DNA from: Armatimonadota bacterium
GTDB taxonomy: Bacteria > Armatimonadota > Zipacnadia > Zipacnadales > JABUFB01
Direction of reading: 5' to 3'
Assembly: GCA_013314775.1 (NCBI GenBank)
Contig: JABUFB010000007.1
Location: forward strand, 62,001-126,000
Length of the DNA: 64,000 nucleotides
The notes under the pieces were generated by a model. That model worked only from the letters and a program-made list of their open reading frames with translations, did no database searches and was not told the DNA's origin. Both the position numbers and the translations under genes were made by a program. This document shows, in pieces, positions 1 through 64,000 of the stretch. Position 1 is the stretch's first letter; every line of letters starts with the position of its first letter.

Positions 1-40
1 CCGCGAGGAGCATTGACCGCGAGTGAACGGAGGGTTGCCG

Positions 41-376
41 ATGGGATCGTCAGAAGCGGCACTGGCTGACATTCGGGACCGGATTGTGGCGCGCTTTCGG
101 CCTCGCAGGATCGTGCTCTTCGGCAGCCACGCCCGTGCGGAAGCCGACGAGGAGAGTGACTTTGATATCCTCGTGGAGATGGACAGCGACAAACCGCCGC
201 CTGAGCGGAGCGTGGAGGTCAATCTGGCGCTAATGCCGCGGGACTACGCGCTGGACGTCCTTGTCTACACGCCCGCGGAAGTCAGACTGCTCAGGCGGCG
301 CGCCGGGTCTTTCTTGCGGCAGATCGAGGCGGAAGGGAGGGTCCTGTATGACAGGGCCGGCTCCTCCTCCGAGTGA
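41..376 (+). CDS. MNT-type minimal nucleotidyltransferase (antitoxin-like)
   Basis: A 111-residue minimal nucleotidyltransferase-fold protein. The family signature is visible near residue 27 as GSHAR followed by a SDFDILVE strand, which supplies the two metal-binding acidic residues; the usual Gly after AR is Ala here. MNT proteins typically pair with HEPN proteins and modify them with nucleotides, acting as antitoxins. The ATG at 41 is preferred over the GTG at 23 because GGAGG at 29-33 sits 7 bases upstream. The HEPN gene starts inside the 3' end of this one (29-base overlap), which implies translational coupling. Family is clear; an antitoxin role is inferred from pairing. Confidence 0.85.
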   Translation: MGSSEAALADIRDRIVARFRPRRIVLFGSHARAEADEESDFDILVEMDSDKPPPERSVEVNLALMPRDYALDVLVYTPAEVRLLRRRAGSFLRQIEAEGRVLYDRAGSSSE

Positions 377-845
377 AGCCTGGTTGTCAAAGGCGCGCAA
401 TGATTTGCTCGCGATCGCCAACAACCTCCGCGCTGACGAGACGCCCTGGGACGTTGTTTGTTTCCACAGCCAGCAGGCCGCAGAGAAGGCCCTCAAGGCG
501 GTTCTTGCAGCGTCCGGACAGATGCCCCCGCGCAGCCATGACTGCGCCCATCTCCTGGGGCTTTGCCCACCTGAGGCGGGGCTTCCGGCCACCCTTGCGC
601 AGCCATGTGCGGAGCTTACGGGCTATGCCGTGATGGTCCGCTATCCGGCCGATCTCTACGAGCCCGATGCAGAAGCCGCAGTGAGAATGGTGCGCAATGC
701 CCGGGAGGTCGTGCATTCCGTGCTTGCAGCGCTGGGCCTAGACTTGAGTGACCCCCTGGATCCTGTCCTGGGAGCCTACGCGGCCAATATCGGGGAATGC
801 GGTGACATGACAGAGAGAGGCCCGGACGCGCACGGGCAGACTTGA
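348..845 (+). CDS. HEPN domain protein (partner of MNT)
   Basis: A 165-residue HEPN-fold protein of the PF05168 type. Visible features are the helix with FHSQQAAEKALKAVL, the following RSHDCAHLL segment, and the C-terminal RYP...EAAVRMVRNAREVV helix. HEPN proteins of such pairs are RNases or ribosome-targeting toxins; the R-S-H-D-x-x-H segment gives an Arg and His in the region where active HEPN proteins keep their catalytic pair. The ATG at 348 has GGGAGG about 8 bases upstream, whereas the longer reading frame from 261 has no comparable site. About 35 residues after the HEPN helices (DLSDPLDPV onward) are unexplained. It could also be a non-toxic nucleic-acid-binding HEPN protein. Confidence 0.82.
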   Translation: MTGPAPPPSEAWLSKARNDLLAIANNLRADETPWDVVCFHSQQAAEKALKAVLAASGQMPPRSHDCAHLLGLCPPEAGLPATLAQPCAELTGYAVMVRYPADLYEPDAEAAVRMVRNAREVVHSVLAALGLDLSDPLDPVLGAYAANIGECGDMTERGPDAHGQT

Positions 846-870
846 CTGAGACCTGCACTGGCTGCTCTGG

Positions 871-2316
871 CTACCCGTTCCCCGGAACCGCCGGGCGATA
901 GCTCCATGCCTGGCGTTTCCAGATCTCCCACAGCGGCTCCATGCTCAGGCCCGGTGCACGGTTGCTGGAACTGAATCGCCGGTCGAGGATGGCGGGCTCA
1001 TCCGCACAGAGGGGCAGGTCCGGCGCGCCCTGCACCGTAATCTGCAGGGGCATCTCGCCCCGCACCGATTCCCTCACGAACCGGGCGAGTACCTGGAACC
1101 AGGCGCCTGTGCCCACATCCTGCATACTGGCCCGCAGCGCCCCGGGAACGCGCCGGTCATCCATCATGATCGAATAAGCCGCCAGCGCCCCCGCGAAAAC
1201 ATTCTCGCGGGTGAGCGTCACCGGTTCCACATTGGGCAGGATCGGTTCTGTGGGGCCCAGAAGACGCTGGATGGGGATCTGCTCCGGCCAGCGGCCCTGG
1301 CGCCAGCAGAACTCGCAGGCGAAGGTGAGCATGCCCAAGACATCCGCGCAGGAGAAGCTGGTCCCGTAGTCCACGAGGTAGTTCAGCCGGTCCTGCATTC
1401 TCCCCGCGAGGCTCACCAGCTGGTCCATCGTCACCCACTTGCCGGATGGCTCGTGATCTCGGTCGCACAGGGCCGAATACGTCGTCAGGTTCACGTCGGC
1501 CCGGGACTTGAGCCAACGGATCTGCCTGCGAAGGAAGTCAAAGGCCGCCTCGCTGTCCTCATCTGAACGCGGCTGGGCGGGGCGGATGTTGGCCGGGCGG
1601 GGATAGGGGCCGGGCGCACCATGGCGGAAGAGCATGGCGTACTCATACAGGCTGCCCCAATCGGAGTTCACCCAGCACGTCGGGTGGCCGACGATGGTGA
1701 TGAAAGACTGGGTCTCAGCCATGCGGTCGAATTGCATCTGGAACTTCGCAAGCTCCGCATCAACATCCATGGGGGCCTTCGTGGCCGCGCGATTTGTGGG
1801 GTCCAGCCGCTGGTCCCAGGCGGGCTGAGAGCTGAGCGTGCAGTTGGAACGCCCCCAACTCAGCCAGTTCATGACCCACCCCCTGGGGCCGCCGGCATTG
1901 CACCGGACCCCCGCCAGTTTGAGCGCATACGCCATTTGTGGGCACCATTGCGCTTGATGCACGCACCAGGCCACGGGGAACTGCCCGGTTATCTCGGCCA
2001 CATCATTGAGCCCGGGCGCCTCCACATTGAGTGCGAACGCCACGGCCTCGTCCCAGGTCATCTCCTGCCCGTAATGAAGAGCGGGAATCGGGAATTCGCC
2101 CCAGTAGTTGCCGTGGTAGCAAGTCTCGTGGTCGCGCATCGCGTCCAGAACATCTCGCCGGCCGCGCTGGCGGATGACCCGGGCCTTCTCTCCGGCAGTG
2201 AAGAGCGAGGCCTGGACACCCTCTTCGCTGAAGATCCGGCAGATGCGCAGGAGCGCATCGTCCGAGTTCTCATTGATGGGGTCCTCGACATCGAAACCGA
2301 AGACGACATCGATCAT
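871..2316 (-). CDS. NodB-like polysaccharide deacetylase-family protein
   Basis: A 481-residue protein whose first 60 residues read like the NodB fold: a beta strand ending FDVEDP, then a helix and ASLFTAGEKARVI, the usual strand plus G-x-x-A. A His/Glu-containing segment (CYHGNYWGE) follows where metal-binding residues are expected. There is no signal peptide, so a cytosolic location is likely. The C-terminal half (about 260-481) is helical and not recognised. The ATG at 2316 has GGAGG seven bases upstream. It lies 33 bases after the MttB-family gene and is the last gene of the minus-strand operon. The substrate is unknown; a carbohydrate or amide deacylation role is inferred from fold only. 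Confidence 0.6.
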   Translation of the reverse strand: MIDVVFGFDVEDPINENSDDALLRICRIFSEEGVQASLFTAGEKARVIRQRGRRDVLDAMRDHETCYHGNYWGEFPIPALHYGQEMTWDEAVAFALNVEAPGLNDVAEITGQFPVAWCVHQAQWCPQMAYALKLAGVRCNAGGPRGWVMNWLSWGRSNCTLSSQPAWDQRLDPTNRAATKAPMDVDAELAKFQMQFDRMAETQSFITIVGHPTCWVNSDWGSLYEYAMLFRHGAPGPYPRPANIRPAQPRSDEDSEAAFDFLRRQIRWLKSRADVNLTTYSALCDRDHEPSGKWVTMDQLVSLAGRMQDRLNYLVDYGTSFSCADVLGMLTFACEFCWRQGRWPEQIPIQRLLGPTEPILPNVEPVTLTRENVFAGALAAYSIMMDDRRVPGALRASMQDVGTGAWFQVLARFVRESVRGEMPLQITVQGAPDLPLCADEPAILDRRFSSSNRAPGLSMEPLWEIWKRQAWSYRPAVPGNG

Positions 2317-2349
2317 GAGAGGGCCTCCAGGACTATCAGCAGAGCGGAT

Positions 2350-3804
2350 TCACGCCACGAAGGTCCCCGCGCCGGTCTTCGGAAGCTCCTCGCGGGCCTG
2401 TTTCACGACTTCCTCGATCTGCGCGAGCCCGGGCCTCTCCACCGGTTGCCAGGAGGCCACAAGTTCTTTCCAGCGCGCATTGGCGGCCTGCGCGATCTTT
2501 CCCTCGAGACGCTGGTCGGGCGGCGGATAATTGACAGAGCGGTCCATGAGTGCCGGCAACCACAGACAGTCGCGGAAGTTCCGCGCGGTGTGTTCGAGGC
2601 CGATGAAGCTGCTGCCATAGGCCTCGGTGGCTTCGAGGATCGCATCGAGGCCAACGGCCTCGTCGCTTACATCGAGGTCCTGGTACAGACCGAAGAGCGC
2701 GCGGTCGATCTCCAGGTCGATGAGGAACTGGACCGGGGAGAATGCTCGTCCGGCGTCGATGAGACCGGGACTGCCGATGCGCGGTGCGAGCCCCCGGGCG
2801 TTGGCGATGAACAGGGACTTCGCCACTTTTTCGAACGCGATCTGCAGGCCCGGCACCTTGCCGTCCACGTACCCCCATCCCGCGACGCTCACGCCACCGC
2901 CGTAGCAGTGGTCGAACAGCTCGCAGATGCCCACGTCCTGGCGCACAGGTTCCGGCCCGCCGAAGCATCCCCGCGAAGTGCGCGGGTCCAGGACCCCGGT
3001 GCAGACTCCCGCGCGGAAACCTGTCACGCGCGGCTGCAGGGCCAGGCCACCGACCCACCCGGCAAGGATCTCCGCGGCACCGACAACGATGGCGCCGGCC
3101 TGTGTGACCGGGGCGCTAAGGCCCGCGATGCACATGCTCCCGCCGCCCACAACAGTCTTCCCGTAGTCCGGCGCGAGGCGCATGAGTTCGCCCATGCGCT
3201 CGCTGATGCACAGAGGCGAAGGCAGCCAGCCGCCTCCTCCGATGTAGCGGGTGCGGTCTCCGTAGAGGATTTCCCCGAAGCGTTCGAAGTAGGGGTTGTG
3301 CAGAGCCAGCAGGGAAACGGCTCCGATGGGCTTGTCCGAGTTGGCTGCGACGGTGAGGAAACTCTCCAGCGGCTCGAGCAGCTGATTGATGCCTACCACC
3401 GAGACTGCCGCCGCGACGGACTCCACCTCGGGGAGCATCTGGCCCAGTCGCGTCATGGCCACCAAGTCGTCTATCGTCGCGTTGCGGGCTGCGCCTGTGT
3501 CGAAGTCATAGTAGACCGGCGCGATCTCGAATCCCAGCGCCTGGATGCAGCGCCCGGCGGTGGACGGCTTGCCGGGCTCGTGGGCGAGACCATTGGATTT
3601 CTGCAGCGCAACGGCCTCATCAATCAGCGCGTCTGTGAGGCGTGCCCGGCGCACTCCCGGATCGACCTGCGCGCCCTTGGCCGCAAGGGCATCCAGCATC
3701 CCAGGGTGATGCACCCACACCCCGCGTTCCTTGAGGATCTTGCGCACGGCGGCGTCCAAAACCGCGGCCTTTTGCTCATCGACGACGGTCCAGTCGCGGG
3801 ACAT
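2350..3804 (-). CDS. MttB-family (non-pyrrolysine) methylamine/betaine:corrinoid methyltransferase
   Basis: A 484-residue protein of the trimethylamine methyltransferase MttB superfamily (TIM barrel). Family members move a methyl group from a quaternary or tertiary amine to a corrinoid protein. The frame is uninterrupted, with no in-frame amber codon, so it belongs with the pyrrolysine-free relatives such as the glycine betaine and proline betaine enzymes. Recognisable stretches include GGGSMCIAGLSAPVTQAGA and the C-terminal half ending near WKELVASWQPVERP. The start at 3804 is chosen because TGGAGG lies 5 bases before the ATG; 13 extra codons upstream are open. It sits between a symporter gene and a NodB-like gene, with a UroD-like methyltransferase at the operon's 5' end. 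No corrinoid-binding protein is visible nearby. Confidence 0.85.
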   Translation of the reverse strand: MSRDWTVVDEQKAAVLDAAVRKILKERGVWVHHPGMLDALAAKGAQVDPGVRRARLTDALIDEAVALQKSNGLAHEPGKPSTAGRCIQALGFEIAPVYYDFDTGAARNATIDDLVAMTRLGQMLPEVESVAAAVSVVGINQLLEPLESFLTVAANSDKPIGAVSLLALHNPYFERFGEILYGDRTRYIGGGGWLPSPLCISERMGELMRLAPDYGKTVVGGGSMCIAGLSAPVTQAGAIVVGAAEILAGWVGGLALQPRVTGFRAGVCTGVLDPRTSRGCFGGPEPVRQDVGICELFDHCYGGGVSVAGWGYVDGKVPGLQIAFEKVAKSLFIANARGLAPRIGSPGLIDAGRAFSPVQFLIDLEIDRALFGLYQDLDVSDEAVGLDAILEATEAYGSSFIGLEHTARNFRDCLWLPALMDRSVNYPPPDQRLEGKIAQAANARWKELVASWQPVERPGLAQIEEVVKQAREELPKTGAGTFVA

Positions 3805-3853
3805 TTGCGCCTCCAGATGTTCGGATTGCCGCGCGGGAGTCACCGCGCAGAGC

Positions 3854-5722
3854 TCACTTCTTCTCAGACTCGTCGCCGGACTGCCACCTCTTGGATTTTG
3901 GGCCCTTGCGGGCGCTGCCCAGGCTTCCCCCCGGGGGTGGCATGGCAGGCGGCGCAGCTGCCTTGACGTCCTTGCGGGGTGTCAGAGGTGGCGCGGCCGG
4001 CGGGGCTGCAGGCGGCGCAGCCGGGGCAACCACGTCGGACTTCGCCGTCTCTCCCCCGGAGGCTTCGGGGTCGGGATGCTCAGAGTGCATCTCGGAGATC
4101 GGCACAACTGGAGCGCCTCCGACCAGCTCCTCCATACCGTGGTCAGGGGCCGGGATGGTCTCGAATATCTCTTCGACGTCTTCGTCAACAGTCGGCGTTG
4201 GCGCGGTGGGGGCTTCCACCGGTCGCAGCAGAGCGCGGCTGTACACGAGCCCCTGAAGCTTTTCGATCCCCGGCGCGCGGCTCGCGAGGCTGAAAGTGTA
4301 GCCGAGGATGAAGGTGCCTACACAGCCGAATGCCGAGAACCACAGGCCGTCTACCTTGGTGGCGAAGGCCACGTAGATCAAGGCTGCCGAGCCCACCAGA
4401 GCGCCGAGGAGCGTCCCGATGCCAGTTGCGCGCTTCGTGAGCATCCCCAGCAGGAAAACCCCCAGCAGCGGACCGCCCAGCAGCCCCATGATCTTGTTGG
4501 TTGCTTCGACCAGGGTTCCCAGTTTCTCCATCTGGAAGGCAACGGTCATCGCCAGCAGGCCGAAAGTCGCTGTGAGCCAGCGGGAAAGCACGAGCATCCG
4601 ATCAGGGTCGGGGTCAGACTTCCGGAAGCGGGCATAGAAATCAATCATGCTCGCCGTGGTCAGCGCGTTGAGCCCCGAGGAGACCGTGGACATGGTGGCT
4701 GCGAAGATGGCGGCGATGAGCAGGCCGGGTACCCCGTGGGGCAGTTCGTTGACCACGAAATAGGGCATGATCCGGTCGGGCTGCCTCAGGTTGGTGGGCA
4801 TGCTCTCCGGGTGGCTCTGATAGAATGCGTACAGCACCGCGCCCATCAGATAGAAGATCACCACGATGGGGACGGTGACGATGAGCTTGAACCAGAGAGA
4901 CTTCTGCGCTTCCGGCAGGCTCTTCGCGGTCAGGTACCGCTGAACTGAGATCTGATCAGTGCCCATCTGCACCAGGTTTGAGAAGAAAGGTCCGATGAGA
5001 CAGCCCCAGAGAGTGAAGCGCGCGGTCAGGCTCCAGGATGTATCCCGGAAGATATTGAACTTCTCGCCCTCATTGGCAATCTCGATCGCTCCCTGAACAC
5101 CTCCGGGAATGCGCGATATGGCCATCCAGCCCACGATGAACATCCCGCCGAACAGCACGAAGAACTGCATGACGTCGGTCCAGATGACCGCCTTCATGCC
5201 GCCAAGAGTGGTGTAAATGGTGGTCAGGACAGAGATCGCGATGATGGAGAACCACAGCGGCAACCCGGTGACTTCAGCGATCGCCATTGCAGGCGCATAG
5301 ATGGCCAAAGCCAGGTAGCAGATGACGCGAATAATGAACATGGCCGAGGACCAGGTGCGGACGCTGATGTCAAATCGTTTCTCCAGGTACTCGTAGGCGC
5401 TGTAGAGGTTCAGGTTGTAGAAGAACGGCAGGAAAACCAGGGCGATGATGGGCGTAGCGATGAAGAAGGTGAGGAGTGACACGGCGTAGGTCATGTCATG
5501 GTTGAAAACCTCGGTGGGCGCGCCGAGGTAGCTGATGCCACTGAACAGCGCGGCGATCACCGAGATGGACACCATGAACCAATTCATGCTCTGGCCCGCA
5601 AGGAAATAGTCCTTGATGGACTTCTGCTCCTTGACGAACCAGACACCGATGGCGACCGACGCCAGGATGTAGAGAGTGAATACGATGTAATCCACGCTGT
5701 TGAAGCCGATGAGGTTGAACAT
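3854..5722 (-). CDS. Sodium:solute symporter (SSS family) with Pro/Ala-rich C-terminal tail
   Basis: A 622-residue membrane transporter. It begins with a short periplasmic N-terminus and a first helix, followed by GVWFVKEQKSIKDYFLAGQ, the typical opening of the SSS family (after TM1), and NWFMVSISVIAALFSGISYL for the discontinuous core helix. About 13 hydrophobic segments fill residues 8-500. From about residue 510 there is a roughly 110-residue hydrophilic tail rich in Pro and Ala (repeated AAPPAAPP) ending in basic residues; this tail is not part of the family core and is presumably cytoplasmic. The substrate cannot be read from sequence. Location just upstream of the MttB-family gene suggests it imports the methylated or carbohydrate substrate of this operon. 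Confidence 0.9.
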   Translation of the reverse strand: MFNLIGFNSVDYIVFTLYILASVAIGVWFVKEQKSIKDYFLAGQSMNWFMVSISVIAALFSGISYLGAPTEVFNHDMTYAVSLLTFFIATPIIALVFLPFFYNLNLYSAYEYLEKRFDISVRTWSSAMFIIRVICYLALAIYAPAMAIAEVTGLPLWFSIIAISVLTTIYTTLGGMKAVIWTDVMQFFVLFGGMFIVGWMAISRIPGGVQGAIEIANEGEKFNIFRDTSWSLTARFTLWGCLIGPFFSNLVQMGTDQISVQRYLTAKSLPEAQKSLWFKLIVTVPIVVIFYLMGAVLYAFYQSHPESMPTNLRQPDRIMPYFVVNELPHGVPGLLIAAIFAATMSTVSSGLNALTTASMIDFYARFRKSDPDPDRMLVLSRWLTATFGLLAMTVAFQMEKLGTLVEATNKIMGLLGGPLLGVFLLGMLTKRATGIGTLLGALVGSAALIYVAFATKVDGLWFSAFGCVGTFILGYTFSLASRAPGIEKLQGLVYSRALLRPVEAPTAPTPTVDEDVEEIFETIPAPDHGMEELVGGAPVVPISEMHSEHPDPEASGGETAKSDVVAPAAPPAAPPAAPPLTPRKDVKAAAPPAMPPPGGSLGSARKGPKSKRWQSGDESEKK

Positions 5723-5797
5723 GGGCGGGAAAGACCTCCCCCACAGAGGGGAATCGGGTTTTGTTCGGCTCCGGGCAGGGCCGGGCGGGAGCGGCGC

Positions 5798-7279
5798 CTA
5801 TTGTGCACGACCCTCTGCCAACCAGTCAATCGCGGCATCCATGAGCGGCATGAAGGGCATCGCCGGGCCGGACTTGACCGGACTGCGCAAGGCTCTCGTG
5901 CCCACCAACAGGACCTTCCCGTCAGCCACCACTAAGCGCCCCCCCTGTTCATTTTCCCAGGCCACCACGAAAGCTCCCCGGCCCGCCTTTGCCACGGGTT
6001 TGGCAGTGCGGGACCAGATGTGGACGCCCCAGGGCATAGTCGGCAGGGCGCCCAGACCTTCGGTGATGGGGTGCTCCCCGTTCAGCGTGGGCCCGGCCTC
6101 ACGCACCAGGGAAACAGAGATATCGTACTCTCGAAGCAGTGCGTTGAAATCCAGCAGGCGGATGGTGTAGGGCAGCTTTGCGTGGGCCAGGCACAGCACT
6201 CGCCCACCAAGATCAACATACTGGGCAAGCGCCAAGGCCTCGTCCACATCATAGGGCCGGGTGGAGGAGACCACCACCAGCGCCGGCGGGTTAGCGAGGG
6301 CCAATGCCAGAGGCGACTGCCCCGACGGCTGCAGGTAACGCACCGGCAGGCCCAGCCGCGCCAGGGTCTTCTCGAGGTTCTCGGCGATCAGGTCCCAGTC
6401 GTCATCCGCGGCCAGGATGTCCACGAGTATCGTCCCGCCGAAGTCGCTGGACGGCTCATCGCGACGACGCCCCAAAGTGCTGCGCATCGGCCGGGGACGC
6501 CGGTCTTCGACGGCGCCGGGCCGCAAGGGATTGCCCCCCAGGGCCGGCTGCGCCGCATCCGTGGCATCCGTGGGCAGGCCCTCCATGACAGGCTCCGCAT
6601 CCTCGCTCTCCATCAACCAAAGGCAGGCATTGGCCAGGAGGCGCGCCTGGTCCGCTGTGGGCAGGGCGTCCCGGTCGGCCGTGACCATATCCAGCGGCAG
6701 CACCACCACCCGCCCCTCGCCGCTGGTGGCCCGAGCTGCCACGGTGGGCTCGCCCTGGGTCGCCAGAGCCTTGCGGGTCTCGCCCCTGACCGCGGTGCGG
6801 TATGAGGTCTCCGGAAGCCTCCCAACGCCGGATGTGATGGAGTCGGCGAGCAACTTCGGCGCAGCGCGTGGAGTGCGCGCGCTGGCCAACTTCATCCCGA
6901 GCGGTTCCAGTATGGCGTTGGCGGGTGCGATGTGACGCGTTGTGGAGCCATACAGGAGCAGCAGGCCGCCACCCTCGTTCACGAAAGTCTGCAGGATCTT
7001 GATGTCGTCGGCATCGTAGGTGTGGTCGGAGTAGACCACGATGGCGTCTGGCTCGCGCGCTGCCTCGTCTCCCGATTTCGCGACGGTGAACCCCAGGGGC
7101 TCCAGTGCGGCGGCGAGAATGGAGTGGATCTGCCCCGGCTGCCCGGAACCCGGCATGTCCACCAGGACCACGCCGCGGTCCTGGGCGATGGCGGGCAACA
7201 TTATTCCGACCATGAGACAGACGACTACCGGCGCCAGTCTTCGCTGCGAGTTCATGGTCACCACCAAAGGGGATCGCAT
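5798..7279 (-). CDS. Secreted protein with two amidotransferase-like (GATase1 fold) domains
   Basis: A 493-residue protein with an N-terminal signal peptide ending near MLPAIAQ. It contains two related flavodoxin-like halves: residues about 35-225 (VVLVDMPGSG..., then IVVYSDHTYDADDIKILQTFVNEGGGLLLLY) and about 275-490 (TILVDILAADD..., then VVVSSTRPYDVDEALALAQYVDLGGRVLCL). Each half has the pattern strand, proposed date-type label, helix, then a Gly-rich turn seen in ThuA/DUF4159-like amidotransferase folds. No catalytic Cys of a true glutaminase is evident, so a binding rather than enzymatic role is plausible. Its ATG overlaps the stop of the upstream dehydrogenase gene in TAATG, so translation is coupled; an alternative ATG lies at 7255. 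Specific function is not known. Confidence 0.6.
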   Translation of the reverse strand: MRSPLVVTMNSQRRLAPVVVCLMVGIMLPAIAQDRGVVLVDMPGSGQPGQIHSILAAALEPLGFTVAKSGDEAAREPDAIVVYSDHTYDADDIKILQTFVNEGGGLLLLYGSTTRHIAPANAILEPLGMKLASARTPRAAPKLLADSITSGVGRLPETSYRTAVRGETRKALATQGEPTVAARATSGEGRVVVLPLDMVTADRDALPTADQARLLANACLWLMESEDAEPVMEGLPTDATDAAQPALGGNPLRPGAVEDRRPRPMRSTLGRRRDEPSSDFGGTILVDILAADDDWDLIAENLEKTLARLGLPVRYLQPSGQSPLALALANPPALVVVSSTRPYDVDEALALAQYVDLGGRVLCLAHAKLPYTIRLLDFNALLREYDISVSLVREAGPTLNGEHPITEGLGALPTMPWGVHIWSRTAKPVAKAGRGAFVVAWENEQGGRLVVADGKVLLVGTRALRSPVKSGPAMPFMPLMDAAIDWLAEGRAQ

Positions 7280-8301
7280 TATTCCGCCGGCGCACCCTCA
7301 GGATAGTCAACCGGAAGCCCGGTATCCAGAGACTTGTGTATTGCCTCGGCAATTGCGACCGCTGCCAGGGCATCTTCGCCGCTGATGAAGGGCTGGACAT
7401 CGTCCAGAACGCAGGCCGCGAAGTGCTCCAACTGGGTGCGCAATGCGCCGTGCTGCTGGTCCAGCATGACGGGGCCGTACGCAATGTCCGGGCGCCGGGC
7501 GCGGTCCATGCCGGCGATGTCCAGGGATTCATCTCCGACGCGCACGGCCACGCGCCCGGCAGTGCCCACCACTTCGAGGCGCGCGTCCAGGGTGTTCGAG
7601 ACGCCCTCGGGCACCACCCAGCAGGTCTCCAGGCAACCCACCGCTCCGTTGGCGAACTTCATGAGTGTGAAGATGGTGTCCTCACGGTTCAGGTCCGCCA
7701 GCACCTTGCTGCAGCTTTCGGCGTACACGCGCACCACCGGGGAATCCGCGAACCAGCGCATGATGTCGATATCATGGACACCCAGGAAGAAGGCCACCGA
7801 CGTGCGCGGGGCGATGCGGCGGCCACTGGCGGTAATGTTATTGCGCCGACCGAAAACCTGAATGATGTCGCCGACCTCGCCCTCCTCGATGGCCTGCTTC
7901 GCCACGGCATAGCGCGGGTCGAACCGCACGCAATGGCCGGTAAGCAGCTTGACTCCTGCGGCGCGGCAAGCGTCGAGAATGGCCTGCGCGTCGGCCACAG
8001 AGGTCGCCAGGGGCTTCTCCACGAGGATGTGCTTCCCCGCTTCCGCCGCGGCAATGCAGGCCTCGCGGTGTGACTGGTCATCAGTGCAGATACTCACGAG
8101 GCCGATCGCGGGGTCGTTCAGCACTTCGGCGAGACTCCCGGCGGCCTTACAGTCATGCCGGGAGGCGATCTCCGACGAACGGTCTGCAACCACGTCGAAG
8201 ACGCTGACAAGACTTGTCCGGGGCAACTCGGCCCAGATGCGGGCATGGCGTTCGCCCATCATCCCGAGACCGACGACGCCACAACCAATGCGATCAGGCA
8301 T
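7279..8301 (-). CDS. Gfo/Idh/MocA-family NAD(P)-dependent oxidoreductase
   Basis: A 340-residue two-domain dehydrogenase. The N-terminal Rossmann domain opens with GVVGLGMMGERHA, and the conserved EKPLA loop near residue 95 supplies the catalytic Lys. The C-terminal domain has GVHDIDIMRWF, placing the catalytic Asp/His pair. These enzymes oxidise or epimerise sugars, inositols and related polyols. It is the third gene of the minus-strand operon and overlaps the next gene by one base. The actual sugar substrate is unknown; the neighbours (symporter, NodB-like, secreted TIM-barrel-like protein) suggest glycoside catabolism. Confidence 0.9.
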   Translation of the reverse strand: MPDRIGCGVVGLGMMGERHARIWAELPRTSLVSVFDVVADRSSEIASRHDCKAAGSLAEVLNDPAIGLVSICTDDQSHREACIAAAEAGKHILVEKPLATSVADAQAILDACRAAGVKLLTGHCVRFDPRYAVAKQAIEEGEVGDIIQVFGRRNNITASGRRIAPRTSVAFFLGVHDIDIMRWFADSPVVRVYAESCSKVLADLNREDTIFTLMKFANGAVGCLETCWVVPEGVSNTLDARLEVVGTAGRVAVRVGDESLDIAGMDRARRPDIAYGPVMLDQQHGALRTQLEHFAACVLDDVQPFISGEDALAAVAIAEAIHKSLDTGLPVDYPEGAPAE

Positions 8302-8368
8302 GGTAATTCTCCCTCCTGGCGGACTATGCAGCCATTTCCGCTTGCCTCGCGCCGGACCTCCCCAGCCG

Positions 8369-10120
8369 TCATTCGACCGACGTGGCGGCCTGGATGGTGA
8401 GCTTCCGCAGTTGGTTGCTGGTGTTGGTCAGTTTCCCGGACCCGTTGACCATGGTCAGGTGAACCCAGAATTCCCGGATGCCTTTCGCCCGGGGTTCAGC
8501 CGACAGGTCAAGCTGAAGCACGCCCTGGAAGCGGCGGTCGCCGGCACGCTCTTTGCCCTGGGTGGTGGCTTCGGCGATTACTTCGGACCCGTCCAGCGAG
8601 AACCCGAGTGTGTTGTGGCCGCCGTGACCGGCAAGCGCCAGGCAGTCCACCTCGACAGTGCTCACGTCCAGCGGTCTGTCGCTCACGAAATGCTGGCGGA
8701 TTCCTGCGCTAACCCCATAGCCTTCAATGCCATGGGTGGATAGCGCCCCGGGTTGCCAGACCAGGTTCTCGCCGCCGAAGGTCTCGCCAATATGCAGGTA
8801 CCGCTGGCTCTGGAAGTCATCCTGGTAGGTCACCTTCGCCGGGCCGCCGCCCACGGGGGCTTTCAGCAGGTTGTAAGCCTTCTCCTCGGGGCCGGCGAAG
8901 CTGCCGGTCACTTCGAGCAGATCCAGCGCAGGTGACGGCCCATCGCCGCCCTGCATCGACACACGCACCCACAGGTTCGAGCCCTTCATATCCGACAGCG
9001 CGCAGGACGGGCCGTTCCCGGAGTCGCTCTCAGTCCAGCTCCGGCCGTCCGCGGAGAGTGCAACGGCGAGCTTGCCCTGCCCCTCCGCTCGGACCTGCGG
9101 CACCGCGATCTGGAAGGGCGTCCACAAGTGGTAGATCAGCTCTGCCTTCCGGGCTTCCCCCGTCCCCTTGAGTCGCAGCGTTTTGTCTAGACTGGACCAC
9201 GACAGGTTCAGGAACCCGTGAATCGTGGCTCTGCGCAAGAAACCGTCGGTGGCGAAATCATCCATGAATGTGAACCTGCCGGTCTCATCGCCCGACACCT
9301 CCACGGGCCCGGCGTATGAGTGCTGCGCTGCCTCCTCCGGGAGCCGCGAAGCGTCCAGGCGGTGGCAGTCCTCGAAGGTGCGCAGCATCCAGCCGCGCCA
9401 CTTGGCCGCTTCCGGGTCATCGGTCTGCATGTACACATTCACGCTGCCCAGCGGTCCATGTACGCAGAAGTAGAAGACCGGGATGTTGAACTCGCGGCAG
9501 ACCCGTACCTGCTCCTGGGAGCACTGGAAGGAATTGATCCCGGGGGTGGCGTTGATGCAGGCGACCACGGGCTTATCGATGACAATAAACCGCATGAGAT
9601 GCTTGCGGAAGGTGTCGTAGTCCATGCCGTAGGCGTCAAGAATCCAGCCGTCTGCCTTCTGGTCACAGCGCGGCCCCATCGGCATGGAATACCACTGGTA
9701 CACCGGACCGTCATATTTCGCCTTCACGTGGTCATAGATGGCGTTGAGGTAGTCGAAGCCGCCCTGCCAGTCCACCTCTTCCTCATGCAGGAAGATGAGG
9801 TCCACCAGGGACAGGTCCAGGGCATCCAGGATGCGGTCGGTGTCGGCGAAAACTTCCTCCAGCGGCTTCTTGTGGCTCACGCGATCCCAGGTATACAGGC
9901 CGACCATCACGAACTGGCCGCGCTCGTGGGCATCGCGGACCCGTTTCGCGTAGCCTTCGGGGTTCTGGGTGGCCGCGAACTTGAAGTTGGTGAAGTCCAG
10001 GAACTCATAGTCGACCGCGTAGATGCCGACCTTCGAGAAGTCCAATCCCGGAGGCCCCTGCGCGAAGGCTGCGACACAGAGACAGACTGCGGCTGCGAGC
10101 ACCATCGATACGCGGTTCAT
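8369..10120 (-). CDS. Secreted TIM-barrel-like glycosidase-related protein with C-terminal beta domains
   Basis: A 583-residue protein with a signal peptide (MNRVSMVLAAAVCLCVAAFAQ). Residues about 25-290 alternate strands and helices like a glycoside-hydrolase barrel: VGIYAVDYEFLDF, FVMVGLYTWDRV, LVDLIFLHEEEVDW, GWILDAYGMDY, KPVVACINATPG. The acidic run LHEEEVDW is a candidate catalytic or binding site. Residues about 300-583 form two beta-sandwich-like parts, each starting with a DDF motif (FMDDFATDGF and YQDDFQSQRY), as in carbohydrate-binding modules. The start at 10120 is preferred over 10162 because it gives a clean signal peptide and GAGGG upstream. No family name is certain. It lies 29 bases after the UroD-like gene. 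Confidence 0.6.
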   Translation of the reverse strand: MNRVSMVLAAAVCLCVAAFAQGPPGLDFSKVGIYAVDYEFLDFTNFKFAATQNPEGYAKRVRDAHERGQFVMVGLYTWDRVSHKKPLEEVFADTDRILDALDLSLVDLIFLHEEEVDWQGGFDYLNAIYDHVKAKYDGPVYQWYSMPMGPRCDQKADGWILDAYGMDYDTFRKHLMRFIVIDKPVVACINATPGINSFQCSQEQVRVCREFNIPVFYFCVHGPLGSVNVYMQTDDPEAAKWRGWMLRTFEDCHRLDASRLPEEAAQHSYAGPVEVSGDETGRFTFMDDFATDGFLRRATIHGFLNLSWSSLDKTLRLKGTGEARKAELIYHLWTPFQIAVPQVRAEGQGKLAVALSADGRSWTESDSGNGPSCALSDMKGSNLWVRVSMQGGDGPSPALDLLEVTGSFAGPEEKAYNLLKAPVGGGPAKVTYQDDFQSQRYLHIGETFGGENLVWQPGALSTHGIEGYGVSAGIRQHFVSDRPLDVSTVEVDCLALAGHGGHNTLGFSLDGSEVIAEATTQGKERAGDRRFQGVLQLDLSAEPRAKGIREFWVHLTMVNGSGKLTNTSNQLRKLTIQAATSVE

Positions 10121-10149
10121 GAGGGTGTCCCTCGCTTTCCATGGATGGG

Positions 10150-11289
10150 TCAGTAGTCGCAAGTCTTCTCGTACTCATCCAGCATGGCCATGAAGTTATC
10201 GTATTTCGTGCCCCAGCCAATGCTATGGCTGGCGCCAAGGATCAGCCCGCCCCCGCGCTTTGCGGTCTCCATGGTATGGCGCACCTCGGCCCGCACGTCC
10301 TCAGGCGTGCCGCTGATGAGCACGTGCAGGTCCACGCCTCCCCAGGCCGCCACCCGGTTCCCGGTAGCCCGCTTGACGAAAGCCGGGTCCATGCCCGCCT
10401 GGGGCTGGAGGGACTGCAGGCAGTCGATCCCGGCATCGGCGAGGTCGTCGAGGATCGGGCGGTTGTCGCCGCAACTGTGCTGGAAGAAGTGCAAGCCGTG
10501 CTCATGGGCCGCCTGCGCATTGGCCCGGACAGCCGGTAAGAACAGCCTCCGGAAAGCCGCCGGGGACACGAAAGTGCCGGTGGTGTGGCCAAAGTCAGTG
10601 CCATTGAGGACCGCATGCCAGCCCCGGTTGCGCCAGAACTCCATGCGCTTGCGGCTGGCCGCGATACTGGACTGCACACAGGCCTCCACGGTCTCCGGGT
10701 GGTCGGCGATCTCCACCAGCCCGCGTTCCCAGCCGCCAAGCAGCGCCTGCTCGGTGGCCATAGGCATGTCGCCGATCAAGTAGCGGTCCGGTGGCAGCAG
10801 GGGCTGCACGGCATCGAGCACCTCATACACGGAATCATCAGGCGGGCCGACTTCCGGGTCTGCGGGGAACTGCTCCGGGCTGAACTCTCTCCTCCATTCG
10901 GTGGGGTCGTGCACCATGGAGATCTCATTGGTGACAGCCGAGAGCTTGTAAATGCGCCCCGCGCTGTCCTCCCAGGCATCGTCGGCTATCCTGCGCGGAC
11001 ATTCAGGTACATAGCCTTTCGGGGGCACCAGGGCCATCTTCGCGATGGGGATCACATCATAGATGTCCAGCTTCCGGTACAGCTCCGGGAGGTCCTGGAT
11101 GAGGCCCTCTACGACTTCATCGCGCCGACCTTCCCAGAAGGCGATCTGTGTGCGCACCTTATCGCGGATGTAAGTGGGTCTGCCCAGGACGCGCTCCGCG
11201 ATGTCGCAGTCGATGACGAACTCGCCGATAGGCACGCGGTCGGGCTCCTGGAACGCCAGTGCCATTCTGACGCGCTCGATGCTGTTCAT
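10150..11289 (-). CDS. Uroporphyrinogen decarboxylase (UroD)-family protein, methyltransferase-like
   Basis: A 379-residue member of the UroD superfamily, which includes haem-pathway decarboxylases and the corrinoid:coenzyme M or folate methyltransferases MtaA/MtbA. The segment FFQHSCGDNRPILDDL carries the His-x-Cys-Gly arrangement that binds zinc in the methyltransferase branch, followed by GIDCLQSLQPQAGMD and a GGVD strand. This argues for methyl transfer rather than haem synthesis. The ATG at 11289 has GGAGG five bases upstream; a 14-codon longer frame lacks such a site. It is the first gene of the seven-gene operon that also holds an MttB-family enzyme, its likely functional partner. Confidence 0.82.
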   Translation of the reverse strand: MNSIERVRMALAFQEPDRVPIGEFVIDCDIAERVLGRPTYIRDKVRTQIAFWEGRRDEVVEGLIQDLPELYRKLDIYDVIPIAKMALVPPKGYVPECPRRIADDAWEDSAGRIYKLSAVTNEISMVHDPTEWRREFSPEQFPADPEVGPPDDSVYEVLDAVQPLLPPDRYLIGDMPMATEQALLGGWERGLVEIADHPETVEACVQSSIAASRKRMEFWRNRGWHAVLNGTDFGHTTGTFVSPAAFRRLFLPAVRANAQAAHEHGLHFFQHSCGDNRPILDDLADAGIDCLQSLQPQAGMDPAFVKRATGNRVAAWGGVDLHVLISGTPEDVRAEVRHTMETAKRGGGLILGASHSIGWGTKYDNFMAMLDEYEKTCDY

Positions 11290-11407
11290 TGGGCCTCCAG
11301 TTGCCTGCGTATGATGACGGGAGGTTTCCACGTGCGGCTCAGAGAATCCTGTGAGCCCTGTTGAGTGAGACCTGTCCCGACGTCTCGCCGGTACGTGGAG
11401 GTGTGCC

Positions 11408-14284
11408 GTGGCCCTGCGTCTCCTGATTTGCGTGGTTGGAGCTTGCTATCTGACATTCTGCTGGGGAGAGCCGGTGGACCCGATGGATTCCTTCAACGTG
11501 CAGTGGGATTCGATGAGCGCGGATTCCTCGGGCTCAATGCCCTTGGGGAATGGGGATGTGGGCCTCAACGTGTGGGTGGAGCCGGGCGCCTTGTGCTTCT
11601 ACATCAGCAAGACCGACGCCTGGAGCGACAATGGCCGCCTGCTCAAGCTGGGCCGCGTGCGCATGGCACTGAACCCGGACCCCTTCGTGAACGGCGTCCC
11701 CTTCCGGCAGTCCCTTATTCTGCGCAAGGGTGCGGTGGAGATCAGCGCCGGGCCCGCGGGGAACACGATCTTCTTGCGGGTCTGGGTGGATGCGAACCGT
11801 CCTGTGGTTCTGGTCGAAGGCTCAGGCGACCAGCCCTTCACGATGTCCGCCGCAGTGGAGGTCTGGCGCACTGAACCCCGGGAGATCAAGGGCCGCGAGA
11901 TGTTCAGCGCCTACGGCATGACGGGTTCACCGGAGCCGGTGTTGGTGCGTCCGGATACCGTGCTGCAGGGCCAGGAGGACCGTGTGGTCTGGTTCCACCG
12001 CAACGAACATTCGGTCTGGCCGATGACCCTTGACCTGCAGGGCATGGGGGCGTGGAGGCAGCAGGCAACCGACCCTCTGCTCAACCGGACCTTCGGCGGC
12101 ATCATGCGCGGCGAAGGGCTGGTCAGTGACGGGCCGCAGAGGCTGGTCTCTGCAACGCCGGCGCGGGAGCAGACTCTGGAAATCGCGGTCCACACGGCAA
12201 TCACCGACACTGCCGAGGCGTGGCTATCGCAGGCGGAGGAGGTGTTGTCCGAGGCCGGGCAGATACCTGTCGATGGACGCCGCGCGGCCCACGAGCGGTG
12301 GTGGGATGAGTTCTGGGGCCGCAGTTGGATCCGCGTCTCGGGTCCGGCGCCATCGAGCCGCATGACCACCAATGACCTCCCACTTCGCATTGGGGCTGAC
12401 AGTGACGGCGCGAATCGGTTCCTGGGGCATATCCGCGAGGTTCGCATACTGGGCCGGGCGCTGACCGGTCGGGAGATCGCCGCGCTGGCTGCCGGGGAGC
12501 CGCTGGAGGACCGGTCCGGCCTGCTCATCGACTGGGCGCTGGATGGCCCATCCTGGCAGACCACCGCCGAAACCGCCCGGCTCGACCTGCCCGGGAAGAT
12601 CGTGGGGGATGTGGTGTTCGAGGACGCTGACGGCCTGCCCGCGGCGCGGTTCGATGGGAGTGGCTGGATCGAAGCGGCGGACTCGGATGCGCTGGACCTG
12701 ACCGATGCGGTAACCCTCGCGGCCTGGGTGCGTCCCGACGAGCTTTCTCAGGCGGGGGCGCGCATCATCGACAAGTCTCGCGCCGGGACCTCGAACGGTT
12801 ACCTGCTGGATACCTACCCCGGGAACTCGCTGCGGATGATCGTGGAGCCTAACACCGTGCGCCATGACGCGAAGCTTCCCGTGGGCAAGTGGTCGCACGT
12901 TGCCGCGACCTATGATAGCCGCACCGGAGAGCAGCGCCTGTACGTAGATGGCAGGCAGGTCGCTGCGGCGGACCTGTCCACGGGTGCGCATGAGATCACC
13001 CGCGGGTATGTGCTGCAGCGGTTCATCTCCGCCTGTGCGGGACGAGGCAGGTTCCCAATCAAGTTCAATGGGTCCCTGTTCACCGTGGACGCAGTGGAAG
13101 ACGGCCAGAAACTGGACGCCGACTACCGCCGCTGGGGTGGCCCGTACTGGTTCCAGAACACCCGCCTGGCCTACTGGCCCATGCTCGCTTCCGGCGACTT
13201 CGAGATGATGCTGCCGCTGTTCCGCATGTACATGGATGCCCTGCCCTTCGCCCGGGAACGCACGCGAGTCTATTTCGGGCATGGCGGGGCGTTTTTCCCG
13301 GAGACCATTACCTTCTTCGGGGCATACGCCAACGAGAACTACGGCTGGGACCGCACCGGCAAGCCGGTCTCCCACGTGGACAACACCTACATTCGCTACT
13401 ACTACTCCGGCGCTCTGGAACTGGTGGCGCTGATGCTGGAGTATCTCGATCACACCGGAGATGCTGCCTTCGCGCGGGAGATGCTGGCGCCTTTCGCGAC
13501 AGAGATTGTGGGTTTCTACGACCAGCATTACCCGCGTGACGCTGCCGGGAAGCTGCGCATCGAGCCCTCCCAGTCCCTTGAGACCTGGCAGAAGGCGAAC
13601 AACCCTCTGCCGCCGATTGCGGGGCTGCGATGGGTTCTGCCAAGACTGCTTGCCCTGCCGGAGGGCGCCTGCTCCGCAACGGTGCGCGGCGACTGGCAGC
13701 GTCTCCTGGGAGAGCTGCCGGAATTGCCGATGAAGGACGGGGTGGGTGGCCCGATCCTCGCAGGTGCTGAAGAGATACTGGAAGAGGCGCGCAACAGCGA
13801 AAACCCCGAACTATACGCGATCTTCCCCTACCGGCTGTTCGGAGTGGGGAAGCCGGGCCTGGAGATGGCAAGGCGCACTTTCGAGCAGCGGCGGGTCAAG
13901 GGCAGCCGGGGCTGGCAACAGGATGATACCCAGGCTGCCCTCCTGGGTCTGGCCCGAACGGCGCAGGAATTGATTTCGCAACGTTTTGCTCAGAAGGATC
14001 CCGGCAGCCGATTCCCCGCGTTCTGGGGCCCGAACTTTGACTGGGTGCCGGACCAGGACCACGGATCCAACGGGCTGATGGCCTTGCAGACCATGCTCTT
14101 GCAGACCGACGGCAGGCGCATCCTGCTTTTCCCAGCCTGGCCGAAGGACTGGGACGTCGATTTCCGCCTGCACGCACCGGGAAACACGGTGCTGGAAGGA
14201 AAGCTCGCAGGCGGAGAACTGCAAAGCCTGACCGTCACCCCTCCCGAACGACGGGTGGATGTCGAGGTGCTGGAGCCCCAGTAG
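11408..14284 (+). CDS. Secreted DUF5703-type glycoside hydrolase-like protein with inserted LamG module
   Basis: A 958-residue secreted protein (GTG start with GGAGGT upstream; signal peptide ending about residue 20). Residues about 25-300 form the DUF5703-type beta domain (GSMPLGNGDVGLNVWVEP; PFRQSLILRKGAVEI). Residues about 320-528 form a concanavalin/LamG-like lectin module inserted before the helical part; its C-terminal strands (LPLRIGADSDG, GHIREVRILGRALTGREI) come before its N-terminal strands (FDGSGWIEAADS, VTLAAWVRP, LYVDGRQVA), so it looks circularly permuted. Residues about 540-870 are an alpha/alpha-toroid (PYWFQNTRLAYWPML) as in GH95-like fucosidases, and a short beta domain ends the protein. 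It probably removes residues from plant or algal glycans outside the cytoplasm; the exact activity is unknown. Confidence 0.75.
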   Translation: MALRLLICVVGACYLTFCWGEPVDPMDSFNVQWDSMSADSSGSMPLGNGDVGLNVWVEPGALCFYISKTDAWSDNGRLLKLGRVRMALNPDPFVNGVPFRQSLILRKGAVEISAGPAGNTIFLRVWVDANRPVVLVEGSGDQPFTMSAAVEVWRTEPREIKGREMFSAYGMTGSPEPVLVRPDTVLQGQEDRVVWFHRNEHSVWPMTLDLQGMGAWRQQATDPLLNRTFGGIMRGEGLVSDGPQRLVSATPAREQTLEIAVHTAITDTAEAWLSQAEEVLSEAGQIPVDGRRAAHERWWDEFWGRSWIRVSGPAPSSRMTTNDLPLRIGADSDGANRFLGHIREVRILGRALTGREIAALAAGEPLEDRSGLLIDWALDGPSWQTTAETARLDLPGKIVGDVVFEDADGLPAARFDGSGWIEAADSDALDLTDAVTLAAWVRPDELSQAGARIIDKSRAGTSNGYLLDTYPGNSLRMIVEPNTVRHDAKLPVGKWSHVAATYDSRTGEQRLYVDGRQVAAADLSTGAHEITRGYVLQRFISACAGRGRFPIKFNGSLFTVDAVEDGQKLDADYRRWGGPYWFQNTRLAYWPMLASGDFEMMLPLFRMYMDALPFARERTRVYFGHGGAFFPETITFFGAYANENYGWDRTGKPVSHVDNTYIRYYYSGALELVALMLEYLDHTGDAAFAREMLAPFATEIVGFYDQHYPRDAAGKLRIEPSQSLETWQKANNPLPPIAGLRWVLPRLLALPEGACSATVRGDWQRLLGELPELPMKDGVGGPILAGAEEILEEARNSENPELYAIFPYRLFGVGKPGLEMARRTFEQRRVKGSRGWQQDDTQAALLGLARTAQELISQRFAQKDPGSRFPAFWGPNFDWVPDQDHGSNGLMALQTMLLQTDGRRILLFPAWPKDWDVDFRLHAPGNTVLEGKLAGGELQSLTVTPPERRVDVEVLEPQ

Positions 14285-14302
14285 ACGCTGTGGCTGAATA
14301 TT

Positions 14303-17300
14303 CTACGGGGCAAGAGTCACAGTGCCCCAGTTCTGCGGGCCTTCGAGGATCCGGCTTTTCGATGCCGGCCAGGCCGCGGACAGGCGATGCCCCAGTGGCG
14401 TCCCCTGCAAGGCCAGCGCGAGCTTCCACGAGTGGCCTGCCTGCGGCGGTCGGCCGATGGCTGTGGAGGGGATAAGCGCTTCGATGACGACGCCGGTGCT
14501 GTCCACTGCGACCGTGCCGGATATCCGGGCATCGTCGTAGATGGTGTTCGGGAGAGCGCCGCGTTTCCACTCGCCCGCGTATAGCCGCCAGCCCTGATCA
14601 GTCTGTGTCGGGGTGAGCCAGAACTGGTGGGAACTGTTCCCCCAGGCGGCCGCGGAGAAGTCGCAGTCGATGAAAACCTCAGCGCAGGTGAGGTCCCAGA
14701 AGTCCCTCGGGTCCCCTGTCTGCATATCCGCGGAGGGGATACGACAAGCCACAAGCAGGCCCTCGGGCGACCAGGCGAGGCGCGCTTCGAAGGGTGCGGT
14801 GAGGTCGGACCTCTCCAGGAAGCGGCCGTCCAGGGCAGGAATTGCGGCCCAGTCGGACAAGTCGCCGTCAAGCTTCAGTTCCGAAGCTTCGGGGACCGCC
14901 AGCCTTCCCGGCCGCAACCACACCACCTGCTTCAGCCCTCCGGCAAGCTCAACGGTGGCAGGCACCGGCTGATAGAGCCCTCCGGCGGCCTGGAAAGTGG
15001 CCTCCAGCGCGTTGCCCGGTCCCGGGGCGTCCACGAGGATGCGCCCGTGATCTTCAGCCACCGAGACGCCCACAATCTCCCGATGGGCTTTCAGATGCAG
15101 ACGCGACGCTTCCCCTGGCATGAAAGGCTCGCTCTCCGGCTTCACCGCCGGGAGTACGCGCAGTTGCGGATGCCAGACACGAGACCAGCCGTCGCCACTT
15201 ACCCGGGCGGTGATCGAGTAAAGACCCGGATCGGCGTCGGGCTTGCAGGTGAGCGTGGCGAGCGCCACGTCGCCTCTCCTGCTCCACTCGCCGGCAGTGC
15301 AGGGTCCGGCGACCTCAAGGGGTTCGGGAACCCCGCTGCCGGGCCTCAATTCAACGGTAATCTCCTCGCCGACCGACAGCAACAGGCTGGACGGCGATAG
15401 CCAATCCGCGCCCAGTTGCCCCTCCCAGCCAGCCGGGAGTGAGGCCAGGCTGAAGTACTGTACGGACGGGGTGATCCGTGCGGGGTGCACCGGATTGCCG
15501 AAGATATCCAGCGCAGGAACGCCCCGCAGTTCCGCGGGTACTGGGTACTCGGCGCGCACTGACCACGCAGCGGCGATCAGGGACCCGTCCGGACTGCGGA
15601 AGACCAGGCACCAGCGGTCCTGACCGATATCCACCGACCCGAGCAGCTCTGCGCGGGCAGTGAGCGCACTCACGGCGGCCAAAGCGGCACCCGCGGGACG
15701 GAGGGTCTGGGACAGGTCCAGCAGGCCGCAGGTCGCGAAGCGCCCGGGAAGGCCCTCGACGTCGCGGTCGTAGTACCAGAAAACCTTGTCCGTGCCACAC
15801 AGACGCGCGAGCAGGTATACGCGCGCAAGATAGAGGGCCTGCAGACGGTCCCCAACCGCCGGTCCCCGGGACGCATCCCAGCCCACTTCCGTGAGCCACG
15901 CCTGCTTCCCGGCTCCATGCGCCAGGCGGTTGATCCTGCGAAGTTGGTCCAGGAAGGTCATTCCCTGGTCGCGGTCCTCGCCACCCACATTGATGTCTCC
16001 AATCGCGATCTCGGGCGCGATTGTGCCGGTGTAATAGTGGTAGTTGACCACGTCGTACAGGTCGCGCTCCGGGGAGTCGAGTAGTGCGCGCTCATCGTCG
16101 TAGCGGATCCCTGCGGTGCCGTTGAGCACTACCCGGGCCTTGCCCGCATCCCTCAGGCCCTCGGCGGCATTGCGGATGAGATTGCGGTAATTGGACAGAT
16201 CGAACCTGCGGCCGGGGAAAGCGTACTCGGCCTCGTTATCCAGTTCCCAGTACGGGGCTTCCGGGAACGCTCTGGACAGTCGCGCGAATCCATCCCGGAT
16301 TGTCTGACCGTCCTCAATAAACGCGGTACCCTCGGCATTGCGGAAGGATCCCTGGGCGACGGGCAGGATCGTGATCCCGGCCGCGTCCGCCGCATCCCAG
16401 ACCGCCCGGAAGTCGAGACCGTTGCCGATGGGTGCGGTCTCGCCTTGCTTCAGCCAGCCCCAGGAGTAGTCCCGCGCCCAGTGAATGCCGCAGGCCGCGA
16501 GGATCGGCCACTTCGCTGCGAGGTGGGTGTTGACGCCAATGGAAGAGCCCAAACGCTGCACCGCATCCAGACGTGGCACGGCCAAGGTACGCACCAGGCG
16601 CTGCTCGCAGGCAGCGACGGGGGATTGCCCACCACGGGCCCAGAGTTCCAGGTGCACCGTCACCGGGCCAAAGCGCTCCATGGGGACGGGGATCTCGGTG
16701 CGCCACGAGCCGGCCAGCTTCACGGGGAGCGGCGCCGGTTCGCTCGGGAGGCCCTCCCAGGGAATCAACTTCATGCGGAGTTCGTAGGTCTCGACGCCGG
16801 TCTCCCAGGTGAAGGCCGAGACGTGGACCAGACCCGTGTTCCCGGTCACGAGGCCGCCCTCGCTCCCCGGCCGAGCCGAAAGCACCGGGGCGTCGGGCAG
16901 ATCGAGCAGTTGCTGGTCGGTGTCCACGGCGAGGGTCAGGCGAGAAATGAGAGTGGTCAGATTGTCCGGGCGACGATCGTCCCAGTTATGGAGTGTGATG
17001 GACTTGAGGGTCAGGGGTTGCTTCGCGGTATGAGGGACATCCACACCCAGCTTCTTCCAGCCGCCGAAGTCCAGCCTGCCCAGCCCGAGCTTCATGTCCT
17101 TGCCGTCGGCGTCGTCGAAGTGCACTTCCAGCGCATGGGCCGTCCCGGTTCCGCGCACCCACAGACTCACGCGCCGCACCGGGTACGGCACCGGCACGAA
17201 GGGTACCCCAGGTTCCAGCGAGAAGAAGCGGAACTCCTCGTCTCCCGGCCAGTTCACCGTGACCGCGAGGCTTCCGGTGTGCTCGACCGTGTCTGAAGCG

Positions 17301-17494
17301 ATAGGCTCCGGGCCATCCGGAACGACCATACAACTGCCCGGCGCCTTGTTCCAGGGCCCCGGCGACCACGCACCCGGAATATCGAGGTCTCCCACAACAC
17401 GGTAACCGAGAGCCGCACATGCGGGAAAACTCGCTGCTAGACAAAGGATCGTGAGCGCGAGGCCGGCCAGACTGGGTAAACGTGCGTGCGCCAT
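14303..17494 (-). CDS. Secreted clan GH-A glycoside hydrolase-like protein with C-terminal CBM9-like domain
   Basis: A 1063-residue secreted protein. The start at 17494 gives a signal peptide (about 1-25) and has GGGAGG just upstream; the open frame continues 170 codons further but in unlikely Arg/Pro-rich sequence. Residues about 30-300 are beta-rich. Residues about 315-650 look like a clan GH-A barrel: GVNTHLAAKWPI opens it, WELDNEAEYAF near 416 has the Asn-Glu pair of the acid/base site, and WLTEVGWD near 533 carries the candidate nucleophile Glu. The tail from about 870 (ELKLDGDLSDW ... CAEVFIDCDF) matches the CBM9 carbohydrate-binding fold. The gene is convergent with the DUF5703 gene, 18 bases apart. 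Substrate is unknown. Confidence 0.7.
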   Translation of the reverse strand: MAHARLPSLAGLALTILCLAASFPACAALGYRVVGDLDIPGAWSPGPWNKAPGSCMVVPDGPEPIASDTVEHTGSLAVTVNWPGDEEFRFFSLEPGVPFVPVPYPVRRVSLWVRGTGTAHALEVHFDDADGKDMKLGLGRLDFGGWKKLGVDVPHTAKQPLTLKSITLHNWDDRRPDNLTTLISRLTLAVDTDQQLLDLPDAPVLSARPGSEGGLVTGNTGLVHVSAFTWETGVETYELRMKLIPWEGLPSEPAPLPVKLAGSWRTEIPVPMERFGPVTVHLELWARGGQSPVAACEQRLVRTLAVPRLDAVQRLGSSIGVNTHLAAKWPILAACGIHWARDYSWGWLKQGETAPIGNGLDFRAVWDAADAAGITILPVAQGSFRNAEGTAFIEDGQTIRDGFARLSRAFPEAPYWELDNEAEYAFPGRRFDLSNYRNLIRNAAEGLRDAGKARVVLNGTAGIRYDDERALLDSPERDLYDVVNYHYYTGTIAPEIAIGDINVGGEDRDQGMTFLDQLRRINRLAHGAGKQAWLTEVGWDASRGPAVGDRLQALYLARVYLLARLCGTDKVFWYYDRDVEGLPGRFATCGLLDLSQTLRPAGAALAAVSALTARAELLGSVDIGQDRWCLVFRSPDGSLIAAAWSVRAEYPVPAELRGVPALDIFGNPVHPARITPSVQYFSLASLPAGWEGQLGADWLSPSSLLLSVGEEITVELRPGSGVPEPLEVAGPCTAGEWSRRGDVALATLTCKPDADPGLYSITARVSGDGWSRVWHPQLRVLPAVKPESEPFMPGEASRLHLKAHREIVGVSVAEDHGRILVDAPGPGNALEATFQAAGGLYQPVPATVELAGGLKQVVWLRPGRLAVPEASELKLDGDLSDWAAIPALDGRFLERSDLTAPFEARLAWSPEGLLVACRIPSADMQTGDPRDFWDLTCAEVFIDCDFSAAAWGNSSHQFWLTPTQTDQGWRLYAGEWKRGALPNTIYDDARISGTVAVDSTGVVIEALIPSTAIGRPPQAGHSWKLALALQGTPLGHRLSAAWPASKSRILEGPQNWGTVTLAP

Positions 17495-17575
17495 CCCTTG
17501 TACCTCCCGGCGGAGACGTGGATCCCTGACGCCCAGCGCAGTATAGCATATGTGAGGGAAGCGGCGTCTCCGGCC

Positions 17576-17604
17576 TTGCGAAGGGGCCTCAGGCCCCCTA
17601 TAAT
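17576..17604 (+). promoter_or_regulatory. Sigma70-type promoter for the 17641 gene
   Basis: TTGCGA at 17576-17581 and a perfect TATAAT at 17599-17604 are separated by 17 bases. Transcription would start near 17611, about 30 bases before the GTG of the YprB-type nuclease gene and the dehydrogenase cluster behind it. Confidence 0.65.
17583..17597. promoter_or_regulatory. Palindrome in promoter spacer (possible operator)
   Basis: GGGGCCT-C-AGGCCCC is a perfect 7-base inverted repeat with a one-base centre, lying exactly between the -35 and -10 boxes. A dimeric regulator bound here would block or remodel the promoter. The role is inferred from position only. Confidence 0.35.
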
Positions 17605-17640
17605 GACGACCGGCAAGCGAACAGACGTTCCTGTCTGAGG

Positions 17641-18495
17641 GTGAGGCGTTTGACGCGCGATGATGGCGACCGGATACGCGACTGGGCGCAAGACCTGAGG
17701 CAGGCGAACTTTCGGCTGCGCAGGCTGGGGGAGCGCAAACAGGCATCAGACGAGTCCCGGCAGGTGCAGGCAGACGGCCCCGCGCGCCTGGAAGAACTCG
17801 TGCCGGGGGTCGAGATACCCTCGCCCGGCGGCAGCGCGGCCTGGGTAATCTCAAAGCACATCGCTGAGCGGGAGCCGGGCTGGGCGCAGCTCGGCCACAG
17901 GCTCTTTCAGAGGGTGATGAATGCGCCGCATGACCCGCTGCTGAGTGCCCTGGCGCCGCGTGATCTGAGTGCCGAGGAAGTGCTCTTTGTTGACCTCGAA
18001 ACAACCGGCCTGCAGAACAGCCCCCTGTTCCTCATTGGGGTCATGTCCTGGGCCGGGCACGGGCTGCAGGTCCGTCAGTATTTCGCCCGGGATTATACCG
18101 AGGAGCCTGCGGCGATTCAGCTCTTCCTGAGCGAGCTGGAGCGCTGCCGCCTGATGGTCTCTTTCAATGGCAGGAGCTTCGACTGGCCCTATCTGCGGAT
18201 GCGCGCGGCGGCAACGCTGGTTGGAAATCCCCAGGAACCCGCCCATCTCGACTTGCTTCTGGAGGCGCGGCGAGTTTGGAGGCCTTCGGTCCCGGACTGC
18301 CGCCTACAGACCCTCGAAGAGCACATCTGCGGGCGTCCTCCGCGGGTCGGAGATATCCCGGGCGCTGACATCCCCCGGGCGTACCACGACTTCGTGGACA
18401 CCGGGGACGCCCGCCAGATGGCGGCTGTCCTGGAGCATAACTTCCTGGACCTGGTGACCCTGGCCGAGCTGCTGGTTCGATTGCCCAGGAGCTAA
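17641..18495 (+). CDS. YprB-type RNase H-like 3'-5' exonuclease domain protein
   Basis: A 284-residue protein with a DEDD-type exonuclease fold of the YprB/RNase H-like family. The three acidic motifs are visible: LFVDLETTGL near residue 116 (Asp and Glu), VSFNGRSFDWPYL near 174 (Asp), and HNFLDLVTL near 267 (Asp). The first 60 residues are charged and may form a short helical arm (RLRRLGERKQ). The start is uncertain: a GTG at 17641 lies right behind a GAGG run, and a TTG at 17650 would have better spacing. It is the first gene behind the promoter at 17576-17604. Its substrate is unknown; the family is usually tied to nucleic-acid turnover or repair. Confidence 0.8.
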   Translation: MRRLTRDDGDRIRDWAQDLRQANFRLRRLGERKQASDESRQVQADGPARLEELVPGVEIPSPGGSAAWVISKHIAEREPGWAQLGHRLFQRVMNAPHDPLLSALAPRDLSAEEVLFVDLETTGLQNSPLFLIGVMSWAGHGLQVRQYFARDYTEEPAAIQLFLSELERCRLMVSFNGRSFDWPYLRMRAAATLVGNPQEPAHLDLLLEARRVWRPSVPDCRLQTLEEHICGRPPRVGDIPGADIPRAYHDFVDTGDARQMAAVLEHNFLDLVTLAELLVRLPRS

Positions 18496-18532
18496 GCCTG
18501 CCCTGTGCACCATGATGACACGGTGATGCGCA

Positions 18533-19657
18533 ATGCCCGTGAAGGCCGCAGTGATCCCCTGGCCAAACCAGCCCGTCGAGGTGTGCGAATACCCGGAGCC
18601 TGAACTCGAACCTGGCGGCGCGCTCATGCGCACGCTGTATTCCGAGGTCTGCGGCACCGATGTCCATCTGCTCCACGGTCGACTGTCAGCCGCGCCATAC
18701 CCTTTGATTCCCGGGCACATCAACGTGGGCAGGCTGGAAGCCTTGAACAGCCCGGTCATGGATGCTTTCGGAGACCCTCTCCGCGAGGGCGACCTGGTGA
18801 CCTTCCTGGATGTGCACGAGACCTGCAACAACTGCTGGTTCTGCCTGGTCGCGAAAGCCACCACACGGTGCCCGCATCGCAAGGTCTACGGCATCACTTA
18901 CGGCGCAGATGACGGCCTTCTTGGCGGCTGGAGCGAACTGGTTTACCTGAAGCCGGGTGTGAAGATTATGCGACTGCCTGATGGTTTGTCGCCGGAACTT
19001 ACGATCGCAGGCGGCTGCGCCTTGCCCACGGCATTCCACGCCGTGGAGCGCGGCGGCGTTGGCCTGGGGCACCATGTAGTGGTTCAGGGATCAGGCCCGG
19101 TGGGCCTCATGGCCTGCGCGCTGTCGCGGTTGTCAGGTGCGCAGAGCGTGACTGTCTTGGGGGCGCCGGACTCCAGGCTTCAGACCGCATTGGCGCTGGG
19201 CGCGGATGAAGTCATCAGCGTGGAGAGCACCGATGAGGCTGCACGCCTTGCCAGGGTGCGTGCGCTTACCGGCGGGCGAGGCGCGGACATCACGATTGAG
19301 GCTACGGGTAACCCCAACGCAATCCCCGAGGGCATGCGGCTTACCCGGGATGCGGGCACCTACGTGGTGGTGGGCCAGTACACCGATGCCGGTCCGGTGG
19401 AGTTCAACCCCCATCTGGACCTAAACCGAAGGCATCTGGAGGTCCGCGCCACATGGGGCATCGATTTCTCCCACATGTACCGCTCGCTGCACGCACTGGC
19501 GCGGTTCCGGAACAGCTTTCCGTGGGTCGACGTGATCAGCCGATACTACGGACTGCACGAGGCGAATGAAGCGCTGGAGCAGGTGGCGGCGGGGTCGGTG
19601 GTGAAGGCTGTTATCTGCCCCAACGGGCGACCGGGAAACGACCAGATGCCGGCGTGA
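18533..19657 (+). CDS. Zinc-type medium-chain alcohol/polyol dehydrogenase (MDR family)
   Basis: A 374-residue medium-chain dehydrogenase. The N-terminal half shows the catalytic-zinc Cys in CGTDVHLLHG and four structural-zinc Cys in the CNNCWFC...C stretch near residue 100. The canonical GHE motif reads GHI, so the second-shell Glu is missing; whether catalytic zinc is held normally is open. The NAD(P) Rossmann motif is GSGPVGLMA near residue 187. Such enzymes oxidise sugar or polyol hydroxyls. It lies 37 bases after the nuclease gene and 33 before a Gfo/Idh gene, starting a four-gene catabolic cluster. Specific substrate not identifiable. Confidence 0.88.
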   Translation: MPVKAAVIPWPNQPVEVCEYPEPELEPGGALMRTLYSEVCGTDVHLLHGRLSAAPYPLIPGHINVGRLEALNSPVMDAFGDPLREGDLVTFLDVHETCNNCWFCLVAKATTRCPHRKVYGITYGADDGLLGGWSELVYLKPGVKIMRLPDGLSPELTIAGGCALPTAFHAVERGGVGLGHHVVVQGSGPVGLMACALSRLSGAQSVTVLGAPDSRLQTALALGADEVISVESTDEAARLARVRALTGGRGADITIEATGNPNAIPEGMRLTRDAGTYVVVGQYTDAGPVEFNPHLDLNRRHLEVRATWGIDFSHMYRSLHALARFRNSFPWVDVISRYYGLHEANEALEQVAAGSVVKAVICPNGRPGNDQMPA

Positions 19658-19690
19658 CTGCGCCGGCGCGAAACCAGGGAGAAAGCTGAC

Positions 19691-20740
19691 ATGAGCGCAG
19701 TGAGAGTTGGCGTCGTGGGTTGCGGGGTCATCGGGCCCACCCATATGCAGGCTGCCGTGAACTCGCCGCATATTGAACTTGTGGCGGTTGCAGACCTCAT
19801 CGACGACCGCGCGAAGGCCGCTGCGGAGAAGTTCAATGTGCCCAGGGTTTACCGCGAGGGCGCTGAACTGATACAGGACCCGGACATCGACCTGGTAGTC
19901 CTCGCGTTCCCGGCTGCCGGACGCACCGAGCTCGGCCTGGAGACCCTCAAGGCGGGCAAGCACCTACTCACGGAAAAGCCCGTGGCGATGAATGCGGATG
20001 AGGTGCGCCAGCTCATGGCGGCCCAGGGCAATCTTCTCGCCGGGGCGTGCTGCTGCCGCTATCGGTTCACCGAAAGCGCGCGGGCGGCCACCGATTTCAT
20101 CGCATCCGGCGCATTGGGACAGTTGCGGAATGTGTATTGCCGGGAACTGCGTCCCGCAGGCGCGAAACCCTCGGGGGAACCCGTGGAATGGCGCCTGAAA
20201 AAGCACCGCAACGGCGGCGGGATCCTCATGAACTGGGGCTGCTACGATCTCGACTACCTGCTGGGCCTGTGCGGCTGGCAACTGGTCCCCGAGACGGTCT
20301 TTGCCCAGACCTGGACCTGTTCGCCCACTGTGGAACACCACATCTCGCCTGGGTCCGACGCCGAGACCTACTACACCGCCCTCGTGCGATGCAAAGGCGG
20401 GACGATGCTGAGCATCGAACGCGGCGAGTATATGGCGATCAGTGGCGAGGCAGCGTGGCAGATCATCGGCACGAAGGGGTCCCTGCGGCTGCACATGCTG
20501 ACCTCGGCAGAGAAGAAGATCATCTTCGACGAACTCGATCCGGACGAGGGCCTGAAGTCCCGGGTGATCTGGGAGGGCGCGGAATCCAGTTTCGCTTGCA
20601 CTCCGGTGGAGGACATGGCAAAGGCGATCCTGGACGGCACGAAACCCGCGACCAGCCTGGACAGGGCGCTGGTGATCCAGCAGATCAGCGACGGCGTGTA
20701 TGCATCCGCGACCAGCGGACGGTGCGTAAGCATCGCGTGA
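19691..20740 (+). CDS. Gfo/Idh/MocA-family oxidoreductase
   Basis: A 349-residue dehydrogenase with the N-terminal nucleotide fold GVVGCGVIGPTHM and the catalytic-Lys loop TEKPVAM near residue 97. The C-terminal substrate domain includes NWGCYDLDYLLGL, equivalent to the segment that carries the catalytic Asp in this family (His is replaced by Tyr/Leu context here). AGGGAGA lies about 8 bases before the ATG. It is the second gene of the dehydrogenase/FAH cluster and presumably acts on the same sugar or sugar acid as its neighbours. Confidence 0.88.
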   Translation: MSAVRVGVVGCGVIGPTHMQAAVNSPHIELVAVADLIDDRAKAAAEKFNVPRVYREGAELIQDPDIDLVVLAFPAAGRTELGLETLKAGKHLLTEKPVAMNADEVRQLMAAQGNLLAGACCCRYRFTESARAATDFIASGALGQLRNVYCRELRPAGAKPSGEPVEWRLKKHRNGGGILMNWGCYDLDYLLGLCGWQLVPETVFAQTWTCSPTVEHHISPGSDAETYYTALVRCKGGTMLSIERGEYMAISGEAAWQIIGTKGSLRLHMLTSAEKKIIFDELDPDEGLKSRVIWEGAESSFACTPVEDMAKAILDGTKPATSLDRALVIQQISDGVYASATSGRCVSIA

Positions 20741-20759
20741 GATACTGGAGCGATGCCCC

Positions 20760-21659
20760 ATGAGTGACATCGGGTTCATCGGTGCGGGGGCCATGGGGCG
20801 ACCCATGGCCCTCAATCTACTGCAGGCCGGGCACCGGGTGACGGTCTACGACCTGAACCCGGAAGCCATCGCCGCCTGTGTAGAGCACGGCGCCTCGCCT
20901 GCAGCGTCGGCCGCGGATGCCGTCCGGGGTAAGGAGTTCATCCTGACCAGCCTGCGCTCGTCGGACGCATTTGTGAGCGTGGCGGATGTGTCGCTGGTTC
21001 CTGCGGCACGCGCGGAGCAGGTTTTCATTGACCTGGGCACTACCCGGATACGTGAGACTCGCCGGGTCGGTCAGGCACTGCTGGCAAGGGGTGCCCATCT
21101 GCTGGATGCTCCGGTGAGTGGCGGCCCGGAGGGTGCGCGAACGGGTATGCTGCGAATCTTCGTCGGAGGGGATGCCGGAGTTTACCGTCGCGCGCTGCCG
21201 GTGCTGGAAGTACTTGGCGATCCCGACCGCATTCGCCTCTGCGGCCCTATTGGGTCCGGGCAGATCGTCAAAGGGACCAATCAGCTGGCCATGGCGCTGG
21301 GAGCGGCGGCGTGGCTGGAAGCCGCTTCCTTCGCCACCCGCGCAGGAGTCTCCCCGCAAGCGATCCTCGACACCGTCGGCGGGGATTGCGGCTGGCGTGG
21401 AGAGTTCGCCGATGTTGTACGGCGGATCAGCGCAGGCGATGGCGACCACGTGGACACGAAGCTGCCGGAATTGCCCTATTTCCTCGAGTTCGCCGAAGAT
21501 GCCGGCCTGCCAATGCCGCTCACCCGCGCTCTGTGGGACCTCTGCGCGGAGGGCGACTGGTCACTGCATGACAACATGCATCGCGCGACCGCCAGTTACT
21601 GGCGCGAATTGCATCGGGCGACGCACAGTCGCCGCCTTGACGGTATCGGTGGGCGCTGA
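20760..21659 (+). CDS. 3-hydroxyisobutyrate dehydrogenase-like beta-hydroxyacid dehydrogenase
   Basis: A 299-residue beta-hydroxyacid dehydrogenase. The NAD(P) motif GFIGAGAMGRPMALNLL begins at residue 5, the substrate loop DAPVSGG is near residue 118, and the catalytic Lys is in GQIVKGTNQL near residue 170. Family members oxidise or reduce tartronate semialdehyde, 3-hydroxyisobutyrate or related acids. It starts 19 bases after the Gfo/Idh gene in the same direction. Together with the FAH-family gene downstream it suggests breakdown of a sugar acid, but the exact acid is not shown by sequence. Confidence 0.87.
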   Translation: MSDIGFIGAGAMGRPMALNLLQAGHRVTVYDLNPEAIAACVEHGASPAASAADAVRGKEFILTSLRSSDAFVSVADVSLVPAARAEQVFIDLGTTRIRETRRVGQALLARGAHLLDAPVSGGPEGARTGMLRIFVGGDAGVYRRALPVLEVLGDPDRIRLCGPIGSGQIVKGTNQLAMALGAAAWLEAASFATRAGVSPQAILDTVGGDCGWRGEFADVVRRISAGDGDHVDTKLPELPYFLEFAEDAGLPMPLTRALWDLCAEGDWSLHDNMHRATASYWRELHRATHSRRLDGIGGR

Positions 21660-21738
21660 TCCGCCCGGCACCTACCTCCCAGCAGCATGATGTGGTAAAC
21701 TGGGCTCCACACCATACTCTCACCAGGACGGGATCCCC

Positions 21739-22731
21739 ATGCCGGTCAAGCTTGTGAACTTCGTTGCCAAAGACGCACCCGCGACTGAGCCCTTCTCTGC
21801 CGGATTCCTCTGCGGAGATCGCGTCGCAGACATTCTCCGGGTGGTTGCGGCCTGTTCCGAGATAGAAGCTGCGTGCGCTTCGGCGAGCTGCAGGCCCAGC
21901 GCGCTGGCGATTTGTACCAGCGAACACTGTCTGGCTGCCGCCGAGAAGTGCTCGCAGTGGCTGGCGGCCCAAGATGAGGCGACCATTGCCTACCTGTCCC
22001 ACCGGCGCAGCGATGTGCGTCTGCTGCCGCCTGTCCCCGCTCCGGGGAAGGTGTTCTGCCTGGCGCAGAATTTCCCGTCCCATATCGGCGAAACCCGGCA
22101 GATCATGCACGCCGAGCCTCAAAGCCCCATGGGCGGCACTACTCCGAAAGTCTTCCTGAAGCCCACGACCAACACGATCTGCGGCGACGGTGACCCGATC
22201 CCGATCAGTCGCAATGCCCAGTTCATTGACTATGAGGGCGAGATGTGCGTGGTCATCGGCAAGGAATGCAAGTACGTGGAGCCGCAGGAGGCCGGGCAGT
22301 ACATCGCTGGGGTCACCTGTATGAATGACGTCTCCGAGCGCGACCTTTTGATCTGGGAGCGCACAGAAGAGGGCCCCTGGGACAAGTTCTTCGACTGGCT
22401 GAACGGCAAATGGATGGACAATTTCGCACCGATGGGCCCGTGTCTCGTTCCGGCCGGAAGCCTGGATCTCGACAATCTCGAGTTGACCTGCAGCGTGAAC
22501 GGCGAAGTCCGGCAGCGCGGCAACACCGGCGAGATGATCCACAGCGCCGCCCAGACGGTGTCATACATCAGCCAGATGCTCACGCTGATGCCGGGAGACG
22601 TCATCGCCCTGGGGACGCCCGGCGGCGTGGGCAAGGCGCTGGGCAAGAAGCTTGTGCCCGGCGATGTGGTGACCGTTGAGATCGAGGGCGTTGGTGTGCT
22701 GACCAATCCTGTGGTGGCGGAGTCCGCTTAA
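21739..22731 (+). CDS. Fumarylacetoacetate hydrolase (FAH)-family protein
   Basis: A 330-residue protein with a short N-terminal domain (1-95) and a FAH-type catalytic domain. The metal-binding acidic residues are in FIDYEGEMCVVIGK near residue 165, and the conserved DVSERD and GTPGGVG (near 295) loops are present. FAH-family enzymes cleave or hydrate C-C or C-O bonds in diketo acids, including 2,4-diketo-3-deoxy sugar acids and 2-keto-3-deoxy-arabinonate. AGGA lies 11 bases before the ATG. Placement after three dehydrogenase genes is what one expects for a non-phosphorylated sugar-acid pathway; the assignment to a specific acid is inference. Confidence 0.88.
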   Translation: MPVKLVNFVAKDAPATEPFSAGFLCGDRVADILRVVAACSEIEAACASASCRPSALAICTSEHCLAAAEKCSQWLAAQDEATIAYLSHRRSDVRLLPPVPAPGKVFCLAQNFPSHIGETRQIMHAEPQSPMGGTTPKVFLKPTTNTICGDGDPIPISRNAQFIDYEGEMCVVIGKECKYVEPQEAGQYIAGVTCMNDVSERDLLIWERTEEGPWDKFFDWLNGKWMDNFAPMGPCLVPAGSLDLDNLELTCSVNGEVRQRGNTGEMIHSAAQTVSYISQMLTLMPGDVIALGTPGGVGKALGKKLVPGDVVTVEIEGVGVLTNPVVAESA

Positions 22732-22786
22732 TCTGACCGCCCCTGTTCACCCGTTGCGCTCCGCGCCCACCGTGTCAGGACAGAAG

Positions 22787-23713
22787 ATGATGAATGAGGG
22801 TACCTCGTGCGGGTGCCGGGAGGATCCTCTCGGACGCCTGCCTGAATGGCTTCGCGTGAAGACAGGGAAGGCCCGGCTCAGCCAGGCGACGCGCTCGCTT
22901 GTGGAGGCTCACGGGCTGCACACCGTCTGTCAGAGTGCGCGGTGCCCGAATATCGGCGAATGCTACTGCTCGGGCACTGCAACCTTCCTGATTCTCGGCA
23001 ATGTATGCACCCGAAACTGCCGATTCTGCGCGGTGGCCCACGGTGTGCCCGATCCAGTGGACCCGGACGAACCAGCCCGGCTTGCACAGGCGGCGGCGGA
23101 ATTGGGGCTGCATTATGTGGTGGTCACCTCGGTTACCCGAGACGACCTCCCGGACGGCGGCGCCTCACAGTTCGCCGCTACCGTCAGGGAACTGAAGCGG
23201 CAGATACCGGGCGTGCTGGTGGAAGTGCTCCCCTCGGACATGGGCGGCGACGAGGCCGCGCTGCGGACCGTGCTCGACTCGGGACCCGATGTGTTCAACC
23301 ACAACCTTGAGACCGTGCGACGCCTGCAACCCGTCGTGCGTCCTCAGGCAGGTTACGAGCGGTCACTGGGTGTTCTGAGGCGGGCAGGCGAACTTGGAGC
23401 GCTCACCAAGTCGGGATTGATCGTGGGCCTCGGTGAGACCCGGGATGAGTTGCGCGAGGCCCTGGGCGATCTGGCCTCGTGCGGCGTGCGCATTCTCACC
23501 ATCGGGCAGTATCTGCAGCCCACGCGCGCGCATATGCCGGTTGCCAGGTATGTGGAGCCCGCGGAGTTTGACGAGTTCGCCGACTGGGGCAGGCAGGCCG
23601 GCATCGACCATGTCGTCTCCGGGCCTTTCGTGCGTAGCAGCTACCAGGCTGCCGAAGCGGCTGCGTGTGTCGAACTCCGTAGAGATCATGGGGGAGAGGA
23701 GGAGCGCCGCTGA
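22787..23713 (+). CDS. lipA: Lipoyl synthase
   Basis: A 308-residue radical-SAM enzyme that inserts two sulfurs into octanoyl groups on lipoyl-dependent enzymes. Both iron-sulfur cluster motifs are intact: C-x4-C-x5-C in VCQSARCPNIGEC near residue 48 (auxiliary cluster), and C-x3-C-x2-C in CTRNCRFC near 75 (radical-SAM cluster). The C-terminal RSSY motif, whose Ser ligates the auxiliary cluster, is at VRSSYQA near 284. The ATG at 22787 is preferred over the TTG at 22754 (AGGA upstream). Its stop overlaps the proposed CTG start of the giant TamB-like gene, so the two may be translationally coupled. Confidence 0.95.
   Translation: MMNEGTSCGCREDPLGRLPEWLRVKTGKARLSQATRSLVEAHGLHTVCQSARCPNIGECYCSGTATFLILGNVCTRNCRFCAVAHGVPDPVDPDEPARLAQAAAELGLHYVVVTSVTRDDLPDGGASQFAATVRELKRQIPGVLVEVLPSDMGGDEAALRTVLDSGPDVFNHNLETVRRLQPVVRPQAGYERSLGVLRRAGELGALTKSGLIVGLGETRDELREALGDLASCGVRILTIGQYLQPTRAHMPVARYVEPAEFDEFADWGRQAGIDHVVSGPFVRSSYQAAEAAACVELRRDHGGEEERR
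23697..23712 (+). promoter_or_regulatory. Ribosome binding site and likely CTG start of the TamB-like gene
   Basis: AGGAGG at 23697-23702 is followed after 7 bases by CTG at 23710, which overlaps the lipA stop as CTGA and is in frame with the long ORF. The 31 added codons encode a basic stretch (PDRPRSRWRVG...GRVRG) directly before the hydrophobic anchor, whereas the GTG at 23803 has no ribosome binding site. Confidence 0.6.
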
Positions 23714-23802
23714 CCCCCGGTCCGGACAGGCCCCGCAGCCGGTGGCGAGTCGGGCTGTCCGCAGCGCTCGGACGCGTCCGTGGCGCAGCGCTGGTCACGT
23801 GC

Positions 23803-26800
23803 GTGTCTCTGACCGTCCTGCTGCTGTACCCGCTGACTTTCCTCGCAGTCTTCCTGTCATCCCCAGAAAGCCGGACGCTCCTGCAGGCCGTGATGGCGTC
23901 CGAGACCGCACATCAGGTCAACCGCGAGGTGGCAGTGGGGCCCCTCGAAACGGACCTGCTGAGCCACGTGACGGTGCATGGTGCGGCACTGGCCGCTCGC
24001 GGATCGCTGGCGACCGGTAGCTTCGCCTCCGCAAAGCTTATCCGCCTGATCCTAGCCCCCCAGGAGCTTCTCTTGCGCCCAGGCCGGCCGCTGGCAGCCG
24101 TGCGGGTCCTCGAGACCGATGGCCTGCGCATCGATCTCACCCGAGACGCGCAGGGCAAGCTGGCCCTTCCAGGACATGGCAACCGGGCGCGAGAGTTCGC
24201 GGACACGGGACTGTCCGGCACAAGCCTGCTCTTGCGGCGCACCCATGTGAGTTACACCGACCGGACCCTGACGGGCGAGTTCGGCACACCGCTCCAGGTC
24301 AGCTACGACGGCGGGATCATGGTGGGTGACGTCGAGCGCTTCCTCTCCGCACTCCAGGGGCGGGCCAGGACGCCGGGTGTGCTTTCGATTCGGGGAAAGC
24401 TCGGGGCGCGCGTGGACTCCCAGGTCGTGCATGCGGGCCTGTCCGCCGGCTGGGACAACATTACGCTCAGCAATCTCCTGGTGGTGACTGTGCCGGATGG
24501 TGACCGAGAGCCCCAGGGGAATCTGGACGAGGTCCGGCTCGACCGCGTGGACATCGGGTTGGCTCCCGGGCGCATCTTGCGTGACGGGAAGCCTCCGCTC
24601 CAGGCCCTGACCGGGGTAGACGTCCGTGGGAAACGCGTGCAGCTGTCGCGGTTACCGGACGGACAGCTCAGTCTGCTGAGAAACGTCAGGGAGTGGTTGC
24701 CGCGGGAAAAACAGCCGCCACAGCCGCTGGCCGCCACATTCCCGGTGACATTCCAGATCGAACGCGCCACATACACCGATCTCGCGCTGGCCGGGGCGTC
24801 AAAGCCTCTCGTGGTCGAAGCGCTTGACCTGGCCGGCCGCGTGTCCACGGTGCGCCTCACCCGCGCCCTGACAGGGAAAGCGACTCCTTCAGCCGGCGAG
24901 ATCAAAGGCGAGTTTGCCGCCACTTTCGGCGATCTTTTCGCAGTCTTCGCACTGCAGAGTGACCTGGTTCACACGGCGACAATCACCGGGCTGGATGCGG
25001 TGGAGCGTGGCCGCAGTCTAGCCCGCGCTGATCGCGTACTGCTGGGCTTCGACTTGCCTGCGATGGCCGCCGGCCGGAAGGCGCCGGGACTGGACCTCAT
25101 CGAAGCCGATAGGCTCTTTGCGGACGTCACGCTGGACCGAAACTACCTGCCCACTTTCCTGCCCTCCATCAACATCCCGCCGGCGCCCGAAGGCTCCGAC
25201 GCACCCGAGCCGGCACTCCCGAGAATCCGCCTGACCAGCGCCGAACTCCACGTGGTCCTGGAAGCGGTTCGGTCCCGCGGACAGGCACTCAGAATCCAGG
25301 CACACGGAGCGGACGCGGACCTGTCCATTGCCGCACTGGCGGCGACAGACTGGGGCCGGGCGGGTTCGGCGTCTGGACGCTTCGCTGCGGACTTCGGCGA
25401 TCTGCGCGCTGACACTTCTCTGGACGTGCGGCCTCCTGCTCCGGCCGCACTGGCGGGTCTGAGCGTGCGGCAGCGCGGGCAGGAGATTCTGGGCGCGCGG
25501 AGGGGGGAGGTGCGCCTGGACTGGGCCGCGCTGAACCGCGATCCCGAAGGCGCAGTGAAACTGATCCGCGCGGACGGCCTACTGGCGAGGATCCTTCGGG
25601 ATCGCGATGGGGAACTGGCGCTGGCCAAGGCGCTGGGGATTTCGATGCCCAAGGGCCGGCGGTCGGGTTTTGCCGCGCGCGTCCAGATCACCGGCGGCGA
25701 TGTGACCTACACCGATCTCAGCCGGCCGTCGGGCATCAACAGTGGGCGCATTCGGCATCTGCGGGCGGACGTTGACATGGGCAAGATCGCGCTGGTCTCC
25801 GACGGCAGGCGGGCCCGGGGCATCGGCACAATCAGCGGGGTGCTCTCGGCACGCGGGCCCGGGGTCTCTGCGAGCGCGTCCGTGCGCGCCAATCTGGACC
25901 AATATACGGTGGTTCGAGACTTTCGGGTGACGGAGGCCGGTGGCCGCGTTCCGCTGGACCTGGATTACGCCCGGGTGGACTTCGCGCCGCACCTGTTCCT
26001 GTCCGGGCGGACATTGGACGGCATTCAGCGTGCCGAATTGGTGGGCGGCCGCTTCGATCTACTGCGTGAGGCGACCGGAAGTCTGCGGGAGGCGCGGCTT
26101 ATCTCAGGCAAGCCCCTCGGTGGCGCCGGCACCAGCTTGACCGCTTCGGAACTGCGGTCGTTCCGCCCGACCATCGTCTTGCGAGGTATCTCCGGACGGG
26201 TCACCGATCGGTCCTTTGACGATGGTCCGGTGGTCGCGCGCGTTGAGGGCCTTGGCGGGACAGTGAACCTGCAGCGGGATGACGGCAGCCGCATTACGGG
26301 CAGGTTTGGGCTTTCTCTGGGGCCGCTGTTGGCGAGGGCCGAGTTGAGCACGAATCTGTGGTCGCGAGCGACGGCCACGCGGCTCGAGGCAGCGGAGAAG
26401 GTGGAAGGTGAGCAACCGCGTATTGCCTTCGCGGACCGGGTGCGCCTGGAATACAGCCTGGAACGAGTGCTTGAGGGCGATGCCACCGGAGCCTTGCAGA
26501 AGGTGGCAGTCACGGGCGGGGACCTGAACCTACTCAGGGAACAGGATGGCCGGTTCCGCCTGGCGCGACTGCTCGGGCTTCAGACCACGCCCAGAGAGGA
26601 TAAGCCGTTCCCGGCAGACCTCTCATTGCCCACCGTGTCCTTCACGGGCACTCGGGTGATGTACACCGACCTGTCCGCACCCGCCGGAACTGTTGAGCTG
26701 GAAGGCCTGGATCTTGATGGCCAGGTCAATGCCGGGCGTCTGCTTGCGGCCGTGCGGGGCAAGACAGCCACTGGACTCGGGTCGGTGGAGGGAACGCTAA

Positions 26801-29800
26801 GCCTTCGCAGCCCCGTGCTGATGGCATTCGCGCGCGTGGACGCCAGACTCGACCAGCGGCTAGTGTTTTCGGGGCTGGAAATCTGGGAGCCCGTCGAGGG
26901 AGGAAGACGCGACCTCGTCGTCATCCCCGAGGGCCAAGTCAGCTACACGCCGGCAGGGCTGCTTGGCGAGCGCCCGCTCGAAGGCCTGCGCAGCGTGAAC
27001 CTGAACCGCCCCGACCTGTACATTGTGAGACAGGAGAGCGGCGCACTGGAGCTTGAGGAGAAGCTGCGCGCGGTGTTCGGGATCTCCGGTGCACCGGCAA
27101 GAGACGGCGCGACAAGACGAGTGGAACCGGGCACTGTCACGGCAGCCATTTCCGTGACCGGCGGCAATGTCCGGTACATCGACCACCAGGTTACCCCCCA
27201 GGGCGAGCCGCTGCGAGTGCAACTCACCGACCTTGATGGGCGCATTCCCGCCGGAACGGTCGCGTCGCTCATGGAACGCACCGGGCCGGCGAGGTCCGGT
27301 CTGCTCCGCGCGGGCTTCCAGGCAAGCTGGCCCGGGGCAACCGCGCGAGGCAGCTTTTCCACCGATGTGCGGTCCTTCGCACAGTTGCGTGACATCGACT
27401 TGCGCGCAGCTGAGGGCGAGGAACTGGGCGCGCAGGCAGACATGATCCTGGCCGAATATGACCTGGGCACGCTCCTTGCCCAGGGCGATGGGTGGCCAGG
27501 GGGCATTCAGACGCTGCGCGCCGACGGGCTGCGGGCCCACATCATCCGGGATGAACGGGGACGCCTGGATATTGCGGGTCTCTTCGAGCCCTTCCTGCCG
27601 GAACAGAGCAGTGTGAGCAAGGCCGAGGCGCGTGCATTGCTTGAGCATCTCGCGGCCCGGGTGCAGCTGGCCGATGCCGACCTGCGCTACACCGACTATG
27701 CAGTCAACACAGAGGGCCCTGTCCGGGGGCAGATTCTCGCCCAAACGGCGGACCTGCGCCTGGAACGACTGGTGGCCGCCACTCGTGGAGAAGCAGTTGC
27801 GGAAGCGGGGAGTTTCGGCGGGTCGGTTTCTGCCGAGGTCCCCGGGGGGCAGTTCCGGGCAATTCTCTCCAGCACCGATATCGCCACGACCATGAACGCA
27901 TCGAAGGTCTGGGTGGCGGCGGCGGATGACAGGGAACCCTCATTTCAGGCGGACTGGGCCACCGCCGGCTACCAGCTGGGAGGCTTCTTCGCCGAAGACA
28001 GGCCGCCGCAGGCCGCGCTGGCGTCTTTGGAGCTCGGTGCGCCTTCTGTTTGGATCGAGCGCATGGATGACGGCCGCATCGACCTGATCGCTTCACTCAC
28101 GCGCGGATTCGGGGGTACTGGTGAGCCATCCGGCAAGCCCCGACCGGCTGCGGATCTGCGCGCCGAACTGGAGAGTCTCGATGCCAGGGTGCGGATCAAT
28201 GACGCCAGAGCGGCCTTCGTCGATCATTTCGTGGAGGATGGCCCGATTGAACTGGAGGTGGACCGCTTCGATGCCCGGCTTGACACCGGCCACCTGTGGG
28301 CCAGTTTCCGCCAGGAGTACACCGGGGATATCGGCTGGGTACGCCTGAGTGCGAGGGCGTCAAACCCCGCTGAGCGCGTGGCTCTGGACGCCGATTGGCG
28401 CCTGGACGGCGATTTGAGCATCCGCGACGCATCCATCACTCGCGTCGGGATGCCCCTCCCGGTTCTGACGGCTCACGCGGTTCGGGTGCGTTACGAGCCC
28501 TTCGCGGCTTTCGGCAGGGGAGGCTCTATTCCGGCTTCGATCCTGGATATCAACATTGACCGTGCCTTCGCGCAGGGCCGGCGTCTCGAGACCGGGCGGT
28601 TCGAGCTGCCGCGACTGGTCCAGGCATACTTGCCCGAGGGTGAAAGTCCTGGTCTTGGGGCGCCTTGGACTGAAGAAGGGTTTTTCTGGGGCTTCACGGG
28701 CCGAGTTCGTATGGGAAGTCTCTCGGCGTTGTACGAAGATCTCAGCCTGGGAGAAGGCCCCGCCAGCGGAACGGTGAGCAGCGTCTCGGCTGACCTGGAC
28801 TTCGCGCGAATCGCGGCCTTGCGCCGTGGTGAACGGGTGGAATCCCCGGGGACCATCAAAGGCTGCGTGCTCCTTGGGCGCGAGCAAAGTTGCCTGCGCG
28901 CGACTGTCACCGCGGACCTGGGCGGCCAGGTGTTCGTGGATGATCTCGGACTGGTCAGCCAGTCAGGTCGGCGCAGAATACTGACGGCGAAACGCCTTTC
29001 GGCCCAGTTCGATCCCGTCGAGGTCTTCTCCGGTGATGTGCCACTGCGCGGAGTGACCCGGATTGCCGCACAGAACGCGGACGCCGACATCCTCATGGAT
29101 GCTTCCGGGCGTTGGGAGCTTGCCCACCTGCTTGACGACTTCGTGAAGTCTGAGCCCGACGGTGGGGCTGCCAAGGGACTTGCACCCGAGGACCTGCCGG
29201 CGACTGTTGTGGTTCTTGATTCATCGGCAAGATACCTGGACCTGACCGAAGGACCGAGGCGCCCGGACCTGAGGCGGGCTGAAGCACGCAACATCAACGG
29301 CAGTGTGAATCTGGCGAAACTGTGGCAGTCCAGGAAGACCGGCAAGGCGCAGGATGCCGGGTCGATCAAGGCGGAACTCGAGGCGGAGTGGCGCGACACG
29401 CGCATCGCCGCCGATCTGGACACCGACCTGAATTCCGTCGCCCACTTGCGCGGTGTGTCGGTGACGGGCTTCGTTGATGATATGCCCAGGGAGCTGGTCA
29501 CATTGCGCCGCGGCCAGATCCAGGGCAGACTGGGGGAGATCATCGCGGGAGGGGACTGGCGGGAGAACATCGACAGGGCTTCGCTGGAAGGGCTCGTGGC
29601 CGACGTGCGCCGCGCGGCCGACGGCTCCTATGACATCGCGCGCGTGCTGGGCCTGGACGTGCCTGAAGACCCGCTGGAAGCGGCTGAAGGCGAGCTTGCC
29701 CGACTCAGCGGCGTTCTGGCGCTGACCGATTCCACCGTGCGCTACGCAGATGCCTCATTGGAGCGCCCGCTCTCCCTCGAGTTGTCGGGTATCCAGGGCG

Positions 29801-32800
29801 AGATCAACCTGGCCGCGGCAGGACGGCTGATCGACGGTGTGCCTGCGAATGATGCGGGGCGGATTACCGCTGGAATCGACGGGACCTGGGGCGAGTACTC
29901 CCTGCGAGCGAAACTCTCCACCGATATTCTGGGCGAGACGGAGATCGCCGACCTCGCGCTGTCCGCGCCGGGGGAGATCGCTCCCGTGTCGGCCGACCGC
30001 CTCTGGGCACGCTACGATCTGAACGCCATGCTGAACGCGGAGAAACCACTTCGGCACGTGCGTGAATTGGCCGCCGAGAGACTGGTGGCACGTGGGGTCC
30101 GCAGAGAAGACGGCTCCTGGGACCTGCTGGACGAAATCGTGGATGCCACCGGGCAGCAAAGGGACACGACGGAACGGCCGGACCCGGGCTCCCTCGTGGC
30201 GCGTGTGCGACTCGCCGATTCTTCTGTGAAGGTCGTGGACTACACCGTGCAGGGCACTGAGCCCCTGGTGGTGGCCGCCCATGACCTGGATGCGGACATT
30301 GATCTGGGGGCCGTCCATGCCATGCGCGCAGACGGCGAGACGCGTTCGGCGGGCACGGTGAGCGCCAGTGTCACGGCAAGCGCAAGTGGAATCTCCGCTT
30401 CCGGGACGCTTCTGGCTGACCTGGCAGGTGTGCTTCAGGCCAGCGATCTGAGGGTCAGTGCGCCAGAGCCCAGCGGCGGTGATCTGCTGGAAATACCCCG
30501 CATGGGGCTGCGGCTCGAAACTGGCCCGATACTTGCGGGCGAACCCCCTCTGCAGCATGTCTCGTACGTTGAACTTGATGAGCCCACCGGGCGGCTGATC
30601 CGCGAGGCCGACGGGCGGCTGCGTCTAGCCCGCATTGTCGACGATGGACTTTGGGAAGATGGGACATCCCCGGCCGCCGACTACGAGAGCGGGAAGTTCC
30701 AGGGGCGTCTCGCTACCCAAAATCCCAGGCTGCAGTATGTTGACCTCGCACTGCTCGAAGATGGTCCGCTGGTGGTGGCCCTGTCCGGTCCGGGCCTGGA
30801 CCTCGACCTGTCCGACGCCGACAAACCCCAGGGCCTGGTGAACGTCGACTTGCATGCCCGCAGTCGTACGGAGCAGGCTTCCCTGAGGATCGGCGGCGAG
30901 GTGGACAAGCAGGTGATGGTGCGCGACCTGGTGGTCTCGGAGCCCGGACGGGGCGAAGTCTTTCGGATGGACCGCTTCGATGTCTACGGCAACGTGGCTT
31001 CTGCTCTCGGCGATGCACCCGACCCGCTCCTGGCGATCCAACGTGTCGAGATCGGCGGCGTGCGAGGGGAGTTCCGCCGGGATTCGTCGGGTCGCATCAC
31101 CTCACCGGGGTTTATCCCCCGGCGGCTGGCGACGACCGGCGACCAGGCGCCACGGCTTCAGGGGAGGTTCGACGCATGGGTCTCTCTACAGGACGTGGCG
31201 ATAGGGCTGGTTGTTGAGGAACTGCTGGGGCCCAATGCGCCGCCGGTACGCGTGGAACTGGGTCAGGTGATGGGCAGCGTCCGCGCACAGGGCGAACTTC
31301 GTGACGATGGGGGAGCCGTTTCTCCTCAGGGCTCCGTCCAGGCGCATGTACGCATGATCTCGGACGGAACTGCAGTCACCGCGGATGTGGAAACCGACAT
31401 ATTGGAGCGCGCCTGGCTGCGAAATCTGGCGAGCGTGGATGATGCGGGTCACCAGTACGCCCGGGTCGCTGAGGTTGCCGCGCAGTACAACTTCCACGAC
31501 CTCGTGGCGGGGAAACCCCTGTACCGGGCGCTGGCGGGTCTCGAAGTGAAAGACGCCCGGGTTGAGGTGGGCACCGGGGAGGACGGAATACTGCGTCTGG
31601 CCGGGCTGCCCGTGAGTGATCTGCAGGTCCGCTCCGTCGGAGAGGCAACAACCGCGGGCACCGTGGAAGTGCACGGGCAGGCATACACGGATGCCGGCGG
31701 TCTCGTCCGGGGAGAGCTGCGAGCCGATGGCGGGCTGGTGGAGAGTGCGCGCGGGGAATTCGTGTTCGATCCTTCGGACTTGTGGCTTGATGCGGAGTTC
31801 GAGGCCGGGCGCGTGGACATTCCGCTCCTGGGCGAACTCACACTGGCGCGCGAAGATGGCCGGGCGCTTGAGGGGACCGCAAACGCGAAGGGCTTTGCAT
31901 ACGGGCAGCTGGGTGAAGACGGGTCCGGTTTCGCGTGGTCTCTTGCAGGTGAACTGCGAGACGCGAAGGTGGTTGTCGCCTCGCTTGGAGAAGCGCCGGT
32001 TGAAATCGATACGCCCTTCGAGGCCACCTCCGAGGGCATCCGGTTTGAGCGGGCCGATGTGCGGTGGGCAGGGGTTAGCGGAACTGTCCAGGGATCGGTG
32101 TTCGACCTGGAAGATCCTTTGCTGGCTCTGGATATACAGGCGCAGGCGTCGCGCGGTGAGGATTTGCTGGCACTCCTGCCCGAAGCGGAACGAGAGCGGC
32201 TGCAGGGGCTGTCGCTCACCGACCGCGCGGTGGTGATTGCGACTGTCACCGGGCCGGCGGGGGACGCGGTGGCTGATGTTCGGTTCTCGTCGCCCGGAGC
32301 CGCCATAGCTGAGCTGCAGGGCCTGGGCTACCTGAGGCTCGAGGGAATCGACTTGACCGCATCCGTGGTTGGCTGGAAGAGCCTCAGCGTCCGGGCGGTG
32401 GCGTCAGTGGACCGCAGCAGCCTGTCGGTGGCGCCCGGCGTGGACGACCCAGTGGCGGCGGCGCTGGAGACCGTGGAGATCGGTCCGGCGGCGGCGAGAG
32501 TCTTGTCGGCGTCCAGCGACCTGGGGGACGCCATTGTGCGCATCCCGTGGGCCAGTATCCAGGGAGTGCCTGTCACGGACCTCGCGGCGTCGGCCACTCT
32601 GACCGAAGGCGGTCTCGCGATTACGGGGCTCCGGGGTAAGGTTCTCGGTGGCGACCTGTCCGGCGCCGGACAGGTGGACATCGCTGAATCCGGTGGACTG
32701 ACAGCTTCCGGCCGAGTGTCCCTCACGGATGCGGAGCTCGCGGGGCTGCAGTCCGCTCGTGGCTGGCCGGAGAACATGCAGCTCACCGGCAGTCTCGGGG

Positions 32801-35800
32801 TGCTCGCGGGTATGCAGACCTCCAAGAAGGGGCTGAGATACGCTGCTGACGTAACACTTGAAAAGCCGGGCGTGAACGGAAGCGAGTTCGATTCCGGACG
32901 TGTCCTGGTTTCGGGCGGCAGTTCCGGGACACGGATCGATCTGGCGTCCCTGGACCGCGGCGATACCCACATCTGGGTGCAGGGGGATGTGCGCGGGCGG
33001 GATTCCGGCGGTCCCGGCGGCATGCAGGTGGACCTGCGGGTGGCTGGAGTTGGTGTGGACCCGGGCATGCTCCCGCTGGACCCGGGAGACCGCCGGCTTG
33101 GGGGCTCCATGTACTTCACCGGGGAGGCAACCGGCGATCTGCGCGATCCCGACCTGGACCTGTGGATGCAGATCTTCGATCCGCAAGTGGATGCAATCCA
33201 CCTTGATGCTGCGGCAGCCCACGTCGTCCGGACCGGGTCAGAAGCCCGCGTTGACCATTTGCTCGCTTCGTCCGGGGCTGCCGTCCTGGGGGTCCGGGAC
33301 CTTCGGCTCAACCAGGTGGCCCTGTACGACACCGACGGCCGGCTGAAGCCCTCGGCCTACGTGCAGGGAGGGCTGGTGGGCCTGTATGCCTCTGCGTCCG
33401 ACATCGCCGAGGTCACCGACAGCGAAATCAGCACCGGCGGCTGGGTGCACTTGAATGGGACGATCAGCGGCCCGGCGCGCCGGCCAACTCTGAACGCACT
33501 CGCGGGAGCGGACCACCTGCAATTGGGCGAGTTCTTTGTGGATGAAGTTCGGCTTCCCATCACCGTGACCGGAGATGAAGTGATCGTTGCCGAGGGTAGC
33601 GCGCGCGCTCATGGCGGGCATCTGTCAGTGCTGGCGCGCGTCTCCGATCTGTACGGCAAGAGCCGGTACGAGATGGTGGCCTCGCTGGACCGCCTTGCCC
33701 TGGAGGACTTGCCCCCGATTCACAGGCTGGGGCTGGATGTTTCCGGGATAGCCTCGGTTCCGCAATTCACGGCGTGGGGAAGCCGCGATGATCCCGTTAC
33801 CGGCGGCGCCACTTTCCGCGCGTCTAATGTGAAAGTCAGGACTGAACGCCTCGAGCCTGTCACCGGTTGGGTAGGGTTTGGCAACGGGCTCATCCAAATG
33901 AGTGCGCACAAGATCCAGAGCGTCCCCGAAGCCGAGACCAGAGGTGGCCAGGCTGAGGAGCCCGTTACCGTGAGCGCTCAGGGCACCCTGGAAATGGCAA
34001 CCCGCATGTTGCGTGCCGAGGTGCACGTGGGCTCGCCCGAGATTGTCGACCCGGCGGGGGACGTCCCCGAGAGGATCATCCGCGCTCTTCCGGACATTGG
34101 CAGCCTGCTGCAACTGGCCGCCCCACTGGTCGCTGTGGGTGAGGCCGCGCGCGAGACCCCGGTTCCGCCTGCTTTCGGGGCATCATCGGAGCCGGAGACC
34201 CCGGTTTCGACCTCACAGTCCCTGGCTCAGCTTGGGCTGCGCACCTCCGGCAAGGTAGCCGGCCAACTGCTTCTCGTGGGGCCGCTTGATGAGCTCAACT
34301 GTCGCACGCGGTTCTCGGTGTGGGACGCGGAACTGGACCAGAAGCCCCTTCCGCGCCGGGTGCGAGGGCAGTTTGGCGCTGATCTCAGCAAGCGCAGGAT
34401 CTATGACATCGAGGCGGACGCCATCGATGGCCGCCAGTTCTGCACGGTCACAGGCTCTGTCACACTGCCCGACCCCAGCTTCGATGAATGGGCGGAGGCG
34501 GACGATCCGGCCTCCCTGGACCTCACCATTGAAGGTGCGGACATTGATCTGCCGATGTGGCGCGACTGGGTGCCCACTGACCTGCCCTTCGGGGGATCAG
34601 CCACGTTCCTGCTTGTTGCCAACGGCAAGACGCGTTCGCCTACGGTCAGGGGCAGCCTGGATATCATGAAGCCGGCTCTCGCGGGGGCACAGTTCGACCT
34701 TCTGAAGTTGCCGCTCATCGACGTGCGCGAGGGAGCTGTTGTGGTGCGTCGGGCGAGGCTGATCCGGTCTGATGAGATCCCGGCCGAGCGCAAGGGTGAT
34801 GCACCGACCCGGGCCGTGCGGGAACTGGCCATGGAGGGCACACTGCCCTGGACCTGGGGCAAACCATGGATCCCCAGGGACCGGGACATGGACCTCAAGG
34901 CGGAGCTCGGCGACATCGATCTGGGATTCTTTGTGGGGCTGATGGATGAGATCGCGCGCGAGCGGGCGCCGCTGGACCGCAAGTCCGAGCCGACCCTGTG
35001 GTCCCAACTGGACACCAGTGGGACGGTGAGCGCGAGCCTGAATGTAACCGGTCCGTGGGGCGCCCCTGAGCTTGCGGGCCGCTTGAGGGTGAAGGACGGA
35101 TCAGTGCGATCGGCGGGGTGGGAGCGACCGGTGGACGACCTGCAACTCGGCGTCAGGTTCGTGCGGGAGGCCGGGCGGAATCTGGGGATCATCGAGGAAG
35201 CTCGGGGGCGCTGGGGTGCGGTGCGTTGGACTGCAGACAATGCCTGGGCGTACCTGGACCATCTGGGCATAGCGAATCTCACCCGGAACGAGTACCACAT
35301 GGACCTGACCATGACTTCGGACAGGCGCACCACGGTAGGGGGCTTCTCTGTGGCGAAAGTGGGCGGGGGGCTTTCGCTGCATACTGAGCTCCCGCTCGAT
35401 GGATTGCAGGCGGAGGGGGACAGGATCCACCGCCTGACGGCGAACGACCTCACGGCCTGGCTCCCCGACGGGAGCATCCGGCTCTCGGGATCTGCCGGAC
35501 TGACCACCTTTTCGCCCACTGAGCTTGCCGGCAACAGCTATGACCTGAGGGTCACCTTCGACCACGCCCACCTGCAGCGGGGCAAGCAGTTTCGGGGCGT
35601 CGTAGATGGCGCGGTGAGTGTCGTGGGTGCCCCGGATGGGCAGGGGGAGCCGGAAACCCAGGTCCGGGTCGCCGGTGAACTGATGGTGCATCAGGCCGAG
35701 GTAGGCCTGGTAATCCCCAAAGCGCCCACGACCGGCAGGGAGATACTGAGCCTTTCCCGGCGGTATCCCACCCCGGTTTTCGACGTCAAAGTGAACGCGG

Positions 35801-36585
35801 GGGAAGCGGTGCGGATCCGGGGGCTGGGCATTACTATCCCGGTGGAGCCCTCTACCATCGCACATGTCACAGGCAGCCTGCACGAGCCGAAAGTGGTGGG
35901 GAGCATCTCGTCACCATCGGGCGGCATTCAGGTTCCCGGTGGTGGGATTCAGGTCAATACTGCCAACATCGAATACGAATTCGGCCCCAAGCCCGGCTAT
36001 CTGAACCGGGACCGGCTGCCCCTGGAGCTTCGCGGACAGGTCCGCGCCGAGGCCAGGCAGGTGATCACCAATGCCGAGGTCCCGGGCTGGGGCGCCGGCG
36101 ATGTTGAGATCATCATCTTGGTGCACGGGAACCTTCCGGATGACATACGCGTCGATACCCGGTCAGAGCCGCCGCTAAGCGAGCAGCAGATTCTGGCGCT
36201 GGTTGGTTCCGAACAGCTTGCGGGGCTGGAAGTTGGCGGTCGTGGTCGCGGCTTCGACGAGGTCCTCACCGAGCAGGCACTCAATCTCCTCGCGGCCGGG
36301 TTCAGAGCCCGGGTTTTCGACCCCATCGAGTCCGAATTGCGGCGCATACTGGGTCTATCCGAGTTCAACGTGACCTTCGGCTTCGACCAGGCCGTTGATA
36401 TTCGGCTCGGCAAGTACCTGCTGAAGGATCTACTGGTCTCTTATGAACGCAGTTTCGGCGCAACGGGCATCGATGAGTACGACCTGAGCGTGTCCTACCG
36501 CTTGAAAAACCGCCTGCGGGTAGCGTACACTACGGACGAGCGTGGTGATCACCGCATCAAGCTCTCGTATGATATGGACTTCTGA
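23803..36585 (+). CDS. tamB: Giant TamB/AsmA-like outer-membrane biogenesis protein
   Basis: A 4260-residue protein (4291 if translation starts at the CTG at 23710), over three times the length of E. coli TamB. An N-terminal hydrophobic anchor (about 1-20) is followed by roughly 15 degenerate repeats of about 165-175 residues up to about residue 2620. Each begins with a strand like V-x-Y-T-D-L, has a charged L-x-D-L-D region, and ends R-x-D-G-x-L-x-L-A followed by LGL; YTD-type motifs lie near residues 149, 323, 634, 952, 1123, 1294, 1470, 1643, 1810, 1980, 2143 and 2311. Residues about 2620-4000 are TamB-like beta repeats, and the last 190 hold the conserved TamB C-terminus (LPDDIRVDTRSEPPLSEQQI, LLVSYERSFG). 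TamB proteins bridge the periplasm and are linked to phospholipid transport and barrel assembly. bamA follows. Confidence 0.88.
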   Translation: MSLTVLLLYPLTFLAVFLSSPESRTLLQAVMASETAHQVNREVAVGPLETDLLSHVTVHGAALAARGSLATGSFASAKLIRLILAPQELLLRPGRPLAAVRVLETDGLRIDLTRDAQGKLALPGHGNRAREFADTGLSGTSLLLRRTHVSYTDRTLTGEFGTPLQVSYDGGIMVGDVERFLSALQGRARTPGVLSIRGKLGARVDSQVVHAGLSAGWDNITLSNLLVVTVPDGDREPQGNLDEVRLDRVDIGLAPGRILRDGKPPLQALTGVDVRGKRVQLSRLPDGQLSLLRNVREWLPREKQPPQPLAATFPVTFQIERATYTDLALAGASKPLVVEALDLAGRVSTVRLTRALTGKATPSAGEIKGEFAATFGDLFAVFALQSDLVHTATITGLDAVERGRSLARADRVLLGFDLPAMAAGRKAPGLDLIEADRLFADVTLDRNYLPTFLPSINIPPAPEGSDAPEPALPRIRLTSAELHVVLEAVRSRGQALRIQAHGADADLSIAALAATDWGRAGSASGRFAADFGDLRADTSLDVRPPAPAALAGLSVRQRGQEILGARRGEVRLDWAALNRDPEGAVKLIRADGLLARILRDRDGELALAKALGISMPKGRRSGFAARVQITGGDVTYTDLSRPSGINSGRIRHLRADVDMGKIALVSDGRRARGIGTISGVLSARGPGVSASASVRANLDQYTVVRDFRVTEAGGRVPLDLDYARVDFAPHLFLSGRTLDGIQRAELVGGRFDLLREATGSLREARLISGKPLGGAGTSLTASELRSFRPTIVLRGISGRVTDRSFDDGPVVARVEGLGGTVNLQRDDGSRITGRFGLSLGPLLARAELSTNLWSRATATRLEAAEKVEGEQPRIAFADRVRLEYSLERVLEGDATGALQKVAVTGGDLNLLREQDGRFRLARLLGLQTTPREDKPFPADLSLPTVSFTGTRVMYTDLSAPAGTVELEGLDLDGQVNAGRLLAAVRGKTATGLGSVEGTLSLRSPVLMAFARVDARLDQRLVFSGLEIWEPVEGGRRDLVVIPEGQVSYTPAGLLGERPLEGLRSVNLNRPDLYIVRQESGALELEEKLRAVFGISGAPARDGATRRVEPGTVTAAISVTGGNVRYIDHQVTPQGEPLRVQLTDLDGRIPAGTVASLMERTGPARSGLLRAGFQASWPGATARGSFSTDVRSFAQLRDIDLRAAEGEELGAQADMILAEYDLGTLLAQGDGWPGGIQTLRADGLRAHIIRDERGRLDIAGLFEPFLPEQSSVSKAEARALLEHLAARVQLADADLRYTDYAVNTEGPVRGQILAQTADLRLERLVAATRGEAVAEAGSFGGSVSAEVPGGQFRAILSSTDIATTMNASKVWVAAADDREPSFQADWATAGYQLGGFFAEDRPPQAALASLELGAPSVWIERMDDGRIDLIASLTRGFGGTGEPSGKPRPAADLRAELESLDARVRINDARAAFVDHFVEDGPIELEVDRFDARLDTGHLWASFRQEYTGDIGWVRLSARASNPAERVALDADWRLDGDLSIRDASITRVGMPLPVLTAHAVRVRYEPFAAFGRGGSIPASILDINIDRAFAQGRRLETGRFELPRLVQAYLPEGESPGLGAPWTEEGFFWGFTGRVRMGSLSALYEDLSLGEGPASGTVSSVSADLDFARIAALRRGERVESPGTIKGCVLLGREQSCLRATVTADLGGQVFVDDLGLVSQSGRRRILTAKRLSAQFDPVEVFSGDVPLRGVTRIAAQNADADILMDASGRWELAHLLDDFVKSEPDGGAAKGLAPEDLPATVVVLDSSARYLDLTEGPRRPDLRRAEARNINGSVNLAKLWQSRKTGKAQDAGSIKAELEAEWRDTRIAADLDTDLNSVAHLRGVSVTGFVDDMPRELVTLRRGQIQGRLGEIIAGGDWRENIDRASLEGLVADVRRAADGSYDIARVLGLDVPEDPLEAAEGELARLSGVLALTDSTVRYADASLERPLSLELSGIQGEINLAAAGRLIDGVPANDAGRITAGIDGTWGEYSLRAKLSTDILGETEIADLALSAPGEIAPVSADRLWARYDLNAMLNAEKPLRHVRELAAERLVARGVRREDGSWDLLDEIVDATGQQRDTTERPDPGSLVARVRLADSSVKVVDYTVQGTEPLVVAAHDLDADIDLGAVHAMRADGETRSAGTVSASVTASASGISASGTLLADLAGVLQASDLRVSAPEPSGGDLLEIPRMGLRLETGPILAGEPPLQHVSYVELDEPTGRLIREADGRLRLARIVDDGLWEDGTSPAADYESGKFQGRLATQNPRLQYVDLALLEDGPLVVALSGPGLDLDLSDADKPQGLVNVDLHARSRTEQASLRIGGEVDKQVMVRDLVVSEPGRGEVFRMDRFDVYGNVASALGDAPDPLLAIQRVEIGGVRGEFRRDSSGRITSPGFIPRRLATTGDQAPRLQGRFDAWVSLQDVAIGLVVEELLGPNAPPVRVELGQVMGSVRAQGELRDDGGAVSPQGSVQAHVRMISDGTAVTADVETDILERAWLRNLASVDDAGHQYARVAEVAAQYNFHDLVAGKPLYRALAGLEVKDARVEVGTGEDGILRLAGLPVSDLQVRSVGEATTAGTVEVHGQAYTDAGGLVRGELRADGGLVESARGEFVFDPSDLWLDAEFEAGRVDIPLLGELTLAREDGRALEGTANAKGFAYGQLGEDGSGFAWSLAGELRDAKVVVASLGEAPVEIDTPFEATSEGIRFERADVRWAGVSGTVQGSVFDLEDPLLALDIQAQASRGEDLLALLPEAERERLQGLSLTDRAVVIATVTGPAGDAVADVRFSSPGAAIAELQGLGYLRLEGIDLTASVVGWKSLSVRAVASVDRSSLSVAPGVDDPVAAALETVEIGPAAARVLSASSDLGDAIVRIPWASIQGVPVTDLAASATLTEGGLAITGLRGKVLGGDLSGAGQVDIAESGGLTASGRVSLTDAELAGLQSARGWPENMQLTGSLGVLAGMQTSKKGLRYAADVTLEKPGVNGSEFDSGRVLVSGGSSGTRIDLASLDRGDTHIWVQGDVRGRDSGGPGGMQVDLRVAGVGVDPGMLPLDPGDRRLGGSMYFTGEATGDLRDPDLDLWMQIFDPQVDAIHLDAAAAHVVRTGSEARVDHLLASSGAAVLGVRDLRLNQVALYDTDGRLKPSAYVQGGLVGLYASASDIAEVTDSEISTGGWVHLNGTISGPARRPTLNALAGADHLQLGEFFVDEVRLPITVTGDEVIVAEGSARAHGGHLSVLARVSDLYGKSRYEMVASLDRLALEDLPPIHRLGLDVSGIASVPQFTAWGSRDDPVTGGATFRASNVKVRTERLEPVTGWVGFGNGLIQMSAHKIQSVPEAETRGGQAEEPVTVSAQGTLEMATRMLRAEVHVGSPEIVDPAGDVPERIIRALPDIGSLLQLAAPLVAVGEAARETPVPPAFGASSEPETPVSTSQSLAQLGLRTSGKVAGQLLLVGPLDELNCRTRFSVWDAELDQKPLPRRVRGQFGADLSKRRIYDIEADAIDGRQFCTVTGSVTLPDPSFDEWAEADDPASLDLTIEGADIDLPMWRDWVPTDLPFGGSATFLLVANGKTRSPTVRGSLDIMKPALAGAQFDLLKLPLIDVREGAVVVRRARLIRSDEIPAERKGDAPTRAVRELAMEGTLPWTWGKPWIPRDRDMDLKAELGDIDLGFFVGLMDEIARERAPLDRKSEPTLWSQLDTSGTVSASLNVTGPWGAPELAGRLRVKDGSVRSAGWERPVDDLQLGVRFVREAGRNLGIIEEARGRWGAVRWTADNAWAYLDHLGIANLTRNEYHMDLTMTSDRRTTVGGFSVAKVGGGLSLHTELPLDGLQAEGDRIHRLTANDLTAWLPDGSIRLSGSAGLTTFSPTELAGNSYDLRVTFDHAHLQRGKQFRGVVDGAVSVVGAPDGQGEPETQVRVAGELMVHQAEVGLVIPKAPTTGREILSLSRRYPTPVFDVKVNAGEAVRIRGLGITIPVEPSTIAHVTGSLHEPKVVGSISSPSGGIQVPGGGIQVNTANIEYEFGPKPGYLNRDRLPLELRGQVRAEARQVITNAEVPGWGAGDVEIIILVHGNLPDDIRVDTRSEPPLSEQQILALVGSEQLAGLEVGGRGRGFDEVLTEQALNLLAAGFRARVFDPIESELRRILGLSEFNVTFGFDQAVDIRLGKYLLKDLLVSYERSFGATGIDEYDLSVSYRLKNRLRVAYTTDERGDHRIKLSYDMDF

Positions 36586-36732
36586 CAGCATGCGCGACCG
36601 GGCCGGATGTGCCCGGCGCACCCCTGAATGGGGCCCGAGTCCGCGCAACGGACCGCACCCGGCGTTGTCCAAGTCAGGTGGCGTCGGCGGCACACGATGC
36701 CGGGGGAGCCGATCAGGGCGCGGGGTCCCAAC

Positions 36733-37368
36733 ATGAAGCGCTGCCTGCTTTCTCCCGGTCCCGGCGGCGGTCCAGGGATGATCGGACGTCCAGGACTGAG
36801 TGGCACCGTGGAACCGACCACTGACGCCGACGATTTCGCCAGAATCGTCGAACAAAACTACCAGCGCGTGTACAGCGTGATCTTCCGCATGATCGAAGAT
36901 CGCGAAGAGGCGGAGGATCTGACCCAGGATACCTTCGTCAACGCCTATCGCGCTTTCGACAGCTTCCGCCACGAGAGTCAGGTATACACGTGGCTGTACC
37001 GTATTGCCGTCAACCTTACGAAGAACCGGCTGGACCGCCGGCGCAGGCGCCGTAACTCCGAAGGGCCGTCGCTGGACGAGCCGGTGGCCATGGAAGACGA
37101 TGAGCTGTCGCGGCAAGTGGAAGACTTTCGGCGGGCCCCGGACAGGTCTGCGGAGAACGCCGAACTTGAACGCATCCTGTCGGAAGAGGTCATACGCCTG
37201 CGGCCCGAATACAAGGAAGTCGTGATACTGCGGGACTACGAAGGGCTGTCATACGAACAGATAGCCCGCGTTGTTGGCTGCAGCGTTCAGGCCGTCAAGT
37301 CCAGGCTATTTCGGGCGCGCAGTGTACTGCGTCGCGCTCTTGCGGAGTACCTCGAGATCGAGCCGTAA
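36733..37368 (+). CDS. ECF-type RNA polymerase sigma factor
   Basis: A sigma factor of the extracytoplasmic-function type. Region 2 starts at DDFARIVEQNYQRVYSVIF and includes EEAEDLTQDTFVNAYRAF and the FRHESQVYTWLYRIAVN helix for -10 recognition; region 4 is LRPEYKEVVILRDYEGLSYE followed by QIARVVGCSVQAVKSRLFRA for -35 recognition. Region 3 is absent, as usual. The start is uncertain: ATGs at 36628, 36697, 36733 and 36778 are all in frame and the sequence before the conserved region is low-complexity (Gly/Pro-rich). No anti-sigma gene is adjacent. Its position between the TamB-like gene and bamA suggests a role in envelope homeostasis; this is inference. Confidence 0.88.
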   Translation: MKRCLLSPGPGGGPGMIGRPGLSGTVEPTTDADDFARIVEQNYQRVYSVIFRMIEDREEAEDLTQDTFVNAYRAFDSFRHESQVYTWLYRIAVNLTKNRLDRRRRRRNSEGPSLDEPVAMEDDELSRQVEDFRRAPDRSAENAELERILSEEVIRLRPEYKEVVILRDYEGLSYEQIARVVGCSVQAVKSRLFRARSVLRRALAEYLEIEP

Positions 37369-37417
37369 CCGCCCACACCGGGCACACAGAGATGAACCAA
37401 TCGTGGGGAGACAACCA

Positions 37418-39310
37418 ATGCGGATTAGAGCAACCGGGCAGACGCTCGCCACGCTGCTGGCCGCCACGGTCCTGCTGAGTCTCGCCATCACGGCGAGTGC
37501 CCAGGGATTGCTGGTGTCCGAGATCAAGGTCGAAGGGGCCGGCTACGTCTCGGCCAGCGTCATCGAGAACGAGATCAAGGGCATCCTCAGCGTAGGGGCC
37601 GAGCTGACCCCGGAGAAGATCACCGCGGCGCGCGAGGCGATCGAGCGCCTCGGATATTACGACAAGGTCGAAGTCTCCCAGCGCGTGCTGGCTGAGGGCC
37701 GAGTCCAGGTCATCATCAGCGTTGTCGAAAAGCAGCGCATCGAGAAGATCCTCTTCGTCGGCAACACCGTTCTGAGCGACGACGACCTTCTGGGGGTCAT
37801 CAACTCCAAGCCCGGCGTGCTCGTGGACAGGCGCCTTGCAGAACGCGACGCAGTGCGGATTCAGTCCGCATACACCAAGGCCGGGTATTTCGCCCAGGTT
37901 GCTCACGCGAACGTGGACAATTTCGGCGTGCTGACTTTCGTTATTGAGGAAGCCAGGATCGAGGCCATCAAGATCACGGGCCTGAAGCGCACCAAGGAGT
38001 GGGTCGTGCGGCGGCAGATCGAGATCAAGCCCGGCGAACTCTACCAAGAGCGCAAGCTCATCAGCACCGTCCATCGGATCAATGAGCTGCAGCTTTTCAA
38101 GAACGTGGAGTTCGAGGCTCACCTGGGCGAACTCGACCCAATGAATATCACGGTGGAGTTCAAGGTGGAGGAGACCCGGACCGGGCAGGCCGGACTCGCC
38201 TTGGCCTACAGCAGCCTGGACGACCTGGTTCTGATGGTGTCGGTGCAAGAGAACAATTTCCGGGGCCAGGCCGAGCGTGCCTCGGTCAGCCTGGAGATGT
38301 TCGGCCGCACCAGCTACGACCTCAGCTACGAAGAGCCTTTCTGGGATGAGAAGGGCACCGCTTTCGAGATCAACCTGTTTGACACCGAACGCAAACGCCA
38401 GTTCTTCGGCGGCGCCGCCGTCTCAACCGGCAGCGACGAGTTCGAGGAACGCCGCACGGGTGGCAGCATCCGCATTTCGCGGGCCCTGGATGAGGCCAAT
38501 CGCAGGCGAGCCACCGTTCGGTTCCGCAGCGAAGAGGTGTCCAGTTCATTCTTCCAGGGCGTGAAGTACGTCGGGACGCAGGTGCCCGGAGGAGTGTCCC
38601 CTGCGCAGACCATCGACGACCTGCAGGATGGCGATCTGCGGGATATCGTCGATAATCCGAATCTCGAGCCCGACATCCCCGGTCCCGGCGACATCCTCGG
38701 GCCTATCAAGGTGGCTGCTCCCCTGCATCCCGGCGGTCGTCTGGCCAGCATAACGCTGGGTTACAGCTCGGACCTGCGCGACTCGCGCTTGAAGACTACG
38801 ATGGGCAGCTTCTGGTCGGGCAACGCCGAATTCGCCGGAAGTTTCCTGGGCGGCGAAGTGAGCTTCACCAAGTTGACAGGAGAGTACCGCTACTACCGAC
38901 CGGTGGGGAAGAAAAAGGACGTTATCGCGGCCCGAATCATGGCCGGAGCCAGCTTCGGCGATCTGCCCCTGTTCGAGTCGTTCACTGCGGGTGGCTCCAA
39001 TACGCTGCGCGGTTATGAGGAAGACCGGTATCGCGGTGAGAATCTGCTTCTGGGAACGGTGGAGTACCGGCGCGCACTCAATGAGAGCCTGACTCTTGTG
39101 GGCTTTGTGGATGTCGGCGACGCATACGGCGGCAATTTCCCCACCGTGGTTCCCGGCTTCAGCGTTCCCGCGGAGGACCAGAGCTTCGAACCCCATGTGG
39201 GTATCGGGGTGGGAGCGCGCATCGTGACGCCCGTGGGTCCTTTCCGGATCGACATCGGCTGGGGAGAAGACGGGAGCCAGGCGCACGTCAACTTCGGGCA
39301 CACTTTCTGA
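37418..39310 (+). CDS. bamA: Outer-membrane assembly protein BamA (three POTRA domains)
   Basis: A 630-residue Omp85 protein that folds outer-membrane beta-barrels. After a signal peptide (about 1-28) there are three POTRA domains (about 30-105, 106-180, 181-255; for example RIEKILFVGNTVLSDDDLL starts the second), fewer than the five of E. coli. The C-terminal barrel includes GGSNTLRGYEEDRYRG, the RGF/Y loop that seals the barrel, and ends AHVNFGHTF with the terminal Phe of the outer-membrane beta-signal. The ATG at 37418 has GGGGAG seven bases upstream; the frame is open from 37271 but that stretch overlaps the sigma gene. A Gly/Asp/Pro-rich loop (about 395-430) breaks the barrel and is unusual. 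Confidence 0.92.
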   Translation: MRIRATGQTLATLLAATVLLSLAITASAQGLLVSEIKVEGAGYVSASVIENEIKGILSVGAELTPEKITAAREAIERLGYYDKVEVSQRVLAEGRVQVIISVVEKQRIEKILFVGNTVLSDDDLLGVINSKPGVLVDRRLAERDAVRIQSAYTKAGYFAQVAHANVDNFGVLTFVIEEARIEAIKITGLKRTKEWVVRRQIEIKPGELYQERKLISTVHRINELQLFKNVEFEAHLGELDPMNITVEFKVEETRTGQAGLALAYSSLDDLVLMVSVQENNFRGQAERASVSLEMFGRTSYDLSYEEPFWDEKGTAFEINLFDTERKRQFFGGAAVSTGSDEFEERRTGGSIRISRALDEANRRRATVRFRSEEVSSSFFQGVKYVGTQVPGGVSPAQTIDDLQDGDLRDIVDNPNLEPDIPGPGDILGPIKVAAPLHPGGRLASITLGYSSDLRDSRLKTTMGSFWSGNAEFAGSFLGGEVSFTKLTGEYRYYRPVGKKKDVIAARIMAGASFGDLPLFESFTAGGSNTLRGYEEDRYRGENLLLGTVEYRRALNESLTLVGFVDVGDAYGGNFPTVVPGFSVPAEDQSFEPHVGIGVGARIVTPVGPFRIDIGWGEDGSQAHVNFGHTF

Positions 39311-39342
39311 GCAGAGAGGTTACAGGACCGCAGCGCGGGGCC

Positions 39343-39371
39343 TTGCATAGCCCCCTCAATCTGTGTAGAAT
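39343..39371 (+). promoter_or_regulatory. Sigma70-type promoter for skp/ompH and lpxD
   Basis: TTGCAT at 39343-39348 and TAGAAT at 39366-39371 are 17 bases apart. A start near 39378 would leave a leader of about 140 bases before the ompH ATG, which contains the hairpins described separately. Confidence 0.6.
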
Positions 39372-39380
39372 TGGGATACA

Positions 39381-39445
39381 CCGCAACGGAATCAGCTTCC
39401 GTTGCGGTGCTGTTATTGCGAGACGAAACACGTCTCGACCGCAAC
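39381..39445 (+). promoter_or_regulatory. Leader with mutually exclusive stem-loops upstream of ompH/skp
   Basis: CCGCAACGGAA (39381-39391) pairs perfectly with TTCCGTTGCGG (39397-39407) across a 5-base loop. CGAGACG (39419-39425) pairs with CGTCTCG (39431-39437). CCGCAAC recurs at 39439-39445, so GTTGCGG (39401-39407) can pair either with the first arm or with this copy, enclosing the second hairpin. This is the arrangement of an attenuator-like switch; no ligand or leader peptide is evident. It does not match a riboswitch class known to me. Confidence 0.45.
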
Positions 39446-39517
39446 AAGAAGCCTCCGTGTCTGTCTCACAAGATAACAGCCCACGGGCTGCAGTGCCGTT
39501 CGGAAAGGAACTGTTGA

Positions 39518-40270
39518 ATGGCTGTGAGATTGCCGGTCTTGGGACTTTTCCTGACATGCCTGTTGGCGGCTACCTCGTTTGTAGTTGCGGACACCCAGAG
39601 CGACACGCCGGCGGCGCCGGCCCAACAGCCTGCAATGAGCGGCCTGAAGATCGCTGTGGTTGACGTGAAGCGCATCAATGACGAGTTCGTCCGGCCTCAG
39701 GCGCGCAACGAAGAGACGGCAAACTGGGCACGGCGCCAGCAGCAGTACATCGACGAACTGCAAAACCGCTACATTTACCTCAGCGAAGAGGCCTTCAACG
39801 AGATCATCCAGATTCTCGGAATGTCGCGGCCACTTCCCGCAGAAGCCGCTAAGCGCCAGCGCGAGCTGCAGGACGTGAATGATAAGACCGAGGCGCGTTT
39901 CCTGGACCTGCAGCGAAAAGTCGACCGGACTGCGGAAGAGCAGGAGGAGTTCAACCGTCTGCAGGCCGGCGTTGATGCGCGCAACAAGCAGGTTGAGCAG
40001 ATCGTCCAAAACCTGCAGAACCAGCTGAACCAGATGCAGATGGACACCATTGACGCCGCCATGGATCGTGCGCAGACCGTGATCGTTGAAGTTGCCACGG
40101 CCGGCGGCTACAGCCTTGTTTTCGCAAAGGCCGCAGTGATTCACGGCGGCGACGACATTACGGACCAAGTGTTGGAAAAGCTTGCCGAGTTGCCGACTGG
40201 GTCCGCGAAAGTTGGTGCGCCGGGTCCGCCTGCAGCAGCACCGGCTCCGGCGCCTGCAGCGACGCCCTGA
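39518..40270 (+). CDS. skp: OmpH/Skp-family periplasmic chaperone
   Basis: A 250-residue secreted protein (signal peptide about 1-24). The strand LKIAVVDVKRINDEF near residue 43 is the OmpH opening, and residues about 60-190 form long charged helices (coiled coil: AAKRQRELQDVNDKTEARFL, EEFNRLQAGVDARNKQVEQI), as in the Skp tentacles. The segment GGYSLVFAKAAVIHGGDDIT near 200 is the conserved C-terminal strand. A Pro/Ala-rich tail follows. Skp family members hold unfolded outer-membrane proteins in the periplasm and hand them to BamA. AAGGAA lies upstream of the ATG. lpxD follows one gene later, the same skp-lpxD neighbourhood seen in proteobacteria. Confidence 0.9.
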   Translation: MAVRLPVLGLFLTCLLAATSFVVADTQSDTPAAPAQQPAMSGLKIAVVDVKRINDEFVRPQARNEETANWARRQQQYIDELQNRYIYLSEEAFNEIIQILGMSRPLPAEAAKRQRELQDVNDKTEARFLDLQRKVDRTAEEQEEFNRLQAGVDARNKQVEQIVQNLQNQLNQMQMDTIDAAMDRAQTVIVEVATAGGYSLVFAKAAVIHGGDDITDQVLEKLAELPTGSAKVGAPGPPAAAPAPAPAATP

Positions 40271-40290
40271 CGGGGTCTGCGGGAGAGCAC

Positions 40291-41466
40291 ATGGCAAGAC
40301 CGGCTGGAGCCGGGGAATTGCGAAGGTCCAAGCGCACATTGGAATGCATGACCCTGATGAGGCTGACCTGCTGGGCCCCTCGGGGCTTACCGACTGCTAT
40401 CGCGCTGGTCCTGGTGACGGTGGGTGCACAGGTTCCCGCCTGGGGACAGGGGAATCCGCCGGCGGCGGAGCATGTCGGCCATGTGTATCTGGCGCAGCTG
40501 ATGGTCAGGCATCCGCTTTACCCGGACCTTGTGCGACTGGAACGGGCTATCCAGTCGCTTCAGACGCCTGAGCCGGAGATGGTCCTCGAGACGTTCACTG
40601 CCGGAGCGCGCATCGAGGGCGAGTATATAGCAGGCCCTGTGATTTCACGTTGGGCGGTGGAGCGGCTGGTTGCGCGGCGGGACGAAATCGTGACCGGGCT
40701 GTCAACTGTGCTGGATCCCACGCTCGCATCCCTGCCCGAAGACCTGGCTTCCGAATTACAGTGGCGTCGTGATCAGATCCAGCGGGCGGCGAGGCTCGAG
40801 TTGCTCACTGCCCGGGCAGATTCCAGCCGGGAACTGGCCGAAGCCTCGGTGAGACTCTACCGCGAAAACCAGGAGCGCCTGACGAGTCTGGGGGAAGAAC
40901 TCGAGGGTGCTGGGGAGAACCCCGAAGACGTCCGGGCGGAACTGGAAGAGCACCTCGCGCAGATGCGAGCAGAGCACGAGGAACGTCTGGACCGCCTCGA
41001 GCACACCGTCGCGCAGCGGACGCAGGCGGCAATTGCTCAGAGTGAACGTTCCGCCTGGCGTCGGGCGAGAACCCGCCTGCGCAGGCCAACCGGAGGTATC
41101 TCCGAAAGCCTGCGTGAGGGCATGATCGAGACGCTCCAGAGCTTTCCGTTCCCGGACTGGCTCAGTGACGTTTCACTGCAGATCCCGGCGCCGCAACTGC
41201 CCACCGGCGACGTTGCCCGGGACGCGGTCGGGACCGTGGACAGCGCCAGGCAATGCAATAGAGAGCGTCTCGCTGCGGAACTAGTTCGCCGTCGTGCTGT
41301 CATAACTGAAAACATACGCAATGCGACACGCCTCGGCGCGGAACGCATAGCCAGGAAACATGGGGTCCGGCTCCAGTTCTCACCAGTCGGTGATGCGCAG
41401 GGGCCGGACATGACCGAGGAGATCGGCGAAGCCCTGTCAGCTCTCTGGGGCGCCGGTTCCCGGTAG
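40291..41466 (+). CDS. Secreted coiled-coil protein of unknown function between skp and lpxD
   Basis: A 391-residue protein with an extended, basic N-terminus and a hydrophobic signal segment around residues 33-52 (PTAIALVLVTVGAQVPAWGQ). Residues about 65-110 resemble the start of an OmpH-type unit (HVYLAQLMVRHPLYPDLVRL), and about 140-265 are strongly charged and helical (RLYRENQERLTSLGEELEG, EHLAQMRAEHEERLDRL), consistent with a second coiled-coil chaperone, although similarity to Skp is weak. GGGAGA lies six bases before the ATG at 40291; ATG 40348 is an alternative that gives a shorter signal peptide. It starts 20 bases after ompH/skp and 25 bases before lpxD, so it is part of the operon. 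Confidence 0.7.
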   Translation: MARPAGAGELRRSKRTLECMTLMRLTCWAPRGLPTAIALVLVTVGAQVPAWGQGNPPAAEHVGHVYLAQLMVRHPLYPDLVRLERAIQSLQTPEPEMVLETFTAGARIEGEYIAGPVISRWAVERLVARRDEIVTGLSTVLDPTLASLPEDLASELQWRRDQIQRAARLELLTARADSSRELAEASVRLYRENQERLTSLGEELEGAGENPEDVRAELEEHLAQMRAEHEERLDRLEHTVAQRTQAAIAQSERSAWRRARTRLRRPTGGISESLREGMIETLQSFPFPDWLSDVSLQIPAPQLPTGDVARDAVGTVDSARQCNRERLAAELVRRRAVITENIRNATRLGAERIARKHGVRLQFSPVGDAQGPDMTEEIGEALSALWGAGSR

Positions 41467-41491
41467 CAGGTCTATGGGAGGAAACTGAACG

Positions 41492-42544
41492 GTGCAGAAG
41501 GTTGCTATTCCTCTGGCGCGCATCGCCGCCCATGTGGAAGGCACGGTACTCGGAGATGCCGGAACCCTGATCAGCGGTGCGGGCACACTCGAAGAGGCCG
41601 AAGCGGGACACATTGTCTTCGTCGAGCGTCCGGAAATGCTCACGGCGGGCGAGCAGAGCAACGCCTCGGCCCTCATCGTTGCACCGGGGCTGTCCAGCTC
41701 GGCGAAGCCGATTGTGGTCACGGAAGATCCACGCCTCGCCTTCAGCAAGGTTCTAGAGCTCTTCGCGCCCAAGCCCAATGCCCAGCCGGGGGTGCATCCC
41801 ACTGCGGTCCTGGGACGCAATGTCACCTTGGGCGAGCGCGTCTCAATTGGCGCGCACACGGTGATTGGAGACAACGTGATCATCGGGGATGACACCATTA
41901 TTCATCCCCTGGTCTATATTGGGCATGACGCTACTATCGGAAAGTCGACGGAGATTGCCCCGCAGGTCTACATCGGCGACCGCGTGACTGTTGGGGATCG
42001 CACCACGATCCTGGCGGGTGCAGTCATCGGGTGCGATGGTTTCGGCTTCCTCCAGACCGGCCAGGGTCATCGGAAGATCCCGCAGATCGGGACTGTGGCC
42101 ATCGGCAATGACGTCGAGATTGGCGCTTGCAGCACGATTGACCGCGCCACTGTTTCCGTCACCCGCATCGGTGATGGAACGAAGATCGACGACCAGGTGC
42201 ACATTGCCCACAACTGCAATATCGGGCGAAACTGCTTGCTTTGCGGACAGGTGGGAATCGCCGGTAGCACCCGGGTCGGCGACAATGTGGTTATGGGCGG
42301 GCAGGTTGGGGTCAGCGACCATGTGACGATCGGCGACAACGTTGTGGTGGCGGGTAAGTCTGGGGTGTTCGGTGACATCGACAAGCCGGGTGTCTACTCC
42401 GGCTACCCCGCCCGGCCGCACAAGAAACAACTGCGCAATATCGCGATGTCCCATCGTCTGCCGGATCTGGTGGAACAGATCAAGAAGATGGAAGCGCGCA
42501 TCGCGGAACTGGAACAGAAGCTAGCTGAGCGCGAGGGACAATAG
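41492..42544 (+). CDS. lpxD: UDP-3-O-acylglucosamine N-acyltransferase LpxD
   Basis: A 350-residue enzyme that adds the second hydroxyacyl chain in lipid A synthesis. It has a short N-terminal uridine-binding domain (1-100), a left-handed beta-helix built of hexapeptide repeats (NVTLGERVSIGAHTVIGDNV and onward to about 320), and a C-terminal helix (LVEQIKKMEARIAELEQKL). The catalytic His lies in HIAHNCNIG near residue 235, as in E. coli LpxD. The start is GTG with GGGAGGA upstream. Its presence shows the organism makes lipid A, hence an LPS outer membrane. It is the last gene before a hairpin terminator. Confidence 0.95.
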   Translation: MQKVAIPLARIAAHVEGTVLGDAGTLISGAGTLEEAEAGHIVFVERPEMLTAGEQSNASALIVAPGLSSSAKPIVVTEDPRLAFSKVLELFAPKPNAQPGVHPTAVLGRNVTLGERVSIGAHTVIGDNVIIGDDTIIHPLVYIGHDATIGKSTEIAPQVYIGDRVTVGDRTTILAGAVIGCDGFGFLQTGQGHRKIPQIGTVAIGNDVEIGACSTIDRATVSVTRIGDGTKIDDQVHIAHNCNIGRNCLLCGQVGIAGSTRVGDNVVMGGQVGVSDHVTIGDNVVVAGKSGVFGDIDKPGVYSGYPARPHKKQLRNIAMSHRLPDLVEQIKKMEARIAELEQKLAEREGQ

Positions 42545-42574
42545 CGCCCGGGGAGCAGTCCGAAGATCGCCAGA

Positions 42575-42608
42575 GGGCCCGGCACTCCTTACGCCGGGCC
42601 CTTGCTTG
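42575..42608 (+). terminator. Rho-independent-type terminator after lpxD
   Basis: GGGCCCGGC (42575-42583) pairs perfectly with GCCGGGCCC (42593-42601) across a 9-base loop, followed by TTGCTTGT. The T tract is imperfect. It lies between lpxD and the next gene, which starts only about 10 bases later. Confidence 0.6.
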
Positions 42609-42618
42609 TGCAGGGCCT

Positions 42619-43824
42619 GTGAACATGATGCAGTCGATCCTCCTTCTTCTGCTCGCAGCGGCCGCGGCAATACCGGCGTCATCTTACGCCCAGGTTACTA
42701 CGATCGGACCGCTGCCCGTACCGGGGCCGGGGCTTATCGATGCCCTGGACGGCGACCCGCTCCGCTCAGCCTCCCAGGTCATCATTCCCCGTGAGCCGTT
42801 CCATGACGGGCCGGACGGTGGATTGAGCACCTGCGCGCCCGGCGCCGAGCTCATTCGCATACCGAGCGGGTCCTACTTCTCACTCCCCTCGTGGCAGAGC
42901 GTCCGTTTTCGCTCGGGTTCAGCTCCCGGCAGCGATCCTGTTCGGGTCATCCTGAGCAATGATCCCGAGCGCGTGCCGATGCCACGCCTGCTGTCGCGGA
43001 GCCGGCTGCGCGTCGGGGAGCGCACCCATTTCATGTGGCACCATCTGTCCGAATACCCTCAGGGCATGAATCTCGTGGTGCGCCTGCGCAACCAGGGATA
43101 TTCCCCCGCGGTGCTGGATATCGTGGCGGCCCACGGAGGTCCGACGCCCGACGAGATCTGGGCAGGGCATGTGATTATGCGGCGGTTCCTCGGGGGTTGG
43201 CAGGCGGGCCAGGGATTCCAGGTGCGCATTGGGCCGGGGGATGTCTTCGAACTGTCCCGCCGCTGGTTCCCGAAAGGGCACATCGCCGGCGGAATGGCGG
43301 ACCTGTGTCTGCTGGAGGGTTCGGATGTGATCCTGGAGAGCCTGGCCCAGCAAGACTGGCGCTGGTCGCCTTCGCTGGACAGCGTGCGCGCGCTGCTGCC
43401 TAACGCGATCCCGCCTCCGCTCGAGCTCCCTGGTGTCAGGCTCGTCGCGGTTACCCATGAGGTCGGCAAAGCCTGGCAATTCGTCACGATCGGCAAGAAT
43501 ATGGAGTTCAAGGACCACCCGGCCCTCAGGGGCGATTACGGCGTGGTCTACAAGGCGGAAGTCACCTTCGAGAATCCGAACCGGAGGAAGGCGCGTCTTG
43601 AGGTAGCTCTGCGGGCCGGAGGCGGGGTCGCTCGCGGAGCGGTGATCGTGAACGGGAAGATCGTGGAGACGGGCCTGCTGTCGATGGGGATGGAGCACAT
43701 CCTGTTCGATGACAGAGGCTCCACGGCGCCACGCACCCGCGTGCAGGTGCGCCTTATCCCTCAGGCGGGCTCGAACTATCCCGTCAGCCTCGTTGTGCGC
43801 AGTGTTCTGAATCCAACTGGCTGA
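42619..43824 (+). CDS. Secreted protein of unknown function
   Basis: A 401-residue protein with a clear signal peptide (MMQSILLLLLAAAAAIPASS). The rest is beta-rich with no family I recognise. Visible landmarks are a Pro/Gly-rich start (IGPLPVPGPGLIDALDGDP), a central WHHLSEYPQGMNLVVRL strand, and a late PNRRKARLEVALRAGGGVA followed by VIVNGKIVETG, which reads like an immunoglobulin-type or surface-layer-associated fold. GTG at 42619 or ATG at 42625 could start it. It follows the lpxD terminator and is convergent with the kinase gene, so it may be a separate unit. Function unknown. Confidence 0.7.
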   Translation: MNMMQSILLLLLAAAAAIPASSYAQVTTIGPLPVPGPGLIDALDGDPLRSASQVIIPREPFHDGPDGGLSTCAPGAELIRIPSGSYFSLPSWQSVRFRSGSAPGSDPVRVILSNDPERVPMPRLLSRSRLRVGERTHFMWHHLSEYPQGMNLVVRLRNQGYSPAVLDIVAAHGGPTPDEIWAGHVIMRRFLGGWQAGQGFQVRIGPGDVFELSRRWFPKGHIAGGMADLCLLEGSDVILESLAQQDWRWSPSLDSVRALLPNAIPPPLELPGVRLVAVTHEVGKAWQFVTIGKNMEFKDHPALRGDYGVVYKAEVTFENPNRRKARLEVALRAGGGVARGAVIVNGKIVETGLLSMGMEHILFDDRGSTAPRTRVQVRLIPQAGSNYPVSLVVRSVLNPTG

Positions 43825-43833
43825 CCCCCCGCC

Positions 43834-46131
43834 CTACTGGCCCTTGAAGCAGTAGATGCAGCCGTCGTTACTGCCAACGAAGACGTGTCCGGCCGATGCA
43901 GCGGCGGATGACTGCACCTCCCCGCCCGTCTCGTACTGCCAGACGACGGTCTGGCTCTCTGATTCGATGGCATAGAACTGGCGGTCATGGGAACCGCAGT
44001 AGACCACGGTGCCGCTCACCAGCGGCGAACTGTGCACCCAGTCGCCTGTAGGAATGCGCCAGTTGAGAGATCCCGTGCGGGCATCCAGGCAGTAAATATA
44101 GTGATCGCGCGAGCCGATGTAGAGGTTCTCGCCCACGAGGCTCGCCGACGCGTGGATCTCCCCCTCGGTGCGGTACTCCCAGAGCTTCTGGCCCGTGGGC
44201 GCGTCGATGCAGTAGACGTGGTGATCGGTGGAGCCGAAGAAGACGCGCTCTTCTGCGTAGACCGGTGCGCCCAGAACCTCCCCTGCGCTGGTGTACTCCC
44301 AGATCAGCCTGCCCGTGGCGGCATTGATGGCGTACAACCTGTGGTCACTGGAACCGACGTAGACAGTGCCGTTCCAGTAGGCCGGGGATGAGATGATCTC
44401 GCCCTGGGAGCGGAAGGCCCACACCTGCTGGCCGCTGATGGTGTGGATGGCGTAGACGCGGCCATCACAGCTGCCGAAGAAGAGCATGTTTCGCCAGCCG
44501 GCGGGACCGCAGACCACCTCTCCCGCAGTGGTGAACTCCCAGATGCGTCGTCCTGTTCCGGCATCCAGCGCAATCAGGTTGGTCTTGCAGCCGATGAAAA
44601 GCGTGCGGCCGTTGACGATGGCCGGGCTACTCATGATCTCGTGGGCGAATTCAACGCTCCAGATGGCCTTGCCATCACGGGCGCTCAGGGCCGTCACCCG
44701 GCCATTGCGACCCGGCCGGTCCACGAAGGCTCCGGCGAAGACGACTCCGTTTACCACTGCGGGTGAGCTGATGACCCACTCGCCGATGCGCTGCTGCCAG
44801 CGCTTGCGCAAGGGCGGCGCGATGAGCTCCGGCGTGTATCCGCTGCGGGTGACATTGCCCCGAAACATGGGCCAGTTGTAGGCCTTTTGAGGGGCATCGG
44901 GCTTCTGCCGTGCCAGTTCCAGCGCGATCTCGTCCAATAGTGTCCGAGCCTGGGTATGTTCGGGCTCGCGCTGCATGGCCTCGCGCAGGAGGGCCAGGGC
45001 CTGACGCAAGCGGCCTTGCTCACGCTGTTGGATTGCCTGAGCCACCAGTTCGCGCGCCGGTGTGGTCTCGGAAGCCTCTTCCGGTACCGACGGTCGCGCC
45101 GGCGTGGTGCGGTCGCGCTCTATGGAGGTCGGTGCCTGCACCGGTTCGGGGTGCGCAATTGCCCCATATCTGGCGACGTCGAAGGACGCCTTGCAGACCG
45201 GGCAGACGCGATAGTCGTAGCTGGTCATGTACCCGCAGCCCTGACAGTGCTTGATCTCCACGTCTGCGGCGGCATCCTGAACCAGGGGGCGGATGCCCTT
45301 GAGCGCCTCGGACAGGGCCGCGAAGCTCGGGTACCGGTCTGCGCGAGCCTTCGCGATACACATCATGACGACGTCACTCAGCTCAGGCGGAACCTGGGGG
45401 ACCAGTTCGGTCGGTGGCGGCGGCAGCTTGCTCAGGATGCTGTTTATGACCGCGCCGACGGTGTCGCCCGTAACGGGAGCCTTGCCGGTCAGGGCCGCGT
45501 AGAGTGAAGCGCCGAAGGAGAAGACGTCGGAGGTTGCGTCCGCCGAGCCCGCGTCCAGGAACTGTTCGGGCGGCATATACAGGTACGTTCCCAGGCCCAC
45601 GCCGACATCGGTCATTTCACGTCCCTGTCCATAGACCTTGGCGAGACCGAAGTCGGTGACCTTCACCCCCATGCGCTTGTCCAGCATGATATTGGCGGGC
45701 TTCAGGTCTCTGTGGACCACGCCCTTCTGGCCCCGCACCTCAGCGGTGTGCACATAGCACATCGCCTCGCACACCTGCAGGGCGTACTCCATGACTTGCG
45801 GCGGGAAAAGGTTTCTCTCCGTGTCGATAAGCCGCTTGAGATCAGTCCCGTCCACATACTCCAGCCACAGGAAAGGCTGGCCGTTGATGTCGCGGTAGAT
45901 GATGGCCTCCACCACGTGCTGGTGGCGACCGATGTTCATCCACGTCTTGGCCTCCTCACAGAAACGCTCCACCGCACTACGCTCTTCGAGAAGATCCTCC
46001 TTGACCGTCTTGATGGCGAAGCGCTTGTGGCTGAACTCGTCCAGCACGATATAGACGATGCTCATGCCGCCGCGATGCTTCTCCACCACTTTGTACTGGC
46101 CGTCGATCAGCGATGTGAGTTGGAATTCCAT
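43834..46131 (-). CDS. Ser/Thr protein kinase with zinc ribbon, TPR-like helices and eight-bladed PQQ propeller
   Basis: A 765-residue protein. The kinase domain (about 1-265) has the ATP Lys in FAIKTVKE, the catalytic loop HRDLKPANIML and DFGLAK. A zinc-ribbon-like pair CQGCGY...CPVCKASF lies near 300, and a helical TPR-like part (ARELVAQAIQQREQGRLRQA) near 370. Residues about 430-765 form eight PQQ-type blades, each about 40 residues (for example SSPAYWNGTVYVGSSDHRLY then NAATGRLIWEY). No membrane segment separates the kinase from the propeller, so the propeller appears cytoplasmic, unlike the common membrane-anchored kinases with external sensor domains. The start at 46131 is preferred (AGGAA upstream) over a GTG at 46158. 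It lies 60 bases downstream of the heparinase gene. Confidence 0.88.
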   Translation of the reverse strand: MEFQLTSLIDGQYKVVEKHRGGMSIVYIVLDEFSHKRFAIKTVKEDLLEERSAVERFCEEAKTWMNIGRHQHVVEAIIYRDINGQPFLWLEYVDGTDLKRLIDTERNLFPPQVMEYALQVCEAMCYVHTAEVRGQKGVVHRDLKPANIMLDKRMGVKVTDFGLAKVYGQGREMTDVGVGLGTYLYMPPEQFLDAGSADATSDVFSFGASLYAALTGKAPVTGDTVGAVINSILSKLPPPPTELVPQVPPELSDVVMMCIAKARADRYPSFAALSEALKGIRPLVQDAAADVEIKHCQGCGYMTSYDYRVCPVCKASFDVARYGAIAHPEPVQAPTSIERDRTTPARPSVPEEASETTPARELVAQAIQQREQGRLRQALALLREAMQREPEHTQARTLLDEIALELARQKPDAPQKAYNWPMFRGNVTRSGYTPELIAPPLRKRWQQRIGEWVISSPAVVNGVVFAGAFVDRPGRNGRVTALSARDGKAIWSVEFAHEIMSSPAIVNGRTLFIGCKTNLIALDAGTGRRIWEFTTAGEVVCGPAGWRNMLFFGSCDGRVYAIHTISGQQVWAFRSQGEIISSPAYWNGTVYVGSSDHRLYAINAATGRLIWEYTSAGEVLGAPVYAEERVFFGSTDHHVYCIDAPTGQKLWEYRTEGEIHASASLVGENLYIGSRDHYIYCLDARTGSLNWRIPTGDWVHSSPLVSGTVVYCGSHDRQFYAIESESQTVVWQYETGGEVQSSAAASAGHVFVGSNDGCIYCFKGQ

Positions 46132-46191
46132 GGGTACCCGTTCCTGCTGTGATGGCACGTCCCGCAGCCCGGTCGGGATGAGGTGCCGTGG

Positions 46192-49100
46192 TTACTGCCC
46201 TGAGGCACGCTGTCCGGCGATGCGCACCTCACCGTTCCCTGTCACGAGCACTTGCCGCAGTTTGCCATCTACATACCGAAGCAATGCCCCCTGCCCCCGG
46301 AGTTCGAAGTCTTCCGCGGTGAGGGTGCCCCCGCCCGGGTTGACTAACAGGATATCTCGTGTGGACCCGCCAGTCACCTCCACGGCGACAGGTTGCTCAT
46401 TGGGGTCGCCCTCGGCGCGAGCGGTAACCGGGAGCATGCGCACCGACAACTCTGGCGCATCGCCATCGAACACCGCCATGGCCGTCGCGTAGAGCGCCTT
46501 GCGGCCCGTGACGCGGGAGACCACGAAGGGCACTTTGATCTTTGTGGGATTGCCCATGCCGATTGCCGAGAAGAGATGCGCCTGGCCTTCGGCCACATTC
46601 TGGGTCAGCTTGAGCCCCGGACCGCCTTCCTGCCGCCAGATCGCAGCCCAGTCCGAGCCGATGTCGCCCTCGCGCCACTCCTTCGCCCAGTCATAGCCGT
46701 CGCCCGCCGGGGCCTTCTCAAGCGCGGACAGTGCCACCGGGGTCTCCAGGGCGCCGCGGTTGTGGTAGGTCCAGTCAAAGGTTCGTTCATCTTCGCTCTC
46801 GCACAGGACCACATCGATGACCCGGTCACCGATGAGGGCCATAGTCCGACGGAGACGAACGCCGCCGTAAGCCTCGTCAGCCCGGGCGCTGGCCACTGCC
46901 ATGTTGTCGTCCTCGGCGAAGAACTGGAGTGTCCCGGTGCAGGGCTTCTGGCTCTTGCCGTCCACGACCACGGTATTGTGGCTAATGGTCTGGCGGAACC
47001 AGCCGCCATGAGCCGGGTTGCCGTAGGCAATGCAGCCCGGGTCCTCGGCCAGCAGGGCTCCGTGACCGTAGAGGACGAACCCGAGCTTGTCCGGGTGTCC
47101 GTGTCCGCCACCGTGAGGGCCGTAGTCCAGCGCGAGGTAGTTGTGGGGCACGTAGCGGTCCGCACCCTTTTCGCCGGTCTCCCCGGACCGCAAGACCGCA
47201 TAACCGGCGGCAGGGAAAAGCGTGGACTCGAGACGGAAATCCTCTTGCGCGCCCAGCTCCGCGCCGAATAGCAGCGTCTCCAGGCTGTTGCGGCTGCTAT
47301 TGAGTATCGGCAGGAGGTGGCGCGGGTCCTGCCAGCGCGCATAAGCGATCTCGTAGCGGTTCCCACCGCCGAGCGCGTTGGATGTTCCGCTGTCATTGAA
47401 TGCGGGGAGCACACCGCCGGGACCCATGAAAGCCAACGGAGCATCATACATGCTCTTGTAGCGGTCAGTGTAAAGGTCGATGCCGATGTTCCGCGCTGCA
47501 ATTGCCAGGGGCTCCAGGGCCATCATCGTGTAAAAGTGGTACCCCCAGGCGCTCTCGTACCAGAAGCCATCATCGGTGACACCTTTCTCGATCTGCGCCC
47601 GGAAGCCCTTCGGCCCATTGATTGCGTCCCCTGCGAAGCGCTCATCAGAGAGGGCAATGCCCACCAGCCCGTAGGCCGACGCGTGCCAACAGCAGATATT
47701 GTGGATGCCCCACTGGTGATCGTGGATCAGTTCCGCCGCGGGGATCAGCATTTTCGTGGCGATTAGCTCTACGTCTTCGGTGGAAAGGGTGTCATAAATG
47801 CAGTCGAACCCCTGCACCAGGGGGATCAACCAGGTGGATTCGTCTAGAGTCTGGGGCCCGACGTGACCGCCCCCGCGATTGGGCTTGCCGTTGATGTCAT
47901 GCAGCGGGTAGTTCAGGTAGCGTTCGGCGTACCCCAGGAGGATCTCGCGAGCGCGCTCCGCATACTTCCGCTCTCCTGTGAATACATAGACCAGGCCGAG
48001 ATCGCGGATGGCCTGGGATAGAGCATTGTGTTCTCGGTCCAGCACCACGTCATCATACGGCCAGCCGGTGTAGGATGCGCCACAGTCGGGGCAGACGTGC
48101 TCGGTGGGTGACTTTGTGGTGAGCCGGCCGCCGCATTTCTTGCAGGTGTACCAGTGCCACCACTGCCCGCCGCGATCGGGGTATTTGATCTCTCTGGTCA
48201 GCCATGAATCGGCCCGGGCCACCAGGCTCTTGTAGATGCCCTCCGCCTTCGGGTCCTGCCCGACTTTCGCCAGAACTTCGGCGGCCTGCTCGCGGGTGAT
48301 GAGCAAGCATGGATGCTTGACTGTCTTGAGTGGGACCGGCAGAGAGAGGTCGACGGACATGGCGGTATCGTTCGCTCCTGCAGGACTGAAAGAGACCCGG
48401 GTTGTCAGCACGCTCAGCGGAGCGGCAACTTCCGGCCCGGAGACGGCAGTAGAGAGAGTGACCTCCACCTCTGCTGATGTCGCGGGGGCGATTTCCACAC
48501 TTTCGGGCACGTTCACCTGCAGAAGGTCGGCCGTGGCGCTCAGACTGGTGGCGAAGGTTGCGGTCTCCGCGGTGGTGTTCGCAAGCGTGATCCGGTATCC
48601 CAGGCGCAGGCGACCGCCCTCGGTGACGGGCTCCCCTCGCTCCACATTCTTGATGCGCAAGGGGTCGCGCTCCAGGCGGATATTGTCGATGAGCACCGGG
48701 TGAGCTTTGCCGTCGGCGAATTGGGCGCGAAACATGATGACCTGTGACTTCTCGTCCGGCTTCTCCCCCCAGAGCCACTGAGGTGCGCGGAGATTGATCG
48801 TCGCGGTGCGCCACTGGCCGGCCGGAACGTCGCCTTTGGAGGCGATCTGCCAGGTCGCCTGCATACCGTCGCCGAGAGGCCAGTCCACAATCTTGACGCC
48901 CCACCACTCGCAGGTCGTCCCTTCAAGGCGGTAGTCGAAGATGAGGCGGTCCCACTCGCTCATTTCGATACCGCGGCCCGCGAAGTTGAAGTTCACAGCC
49001 TTCGGGCCCGTGCCGGGGTCGGGTTCCCATTCAAGGGCGCCCTCGCCCTGGCTTGCCTGTGCCACGATCTGTGTTTTGCCTCCCCAGCCCGTGAGTTTGC

Positions 49101-49203
49101 CCTCGAAGTCCTCGAGGGACTGCAGCACGGGTGCGGCGGCAGCGATTGACACGGTCAATAGAGCGGTCACGGTTAGCCAGCTATTGAGGCTGAGCTTCAT
49201 CAT
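46192..49203 (-). CDS. Secreted heparinase II/III-like polysaccharide lyase with zinc ribbon
   Basis: A 1003-residue protein with a signal peptide (MMKLSLNSWLTVTALLTVSI). Residues about 25-180 look like a carbohydrate-binding beta sandwich (SLEDFEGKLTGWGG). Residues about 390-700 are the alpha/alpha toroid of the family (ESTWLIPLVQGFDCIYDTL; HQWGIHNICCWHASAYGLVG), and 700 to the end form the beta sandwich with the conserved YGPHGGGHGHPDKLGF active-site strand and its His. A Cys4 zinc-ribbon (CKKCGG...CPDCGAS) is inserted near residues 350-375. The start is set by GGGAG upstream of the ATG at 49203, which overlaps the end of the cyclase gene by 23 bases. It probably cleaves acidic polysaccharides outside the cytoplasm. 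Confidence 0.82.
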   Translation of the reverse strand: MMKLSLNSWLTVTALLTVSIAAAAPVLQSLEDFEGKLTGWGGKTQIVAQASQGEGALEWEPDPGTGPKAVNFNFAGRGIEMSEWDRLIFDYRLEGTTCEWWGVKIVDWPLGDGMQATWQIASKGDVPAGQWRTATINLRAPQWLWGEKPDEKSQVIMFRAQFADGKAHPVLIDNIRLERDPLRIKNVERGEPVTEGGRLRLGYRITLANTTAETATFATSLSATADLLQVNVPESVEIAPATSAEVEVTLSTAVSGPEVAAPLSVLTTRVSFSPAGANDTAMSVDLSLPVPLKTVKHPCLLITREQAAEVLAKVGQDPKAEGIYKSLVARADSWLTREIKYPDRGGQWWHWYTCKKCGGRLTTKSPTEHVCPDCGASYTGWPYDDVVLDREHNALSQAIRDLGLVYVFTGERKYAERAREILLGYAERYLNYPLHDINGKPNRGGGHVGPQTLDESTWLIPLVQGFDCIYDTLSTEDVELIATKMLIPAAELIHDHQWGIHNICCWHASAYGLVGIALSDERFAGDAINGPKGFRAQIEKGVTDDGFWYESAWGYHFYTMMALEPLAIAARNIGIDLYTDRYKSMYDAPLAFMGPGGVLPAFNDSGTSNALGGGNRYEIAYARWQDPRHLLPILNSSRNSLETLLFGAELGAQEDFRLESTLFPAAGYAVLRSGETGEKGADRYVPHNYLALDYGPHGGGHGHPDKLGFVLYGHGALLAEDPGCIAYGNPAHGGWFRQTISHNTVVVDGKSQKPCTGTLQFFAEDDNMAVASARADEAYGGVRLRRTMALIGDRVIDVVLCESEDERTFDWTYHNRGALETPVALSALEKAPAGDGYDWAKEWREGDIGSDWAAIWRQEGGPGLKLTQNVAEGQAHLFSAIGMGNPTKIKVPFVVSRVTGRKALYATAMAVFDGDAPELSVRMLPVTARAEGDPNEQPVAVEVTGGSTRDILLVNPGGGTLTAEDFELRGQGALLRYVDGKLRQVLVTGNGEVRIAGQRASGQ

Positions 49204-51178
49204 GTGCACTCCCGATATCGTTGGCCTGCGGCGTCTCCAGCATGCCGAGAACCTCATACACGCGGTGGGGTTCGTCGATGCCGCGGATCTCCTGCAGGCC
49301 CAGGTCGCGACACTCCACCATGTCGCGCACGAGGTCGTATGTCGCCTCGCTGATGATGATAGAGGCGCCGAGGTCCTTGCACAGTGCCTGCAGGCGGCTG
49401 GCAAGGTTCACATTTTCCCCGATGACAGTATATTGCATGCGGGAACCCGAGCCAACACAGCCGACAATGGACTCCCCTGTGTCAATGCCGATGCCCGCTG
49501 CAAGCTCCGGCATGCCCAGAAAGGCCCATTCGTCCCGCCGACGGGCAATCCGCTGCTGCATGGTCAGTGCGCAGGCCACCGCGAGGCGCGGGTGATCGAC
49601 CTGTTCCACGGGTGCGTTGAAGAACGCCATAATCTCGTCGCCCATGAACTTGTCAAGAGTCCCGCCGAAGCTGAAGATCACCTCGTGCATCAACTCGAAG
49701 TACCTGTTGAGCAGGACCACGGTGCGCTCGGCCCCGAGCCGTCGACTGGCGGCGGTGAACCCGCGCAGGTCCGCGAAGAGCACGGTAACGGTGCGCGTCT
49801 CGCCGACGAACGCCGCATCCGCATCATCTTGGGTCAGCAGCGCTGCAACTTCGGGCGGAACGAACTGCGCGAGGGTGTTCATCAGGGCGCTTTCCTTGCG
49901 CTCCTGGGTGATGACGCGAACCGAGATCGCCGCCAGCAGAGAGAGTACCATCGCCAGAGACGGGACGAACATGGGGGCGATTACGCCGAAGCGGTTGAAG
50001 GCCCAGACTGCCAGGGCGTTGTGCAGGACCAGGCAGGCTGCGGCCACCGGCACGTGGACCCGCGCCCGGGTGGTGGTGACCAGGGCGCCGATGAGCAGTG
50101 TCCAGACCAGTACCGCGAGCAACGTCGCTTCGGGACGCCAGCGACGGATGAACTGCCCGGTCAGGACGGTGTCCAGCGCGTTGGCCTGGACCTCGACTCC
50201 CTTGGCGACCGGCTCGAAAGGGGTGGGGCGCACGTCGTGAAGGCCTATAGCGGTAACTGCGATGAAAACAATCTTGTCCCGGAAAGTGTCTGGCTGAACC
50301 TCGGCACTCCCGGCCAGCAGATCGCCGGCAGATACGTGCGGAAAGGGCTGGCCGGGGCCGGCGAAGTTGATGAGCATCGTCCCCTCGCGTCCGATGGGGA
50401 TGCGTCGCTGGGCCCCGAGTTGCACATGGGAACCCATGCGGACCTGGATCTCTTCAGACGGCACGCCCAATGCACGCGCGGCGACCGAGAGCCATAGTGA
50501 CTGGTAAAGCCCGCCGCCAGCCTGCACAACCGGCGGACTCTCGCGGTAGATGCCGTCCAGCGACGCGATGACATCCACGAAGCCCACGCCTCGCGCAACC
50601 CGGGCGATCTCGGGCAGGGGGCCAATGGCGCCGGTAGCGCTATACAGATGTGAGAAAGCGTTGAGTCCCACGCCCCGACTGATGTTGGTTCTCGGCAGAG
50701 CGAACCGCGCGAGTCCGTCGGTCGCACTCGCCCCGTCCGGCCGGTTCTCCGCACCCGAAAGCAACGCAGCAGCATGCACGGTGCTGCCGTAGTCGCGGCA
50801 GGCGCGCACCAGGGCCTGGTCGGACCGGGCGCCGCCGGGGCCCGGCTCCGCGAGCAAGATGTCGAAGGCGATCACGCGCGCTCCCGCTTCGCGCAGGACC
50901 TCGATGAGCCGGGCGTAACGTTCCCGGGGCCACGGCCAGGGCCCGACGCGCGTCAGACTGTTGTCATCCACGGCGACGATGACGATCTGGTCACTGGAGG
51001 TACGGGCGCCACGGTTGAGAAAACGGGCGTCGATGGTCCTCAGTTCGAATCGCTCCAGGATGTCGCCCGGCGGGGTGAGCGTCCACGCCACGATCAATAG
51101 ACCGACCCCGAGCACAGTAAGCAGGGGCGCGATTGCCTGGTGTCCTGATTGGTTCTCCGGCGCTGTGTCGCGCCTCAT
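49181..51178 (-). CDS. CHASE2-domain class III adenylate/guanylate cyclase
   Basis: A 665-residue membrane signalling protein. A membrane helix at about 18-36 precedes a CHASE2 sensor domain outside the cytoplasm (FELRTIDARFLNRG, IVAVDDNSLTRVGPWPWPRE, FDILLAEPG), then three membrane helices (about 345-430) and a class III cyclase domain (about 470-640). Catalytic residues are visible: metal-binding Asp in LFADLRGFT and FMGDEIMAFF, the purine-reading Lys in LDKFMGD, and the transition-state Asn and Arg in GENVNLASRL. The Asp usual at the second purine-reading position is Glu in GENVN. It is the first gene of an operon with the heparinase and the kinase, and is divergent from the FecR gene. Confidence 0.9.
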   Translation of the reverse strand: MRRDTAPENQSGHQAIAPLLTVLGVGLLIVAWTLTPPGDILERFELRTIDARFLNRGARTSSDQIVIVAVDDNSLTRVGPWPWPRERYARLIEVLREAGARVIAFDILLAEPGPGGARSDQALVRACRDYGSTVHAAALLSGAENRPDGASATDGLARFALPRTNISRGVGLNAFSHLYSATGAIGPLPEIARVARGVGFVDVIASLDGIYRESPPVVQAGGGLYQSLWLSVAARALGVPSEEIQVRMGSHVQLGAQRRIPIGREGTMLINFAGPGQPFPHVSAGDLLAGSAEVQPDTFRDKIVFIAVTAIGLHDVRPTPFEPVAKGVEVQANALDTVLTGQFIRRWRPEATLLAVLVWTLLIGALVTTTRARVHVPVAAACLVLHNALAVWAFNRFGVIAPMFVPSLAMVLSLLAAISVRVITQERKESALMNTLAQFVPPEVAALLTQDDADAAFVGETRTVTVLFADLRGFTAASRRLGAERTVVLLNRYFELMHEVIFSFGGTLDKFMGDEIMAFFNAPVEQVDHPRLAVACALTMQQRIARRRDEWAFLGMPELAAGIGIDTGESIVGCVGSGSRMQYTVIGENVNLASRLQALCKDLGASIIISEATYDLVRDMVECRDLGLQEIRGIDEPHRVYEVLGMLETPQANDIGSAHDEAQPQ

Positions 51179-51246
51179 TGTAGGGCTCCCGCCGATGCTG
51201 TCACGCTCCGGGCGAACATTGTGGGCCCAGAGTGGCGTCGTTTGAA

Positions 51247-51275
51247 TTGCCGCGGCTGCGGGTATCAGTTATGAT
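51247..51275 (+). promoter_or_regulatory. Candidate promoter for the FecR-domain gene
   Basis: TTGCCG at 51247-51252 and TATGAT at 51270-51275 are separated by 17 bases. A start near 51282 would give a leader of about 70 bases that contains the pairing described below. Confidence 0.45.
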
Positions 51276-51300
51276 GCTGACAAGCGAACGCACGTTTCTG

Positions 51301-51357
51301 CGCATATTGGGTTCGTCAAAGCAACACCCAGGAGGGCTGGGTCAAACATCATATGCG
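51301..51357 (+). promoter_or_regulatory. 5' leader pairing that would mask the FecR start codon
   Basis: CGCATAT (51301-51307) is perfectly complementary to ATATGCG (51351-51357), which contains the ATG at 51353. Inside, TGGGT (51308-51312) or TGGGT (51338-51342) can pair with ACCCA (51326-51330), the latter placing the GGAGGG ribosome binding site in the loop. The pairing could regulate translation; chance is not excluded. Confidence 0.3.
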
Positions 51358-52240
51358 AAGAGCGTCCCTTGTACTCATCATAAGCTTGGCGATACTTGCG
51401 GCCATCAGCATGTTTATGCTGGAGTCTCTCCTGGTCGTCCAGCGTGTCGCCGCAATCACGAACCCTACCGGCGCGATCAGTATTCGCCCTCAGGGCAGCA
51501 ATGCCTTCGTGAACCTTGGCGACACGAAACGGGTCATGGCCGGCACCGTCATCAAGACCGGGTCTGATGGCGAGCTTATGCTCAATTGGGTGGACGGGTC
51601 ACGAATCAAGGTGGGCCCGAACACCACCATGCAGGTGCTCAAGTGTCAGGTGAATCGTGCGCGATCCAGCGAGAGCTACCTGTTCAAGCTGGACCTGGGG
51701 CGTGTATGGGTGCGCGTGCTCAAGCGGCTGTCACAGCGGTCGAAGTTCGAGATCAGCACCCCAACCGCGACCGCTGCGGTGCGCGGAACGATCTTCTCGG
51801 TCGCCGTGGCGGAAGACGGGTCCACCAGCGTCTCAGTGCTGCGGGGACAGGTTGACGTCGTGACCGACGAGGGTGATGTTGCGGTCCGGGCCGATCAGAT
51901 AGCGGAAGTCGGCCGCGACGCTACCCCAGCGGTACTTGAGCAGAGCGACGCGGACCAGGCCCAGTGGAAGTCGGTCGCGGATGTGGCCCGGCCCGCGCTG
52001 ACCGTCGACAAGCCCATCGGAGACCGAATGCCCGCGGGGGCCCAGTCTGTTCACGTCAGCGGCACGGCGGAGCGTGGGGCCCAGGTGACCGTCAATGGTC
52101 ATCCGGTGGCCGTGAAGATCAACGGCAGATTCGAGACGGACCTACCACTGCCCCACGGGACGGAGCCGGTACGGATCGAAGTCCGGGCGCGCGATGAGAA
52201 GGGCTTCGAGAGCGTCGTGGTGCGCAAGCTGACTCGGTAA
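51353..52240 (+). CDS. FecR-domain protein with C-terminal Ig-like domain
   Basis: A 295-residue protein with an N-terminal membrane anchor (about 5-30). Residues about 40-165 form the FecR beta domain (LGDTKRVMAGTVIKTGSDGE, GSRIKVGPNTTM, KFEISTPTATAAVRGTIFSV), and about 215-295 an Ig-like domain (AQVTVNGHPVAVKINGRFET). FecR domains outside sigma/TonB contexts often occur near CHASE2 proteins, as here, where the cyclase gene is divergent. The nearest ribosome binding site (GGAGGG at 51331-51336) is about 16 bases from the ATG, unusually far, and no other in-frame start exists. It lacks the N-terminal anti-sigma segment, so it is unlikely to be a classic FecR regulator. Confidence 0.85.
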   Translation: MRRASLVLIISLAILAAISMFMLESLLVVQRVAAITNPTGAISIRPQGSNAFVNLGDTKRVMAGTVIKTGSDGELMLNWVDGSRIKVGPNTTMQVLKCQVNRARSSESYLFKLDLGRVWVRVLKRLSQRSKFEISTPTATAAVRGTIFSVAVAEDGSTSVSVLRGQVDVVTDEGDVAVRADQIAEVGRDATPAVLEQSDADQAQWKSVADVARPALTVDKPIGDRMPAGAQSVHVSGTAERGAQVTVNGHPVAVKINGRFETDLPLPHGTEPVRIEVRARDEKGFESVVVRKLTR

Positions 52241-52294
52241 TCCATCCCAGCCACAGGACCGGCGCGGTCCACCGTCTCGAGCACGGGGGGCGCA

Positions 52295-53377
52295 ATGTTC
52301 CGCCAGATGCGCCGACTTTTGGGCGCGTGCATTTCTTGTTTCATCTTCTGTACTTACCCGGGGCACTGTCAGACCGCTCCGGGTGACCTCGTCGAGATAC
52401 AGGTTCCCGGCGCACACCTCTCGCTTTTCCCCACACCCCAGCAGCCGGTCCAGCTGGTGATCCGTGCCCGCGCCCTGACCCCAGCGGCAATTTCGCTGAG
52501 ATGCCGCGCGGTGATCGACACACCCCCCGGGATGGCCGACTCGGGGTACCGGGTGTCTGATCCGCAGACGCTGGAACTCACTGAACAGGGGGTCTGGCGC
52601 GAGACCGCCCTTGTCTTCTCGTGCTCTCACACATGCGTGGCGATGACCACAGGGAAGCTGGTGATTCGCGGGTCGGCGGGAGATGTTCCAGTTCGGAAAG
52701 ACGTGCCGATCCGACTGGGCCGAGGCGCCCTGGCGTTCCTTGAGCGCCGCTCGGTTCCATACCCCGACGGCGTACGCGCACTGGATGTCACGTGCCTGGA
52801 AAACCCCTTCCTGCGCGCGGAAGTGATTGGGCCGTCCGGGTGCGTCGCGAGCCTGTTCAGCCATGCAGTCGGCCCGGATGCGCTGGTGCCCGGCGATCAC
52901 CCCTTCGGGCTGGTCTGGGCGGGGTTCGACGAGTGGCATCACAGCACCATGCCCCGGCCGGGCGAGGAAGTTGCTGCCGTCTACTCCGGCAGAGCACTGG
53001 GTGGGGTCGCGAACATGACCGTCCGCCTGGCTGGGGACAGCGACTGCCTGGAGGTCACCTGGGACGCGCGCGCACTGCCCGCCTCGCCAGGGCCGATCTA
53101 CCTGGCGACGAGTGTAGTCAAAGGTTCGTCGCTTACAGTGCCGGGGGCGGGAGATGCTACGGCCGGCGAGATTCTGCCCGTTCCCGCCCAGGGCACGGGA
53201 CAAATGCGAGTGGCCCCGGCCGGCGAGGGGCAGGCGCTGGTGGTGGAGTATGCGGCTTCCACGCTGGTGAGCGTCACGGCCGGGTCGCGGCGCCCCTGGT
53301 ACGACTACTTGGCCTTCAATCTCGGGGAAGGGTCGCCGGGTATCGTGACCTTCCGGCTGCGGATCGCGCCGCTGTGA
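52295..53377 (+). CDS. Secreted protein of unknown function downstream of the FecR-domain gene
   Basis: A 360-residue protein with a signal segment near residues 8-25 (LLGACISCFIFCTYPGHC), which has several Cys but no clear lipobox. The remainder is predicted beta-rich, with an Ig-like first part (VQLVIRARALTPAAISLRCR) and a later enzyme-like or carbohydrate-binding part (GLVWAGFDEWHHSTMPRPGE). I do not recognise a family. It starts 54 bases after the FecR-domain gene and ends in a bidirectional hairpin, so both genes probably form one transcript. Confidence 0.65.
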   Translation: MFRQMRRLLGACISCFIFCTYPGHCQTAPGDLVEIQVPGAHLSLFPTPQQPVQLVIRARALTPAAISLRCRAVIDTPPGMADSGYRVSDPQTLELTEQGVWRETALVFSCSHTCVAMTTGKLVIRGSAGDVPVRKDVPIRLGRGALAFLERRSVPYPDGVRALDVTCLENPFLRAEVIGPSGCVASLFSHAVGPDALVPGDHPFGLVWAGFDEWHHSTMPRPGEEVAAVYSGRALGGVANMTVRLAGDSDCLEVTWDARALPASPGPIYLATSVVKGSSLTVPGAGDATAGEILPVPAQGTGQMRVAPAGEGQALVVEYAASTLVSVTAGSRRPWYDYLAFNLGEGSPGIVTFRLRIAPL

Positions 53378-53403
53378 GTTTGTTTGCGTCTCCCGGCAAA
53401 GCG

Positions 53404-53436
53404 AACGGCGCGCCCCTGTGGCAGGAGCGCGCCGTT
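53404..53436. terminator. Hairpin terminator between convergent genes
   Basis: AACGGCGCGC (53404-53413) pairs perfectly with GCGCGCCGTT (53427-53436) across a 13-base loop. It lies between the plus-strand gene ending at 53377 and the minus-strand gene ending at 53471, so it could serve both. T tracts are weak. Confidence 0.55.
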
Positions 53437-53470
53437 ATGGCTTGCGGAGGGTCGTTTCGATGCCGGGGAG

Positions 53471-54844
53471 CTACTGGTCCGGCCCGATGCCCACGAACTG
53501 GGCTGCAAGCTGGACCATCTCCTGGTCCGAAACCTGTGTTACCCGGCCCGATGCGTATTGCTCATCGATGAGTTCCTTGATCTGCTGGACGCCGGGATGA
53601 TCCTTGGATATACGGGCGTCACCCTCCAGCCGATACCAGACATTGATCCACTGGGCAATCCCGGCGAGGCCGGACTTGTCGGTGACCGCAACCCCCGGCG
53701 GACGGTTGAGGATTTTGGCGGTGTCGAAGATGTTGTAGATCTCCTCGTCCTTGTACAGCCCATCGGCGTGGATGCCGGCCTTGGTGACGTTGAAGTTTGC
53801 GCCCACGAAGGGTTGGTTATCCGGGATGCACATGCCGATTTCCCGCGCGAAATAGTCGGCGATCTCGGTGATAACCGACAAGTCCATCCCGTCGTTGGTT
53901 CCCCGCAGGGCGCAGTACTCGATGGCGAGCGCTTCCACCGGGGTGTTGCCGGTGCGCTCTCCGATGCCCAGACAGGTGCCGTTGGCCACGCCGCATCCGT
54001 AGAGCCAGGCAGTGGTAGCGTTGACCAGGCCATTGTAGAAGTCATTGTGCCCGTGCCATTCGAGGCAGTCCGCGGGGACGCCGCCCAGGAAGCGCAGGCC
54101 GTAGATGATCCCGCGGACGCTGCGGGGCAATGCGACGCCCGGATAAGTGACGCCAAAGCCCAAGGTGTCGCAGGCGCGCACCTTGATGGGCGTCTTCGCT
54201 TCCTCGGACAGCTTCATCAATTCGCGCACGAAGGGGATGACGAAGCCGTAGAAGTCGGCCCGGGTTATGTCCTCGAGATGGCAGCGGGGGATGATGCCCT
54301 CCTCCAGAGCCATCTTCACTACCGCCAGGTAGTTGTCCATGGCCTCGGAGCGCTTCATGTTGAGCTTGTGGAAGATGTGGTAGTCGGAGCAGGAGGTGAG
54401 CATCCCGGTTTCCTTGATGCCCAACTCGCGCACAAGCTGGAAGTCCTTGCGAGATGCCCGGATCCAGCTCGTGACTTGCGGGAACTCGTAGCCCCGCTCC
54501 TGGCAAAGCCGGAGAGCTTCGCGATCGCGCTCAGTGTAAACGAAAAATTCGCAGGCCCGGATGATGCCCTTCGGCCCACTCAGGCGGTTGAGCATGTCAT
54601 AGATGGCCACGATCTGCGCAGGTGTGAAAGGCGGCCGGGACTGCTGACCGTCGCGGAAGGTGGTGTCGCTGATATAGATCTGCGCCGGCGGGTTCATCGG
54701 CACCTGGCGATGGTTGAACACGATGCGCGGCACGTCATGGTAGGGGAACACATCCCTGTATAGCTGTGGCTCGTCCACGTCCTGCAACTCGTAGTGGTAG
54801 TATTCCTCCTCCAGGAGATTCGTAGCGGGATTGTAGTGAGGCAT
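53471..54844 (-). CDS. HMGL-family acyltransferase resembling Re-citrate synthase / homocitrate synthase
   Basis: A 457-residue TIM-barrel enzyme of the HMG-CoA lyase/isopropylmalate synthase superfamily, which condenses acetyl-CoA with a keto acid. The signature DTTFRDGQQSRPPFT lies near residue 60, with the catalytic Arg and metal-binding Asp; the metal-binding HxH is in EWHGHNDF near 262. The R-P-P-F-T stretch and the segment TGMLTSCSDYHIFHKLNM are as I remember them from the anaerobic Re-citrate synthase of clostridia rather than LeuA; no LeuA regulatory domain follows. The ATG at 54844 has GGAGGAAGG upstream, which rejects the longer frame to 55003. No leu genes are nearby. Product could be citrate or homocitrate. 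Confidence 0.75.
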   Translation of the reverse strand: MPHYNPATNLLEEEYYHYELQDVDEPQLYRDVFPYHDVPRIVFNHRQVPMNPPAQIYISDTTFRDGQQSRPPFTPAQIVAIYDMLNRLSGPKGIIRACEFFVYTERDREALRLCQERGYEFPQVTSWIRASRKDFQLVRELGIKETGMLTSCSDYHIFHKLNMKRSEAMDNYLAVVKMALEEGIIPRCHLEDITRADFYGFVIPFVRELMKLSEEAKTPIKVRACDTLGFGVTYPGVALPRSVRGIIYGLRFLGGVPADCLEWHGHNDFYNGLVNATTAWLYGCGVANGTCLGIGERTGNTPVEALAIEYCALRGTNDGMDLSVITEIADYFAREIGMCIPDNQPFVGANFNVTKAGIHADGLYKDEEIYNIFDTAKILNRPPGVAVTDKSGLAGIAQWINVWYRLEGDARISKDHPGVQQIKELIDEQYASGRVTQVSDQEMVQLAAQFVGIGPDQ

Positions 54845-55017
54845 GCGCCTTCCTCCAGCCGACGAGATTCGGCCCGGCCAACAGGCGGGCAAAGACGGCA
54901 GGTTGCACAAACGACACCGCGCGAGGGACCTGGTGTGCTTGGTGGGGTCGCTGCTGCAAATGGGCGCCAACCGGAAGCGTAAATGTGTTATAGTACTGGC
55001 CACGCGATATGTGCCGG

Positions 55018-55047
55018 ATTATAGCACGTATACACAGGAGCCTGCAA
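55018..55047 (-). promoter_or_regulatory. Minus-strand promoter for the HMGL-family synthase
   Basis: On the minus strand TTGCAG (55047-55042) and a perfect TATAAT (55023-55018) are 18 bases apart. Transcription would start near 55011, leaving a leader of about 165 bases before the start at 54844. The -35 box overlaps the region just before the divergent gene's ATG at 55053. Confidence 0.6.
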
Positions 55048-55052
55048 AGCAC

Positions 55053-55877
55053 ATGTCTTTCCCGACAACGAATATCGGCGGCATCGAGATCTCTCGACTG
55101 ATGATCGGCAGTAACACTTTCCACGGTTTCTCCCATTTTAGCAGTGCGCGCGATAACTGGCTCCGGCAGCATTTCACACCAGAGCGCATCTACGAGGTCA
55201 TGCGTTACTGCGCCGAACAGGGCCTGAACGCGACCATCGCTATCCAGCGCAAAGACTACAAAGAGATCATGGAGCAGGTCGAGAAAGACACCGGGGTCCA
55301 CATCAACTACATCGCCACACCGGCCGGGGCGACGCTGGATGACCTCAAGCGCGGCGTGGATGAGGCCGCCGATCTTGGTTGCGAGTTCTGCTGGCCCCAC
55401 ACAAGCTGGACCGACGTGCGCGTACTCGCCAGCGAGAACCGCATCCACGAGGGCCCTGAGGCGCTGGAGTACATCCGCAAAAAGGGCATGATCCCCGGTT
55501 GGAGCACCCACCGTCCGGAGACGGTCATCGTGTCGGATCGCGCCGGCTACGACTGCGCCGGTTATGTGCAGATTTTCAACTCCATCGGGTTCCTGTGCGC
55601 CATCGAGACCGACTGGGAGCGCAATATCATCCAGGGAACGCCCAAGCCCGTGGTGAGCATCAAGCCGCTTGGGGCCGGGAGGATCATGCCCCCCACAGGC
55701 CTGGCCTTCGTATACGGTAATATCAAACCCATTGATACGGTGGTCATCGGGATGATGAGCGTCCAGGAAGCCGAGGAGGATATCCGCATTGCGCGGCAGT
55801 GTATCGAGCAGAGCTGGAGGGGGCCGGAAGTCGAACTGCAGTACACGCGCAGCAAGGCGGCACTGAAGAAGGACTGA
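55053..55877 (+). CDS. Aldo/keto reductase-like TIM-barrel protein
   Basis: A 274-residue protein opening IGGIEISRLMIGSNTFHGF, the first barrel strand typical of aldo/keto-reductase-like proteins. Later strands are visible (CEFCWPHTSW, KPVVSIKPLGAGR, IDTVVIGMMSVQEAEEDI), the last being the nucleotide-side loop region. The catalytic Tyr/Lys/His set of true reductases is not clearly present, so it may be a lyase- or isomerase-like relative. The ATG at 55053 is preferred over the extended frame from 54843 because the added sequence is Arg/Lys-rich and lacks strand pattern; AGGAG lies about 11 bases upstream. The rubrerythrin-fusion gene follows within 45 bases. Confidence 0.7.
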   Translation: MSFPTTNIGGIEISRLMIGSNTFHGFSHFSSARDNWLRQHFTPERIYEVMRYCAEQGLNATIAIQRKDYKEIMEQVEKDTGVHINYIATPAGATLDDLKRGVDEAADLGCEFCWPHTSWTDVRVLASENRIHEGPEALEYIRKKGMIPGWSTHRPETVIVSDRAGYDCAGYVQIFNSIGFLCAIETDWERNIIQGTPKPVVSIKPLGAGRIMPPTGLAFVYGNIKPIDTVVIGMMSVQEAEEDIRIARQCIEQSWRGPEVELQYTRSKAALKKD

Positions 55878-55921
55878 CTACCGCGCACGGGTGCGAAATG
55901 ACTGCAAGCGGGGTGTGGGAT

Positions 55922-57862
55922 ATGAACGATCGATGGATCTGCAGTGTCTGTGGTTATATCCACAAGGGGCCGGCTCCTCCGGATGCCTGCCCCAGCTGCG
56001 GCGCGCCTTTCACGGCCTTCGAGCGCCGTGAGGCGGACCCGAAGCGCCGCTACCGACGCATTCAGATAATCGAAGAGCGCCCCGAGGGCTTCAGGTACCT
56101 GATCATCGGCAACAGCGCAGCAGGACGCACCGCGGCCCAGGCGCTTTCGGCGATGGACCCCGATGCCACGATCACGATCCTGTCGGAAGAGCATGTGGGG
56201 CTCTACGCCAGGCCCATCCTGCCCGACTTCATCGGCGGTATGGACCGCGAGGATTGCCTGTCAACGGGCGCCCATTTCGACGACGAGGGGCTCGAGATCG
56301 TCAAGGGAGTCGTGGCGGAGAGCATCGACCGGGTGGCGAAGACAGTCTCCTGTTCGGACGGCTCGACGTACCCCTACGACGCGCTCCTTCTTGCCACGGG
56401 ATCAAGCCCGATTCAGATCCCCTGGCCCGGTTCGGACGCGGATGGCATCGCGTACTTCCGCACCTTTGCGGATGCCGAACGCATCGCACAAGCAGCCGGG
56501 GATGCGACCCATGCGGTGGTTGTGGGCGGCGGTCTGTTGGGGCTGGAGTTCATTCGGGCCTTCCACATGCGCAAGATACCCACGACGCACCTGGTCAGGG
56601 AAGCGCGCATCGGCGCGCCGGCGCTGGATGAGAAAGCCGGGGAGGTCATCGAACGCGCCCTGGCCGGTTGGGGCGTTGAGGTGATCCTGGAGGACGAAGT
56701 CGAGAGGTTCGAGTCCAGGGACGGACGAGTTTCGGCGGTCAGAACAAAGGGTGGGAGAACCATTGAGTGCGACCTGGTGGGCGTCGCGGTCGGAGTTAGG
56801 CCACGCGTCGATCTTGCGCGCGAAGCCGGACTTGAGGTGGACCGCGGAATCGTCGTGAACCGGCGGTTCCAGACCAGTGACCCATCGATCTACGCCGCTG
56901 GCGATGTAGCCCAGGCTTACGACCAGGTCTGGAACGAGAACCGCGTCAACACCTCCTGGCGCAACTCTTCGGAACAGGGTGACTATGCGGGTATCTACAT
57001 GGCCGGAGGCGAAGGGGAATACCCGGGCGCAGTGGCCGCGAACTTTCAGCTTGCCGCTGGGCTTCCATTCTGCGCCATCGGCATCTCCAATCCCGCCGAC
57101 GAGAGCGCATTTGAGGTCGAGGTCAGCGTGGATATGGATAAGCGCACGTACCGCAAGCTTGTCCGCCGGGATGGCGTGCTGGTGGGCGCTTGTCTGGTTG
57201 GAGACCTGAGCGATTCGAGAAAGATCGAGGACGAGATTCGAGAGAGCACATCACCCATACAGCCCGGCGCGGAGCAGGCTACTCCCGCGCCGAAAGGCCC
57301 CAACGAGGGCGAAAACAAGCAAGGCGGCCCCGAACCGCCACAGGAGGAGGCCGGGACCATGCGCAAGATGACGGAAGAGAACGTGAAAGCGGCATTCGCC
57401 GGTGAGAGCCAGGCCCATATGAAGTACCTCAACTTCGCGGTGAAGGCCGCAGAGGAGGGCAAGTCCAACGTGGCCCGGCTGTTCCGGGCGGCATCCTTCG
57501 CGGAGCAGGTCCATGCGTCCTCGCATCTCGATGTCCTGGGCGGCATCGGCAGTACCGCCGAGAACCTGTCCGAGGCAGCCTATGGGGAAAACTTCGAGGT
57601 TGAGGAAATGTACCCGGCTTTCATGATCGTTGCGGAGGACCAGGAAGAGTTCGAGGCTCACCAGAGTTTCGGCAACGCCTATGAGGCAGAAAAGCAGCAC
57701 CACGAGTTCTATCTGAAGGCCAAGGAAGCTGTGGATGCGGGCCGCGATGTGGACCTGGGCATCATCAACGTCTGCTCGGTATGCGGCTGCACCCTCGAAG
57801 GCGAGGCCCCACACAAGTGTCCCGTCTGCGGGGCGAAGAAGGAAAAGTTCGTGCAGTTCTGA
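55922..57862 (+). CDS. Rubredoxin - FAD-dependent oxidoreductase - rubrerythrin fusion
   Basis: A 646-residue three-part protein. Residues about 1-35 form a rubredoxin-like Cys4 site (CSVCGY...CPSCGAPF). Residues about 55-445 are an FAD/NAD(P)H oxidoreductase of the NADH:rubredoxin reductase/nitrite reductase type (YLIIGNSAAGRTAAQAL; VVVGGGLLGLEFI; SIYAAGDVAQ). After a Pro/Gln-rich linker comes a rubrerythrin (about 480-646): GESQAHMKYL, EQVHASSH and EKQHHEFY supply the diiron ligands, and a C-terminal rubredoxin CSVCGC...CPVCGAKKEKF closes it. The set would pass electrons from NAD(P)H to reduce peroxide. The rubrerythrin part has its own internal ATG and ribosome binding site at 57342-57361, so it may also be made alone. 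ATG 55898 is an alternative start. Confidence 0.88.
   Translation: MNDRWICSVCGYIHKGPAPPDACPSCGAPFTAFERREADPKRRYRRIQIIEERPEGFRYLIIGNSAAGRTAAQALSAMDPDATITILSEEHVGLYARPILPDFIGGMDREDCLSTGAHFDDEGLEIVKGVVAESIDRVAKTVSCSDGSTYPYDALLLATGSSPIQIPWPGSDADGIAYFRTFADAERIAQAAGDATHAVVVGGGLLGLEFIRAFHMRKIPTTHLVREARIGAPALDEKAGEVIERALAGWGVEVILEDEVERFESRDGRVSAVRTKGGRTIECDLVGVAVGVRPRVDLAREAGLEVDRGIVVNRRFQTSDPSIYAAGDVAQAYDQVWNENRVNTSWRNSSEQGDYAGIYMAGGEGEYPGAVAANFQLAAGLPFCAIGISNPADESAFEVEVSVDMDKRTYRKLVRRDGVLVGACLVGDLSDSRKIEDEIRESTSPIQPGAEQATPAPKGPNEGENKQGGPEPPQEEAGTMRKMTEENVKAAFAGESQAHMKYLNFAVKAAEEGKSNVARLFRAASFAEQVHASSHLDVLGGIGSTAENLSEAAYGENFEVEEMYPAFMIVAEDQEEFEAHQSFGNAYEAEKQHHEFYLKAKEAVDAGRDVDLGIINVCSVCGCTLEGEAPHKCPVCGAKKEKFVQF
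57342..57361 (+). promoter_or_regulatory. Internal ribosome binding site and ATG for a free rubrerythrin
   Basis: AGGAGGAGG at 57342-57350 is followed after 8 bases by ATG at 57359-57361, in frame, exactly where a stand-alone rubrerythrin would begin (MRKMTEENVKAAF). This suggests that the fusion arose by loss of a stop codon, or that two products are made. Confidence 0.55.
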
Positions 57863-57887
57863 GCCCCGTCCAGTACGGCGGTGATAC

Positions 57888-57926
57888 AAGCCCGGCGCGA
57901 CAGCTGTCGTCGCGCCCGGCTTGGTT
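57888..57926. terminator. Bidirectional hairpin terminator
   Basis: AAGCCCGGCGCGAC (57888-57901) pairs with GTCGCGCCCGGCTT (57909-57922) with a single C-C mismatch and a 7-base loop, followed on the plus strand by GGTTTATC. It separates the convergent rubrerythrin-fusion gene and the Gfo/Idh gene ending at 57946. Confidence 0.7.
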
Positions 57927-57945
57927 TATCGATATTGGACGGATG

Positions 57946-58986
57946 CTACTCGAACTGGGTCCCCAGCTTGGCTTGGGAGATGACCCACATGTTCTGAACC
58001 GCCTCGTCGAGTGTGACCGGGAACTGGGTGCCCTCGCGGATTGCGCTGTAGAGCTCGTCCCATATCGCCCAGGCCTTCGGGTGGCTGGCCTGGATGGTCT
58101 CCTCAATCCAAGGGAGCTTCTCCGGGCTGCCGAAACCCTCACCCGGAGTGCCGGGGTCCGCAGTGCGTTCAGGCAGGGCGACGGACGGGTCCAGGTACTT
58201 CAGCTGGATTGTGTCGCCGGTGCAGGTGAGGGCGCCGCGGCTGCCCCAGATCAGGTACTCCGGCGCCCCAAGGGCCGCTCCGCCGCTGATTTCCAGGTCC
58301 ACGATTCGGCCATTCTCGCCCTTGAGAATGATCTTGAGGTGGTCTTCGGCGTCGCCAACGGCCGCGACGCGTTTGAGGTCGCTCCACATGGAGGCGATGG
58401 GCGCGCCCAGCAGCTGGCAGGCGTGGTCCACGATGTGCGGACCCCAGTTGAGAAGCTGTCCGCCGCCGAACTCCATGATGGTCTGCCAGTCGTCGCGGCG
58501 CTGGTAGCTGACCCGGGCCAGCTTCACCTCATGCACATCGCCCAGTTTGCCCGAAGCGATAATCTCGCGGATCACGAGGAACGCCGGTTCGAAGCGCCGG
58601 TTGTGCCGCACGAAGAGCTTCGAGCCGGTGCGCTCGGAGGTGGCCCGCAGGCTCTTAGCCTCCTCGAAAGTCAGGCACATGGGCTTTTCCATGAAGACCA
58701 TCTTACCGGCTTCGAGGGCCATGATGCCGTGAGCGTAGTGGTCATTTGAGCGGGTGGCGATGTCCACCAGTTCCACTTCGGGATCATTGATGAGGTCGCG
58801 CACGCTCTCGTAGCTGCGTCCGCCGTAAGTCTCCTCGAAGCGCTTGCAGCGCTCGGGGATGATGTCGCAGGCGGCCACAAGCGTGAACTTGTCGGTCTTG
58901 CCCTCAAGCTCCTTGCAGTGCATCCCCCAACCCGCGCGTCCCAGGCCGACGAGACCAATCCTGATGGGCTCTGACAATGTGCTCAC
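57946..58986 (-). CDS. Gfo/Idh/MocA-family oxidoreductase
   Basis: A 346-residue dehydrogenase. The Rossmann motif is GLVGLGRAGWGMH and the catalytic-Lys loop is MEKPMCLTF near residue 97. The substrate domain includes NWGPHIVDHACQLLG near 180 with the His pair of the family. The start is GTG with GGAAG upstream. It lies 66 bases after the sialidase-like gene on the same strand and may be co-transcribed with it, which would fit a role in breaking down sugars released by that protein. Substrate unknown. It is distinct from the other two family members in this window at 7279 and 19691. Confidence 0.9.
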   Translation of the reverse strand: MSTLSEPIRIGLVGLGRAGWGMHCKELEGKTDKFTLVAACDIIPERCKRFEETYGGRSYESVRDLINDPEVELVDIATRSNDHYAHGIMALEAGKMVFMEKPMCLTFEEAKSLRATSERTGSKLFVRHNRRFEPAFLVIREIIASGKLGDVHEVKLARVSYQRRDDWQTIMEFGGGQLLNWGPHIVDHACQLLGAPIASMWSDLKRVAAVGDAEDHLKIILKGENGRIVDLEISGGAALGAPEYLIWGSRGALTCTGDTIQLKYLDPSVALPERTADPGTPGEGFGSPEKLPWIEETIQASHPKAWAIWDELYSAIREGTQFPVTLDEAVQNMWVISQAKLGTQFE

Positions 58987-59052
58987 CTTCCGAGCGGACC
59001 TTGAGAAGCCCGCGTGATTAGCTGCCCAGCTCTTCGTCTGTCCAATTCGCCG

Positions 59053-61755
59053 CTACTGCGCTCCGTCCTCCAGCCATTCCAGTGTGAATCGCGCGAAAGT
59101 CAGGCTCTCATAGGGGTGGTGCTCGCCGCGTTCATACAGGCAGGCGAAGGTTCCGTCGGCAAGTCGCGCCAGGCACGGGTAGGCGGAATGGCCGGGAAAG
59201 AGAACCTTCTCGATGGGCCAGGTCTGCCCTTCGTCACGGCTGGCGCGGATGGTTTCATTGGTGCGCTTGAGACTGGCGCAGTTGGCGAAGAGCCAGAGCG
59301 GGCCCTGGGGCGTATCCGTAGCTATCAAACTTGCGTCGCATACCGGCTCTAGCAGCCTTTCATCCAGGACCGGATCGGACCAGGACTGTCCGCCGTCGTC
59401 GCTCCAGGCAATAGCGCGCCGGTTTGTCCCGCTATTGGTCCGCATGTTCAGGCACAGTCGACCGCCGGTGGTTTCCACCACCTCGCACTCGTTGCAGTCC
59501 TTGAAGAGGGGACGGATGGTCGGGCCCGGGGTCCAGGTGATGCCGCCGTCATCGCTGAAGATCACGCCGGAACGGTATTCCTGGGTCTCTTTGCCCATCT
59601 CGCCGCCCATGTACCACATGGGGATGACCAGACGGCCGGAACGGGTCTGAATGCCGTTCCCCGGGCCGGTTGCTACGCGGGTCCAGTCGAAGTCCACCTG
59701 CCTGACCTGATTCGTGATCTCCTGCAGCGGCGAGAAGTTTGCGCCCTCATCAGCGCTTCGCATCAAGAATACACGCTGGTTGTTTCGGCACAGGAGCAGG
59801 ATCACATCGCCCGACTTCCTGTCCTGCACCGGGCAGGGGTTGCCCATGGTGTTGCGCTCGTCGTCGGCGAGCACTTGCATGGGGCCCCAGGTCTCTCCAT
59901 TGTCAAGGCTGCGTTTGAGCACCATGTCGATGTTGCCGAAGTCCGCAGAGCTCTCGCGCCGGGCCTCGCAGAAAGCCAGGATCGTGCCTTTCGCGGTGAC
60001 CAGCAGAGACGGGATGCGGAAGGTGTGTGTGTCTTCCGTGCCCGATACGAATAGGGGACGCTCGCGCGGAAGCAAGGCGGTCTTGCGGTCCAGTTCGTCC
60101 AGCGTAAAGTGCCACGCGGCAACAGAGTGCTTCTCGCCCTCGGCCAGGACAATGTATGTGGTGGTCACCAGTGTGCCGTCCGACAGGAGTTCCAGGCCGG
60201 GGTAGCCGAGGTCGTACTTCACGGGGCTGTTGTAGAACCGCACTCGATACTGGCCTTCACGCAGGTTGACCAGGTCCTCATAGGTGCCCACCCACCCCAC
60301 GAAGTCGCCCGCGGTAGGGCTGGTCTGGGCGACGTCGCGGAATGTCATCACCAGTCGGCCATCGGCAGCATAGCGGGGCATGTGGCGGTCCCCGGTGAGG
60401 CTCGCGGGAAGCTCCACGGGCCTGCTCCACGTCTCGCCCTCGTCATCGGTGACGCAGAGCATGGAATTGTAGCGGCGCGCGTTTTCGCGCATGACCATGG
60501 CGATCTGTCGGCCGTCGGGTGACACAACGAGCGCGGGCTCGCACAGGTCGGCGCCTTCGAACTCGGCGATCATTCGCTCGGGGCCCCAGGTGAGGCCGCC
60601 GTCCTCGGAGACGCTCTGCCAGATGGTGAGCGGGGAGCGGTCGCAATCATTGGGTCCGCGGTGATAGACGCACAGGTGCCGCCCCCCGGATATAGGGACG
60701 ATGGTGATGGGCGCCACCACGCAATGCAGGCCGTTGGGCTCCAGCGGCGTCCACGTCTTCCCAAGATCGAGAGACACCGACTGCCTCATGGCCCCGTTGC
60801 CTTCCATCATCAGGAGACGCTCCACGCCGTCGGGACCGATGATGCGGTGCAGGCATGGGCAGTTAGTGGCTGTGGCCCAGTTGTCGGGCACCGGAAGTCG
60901 TTCGCTCCAGGTGCGGCCGCCGTCATCGCTGCGTTTCAAGACCGCCGAAGGGCCGCCATGACCCAGCGGGTAGGTGCAGTAGATGGTCTTGCCGTCGGCA
61001 AGGAGCACAGTGGTAGGGTGGCCCAGATACTGGCCTTCAATGCGCTCCACAACTGTCAGGCGGTGCTTCTCGGTGGACAGATCAATGGTGGGAATGGTGT
61101 AGTTGGTGGGCTGGGTGCGCGGCGGGGGGAGCGGCCGGATATCACCCGTCGCCGAGAAATGGGTAACGCGCATGAGGCTGCGCCAGGGCCTGAGCCCGAA
61201 CTGGCCGAAGGGCCTGTTGCCGCTGAACTGCACCGCTCGCACCAGGGCGCCGTCGATGAGGAACCGCAACCGGTCACCCTCGCGAACGGCTTCGAAGACG
61301 AAGGGCACGCCGTTGCGGACAACATTCTGGATACCCTCGGCGAACTGGGTACCCGGGCCGAAAACCGGGCCGCTGAAGAACATCTGTCCGGTAGCGCCCT
61401 CAAAGCCAAAATGGCTCTTTCCGTCGATGACGAAGCTGGCAGCGCTCTTGTCAAGGTCGAAGATGGTCAACTCCGCGCGAATGCGGAAGTCGCCGCAGCC
61501 CAGGGCATTGCCTGCCCAGAGAACATTGTTCACGCCCTGCAGTTCGAGGTAATCGCCGCCGCGCACCCAGGGGCGGCCTTCCTCCCGCACACAGACTGGC
61601 TTGCCGGCATCCACGAACACGGCGCTGCTTGCGGCAGTTCCGCTCACGGTGGAGTTCCCCCTGAGAGGCTGAGGTTGGGCGGCGCAAGTCACTGTCACGG
61701 CAAAGAGCGCCGCAACCAGCGCGGCGCTCGGGAGACCGGGGAGATGGCTGTTCAT
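59053..61755 (-). CDS. Secreted sialidase/neuraminidase-like protein with two BNR propellers
   Basis: A 900-residue secreted protein (signal peptide about 1-25). Residues about 45-215 look like a LamG/DUF1080-type lectin domain (FRIRAELTIFDLDK...VPFVFEAVREGDRL). Two propellers follow. The first (about 240-535) has Asp boxes SDDGGRTW, SLDLGKTW, SEDGGLTW and TDDEGETW. The second (about 545-895) begins with the sialidase FRIP motif (TFRIPSLLVTAKG) and an EARRES stretch and has Asp boxes SLDNGETW, SADEGANF, SDDGGITW, SDDGGQSW and SRDEGQTW. Two sialidase folds in one chain are unusual; the second looks catalytic, the first may be a binding domain. The start at 61755 is chosen for the signal peptide; upstream frame sequence is Arg/Ser-rich. 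It lies 46 bases after atpG. Confidence 0.82.
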   Translation of the reverse strand: MNSHLPGLPSAALVAALFAVTVTCAAQPQPLRGNSTVSGTAASSAVFVDAGKPVCVREEGRPWVRGGDYLELQGVNNVLWAGNALGCGDFRIRAELTIFDLDKSAASFVIDGKSHFGFEGATGQMFFSGPVFGPGTQFAEGIQNVVRNGVPFVFEAVREGDRLRFLIDGALVRAVQFSGNRPFGQFGLRPWRSLMRVTHFSATGDIRPLPPPRTQPTNYTIPTIDLSTEKHRLTVVERIEGQYLGHPTTVLLADGKTIYCTYPLGHGGPSAVLKRSDDGGRTWSERLPVPDNWATATNCPCLHRIIGPDGVERLLMMEGNGAMRQSVSLDLGKTWTPLEPNGLHCVVAPITIVPISGGRHLCVYHRGPNDCDRSPLTIWQSVSEDGGLTWGPERMIAEFEGADLCEPALVVSPDGRQIAMVMRENARRYNSMLCVTDDEGETWSRPVELPASLTGDRHMPRYAADGRLVMTFRDVAQTSPTAGDFVGWVGTYEDLVNLREGQYRVRFYNSPVKYDLGYPGLELLSDGTLVTTTYIVLAEGEKHSVAAWHFTLDELDRKTALLPRERPLFVSGTEDTHTFRIPSLLVTAKGTILAFCEARRESSADFGNIDMVLKRSLDNGETWGPMQVLADDERNTMGNPCPVQDRKSGDVILLLCRNNQRVFLMRSADEGANFSPLQEITNQVRQVDFDWTRVATGPGNGIQTRSGRLVIPMWYMGGEMGKETQEYRSGVIFSDDGGITWTPGPTIRPLFKDCNECEVVETTGGRLCLNMRTNSGTNRRAIAWSDDGGQSWSDPVLDERLLEPVCDASLIATDTPQGPLWLFANCASLKRTNETIRASRDEGQTWPIEKVLFPGHSAYPCLARLADGTFACLYERGEHHPYESLTFARFTLEWLEDGAQ

Positions 61756-61801
61756 GGCTCCAGTCTCGTTCCCATGGGCTGGCGCACGGAAGCTCCGGGC
61801 G

Positions 61802-62689
61802 CTACTGGCCTTCTCCGGTGAGAGCCTCGAACCCCGATACGATGTCGAGTATCTCCTCGGTGATCGTGGTCTGGCGGATGTGGTGGTACTCCGCTGAGAG
61901 TTCGGCCAGGCGTTCTTCGATATTCCGATCTGCCGCCTGCATTGAAGCGAGACGTGCGGCGTTCTCGCTGGCCTGTGATTCTGTGGCAGCACGGTAGAGT
62001 GAGACCACCAGATGCTGCTCCACGGTGGCCGCGAAGAGCATGTCCCAGTCCATCGTGAATATGGGCACACACCGCGAGGGCCACTCGTCGGCCTTCAGGA
62101 GCCCGAGCCATTCGCTGTCCAGAGGCAGCAGGTTCATGGTTCGCGCGCGGTAGGAGGCCGATGACAGCAGCATATTGTGGCAGAGCACGACCCGATCAAT
62201 GCCCCGCTCAGTCCGCCAGTCCTGGATGATGTGCAGCAGCCTGCCTACCAGCGGCGCTGTGCCCTGGAGGGATGCGGGGGTCGGCAAGAGCGCCTCGGGC
62301 ACCAGCCCTTCATCCTCAAGGCGCGATGCGGCCCGCGACCCGACACAGACCAGCGCGGGTTCGGCGTCCGGGCTGAGGCTCCGGGCCTCAAGAACACTGT
62401 GGTGGACGATCTCCTCGTTGAACTGTCCGCACATGCCCTGGTCGGAGCCGAAGACCACGATGCCCGGGATTCTACTTCGCGACCGATTCTCTACGTAGGC
62501 TCCCGGCGGTCGGTTGCGCAGCAGGGCATGCAGGGCCAGCTTCACCGTGCGGTTGTACTCCGCAAGGGCGCGGACGGACGCGTGCATCTCGTTCATCTTC
62601 ACAGCCGCCAGGGCCTTCATCGTCTTGACCACGGAATGAAGGTCCTGGGCCGTGCGTATTTTGCGCTTCAGTTCCTGGGCGGTGGCCAT
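61802..62689 (-). CDS. atpG: ATP synthase (F/N-type) gamma subunit
   Basis: A 295-residue gamma subunit of a rotary ATPase. The N-terminal helix reads ELKRKIRTAQDLHSVVKTMK and the C-terminal helix EYHHIRQTTITEEILDIVSG, the two halves of the rotor coiled coil; the middle (IVVFGSDQGMCGQFNEEIV) is the Rossmann-like core. GGGAG lies about 8 bases before the ATG at 62689. It follows atpA by 88 bases and has no beta or epsilon gene behind it: the next gene is a sialidase. In ordinary F-ATPase operons gamma precedes beta and epsilon, while in N-ATPase operons gamma is last, so this looks like an N-ATPase. Confidence 0.9.
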   Translation of the reverse strand: MATAQELKRKIRTAQDLHSVVKTMKALAAVKMNEMHASVRALAEYNRTVKLALHALLRNRPPGAYVENRSRSRIPGIVVFGSDQGMCGQFNEEIVHHSVLEARSLSPDAEPALVCVGSRAASRLEDEGLVPEALLPTPASLQGTAPLVGRLLHIIQDWRTERGIDRVVLCHNMLLSSASYRARTMNLLPLDSEWLGLLKADEWPSRCVPIFTMDWDMLFAATVEQHLVVSLYRAATESQASENAARLASMQAADRNIEERLAELSAEYHHIRQTTITEEILDIVSGFEALTGEGQ

Positions 62690-62777
62690 CTGCGCTCCCG
62701 GCGTCAGTTCGCTTCGATGACGTGATCGTGCCCGCCCAATCCCTCGCGGTCCTGGGGCCGGCAGTCACTCTCCGTTT

Positions 62778-64000
62778 TCATTCATCGTCTCGTGGCTGTT
62801 TCTCGAGCACCTGTCGGGCTGCGCTCACTATGCTTGCCGTGTCTTGATCGGTCAGCCTGTCACCCCGCCGGATACGCTTGCACAGCTCGGGCAGTTGAGT
62901 TACCACTGCGCGGCGGATCGCCTGCTCGGCATCCGCGATACCGTCCAGGGGGATTCCGTCCAGCACGCCGCGGGTGACGCAGACCAGCACAGCGATCTGC
63001 TCCTCCACGGGGACGGGCGCGTACTGGGGCTGTTTGAGTGCCTCGCGCACCCGCCGGCCGCGTTCCAGTGTGCGGCGGGTGTCCTCATCGAGACGGGTTC
63101 CGAAGCGGGCGAAGGTCTCGAGTTCCTCGAACTGCGAGTAGGACAGGCGCAGTTCGCCGGAGATGTCCTTGAAGGCCGCCAGTTGAGCCTTGCCACCAAC
63201 CCGGGATACGGATGTCCCCACATCCACGGCGGGGAGAAACCCCTTCTGGAACAGGTCGGGGGACAGATAGATCTGCCCGTCGGTGATGGAGATGAGGTTG
63301 GTCGGGATGTATGCGGCCACATTCTGCGCTTCCGTCTCGACGATGGGCAGAGCGGTGAGTGAGCCGCCGCCATACTCGGGACGCAAGCGAGTGGAGCGTT
63401 CCAGCAGTCGGGAGTGGATGTAGAAGATGTCCCCGGGGAAGGCCTCGCGTCCCGGCGGCCGGCGCAGGAGCAGGGACAGCTCGCGGTAAGCCCTGGAGTG
63501 GCGCGTCAGGTCGTCGTAGATCACCAGCACGTCGCGGCCTGTCTCCATGAAATACTCGCCCATGGTGGTCGCCGCATAGGGCGCGACGTACTGCAGGCCG
63601 GGGGGGTCTTCGCCGGAGGCCATGACCACCAGGCAGTAGCCCATACCCCCGCGAGCCTGCAGATCGGCCACGAACCGCGCCACCGCCGCGGTGCGTTGGC
63701 CGATGGCGCAATAGATGCACAGGACGCCGGTGTCTTTCTGGTTGATGATGGTGTCCAGCGCGATCGCGGACTTCCCGGTCTGGCGGTCGCCCAGGATCAG
63801 TTCGCGCTGGCCCCTTCCCACGGGGATCAGCGCGTCAATGGCCTTGATTCCGGTCTGCAGGGGTACGGAGACAGGGGCACGGTGCATGATCGGCGGGGCT
63901 TCGCGCTCCACCAGCCGGTGCTCCAGGGCCTGCAGCGGCCTTCCGCCGTCGCGGGGCCTGCCCAGGGGGTCGATGACTCGCCCCAGCAGGCTTTCTCCAA
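62778..64000 (-). CDS. atpA: ATP synthase (F/N-type) alpha subunit, 5' end outside window
   Basis: The reading frame runs to the window edge, so the N-terminal part is missing; about 407 residues are visible, starting with [19 protein letters not shown]. The nucleotide-binding P-loop reads [14 protein letters not shown], and the conserved [39 protein letters not shown] and [16 protein letters not shown] follow. Alpha subunits hold the non-catalytic ATP sites of the F1 head. The GTG at 63911 is an internal codon, not the start. With atpG next and no beta gene downstream, the order A-G matches the 3' end of an N-ATPase (Na+/H+-translocating alternative ATPase) operon. Confidence 0.95.

Follow-up and report, generated by a model that had tools for sequence, protein, structure and literature searches.

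TamB of Escherichia coli has about 1260 aa, whereas a TamB-like frame in the stretch of Armatimonadota DNA analyzed here (the window; 64,000 nucleotides, positions 62,001 to 126,000 of contig JABUFB010000007.1) encodes 4260 aa, and the question raised by this locus is what such a protein is made of and what it might span. The preliminary description of the window had the correct 4260-aa frame, which runs from a GTG start at 23803 to the stop at 36585, but the earlier start that it gave, at 23710, is an in-frame upstream extension. The gene, its parts and its neighbors are arranged as follows.

22754..23713, plus strand: radical SAM gene, upstream neighbor of tamB, conserved across the order
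23803..36585, plus strand: giant tamB, 4260 aa, GTG start, single open frame with its stop at 36585
23803..23877, plus strand: N-terminal membrane anchor of TamB, aa ~1-25, a hydrophobic stretch read directly
23914..24174, plus strand: N-terminal half unit, aa 38-124, unit HMM positions 61-144, found in long and short TamBs
31735..36582, plus strand: body, aa 2645-4260, homologous to short TamBs of the same order (BLASTP against genome G049)
35467..36582, plus strand: Pfam TamB domain PF04357, aa 3889-4260, E 1.6e-25
36628..37368, plus strand: ECF sigma factor, located between tamB and bamA in every order member examined
37418..39310, plus strand: bamA (Omp85 with POTRA), ATG 37418 chosen by its signal-peptide-like start, probable outer-membrane partner
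39518..40270, plus strand: OmpH/Skp
41492..42544, plus strand: lpxD, downstream of skp and one gene without an assigned name

The same gene order (radical SAM, tamB, ECF sigma factor, bamA, skp, the unnamed gene, lpxD) is found order-wide within the stretches covered, bearing out the envelope context that had been read from bamA, skp and lpxD, and the short TamBs of the order are encoded in the same operon. Two frames beside lpxD have no Pfam match; that at 40291-41466 is conserved across the order, and that at 42619-43824 is clear in genome G202 and weak in G024. On the minus strand, the sole Pfam match of a 1233-aa frame at 14303-18004 is short and is to FlaA, of the flagellar filament outer layer, and a frame at 43834-46158 joins a protein kinase domain to a PQQ-type beta-propeller.

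The C-terminal match to PF04357 scores 90.7 bits against a curated cut-off of 22.4, and the giant protein is alone in matching this domain in its genome, a draft of 37 contigs. DUF748 (PF05359), a family related to TamB and AsmA (PMC4494059), matches five stretches with 106.4 bits against a Pfam cut-off of 50. When the short TamB of G049 is compared, the alignment covers aa 28-166 and aa 2645-4260, the latter pairing with G049 aa 233-1756 at E 1.5e-149 (BLASTP), and the ~2450 aa between them are absent in G049. Short TamBs contain the N-terminal half unit only, with several also having the beginning of one unit. The giant protein shares with E. coli TamB a C-terminal TamB domain and the context of an Omp85 partner, and probably also an N-terminal membrane helix and a beta groove, as read from its hydrophobic N-terminus and from the beta structure predicted for three units, and E. 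coli TamB differs in having no 15-unit array. With PF04357 above its cut-off, a body orthologous to that of the short TamBs and a gene order common to both, the membership in the TamB family that had been claimed is upheld, and it is close to certain that the giant protein is a TamB with a repeat array. The array is composed as follows, with each unit located by the unit profile.

24226..31611, plus strand: array of 15 tandem units, probably of repeating beta-groove type, aa 142-2603, forming a ~2450-aa insertion that short TamBs lack
24226..24732, plus strand: unit 1, aa 142-310
24742..25215, plus strand: unit 2, aa 314-471
25219..25656, plus strand: unit 3, aa 473-618
25675..26133, plus strand: unit 4, aa 625-777
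26167..26625, plus strand: unit 5, aa 789-941
26629..27132, plus strand: unit 6, aa 943-1110
27142..27648, plus strand: unit 7, aa 1114-1282, modeled with AlphaFold
27655..28176, plus strand: unit 8, aa 1285-1458, modeled with AlphaFold
28183..28695, plus strand: unit 9, aa 1461-1631, modeled with AlphaFold
28699..29184, plus strand: unit 10, aa 1633-1794
29200..29703, plus strand: unit 11, aa 1800-1967
29710..30192, plus strand: unit 12, aa 1970-2130
30199..30693, plus strand: unit 13, aa 2133-2297
30703..31155, plus strand: unit 14, aa 2301-2451
31180..31611, plus strand: unit 15, aa 2460-2603, weaker

Self-alignment of aa 141-2640 by autocorrelation (BLOSUM62) has peaks at lags 162, 318/341, 496 and 625-688, with a score of 4332 at lag 162, where 60 shuffles reach 356 at most, and the same analysis found no ~165-aa period in the C-terminal body. 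A unit profile built from thirteen hand-cut units of the giant TamB detects 15 full units and the N-terminal half unit, including units outside the training set as well as units in other genomes, and had no matches in 20 shuffles of the sequence. The preliminary description was therefore right in its count of about 15 units of 155-175 aa with a YxD motif, and the period of about 170 residues that it proposed to check is seen near 162 residues, far above the shuffled background. Units are ~165 aa long and 13-30% identical to each other (mean 21%), and because they are so degenerate, plain BLASTP self-comparison of the giant TamB found no repeats.

The array is retained in relatives. Genome G202, from another genus of the same family (f1), encodes a 4365-aa orthologue with 39.8% identity and 15 units, and 14 of these units have the same-numbered unit of the giant TamB as their best match, unit 8 being a near tie. 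In G009, tamB is split across two contigs by a break inside one unit (profile positions 92 and 96), such that its 2882-aa TamB is a truncation at a contig end; its array would be thirteen units if the contigs abut, and fifteen if exactly two are missing. Partial tamB pieces from G201, of the same genus as the giant, give dN/dS values of 0.24 for aa 997-2010 and 0.15 for aa 1934-3354, and windows across the part of the array that was sampled range from 0.13 to 0.38, indicating that the sequence is under purifying selection.

Across 201 sampled Armatimonadota genomes, complete TamB frames are mostly about 1450-2000 aa, after correction of read-through frames (G137 TamB, 1786 not 2697 aa; G045 TamB, 2222 not 2499 aa; likewise the G120 MCE protein, 479 not 737 aa). 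Long TamBs are found in families f1 (4260-4365 aa), f24 (2807-2910 aa) and f14 (2222-2366 aa), and the comparison of frame lengths in relatives that had been suggested confines the ~2450-aa insert to f1. TamBs of f24 have a ~140-aa period of their own, unlike the giant TamB unit (L066, L067 and L160, from G015, G029 and G043), and therefore TamB lengthening seems to have occurred more than once. The MCE proteins of f24 are also long, at ~650-660 aa from the membrane helix (L130, L132, L133), and the lengthening of both proteins in this family is apparently independent.

What the units might build is suggested by structure prediction. An AlphaFold model of units 7-9, for which the alignment was made of other units of the giant TamB, reached a pLDDT of 74.8 and a pTM of 0.72, with ~7-8 strands per unit. 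Foldseek gave LPD-3 as the best solved match to this three-unit model (E 2.2e-8, probability 1.00), followed by fragments of Vps13 (E 1.4e-3) and Atg2 (probability 0.95), with unrelated low-probability beta-barrels interspersed in the list; TM-scores normalized by query length reached only 0.14-0.16 and the rmsd was high, and therefore the match identifies the fold class and not the detailed shape. As modeled, the three units would form a groove of the repeating-beta-groove class. These best fold matches, LPD-3/BLTP1, VPS13 and ATG2, are eukaryotic and not bacterial, VPS13 units have five strands, and sequence searches against solved structures returned nothing credible, with no detectable similarity to the solved chains. 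In bridge-like lipid transfer proteins the number of repeating groove units sets the length, and the relation of unit number to gap width in the superfamily is yet to be studied (PMC7613979). In the profile of 42 units, strand neighbors are opposite in hydrophobicity sign in 88% of cases compared with 54% when shuffled (0 of 20,000), a test picked after viewing the profile and after a strict two-residue alternation test had come out non-significant (p 0.19 and 0.10); the strict test was replaced because a phase shift within a strand escapes it. This alternation fits, as expected, a groove that is greasy on one face. The bridge-like beta groove put forward in the preliminary description is thus favored by units 7-9, which match lipid bridges, but does not extend with equal strength to the junction with the body, where a single-sequence model of aa 2133-2900 has a pLDDT of 34.7 only and does not give continuity of the groove.

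The single MCE/MlaD protein of the genome, a second candidate bridge, is also long in family f1. Each of 16 genomes examined has exactly one MCE/MlaD match, and in 15 of them the protein joins its MCE domain to a membrane helix, a long helical stretch and, at the C-terminus, a part resembling a barrel; the exception is G038, outside the order. From membrane helix to barrel motif there are 724, 717 and 663 residues in f1, and 357-437 elsewhere in the order (sister families with a readable motif), the helical linker of f1 having gained ~300 aa. The f1 insert runs for 285 aa without proline, its hydrophobicity has a period of 3.58 and it contains an 18-aa repeat; it is therefore read as a long helix extended by repeats. 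MlaD of Veillonella parvula has the same layout, ending in a C-terminal beta-barrel (PMC10665443), but has 419 aa and is modeled at 23.5 nm, whereas the f1 MCE protein has ~857 aa with the 18-aa helical repeat. In the MCE frame of G090 (L137) a cysteine-rich, ferredoxin-like C-terminus replaces the barrel, representing a fusion or a frame artefact, and this protein was left out of the comparison as it has no barrel.

TamB and MCE lengths co-vary across the phylum, with a Spearman rho of 0.70 for open-frame lengths in 123 Armatimonadota genomes and 0.76 for 34 family medians. For 29 genomes trimmed to homologous starts, some of them picked because their lengths were unusual, Pearson r reaches 0.95. 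On a tree from two short alignments, phylogenetic contrasts give r of 0.94, and 0.75 without f1; without f1 the contrasts have the same sign in only 15 of 26, and therefore the signal is carried by large changes. Longer TamBs do tend to occur in larger genomes (rho 0.60), but genome size does not explain the correlation, with a partial r of 0.94 once it is taken into account. By textbook values, each strand adds 0.48 nm and a helix rises by 0.1485 nm per residue; eight (or seven) strands per ~170 aa give 0.0226 (0.0198) nm per TamB residue, and on this geometry 6.6-7.5 TamB residues per MCE residue are expected. The observed ratio (1/slope) is 7.1-7.5, or 6.5-7.6 by contrasts. A limited test of the open-access literature found no earlier description of this length correlation, and what appears to be new is that two lipid bridges have been lengthened in a matched way. 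The size of TamB alone has a precedent in Deinococcus: the TamB homologue DR_146T of D. radiodurans has 4002 aa and is described as carrying two TamB motifs and as having an S-layer phenotype (PMC5382914), at odds with the earlier claim that the giant is beyond any known TamB or YhdP.

We propose that TamB is long because it has an unusually deep envelope to span, and that the MCE bridge was lengthened by about the matching amount. Under this proposal, the N-terminal helix would anchor TamB in the inner membrane, the C-terminal domain would presumably meet the BamA encoded next door, and phospholipids would most likely pass along the hydrophobic groove between the membranes, as in other AsmA-family bridges; the groove might possibly also assist outer-membrane proteins. 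Lipid conduction, BamA contact and envelope depth are what we infer. The array would have arisen before the f1 genera diverged, when the ~165-aa groove unit was amplified directly after the N-terminal half unit, and the count of 15 has since been kept in two genera. E. coli TamB has been modeled as a supercoil of 17.8 nm that can be stretched to 24.6 nm (PMC11014939), and scaling it to 4260 aa gives 60-83 nm; scaling from D. radiodurans, with a periplasm of ~90 nm (PMC8688812), gives ~96 nm. For the MCE bridge, scaling from the Veillonella model with the barrel taken to start near residue 250 yields no more than ~89 nm. All of these values presume straight, fully extended proteins, and on them both proteins would act as rulers of inter-membrane distance, at ~60-95 nm for TamB and up to ~89 nm for MCE. 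That an ordinary TamB was stretched, together with MCE, into a ruler matched to a deep envelope of roughly 60-95 nm is, on balance and by a little, the probable explanation.

The deep envelope was already suggested in the preliminary description, and although the co-elongated MCE bridge speaks for it, other envelope proteins of f1 do not follow. TolC domains, SLH/OmpM-like proteins and BamA show no lengthening, the correlation of BamA with TamB length being low in hand-trimmed lengths that are indicative only (rho 0.16, n=12), and membrane-fusion hairpins have almost the same length in f1 and in short-TamB genomes (MacA-type, 317 aa in f1 and 318 aa in the others; RND-type, 255 aa and 255-256 aa). 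TonB, as a further ruler, was found in one of 15 order members searched. With hairpins and TolC of ordinary length, efflux pumps would fall short of a uniform ~85-nm gap; either the pumps are located where the membranes come closer, or the length of both lipid bridges has another cause. Because these proteins do not fit, we place the deep-envelope step by itself close to even. That the hairpins do not follow the lengthening is a separate puzzle. Where both ends are readable (L182, L183, L185-L201), hairpins measure 317-318 and 255-256 aa, with G009 apart at 323.

The same ordinary lengths, together with the stretchable supercoil of E. coli TamB, would suit an array that runs obliquely, coils, folds back or crosses a thick wall only at special sites, with both bridges having gained slack and the extra length not reflecting depth. 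We consider this rather unlikely, if a serious contender, as a beta groove and a helical tube lengthen near the ratio expected for a common axis, and D. radiodurans couples its 4002-aa TamB to a ~90-nm periplasm. D. radiodurans differs in belonging to another phylum, and Deinococci are listed among groups without Mla homologues (PMC10665443). It also provides an argument for a giant TamB specialized for assembly of a surface layer or particular outer-membrane proteins, where length would serve substrate handling and not lipid flow, since full-length SlpA disappears from the envelope when DR_146T is lost (PMC5382914), and placement of tamB in an operon with bamA and skp points the same way. However, the short TamBs share this operon, leaving length unaccounted for by gene context, an MCE bridge of the lipid type becomes longer together with TamB, and the units resemble lipid bridges, making this improbable as the explanation of length, although it is compatible with a lipid bridge across a deep envelope. 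Neutral inflation of the repeat, with the MCE correlation a product of shared ancestry or large genomes, could appeal to the tendency of long TamBs toward larger genomes, but is very hard to reconcile with 15 units in the same order in two genera, the low dN/dS over the sampled array, a correlation that survives contrasts and genome size, and the unrelated f24 with its own long TamB and MCE. Draft assembly in 37 contigs and metagenome-assembled relatives notwithstanding, an assembly or annotation artefact is ruled out by full or partial orthologues in independent genomes (G202, G009, G201), in keeping with the conserved unit order and purifying selection, and its probability is negligible.

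Returning to the matched-ruler explanation, two structurally unrelated bridges lengthen jointly across the phylum at nearly the ratio expected for strand and helix, which bears on why bridges have the unit numbers that they do. We suggest, tentatively and at somewhat less than even confidence, that TamB and MCE lengths are a ruler readable from genomes, that periplasm depth varies severalfold in the Armatimonadota, and that family f1 may have a Deinococcus-like envelope of ~60-95 nm in which both bridges were lengthened in register by tandem-repeat amplification. If confirmed, envelope depth could be estimated from the genomes of uncultured bacteria, and family f1 would be a natural test of bridge models.

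Follow-up and report, generated by a model that had tools for sequence, protein, structure and literature searches.

We found a FecR/CHASE2-cyclase locus whose FecR-domain gene is preceded by an almost invariant element predicted to be a SigB-type promoter, which is the notable feature here; our literature search, covering sources other than subscription papers, yielded no earlier report of such a combination. The locus lies in the window, i.e., the whole stretch of 64,000 nucleotides analyzed here, and it is probably an ancestral Zipacnadia locus for envelope signaling, made up of FecR, a CHASE2 cyclase that would form cAMP and a kinase and regulated by SigB-type stress, to whose cyclase transcript a lyase was added in particular lineages. 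The assignment to envelope stress is drawn from the neighboring genes and the protein fold only.

The four genes named in a preliminary description of the window, encoding a cyclase, a lyase, a kinase and a divergent FecR-domain protein, are all present with the domains given there, and all exceed the Pfam cut-offs: CHASE2 (206.7 bits) and Guanylate_cyc (68.8 bits) in the cyclase, Hepar_II_III_C (84.1 bits) in the lyase, Pkinase (132.8 bits) and PQQ_2 (212.4 bits) in the kinase, and FecR (59.4 bits) (Table 1). Next to them, the window carries genes in the order tamB-like giant, ECF sigma factor, bamA, skp, coiled coil and lpxD. In the following, G000 denotes the genome of the window, G001 its genus mate, and f1 to f8 the families compared. 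lpxD was found in the same stretch or on a continuation contig at 10 orthologous loci (families f1 to f4), and the FecR-to-kinase block is inverted relative to lpxD in family f1. The 360-amino-acid gene downstream of FecR accompanies FecR within family f1, including the relocated FecR of G003. An Rfam search of the window found no elements.

Table 1. Features of the locus and its surroundings in the window
Feature	Position	Strand	Remarks
bamA	37271-39310	+	Outer-membrane biogenesis neighbor
skp/OmpH	39518-40270	+	Outer-membrane biogenesis neighbor
Coiled-coil gene	40291-41466	+	Outer-membrane biogenesis neighbor
lpxD	41492-42544	+	Outer-membrane biogenesis neighbor
401-aa protein	42619-43824	+	No Pfam match; kept beside the module in families f1-f4
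Kinase-PQQ gene	43834-46131	-	Pkinase and PQQ_2 over Pfam cut-offs
Secreted polysaccharide-lyase-like gene	46192-49200 or 46192-49203	-	Alginate_lyase-like and Hepar_II_III_C regions
CHASE2 class III nucleotide cyclase	49181-51178	-	CHASE2 and Guanylate_cyc over Pfam cut-offs
Predicted SigB/SigF-type promoter for FecR, GTTTGA-N14-GGGTAT	51240-51265	+	Divergent intergenic region; consensus from PMC9847131
FecR-domain gene	51353-52240	+	FecR over Pfam cut-off; divergent from cyclase
360-aa protein	52295-53377	+	No Pfam match; starts 54 nt past FecR

The cyclase consists of an N-terminal helix, the CHASE2 ectodomain, three more helices and a class III catalytic domain that resembles Pseudomonas aeruginosa CyaB and Cya2. 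D470, D514, K510, R595 and T584 are invariant in both alignments, and N591 is conserved in at least 90%; we take D470 and D514 to be the metal-binding aspartates, K510 and T584 the purine selectors, and N591 and R595 the transition-state residues. A Lys/Thr pair in class III cyclases specifies ATP as the substrate. ATP is thus the predicted substrate here, and the enzyme is predicted to be an adenylate cyclase. G000 yielded a single cNMP-binding protein. The closest named cyclases (36 to 45% identity) belong to Candidatus Zipacnadia and other Armatimonadota. The Candidatus Zipacnadia class has been described from marine sediment, and the words cyclase and heparinase are absent from the main text of that description (PMC10290634).

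In its structural model (pLDDT, 91.9), the FecR protein shows one N-terminal helix (residues 2 to 25), a FecR fold like that of BDI_1681 and a glucodextranase-B-like Ig domain, suggesting a membrane-anchored, periplasmic protein. We rejected a classical anti-sigma factor of the FecIRA type, as helix 2-25 takes the place where an N-terminal cytoplasmic anti-sigma domain would be expected; no FecA-type receptor gene was present among the neighbors scanned. In 24 of the 25 genomes that form the rows of the orthologous-cyclase tree, FecR and the orthologous cyclase are divergently oriented; the exception is G003, with FecR on another contig. This bears out the proposal that FecR belongs to the same module. 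Across 61 genomes, 86 of the 150 FecR matches listed fell within 3.5 kb of a listed CHASE2 match, versus about 0.7 expected (150 listed CHASE2 matches plus one from G000; genome size set to 4.5 Mb except for eleven genomes). All three FecR matches of G000 adjoin CHASE2 genes, and FecR lies near the cyclase in about half of 80 named loci across phyla.

The FecR-CHASE2 pairing as such is already published, for Campylobacterota (PMC9239204) and, with histidine kinases, for Burkholderia (PMC5192318). In Campylobacterota, a CHASE2 adenylate cyclase is clustered with FecR as well as with TPR and phosphodiesterase genes, and one pathway has been proposed for them (PMC9239204). Our locus likewise combines a CHASE2 ectodomain and a class III cyclase in one protein with a conserved FecR neighbor, but it differs in the divergent orientation of FecR, the kinase-propeller gene, the predicted SigB-type promoter and the lyase insertion. 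Neither a cAMP phosphodiesterase nor a TPR gene was found among the ten neighboring genes scanned (40291-55877), and because of the missing phosphodiesterase the locus was not classed as a Campylobacterota four-gene cluster. The Burkholderia BiofilmReg operon (response regulator, FecR/LysM, CHASE2 histidine kinase) also places a periplasmic FecR-domain protein beside a CHASE2 sensor; unlike the present locus with its cyclase and Ser/Thr kinase, it employs a histidine kinase with a response regulator and carries LysM on FecR (PMC5192318). In the Sinorhizobium meliloti pathway from NsrA via CyaD1/D2/K to Clr, CHASE2 cyclases similarly relay input from the envelope side through cAMP to a CRP-family regulator, and a FecR-domain protein is among the Clr targets; the partner genes are different there, and SigB-type control is not described in the portions of the two sources considered here (PMC13001267, PMC5498481).

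Upstream of FecR, the hexamer GGGTAW occurred at 20 of 23 loci, compared with 6 to 7% in controls. When a GTTT part was added and spacers from 8 to 25 were allowed, only a spacer of 16 recurred: GTTT-N16-GGGTA was present within 200 nt at 22 of the 23 loci, and the sole match with another spacer in that range was in G002 (spacer 11). Written as GTTTNN-N14-GGGTAN, the element precedes 37 of 38 orthologous FecR genes with upstream sequence, a tally that leaves out G012 (contig edge) and includes G025, whose site lies beyond the 200-nt window; the one gene without it is that of G049, a genome from outside the class with a FecR only 35% identical. A search of both strands of the 38 loci (0.99 Mb) returned 26 matches, 24 of which are the FecR site and 2 lie elsewhere, and none appeared in 100 shuffles of the window. 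The fifth base, left free in the search, is A or G in 35 of 35 distinct sites, and the 14-nt spacer sequence is unconserved (30% mean pairwise identity). The 37 include 13 additional FecR genes, among them those of G003, G013, G008 and G022, where FecR is separated from the cyclase. Paralogous FecR genes (G011, G021, and G000 C8 and C9), which were not counted as orthologs, are without it. The site therefore tracks FecR and not the cyclase. In G022 (L214, G022:C52), a promoter-bearing FecR faces a kinase-propeller gene with no cyclase in between. On the cyclase strand of the divergent regions compared, no conserved element was detected; only 5- to 6-mers resembling coding bias were seen. Among the 80 named loci, a scan that also allowed spacers of 15 to 17 and gave scattered other matches placed the site upstream of FecR only in Zipacnadia/Armatimonadota (L095-L099, L105 and L126).

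The Bacillus subtilis SigB consensus is GTTTAA-N14-GGGTAT (PMC9847131). With a GTTTAA-like and a GGGTAT-like box separated by 14 nt (12 to 17 allowed), the FecR element has the makeup of a SigB/SigF-type promoter, and it would be recognized by SigB, as judged from its sequence. A SigB/F/G factor over the cut-off is encoded in 23 of the 24 first-set genomes, the exception being G033, which is 59% complete. G000 has one such factor (G000:C9; TIGR02980, 273.7 bits versus 234.35), encoded in a contiguous, overlapping STAS-HATPase (RsbW-like)-sigma cassette (L198:6999-8637) of the rsbV-rsbW-sigB type; HATPase_c_2 and STAS are over the cut-off, and the RsbW equivalog cut-offs were missed (122.9 versus 145). 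Promoter and cassette thus resemble those of the B. subtilis general stress regulon (PMC9847131), with the difference that the genome here has outer-membrane genes and that the conserved target is a FecR gene belonging to a cyclase locus.

Genome-wide, G000 contains 12 sites versus 4 for a reversed control pattern, so some of the 12 are chance matches. One site (GTTTGA-N14-GGGTAT) lies about 30 nt before the ORF start of an hsp20 gene (L202:2711-3231, G000:C6), which is likely a second SigB target, judging by that match. Another, GTTTCT-N14-GGGTAA at L199:10628 (G000:C9), stands about 190 nt upstream of a 1,033-aa ORF followed on the same strand by a CHASE2 cyclase and FecR; it may be a chance match, since its fifth base is C. 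In several genomes, the -35 box almost reaches the start of the cyclase, so the divergent promoters may overlap and be in competition. This position, together with the few sites genome-wide, would also suit a reading in which GTTTR-N15-GGGTA is the binding site of a local regulator and not a sigma-factor promoter. We consider that reading quite improbable, given the agreement with the SigB consensus down to the 14-nt spacer (PMC9847131), the sigB cassette in G000, the identical element type before hsp20 and the persistence of the element with FecR when the cyclase is elsewhere. The literature search, which covered sources other than subscription papers, turned up no FecR/CHASE2 locus with a SigB-type promoter and no cyclase-lyase operon.

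A signal peptide was recognized by eye in the lyase, whose closest relatives of known structure are PL17 alginate lyases. Neither heparin nor alginate can be assigned as its substrate: the protein scored 20 bits against the cut-off of 600 for the HepC (heparin-sulfate lyase) NCBIfam equivalog, and 123.3 bits against the cut-off of 1400 for the PL17 oligoalginate lyase equivalog. "Heparinase," the term used in the preliminary description, is a family name and says nothing on the substrate. The lyase also holds a Cys4 motif (CxxC-x13-CxxC) that is kept in most orthologs; in G057, only two of the cysteines are left. Its start consists of consecutive ATG codons at 49203 and 49200, so the 23-nt overlap with the cyclase first described is real but amounts to 23 or 20 nt depending on the start, and 20 nt is likelier because G001 retains the second ATG alone. 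The overlap is 20 nt in G001 and 4 nt in G009, and the genes are about 1 nt apart in G002 and about 100 nt or more apart in G003. Two candidate sigma-70 promoters lie in the cyclase gene upstream of the lyase; G001 preserves that at 49455-49427, which falls inside conserved coding sequence, but not that at 49656-49629.

The pairing of cyclase and lyase is restricted. Among 291 genomes of the phylum, a lyase match was obtained in 45 (at E 1e-110) and a cyclase match in 53 (at E 1e-60), and the two genes adjoin in five only, namely, G000, G001, G002, G003 and G009; this survey scored the best two and then the best four candidates per genome, so lyase paralogs beside other cyclases could escape it. 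Among the 80 named loci, the lyase stands beside the cyclase only in L099 (Armatimonadota; the same match as G009), and L126 has a lyase paralog about 5 kb from the cyclase. On the cyclase tree (L056, matching in the catalytic domain only, left out), lyase adjacency needs two changes, which are forced by well-supported branches since G009 is sister to G004, where the kinase directly follows the cyclase. The lyase tree (fragments L071 and L072 left out) sets the G009 copy apart from the f1 copies, which are mixed with copies located elsewhere in f5, f7 and f8. This pattern may stem from two insertions at a single position or from an old arrangement with many later losses; on both histories, a lineage-specific link is favored over a general one. 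An ancient cyclase-lyase-kinase operon was rejected on this tree and on the unconserved order (5/291 genomes). The trio order anticipated in other genomes thus does not extend beyond family f1 and G009, whereas the FecR-cyclase(-kinase) order is kept.

How the lyase came to lie there can be read in other ways. It may be a passenger that inserted by chance behind an existing promoter and has no functional tie to the cyclase, as might be expected from the 31 Hepar_II_III_C matches of G000, mostly located elsewhere, and from close orthologs at unrelated sites in G007, G012, G041 and G042; that all four f1 genomes, from three genera, keep it next to the cyclase and that it recurs there in G009 makes this somewhat unlikely in our view. 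Less likely still is the idea of a polysaccharide module, with the CHASE2 cyclase as sensor for a polymer or a lyase product and the lyase as the enzyme that cuts the polymer. The overlapping or abutting junctions in G000, G001, G009 and G002 speak for it, as does the fact that, on the cyclase tree, one lyase family came to occupy this position on two separate occasions. However, the pair is missing from 286 of the 291 genomes, many of which retain FecR-cyclase, the many Hepar_II_III_C genes outside the locus argue against it, and so does the gap in G003. Hence, the proposed link between polysaccharide sensing and degradation finds partial support from the pair itself but is not supported as the conserved purpose of the locus, given the absence of the lyase from most relatives, the frequent location in an outer-membrane-biogenesis neighborhood and the predicted SigB/SigF-type FecR promoter.

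The kinase is a recurrent, though not obligatory, partner. It comprises a Ser/Thr kinase domain with the motifs HRDLKPAN and DFG (read from the sequence), a Cys4 zinc-ribbon-like linker, a TPR-like stretch and a C-terminal PQQ/BamB-type beta-propeller, and in the window it starts 60 nt past the lyase stop, as first described, provided that ATG 46131 is its start. An ortholog is present in 29 of 61 genomes, with one match per genome. It comes directly after the cyclase in G004, G006, G007, G010, G016, G028 and G025 (cut by the contig end) and after the lyase in G000, G002 and G003. In G042 and in those f6 genomes where both genes exist, kinase and cyclase sit on different contigs.

In the probable reading as an ancestral envelope-signaling locus, stress would free SigB, and FecR would then be made from the SigB/SigF-type promoter. 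Periplasmic FecR would engage the CHASE2 ectodomain and thereby change cAMP, to which the kinase, the one cNMP-binding regulator or both would respond, with the kinase as a cytoplasmic arm acting either in parallel or downstream. The lyase gene would have been inserted directly after the cyclase in f1 and, separately, in G009, to be made from the cyclase transcript as a secreted output. It counts against this reading that the predicted promoter directs FecR, not the cyclase. More tentatively, and with rather less than an even chance of being correct, a SigB/RsbW-type stress system might control the CHASE2 cAMP sensor through the supply of periplasmic FecR, joining a sigma factor, cAMP and a Ser/Thr kinase at one envelope-biogenesis locus of an outer-membrane-bearing phylum, where the lyase would have joined the cyclase transcript on two occasions to serve as an output.

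Identification of the ancient unit corrects a plausible but local reading as a polysaccharide operon. Across many phyla, CHASE2 sensors repeatedly have FecR-domain proteins as neighbors, and the ligands of CHASE2 are mostly unknown. The near-invariant stress-type promoter before FecR suggests that the sensor may be set by the level of FecR as well as by a ligand, and this promoter offers a directly testable handle on the function of the CHASE2 module.
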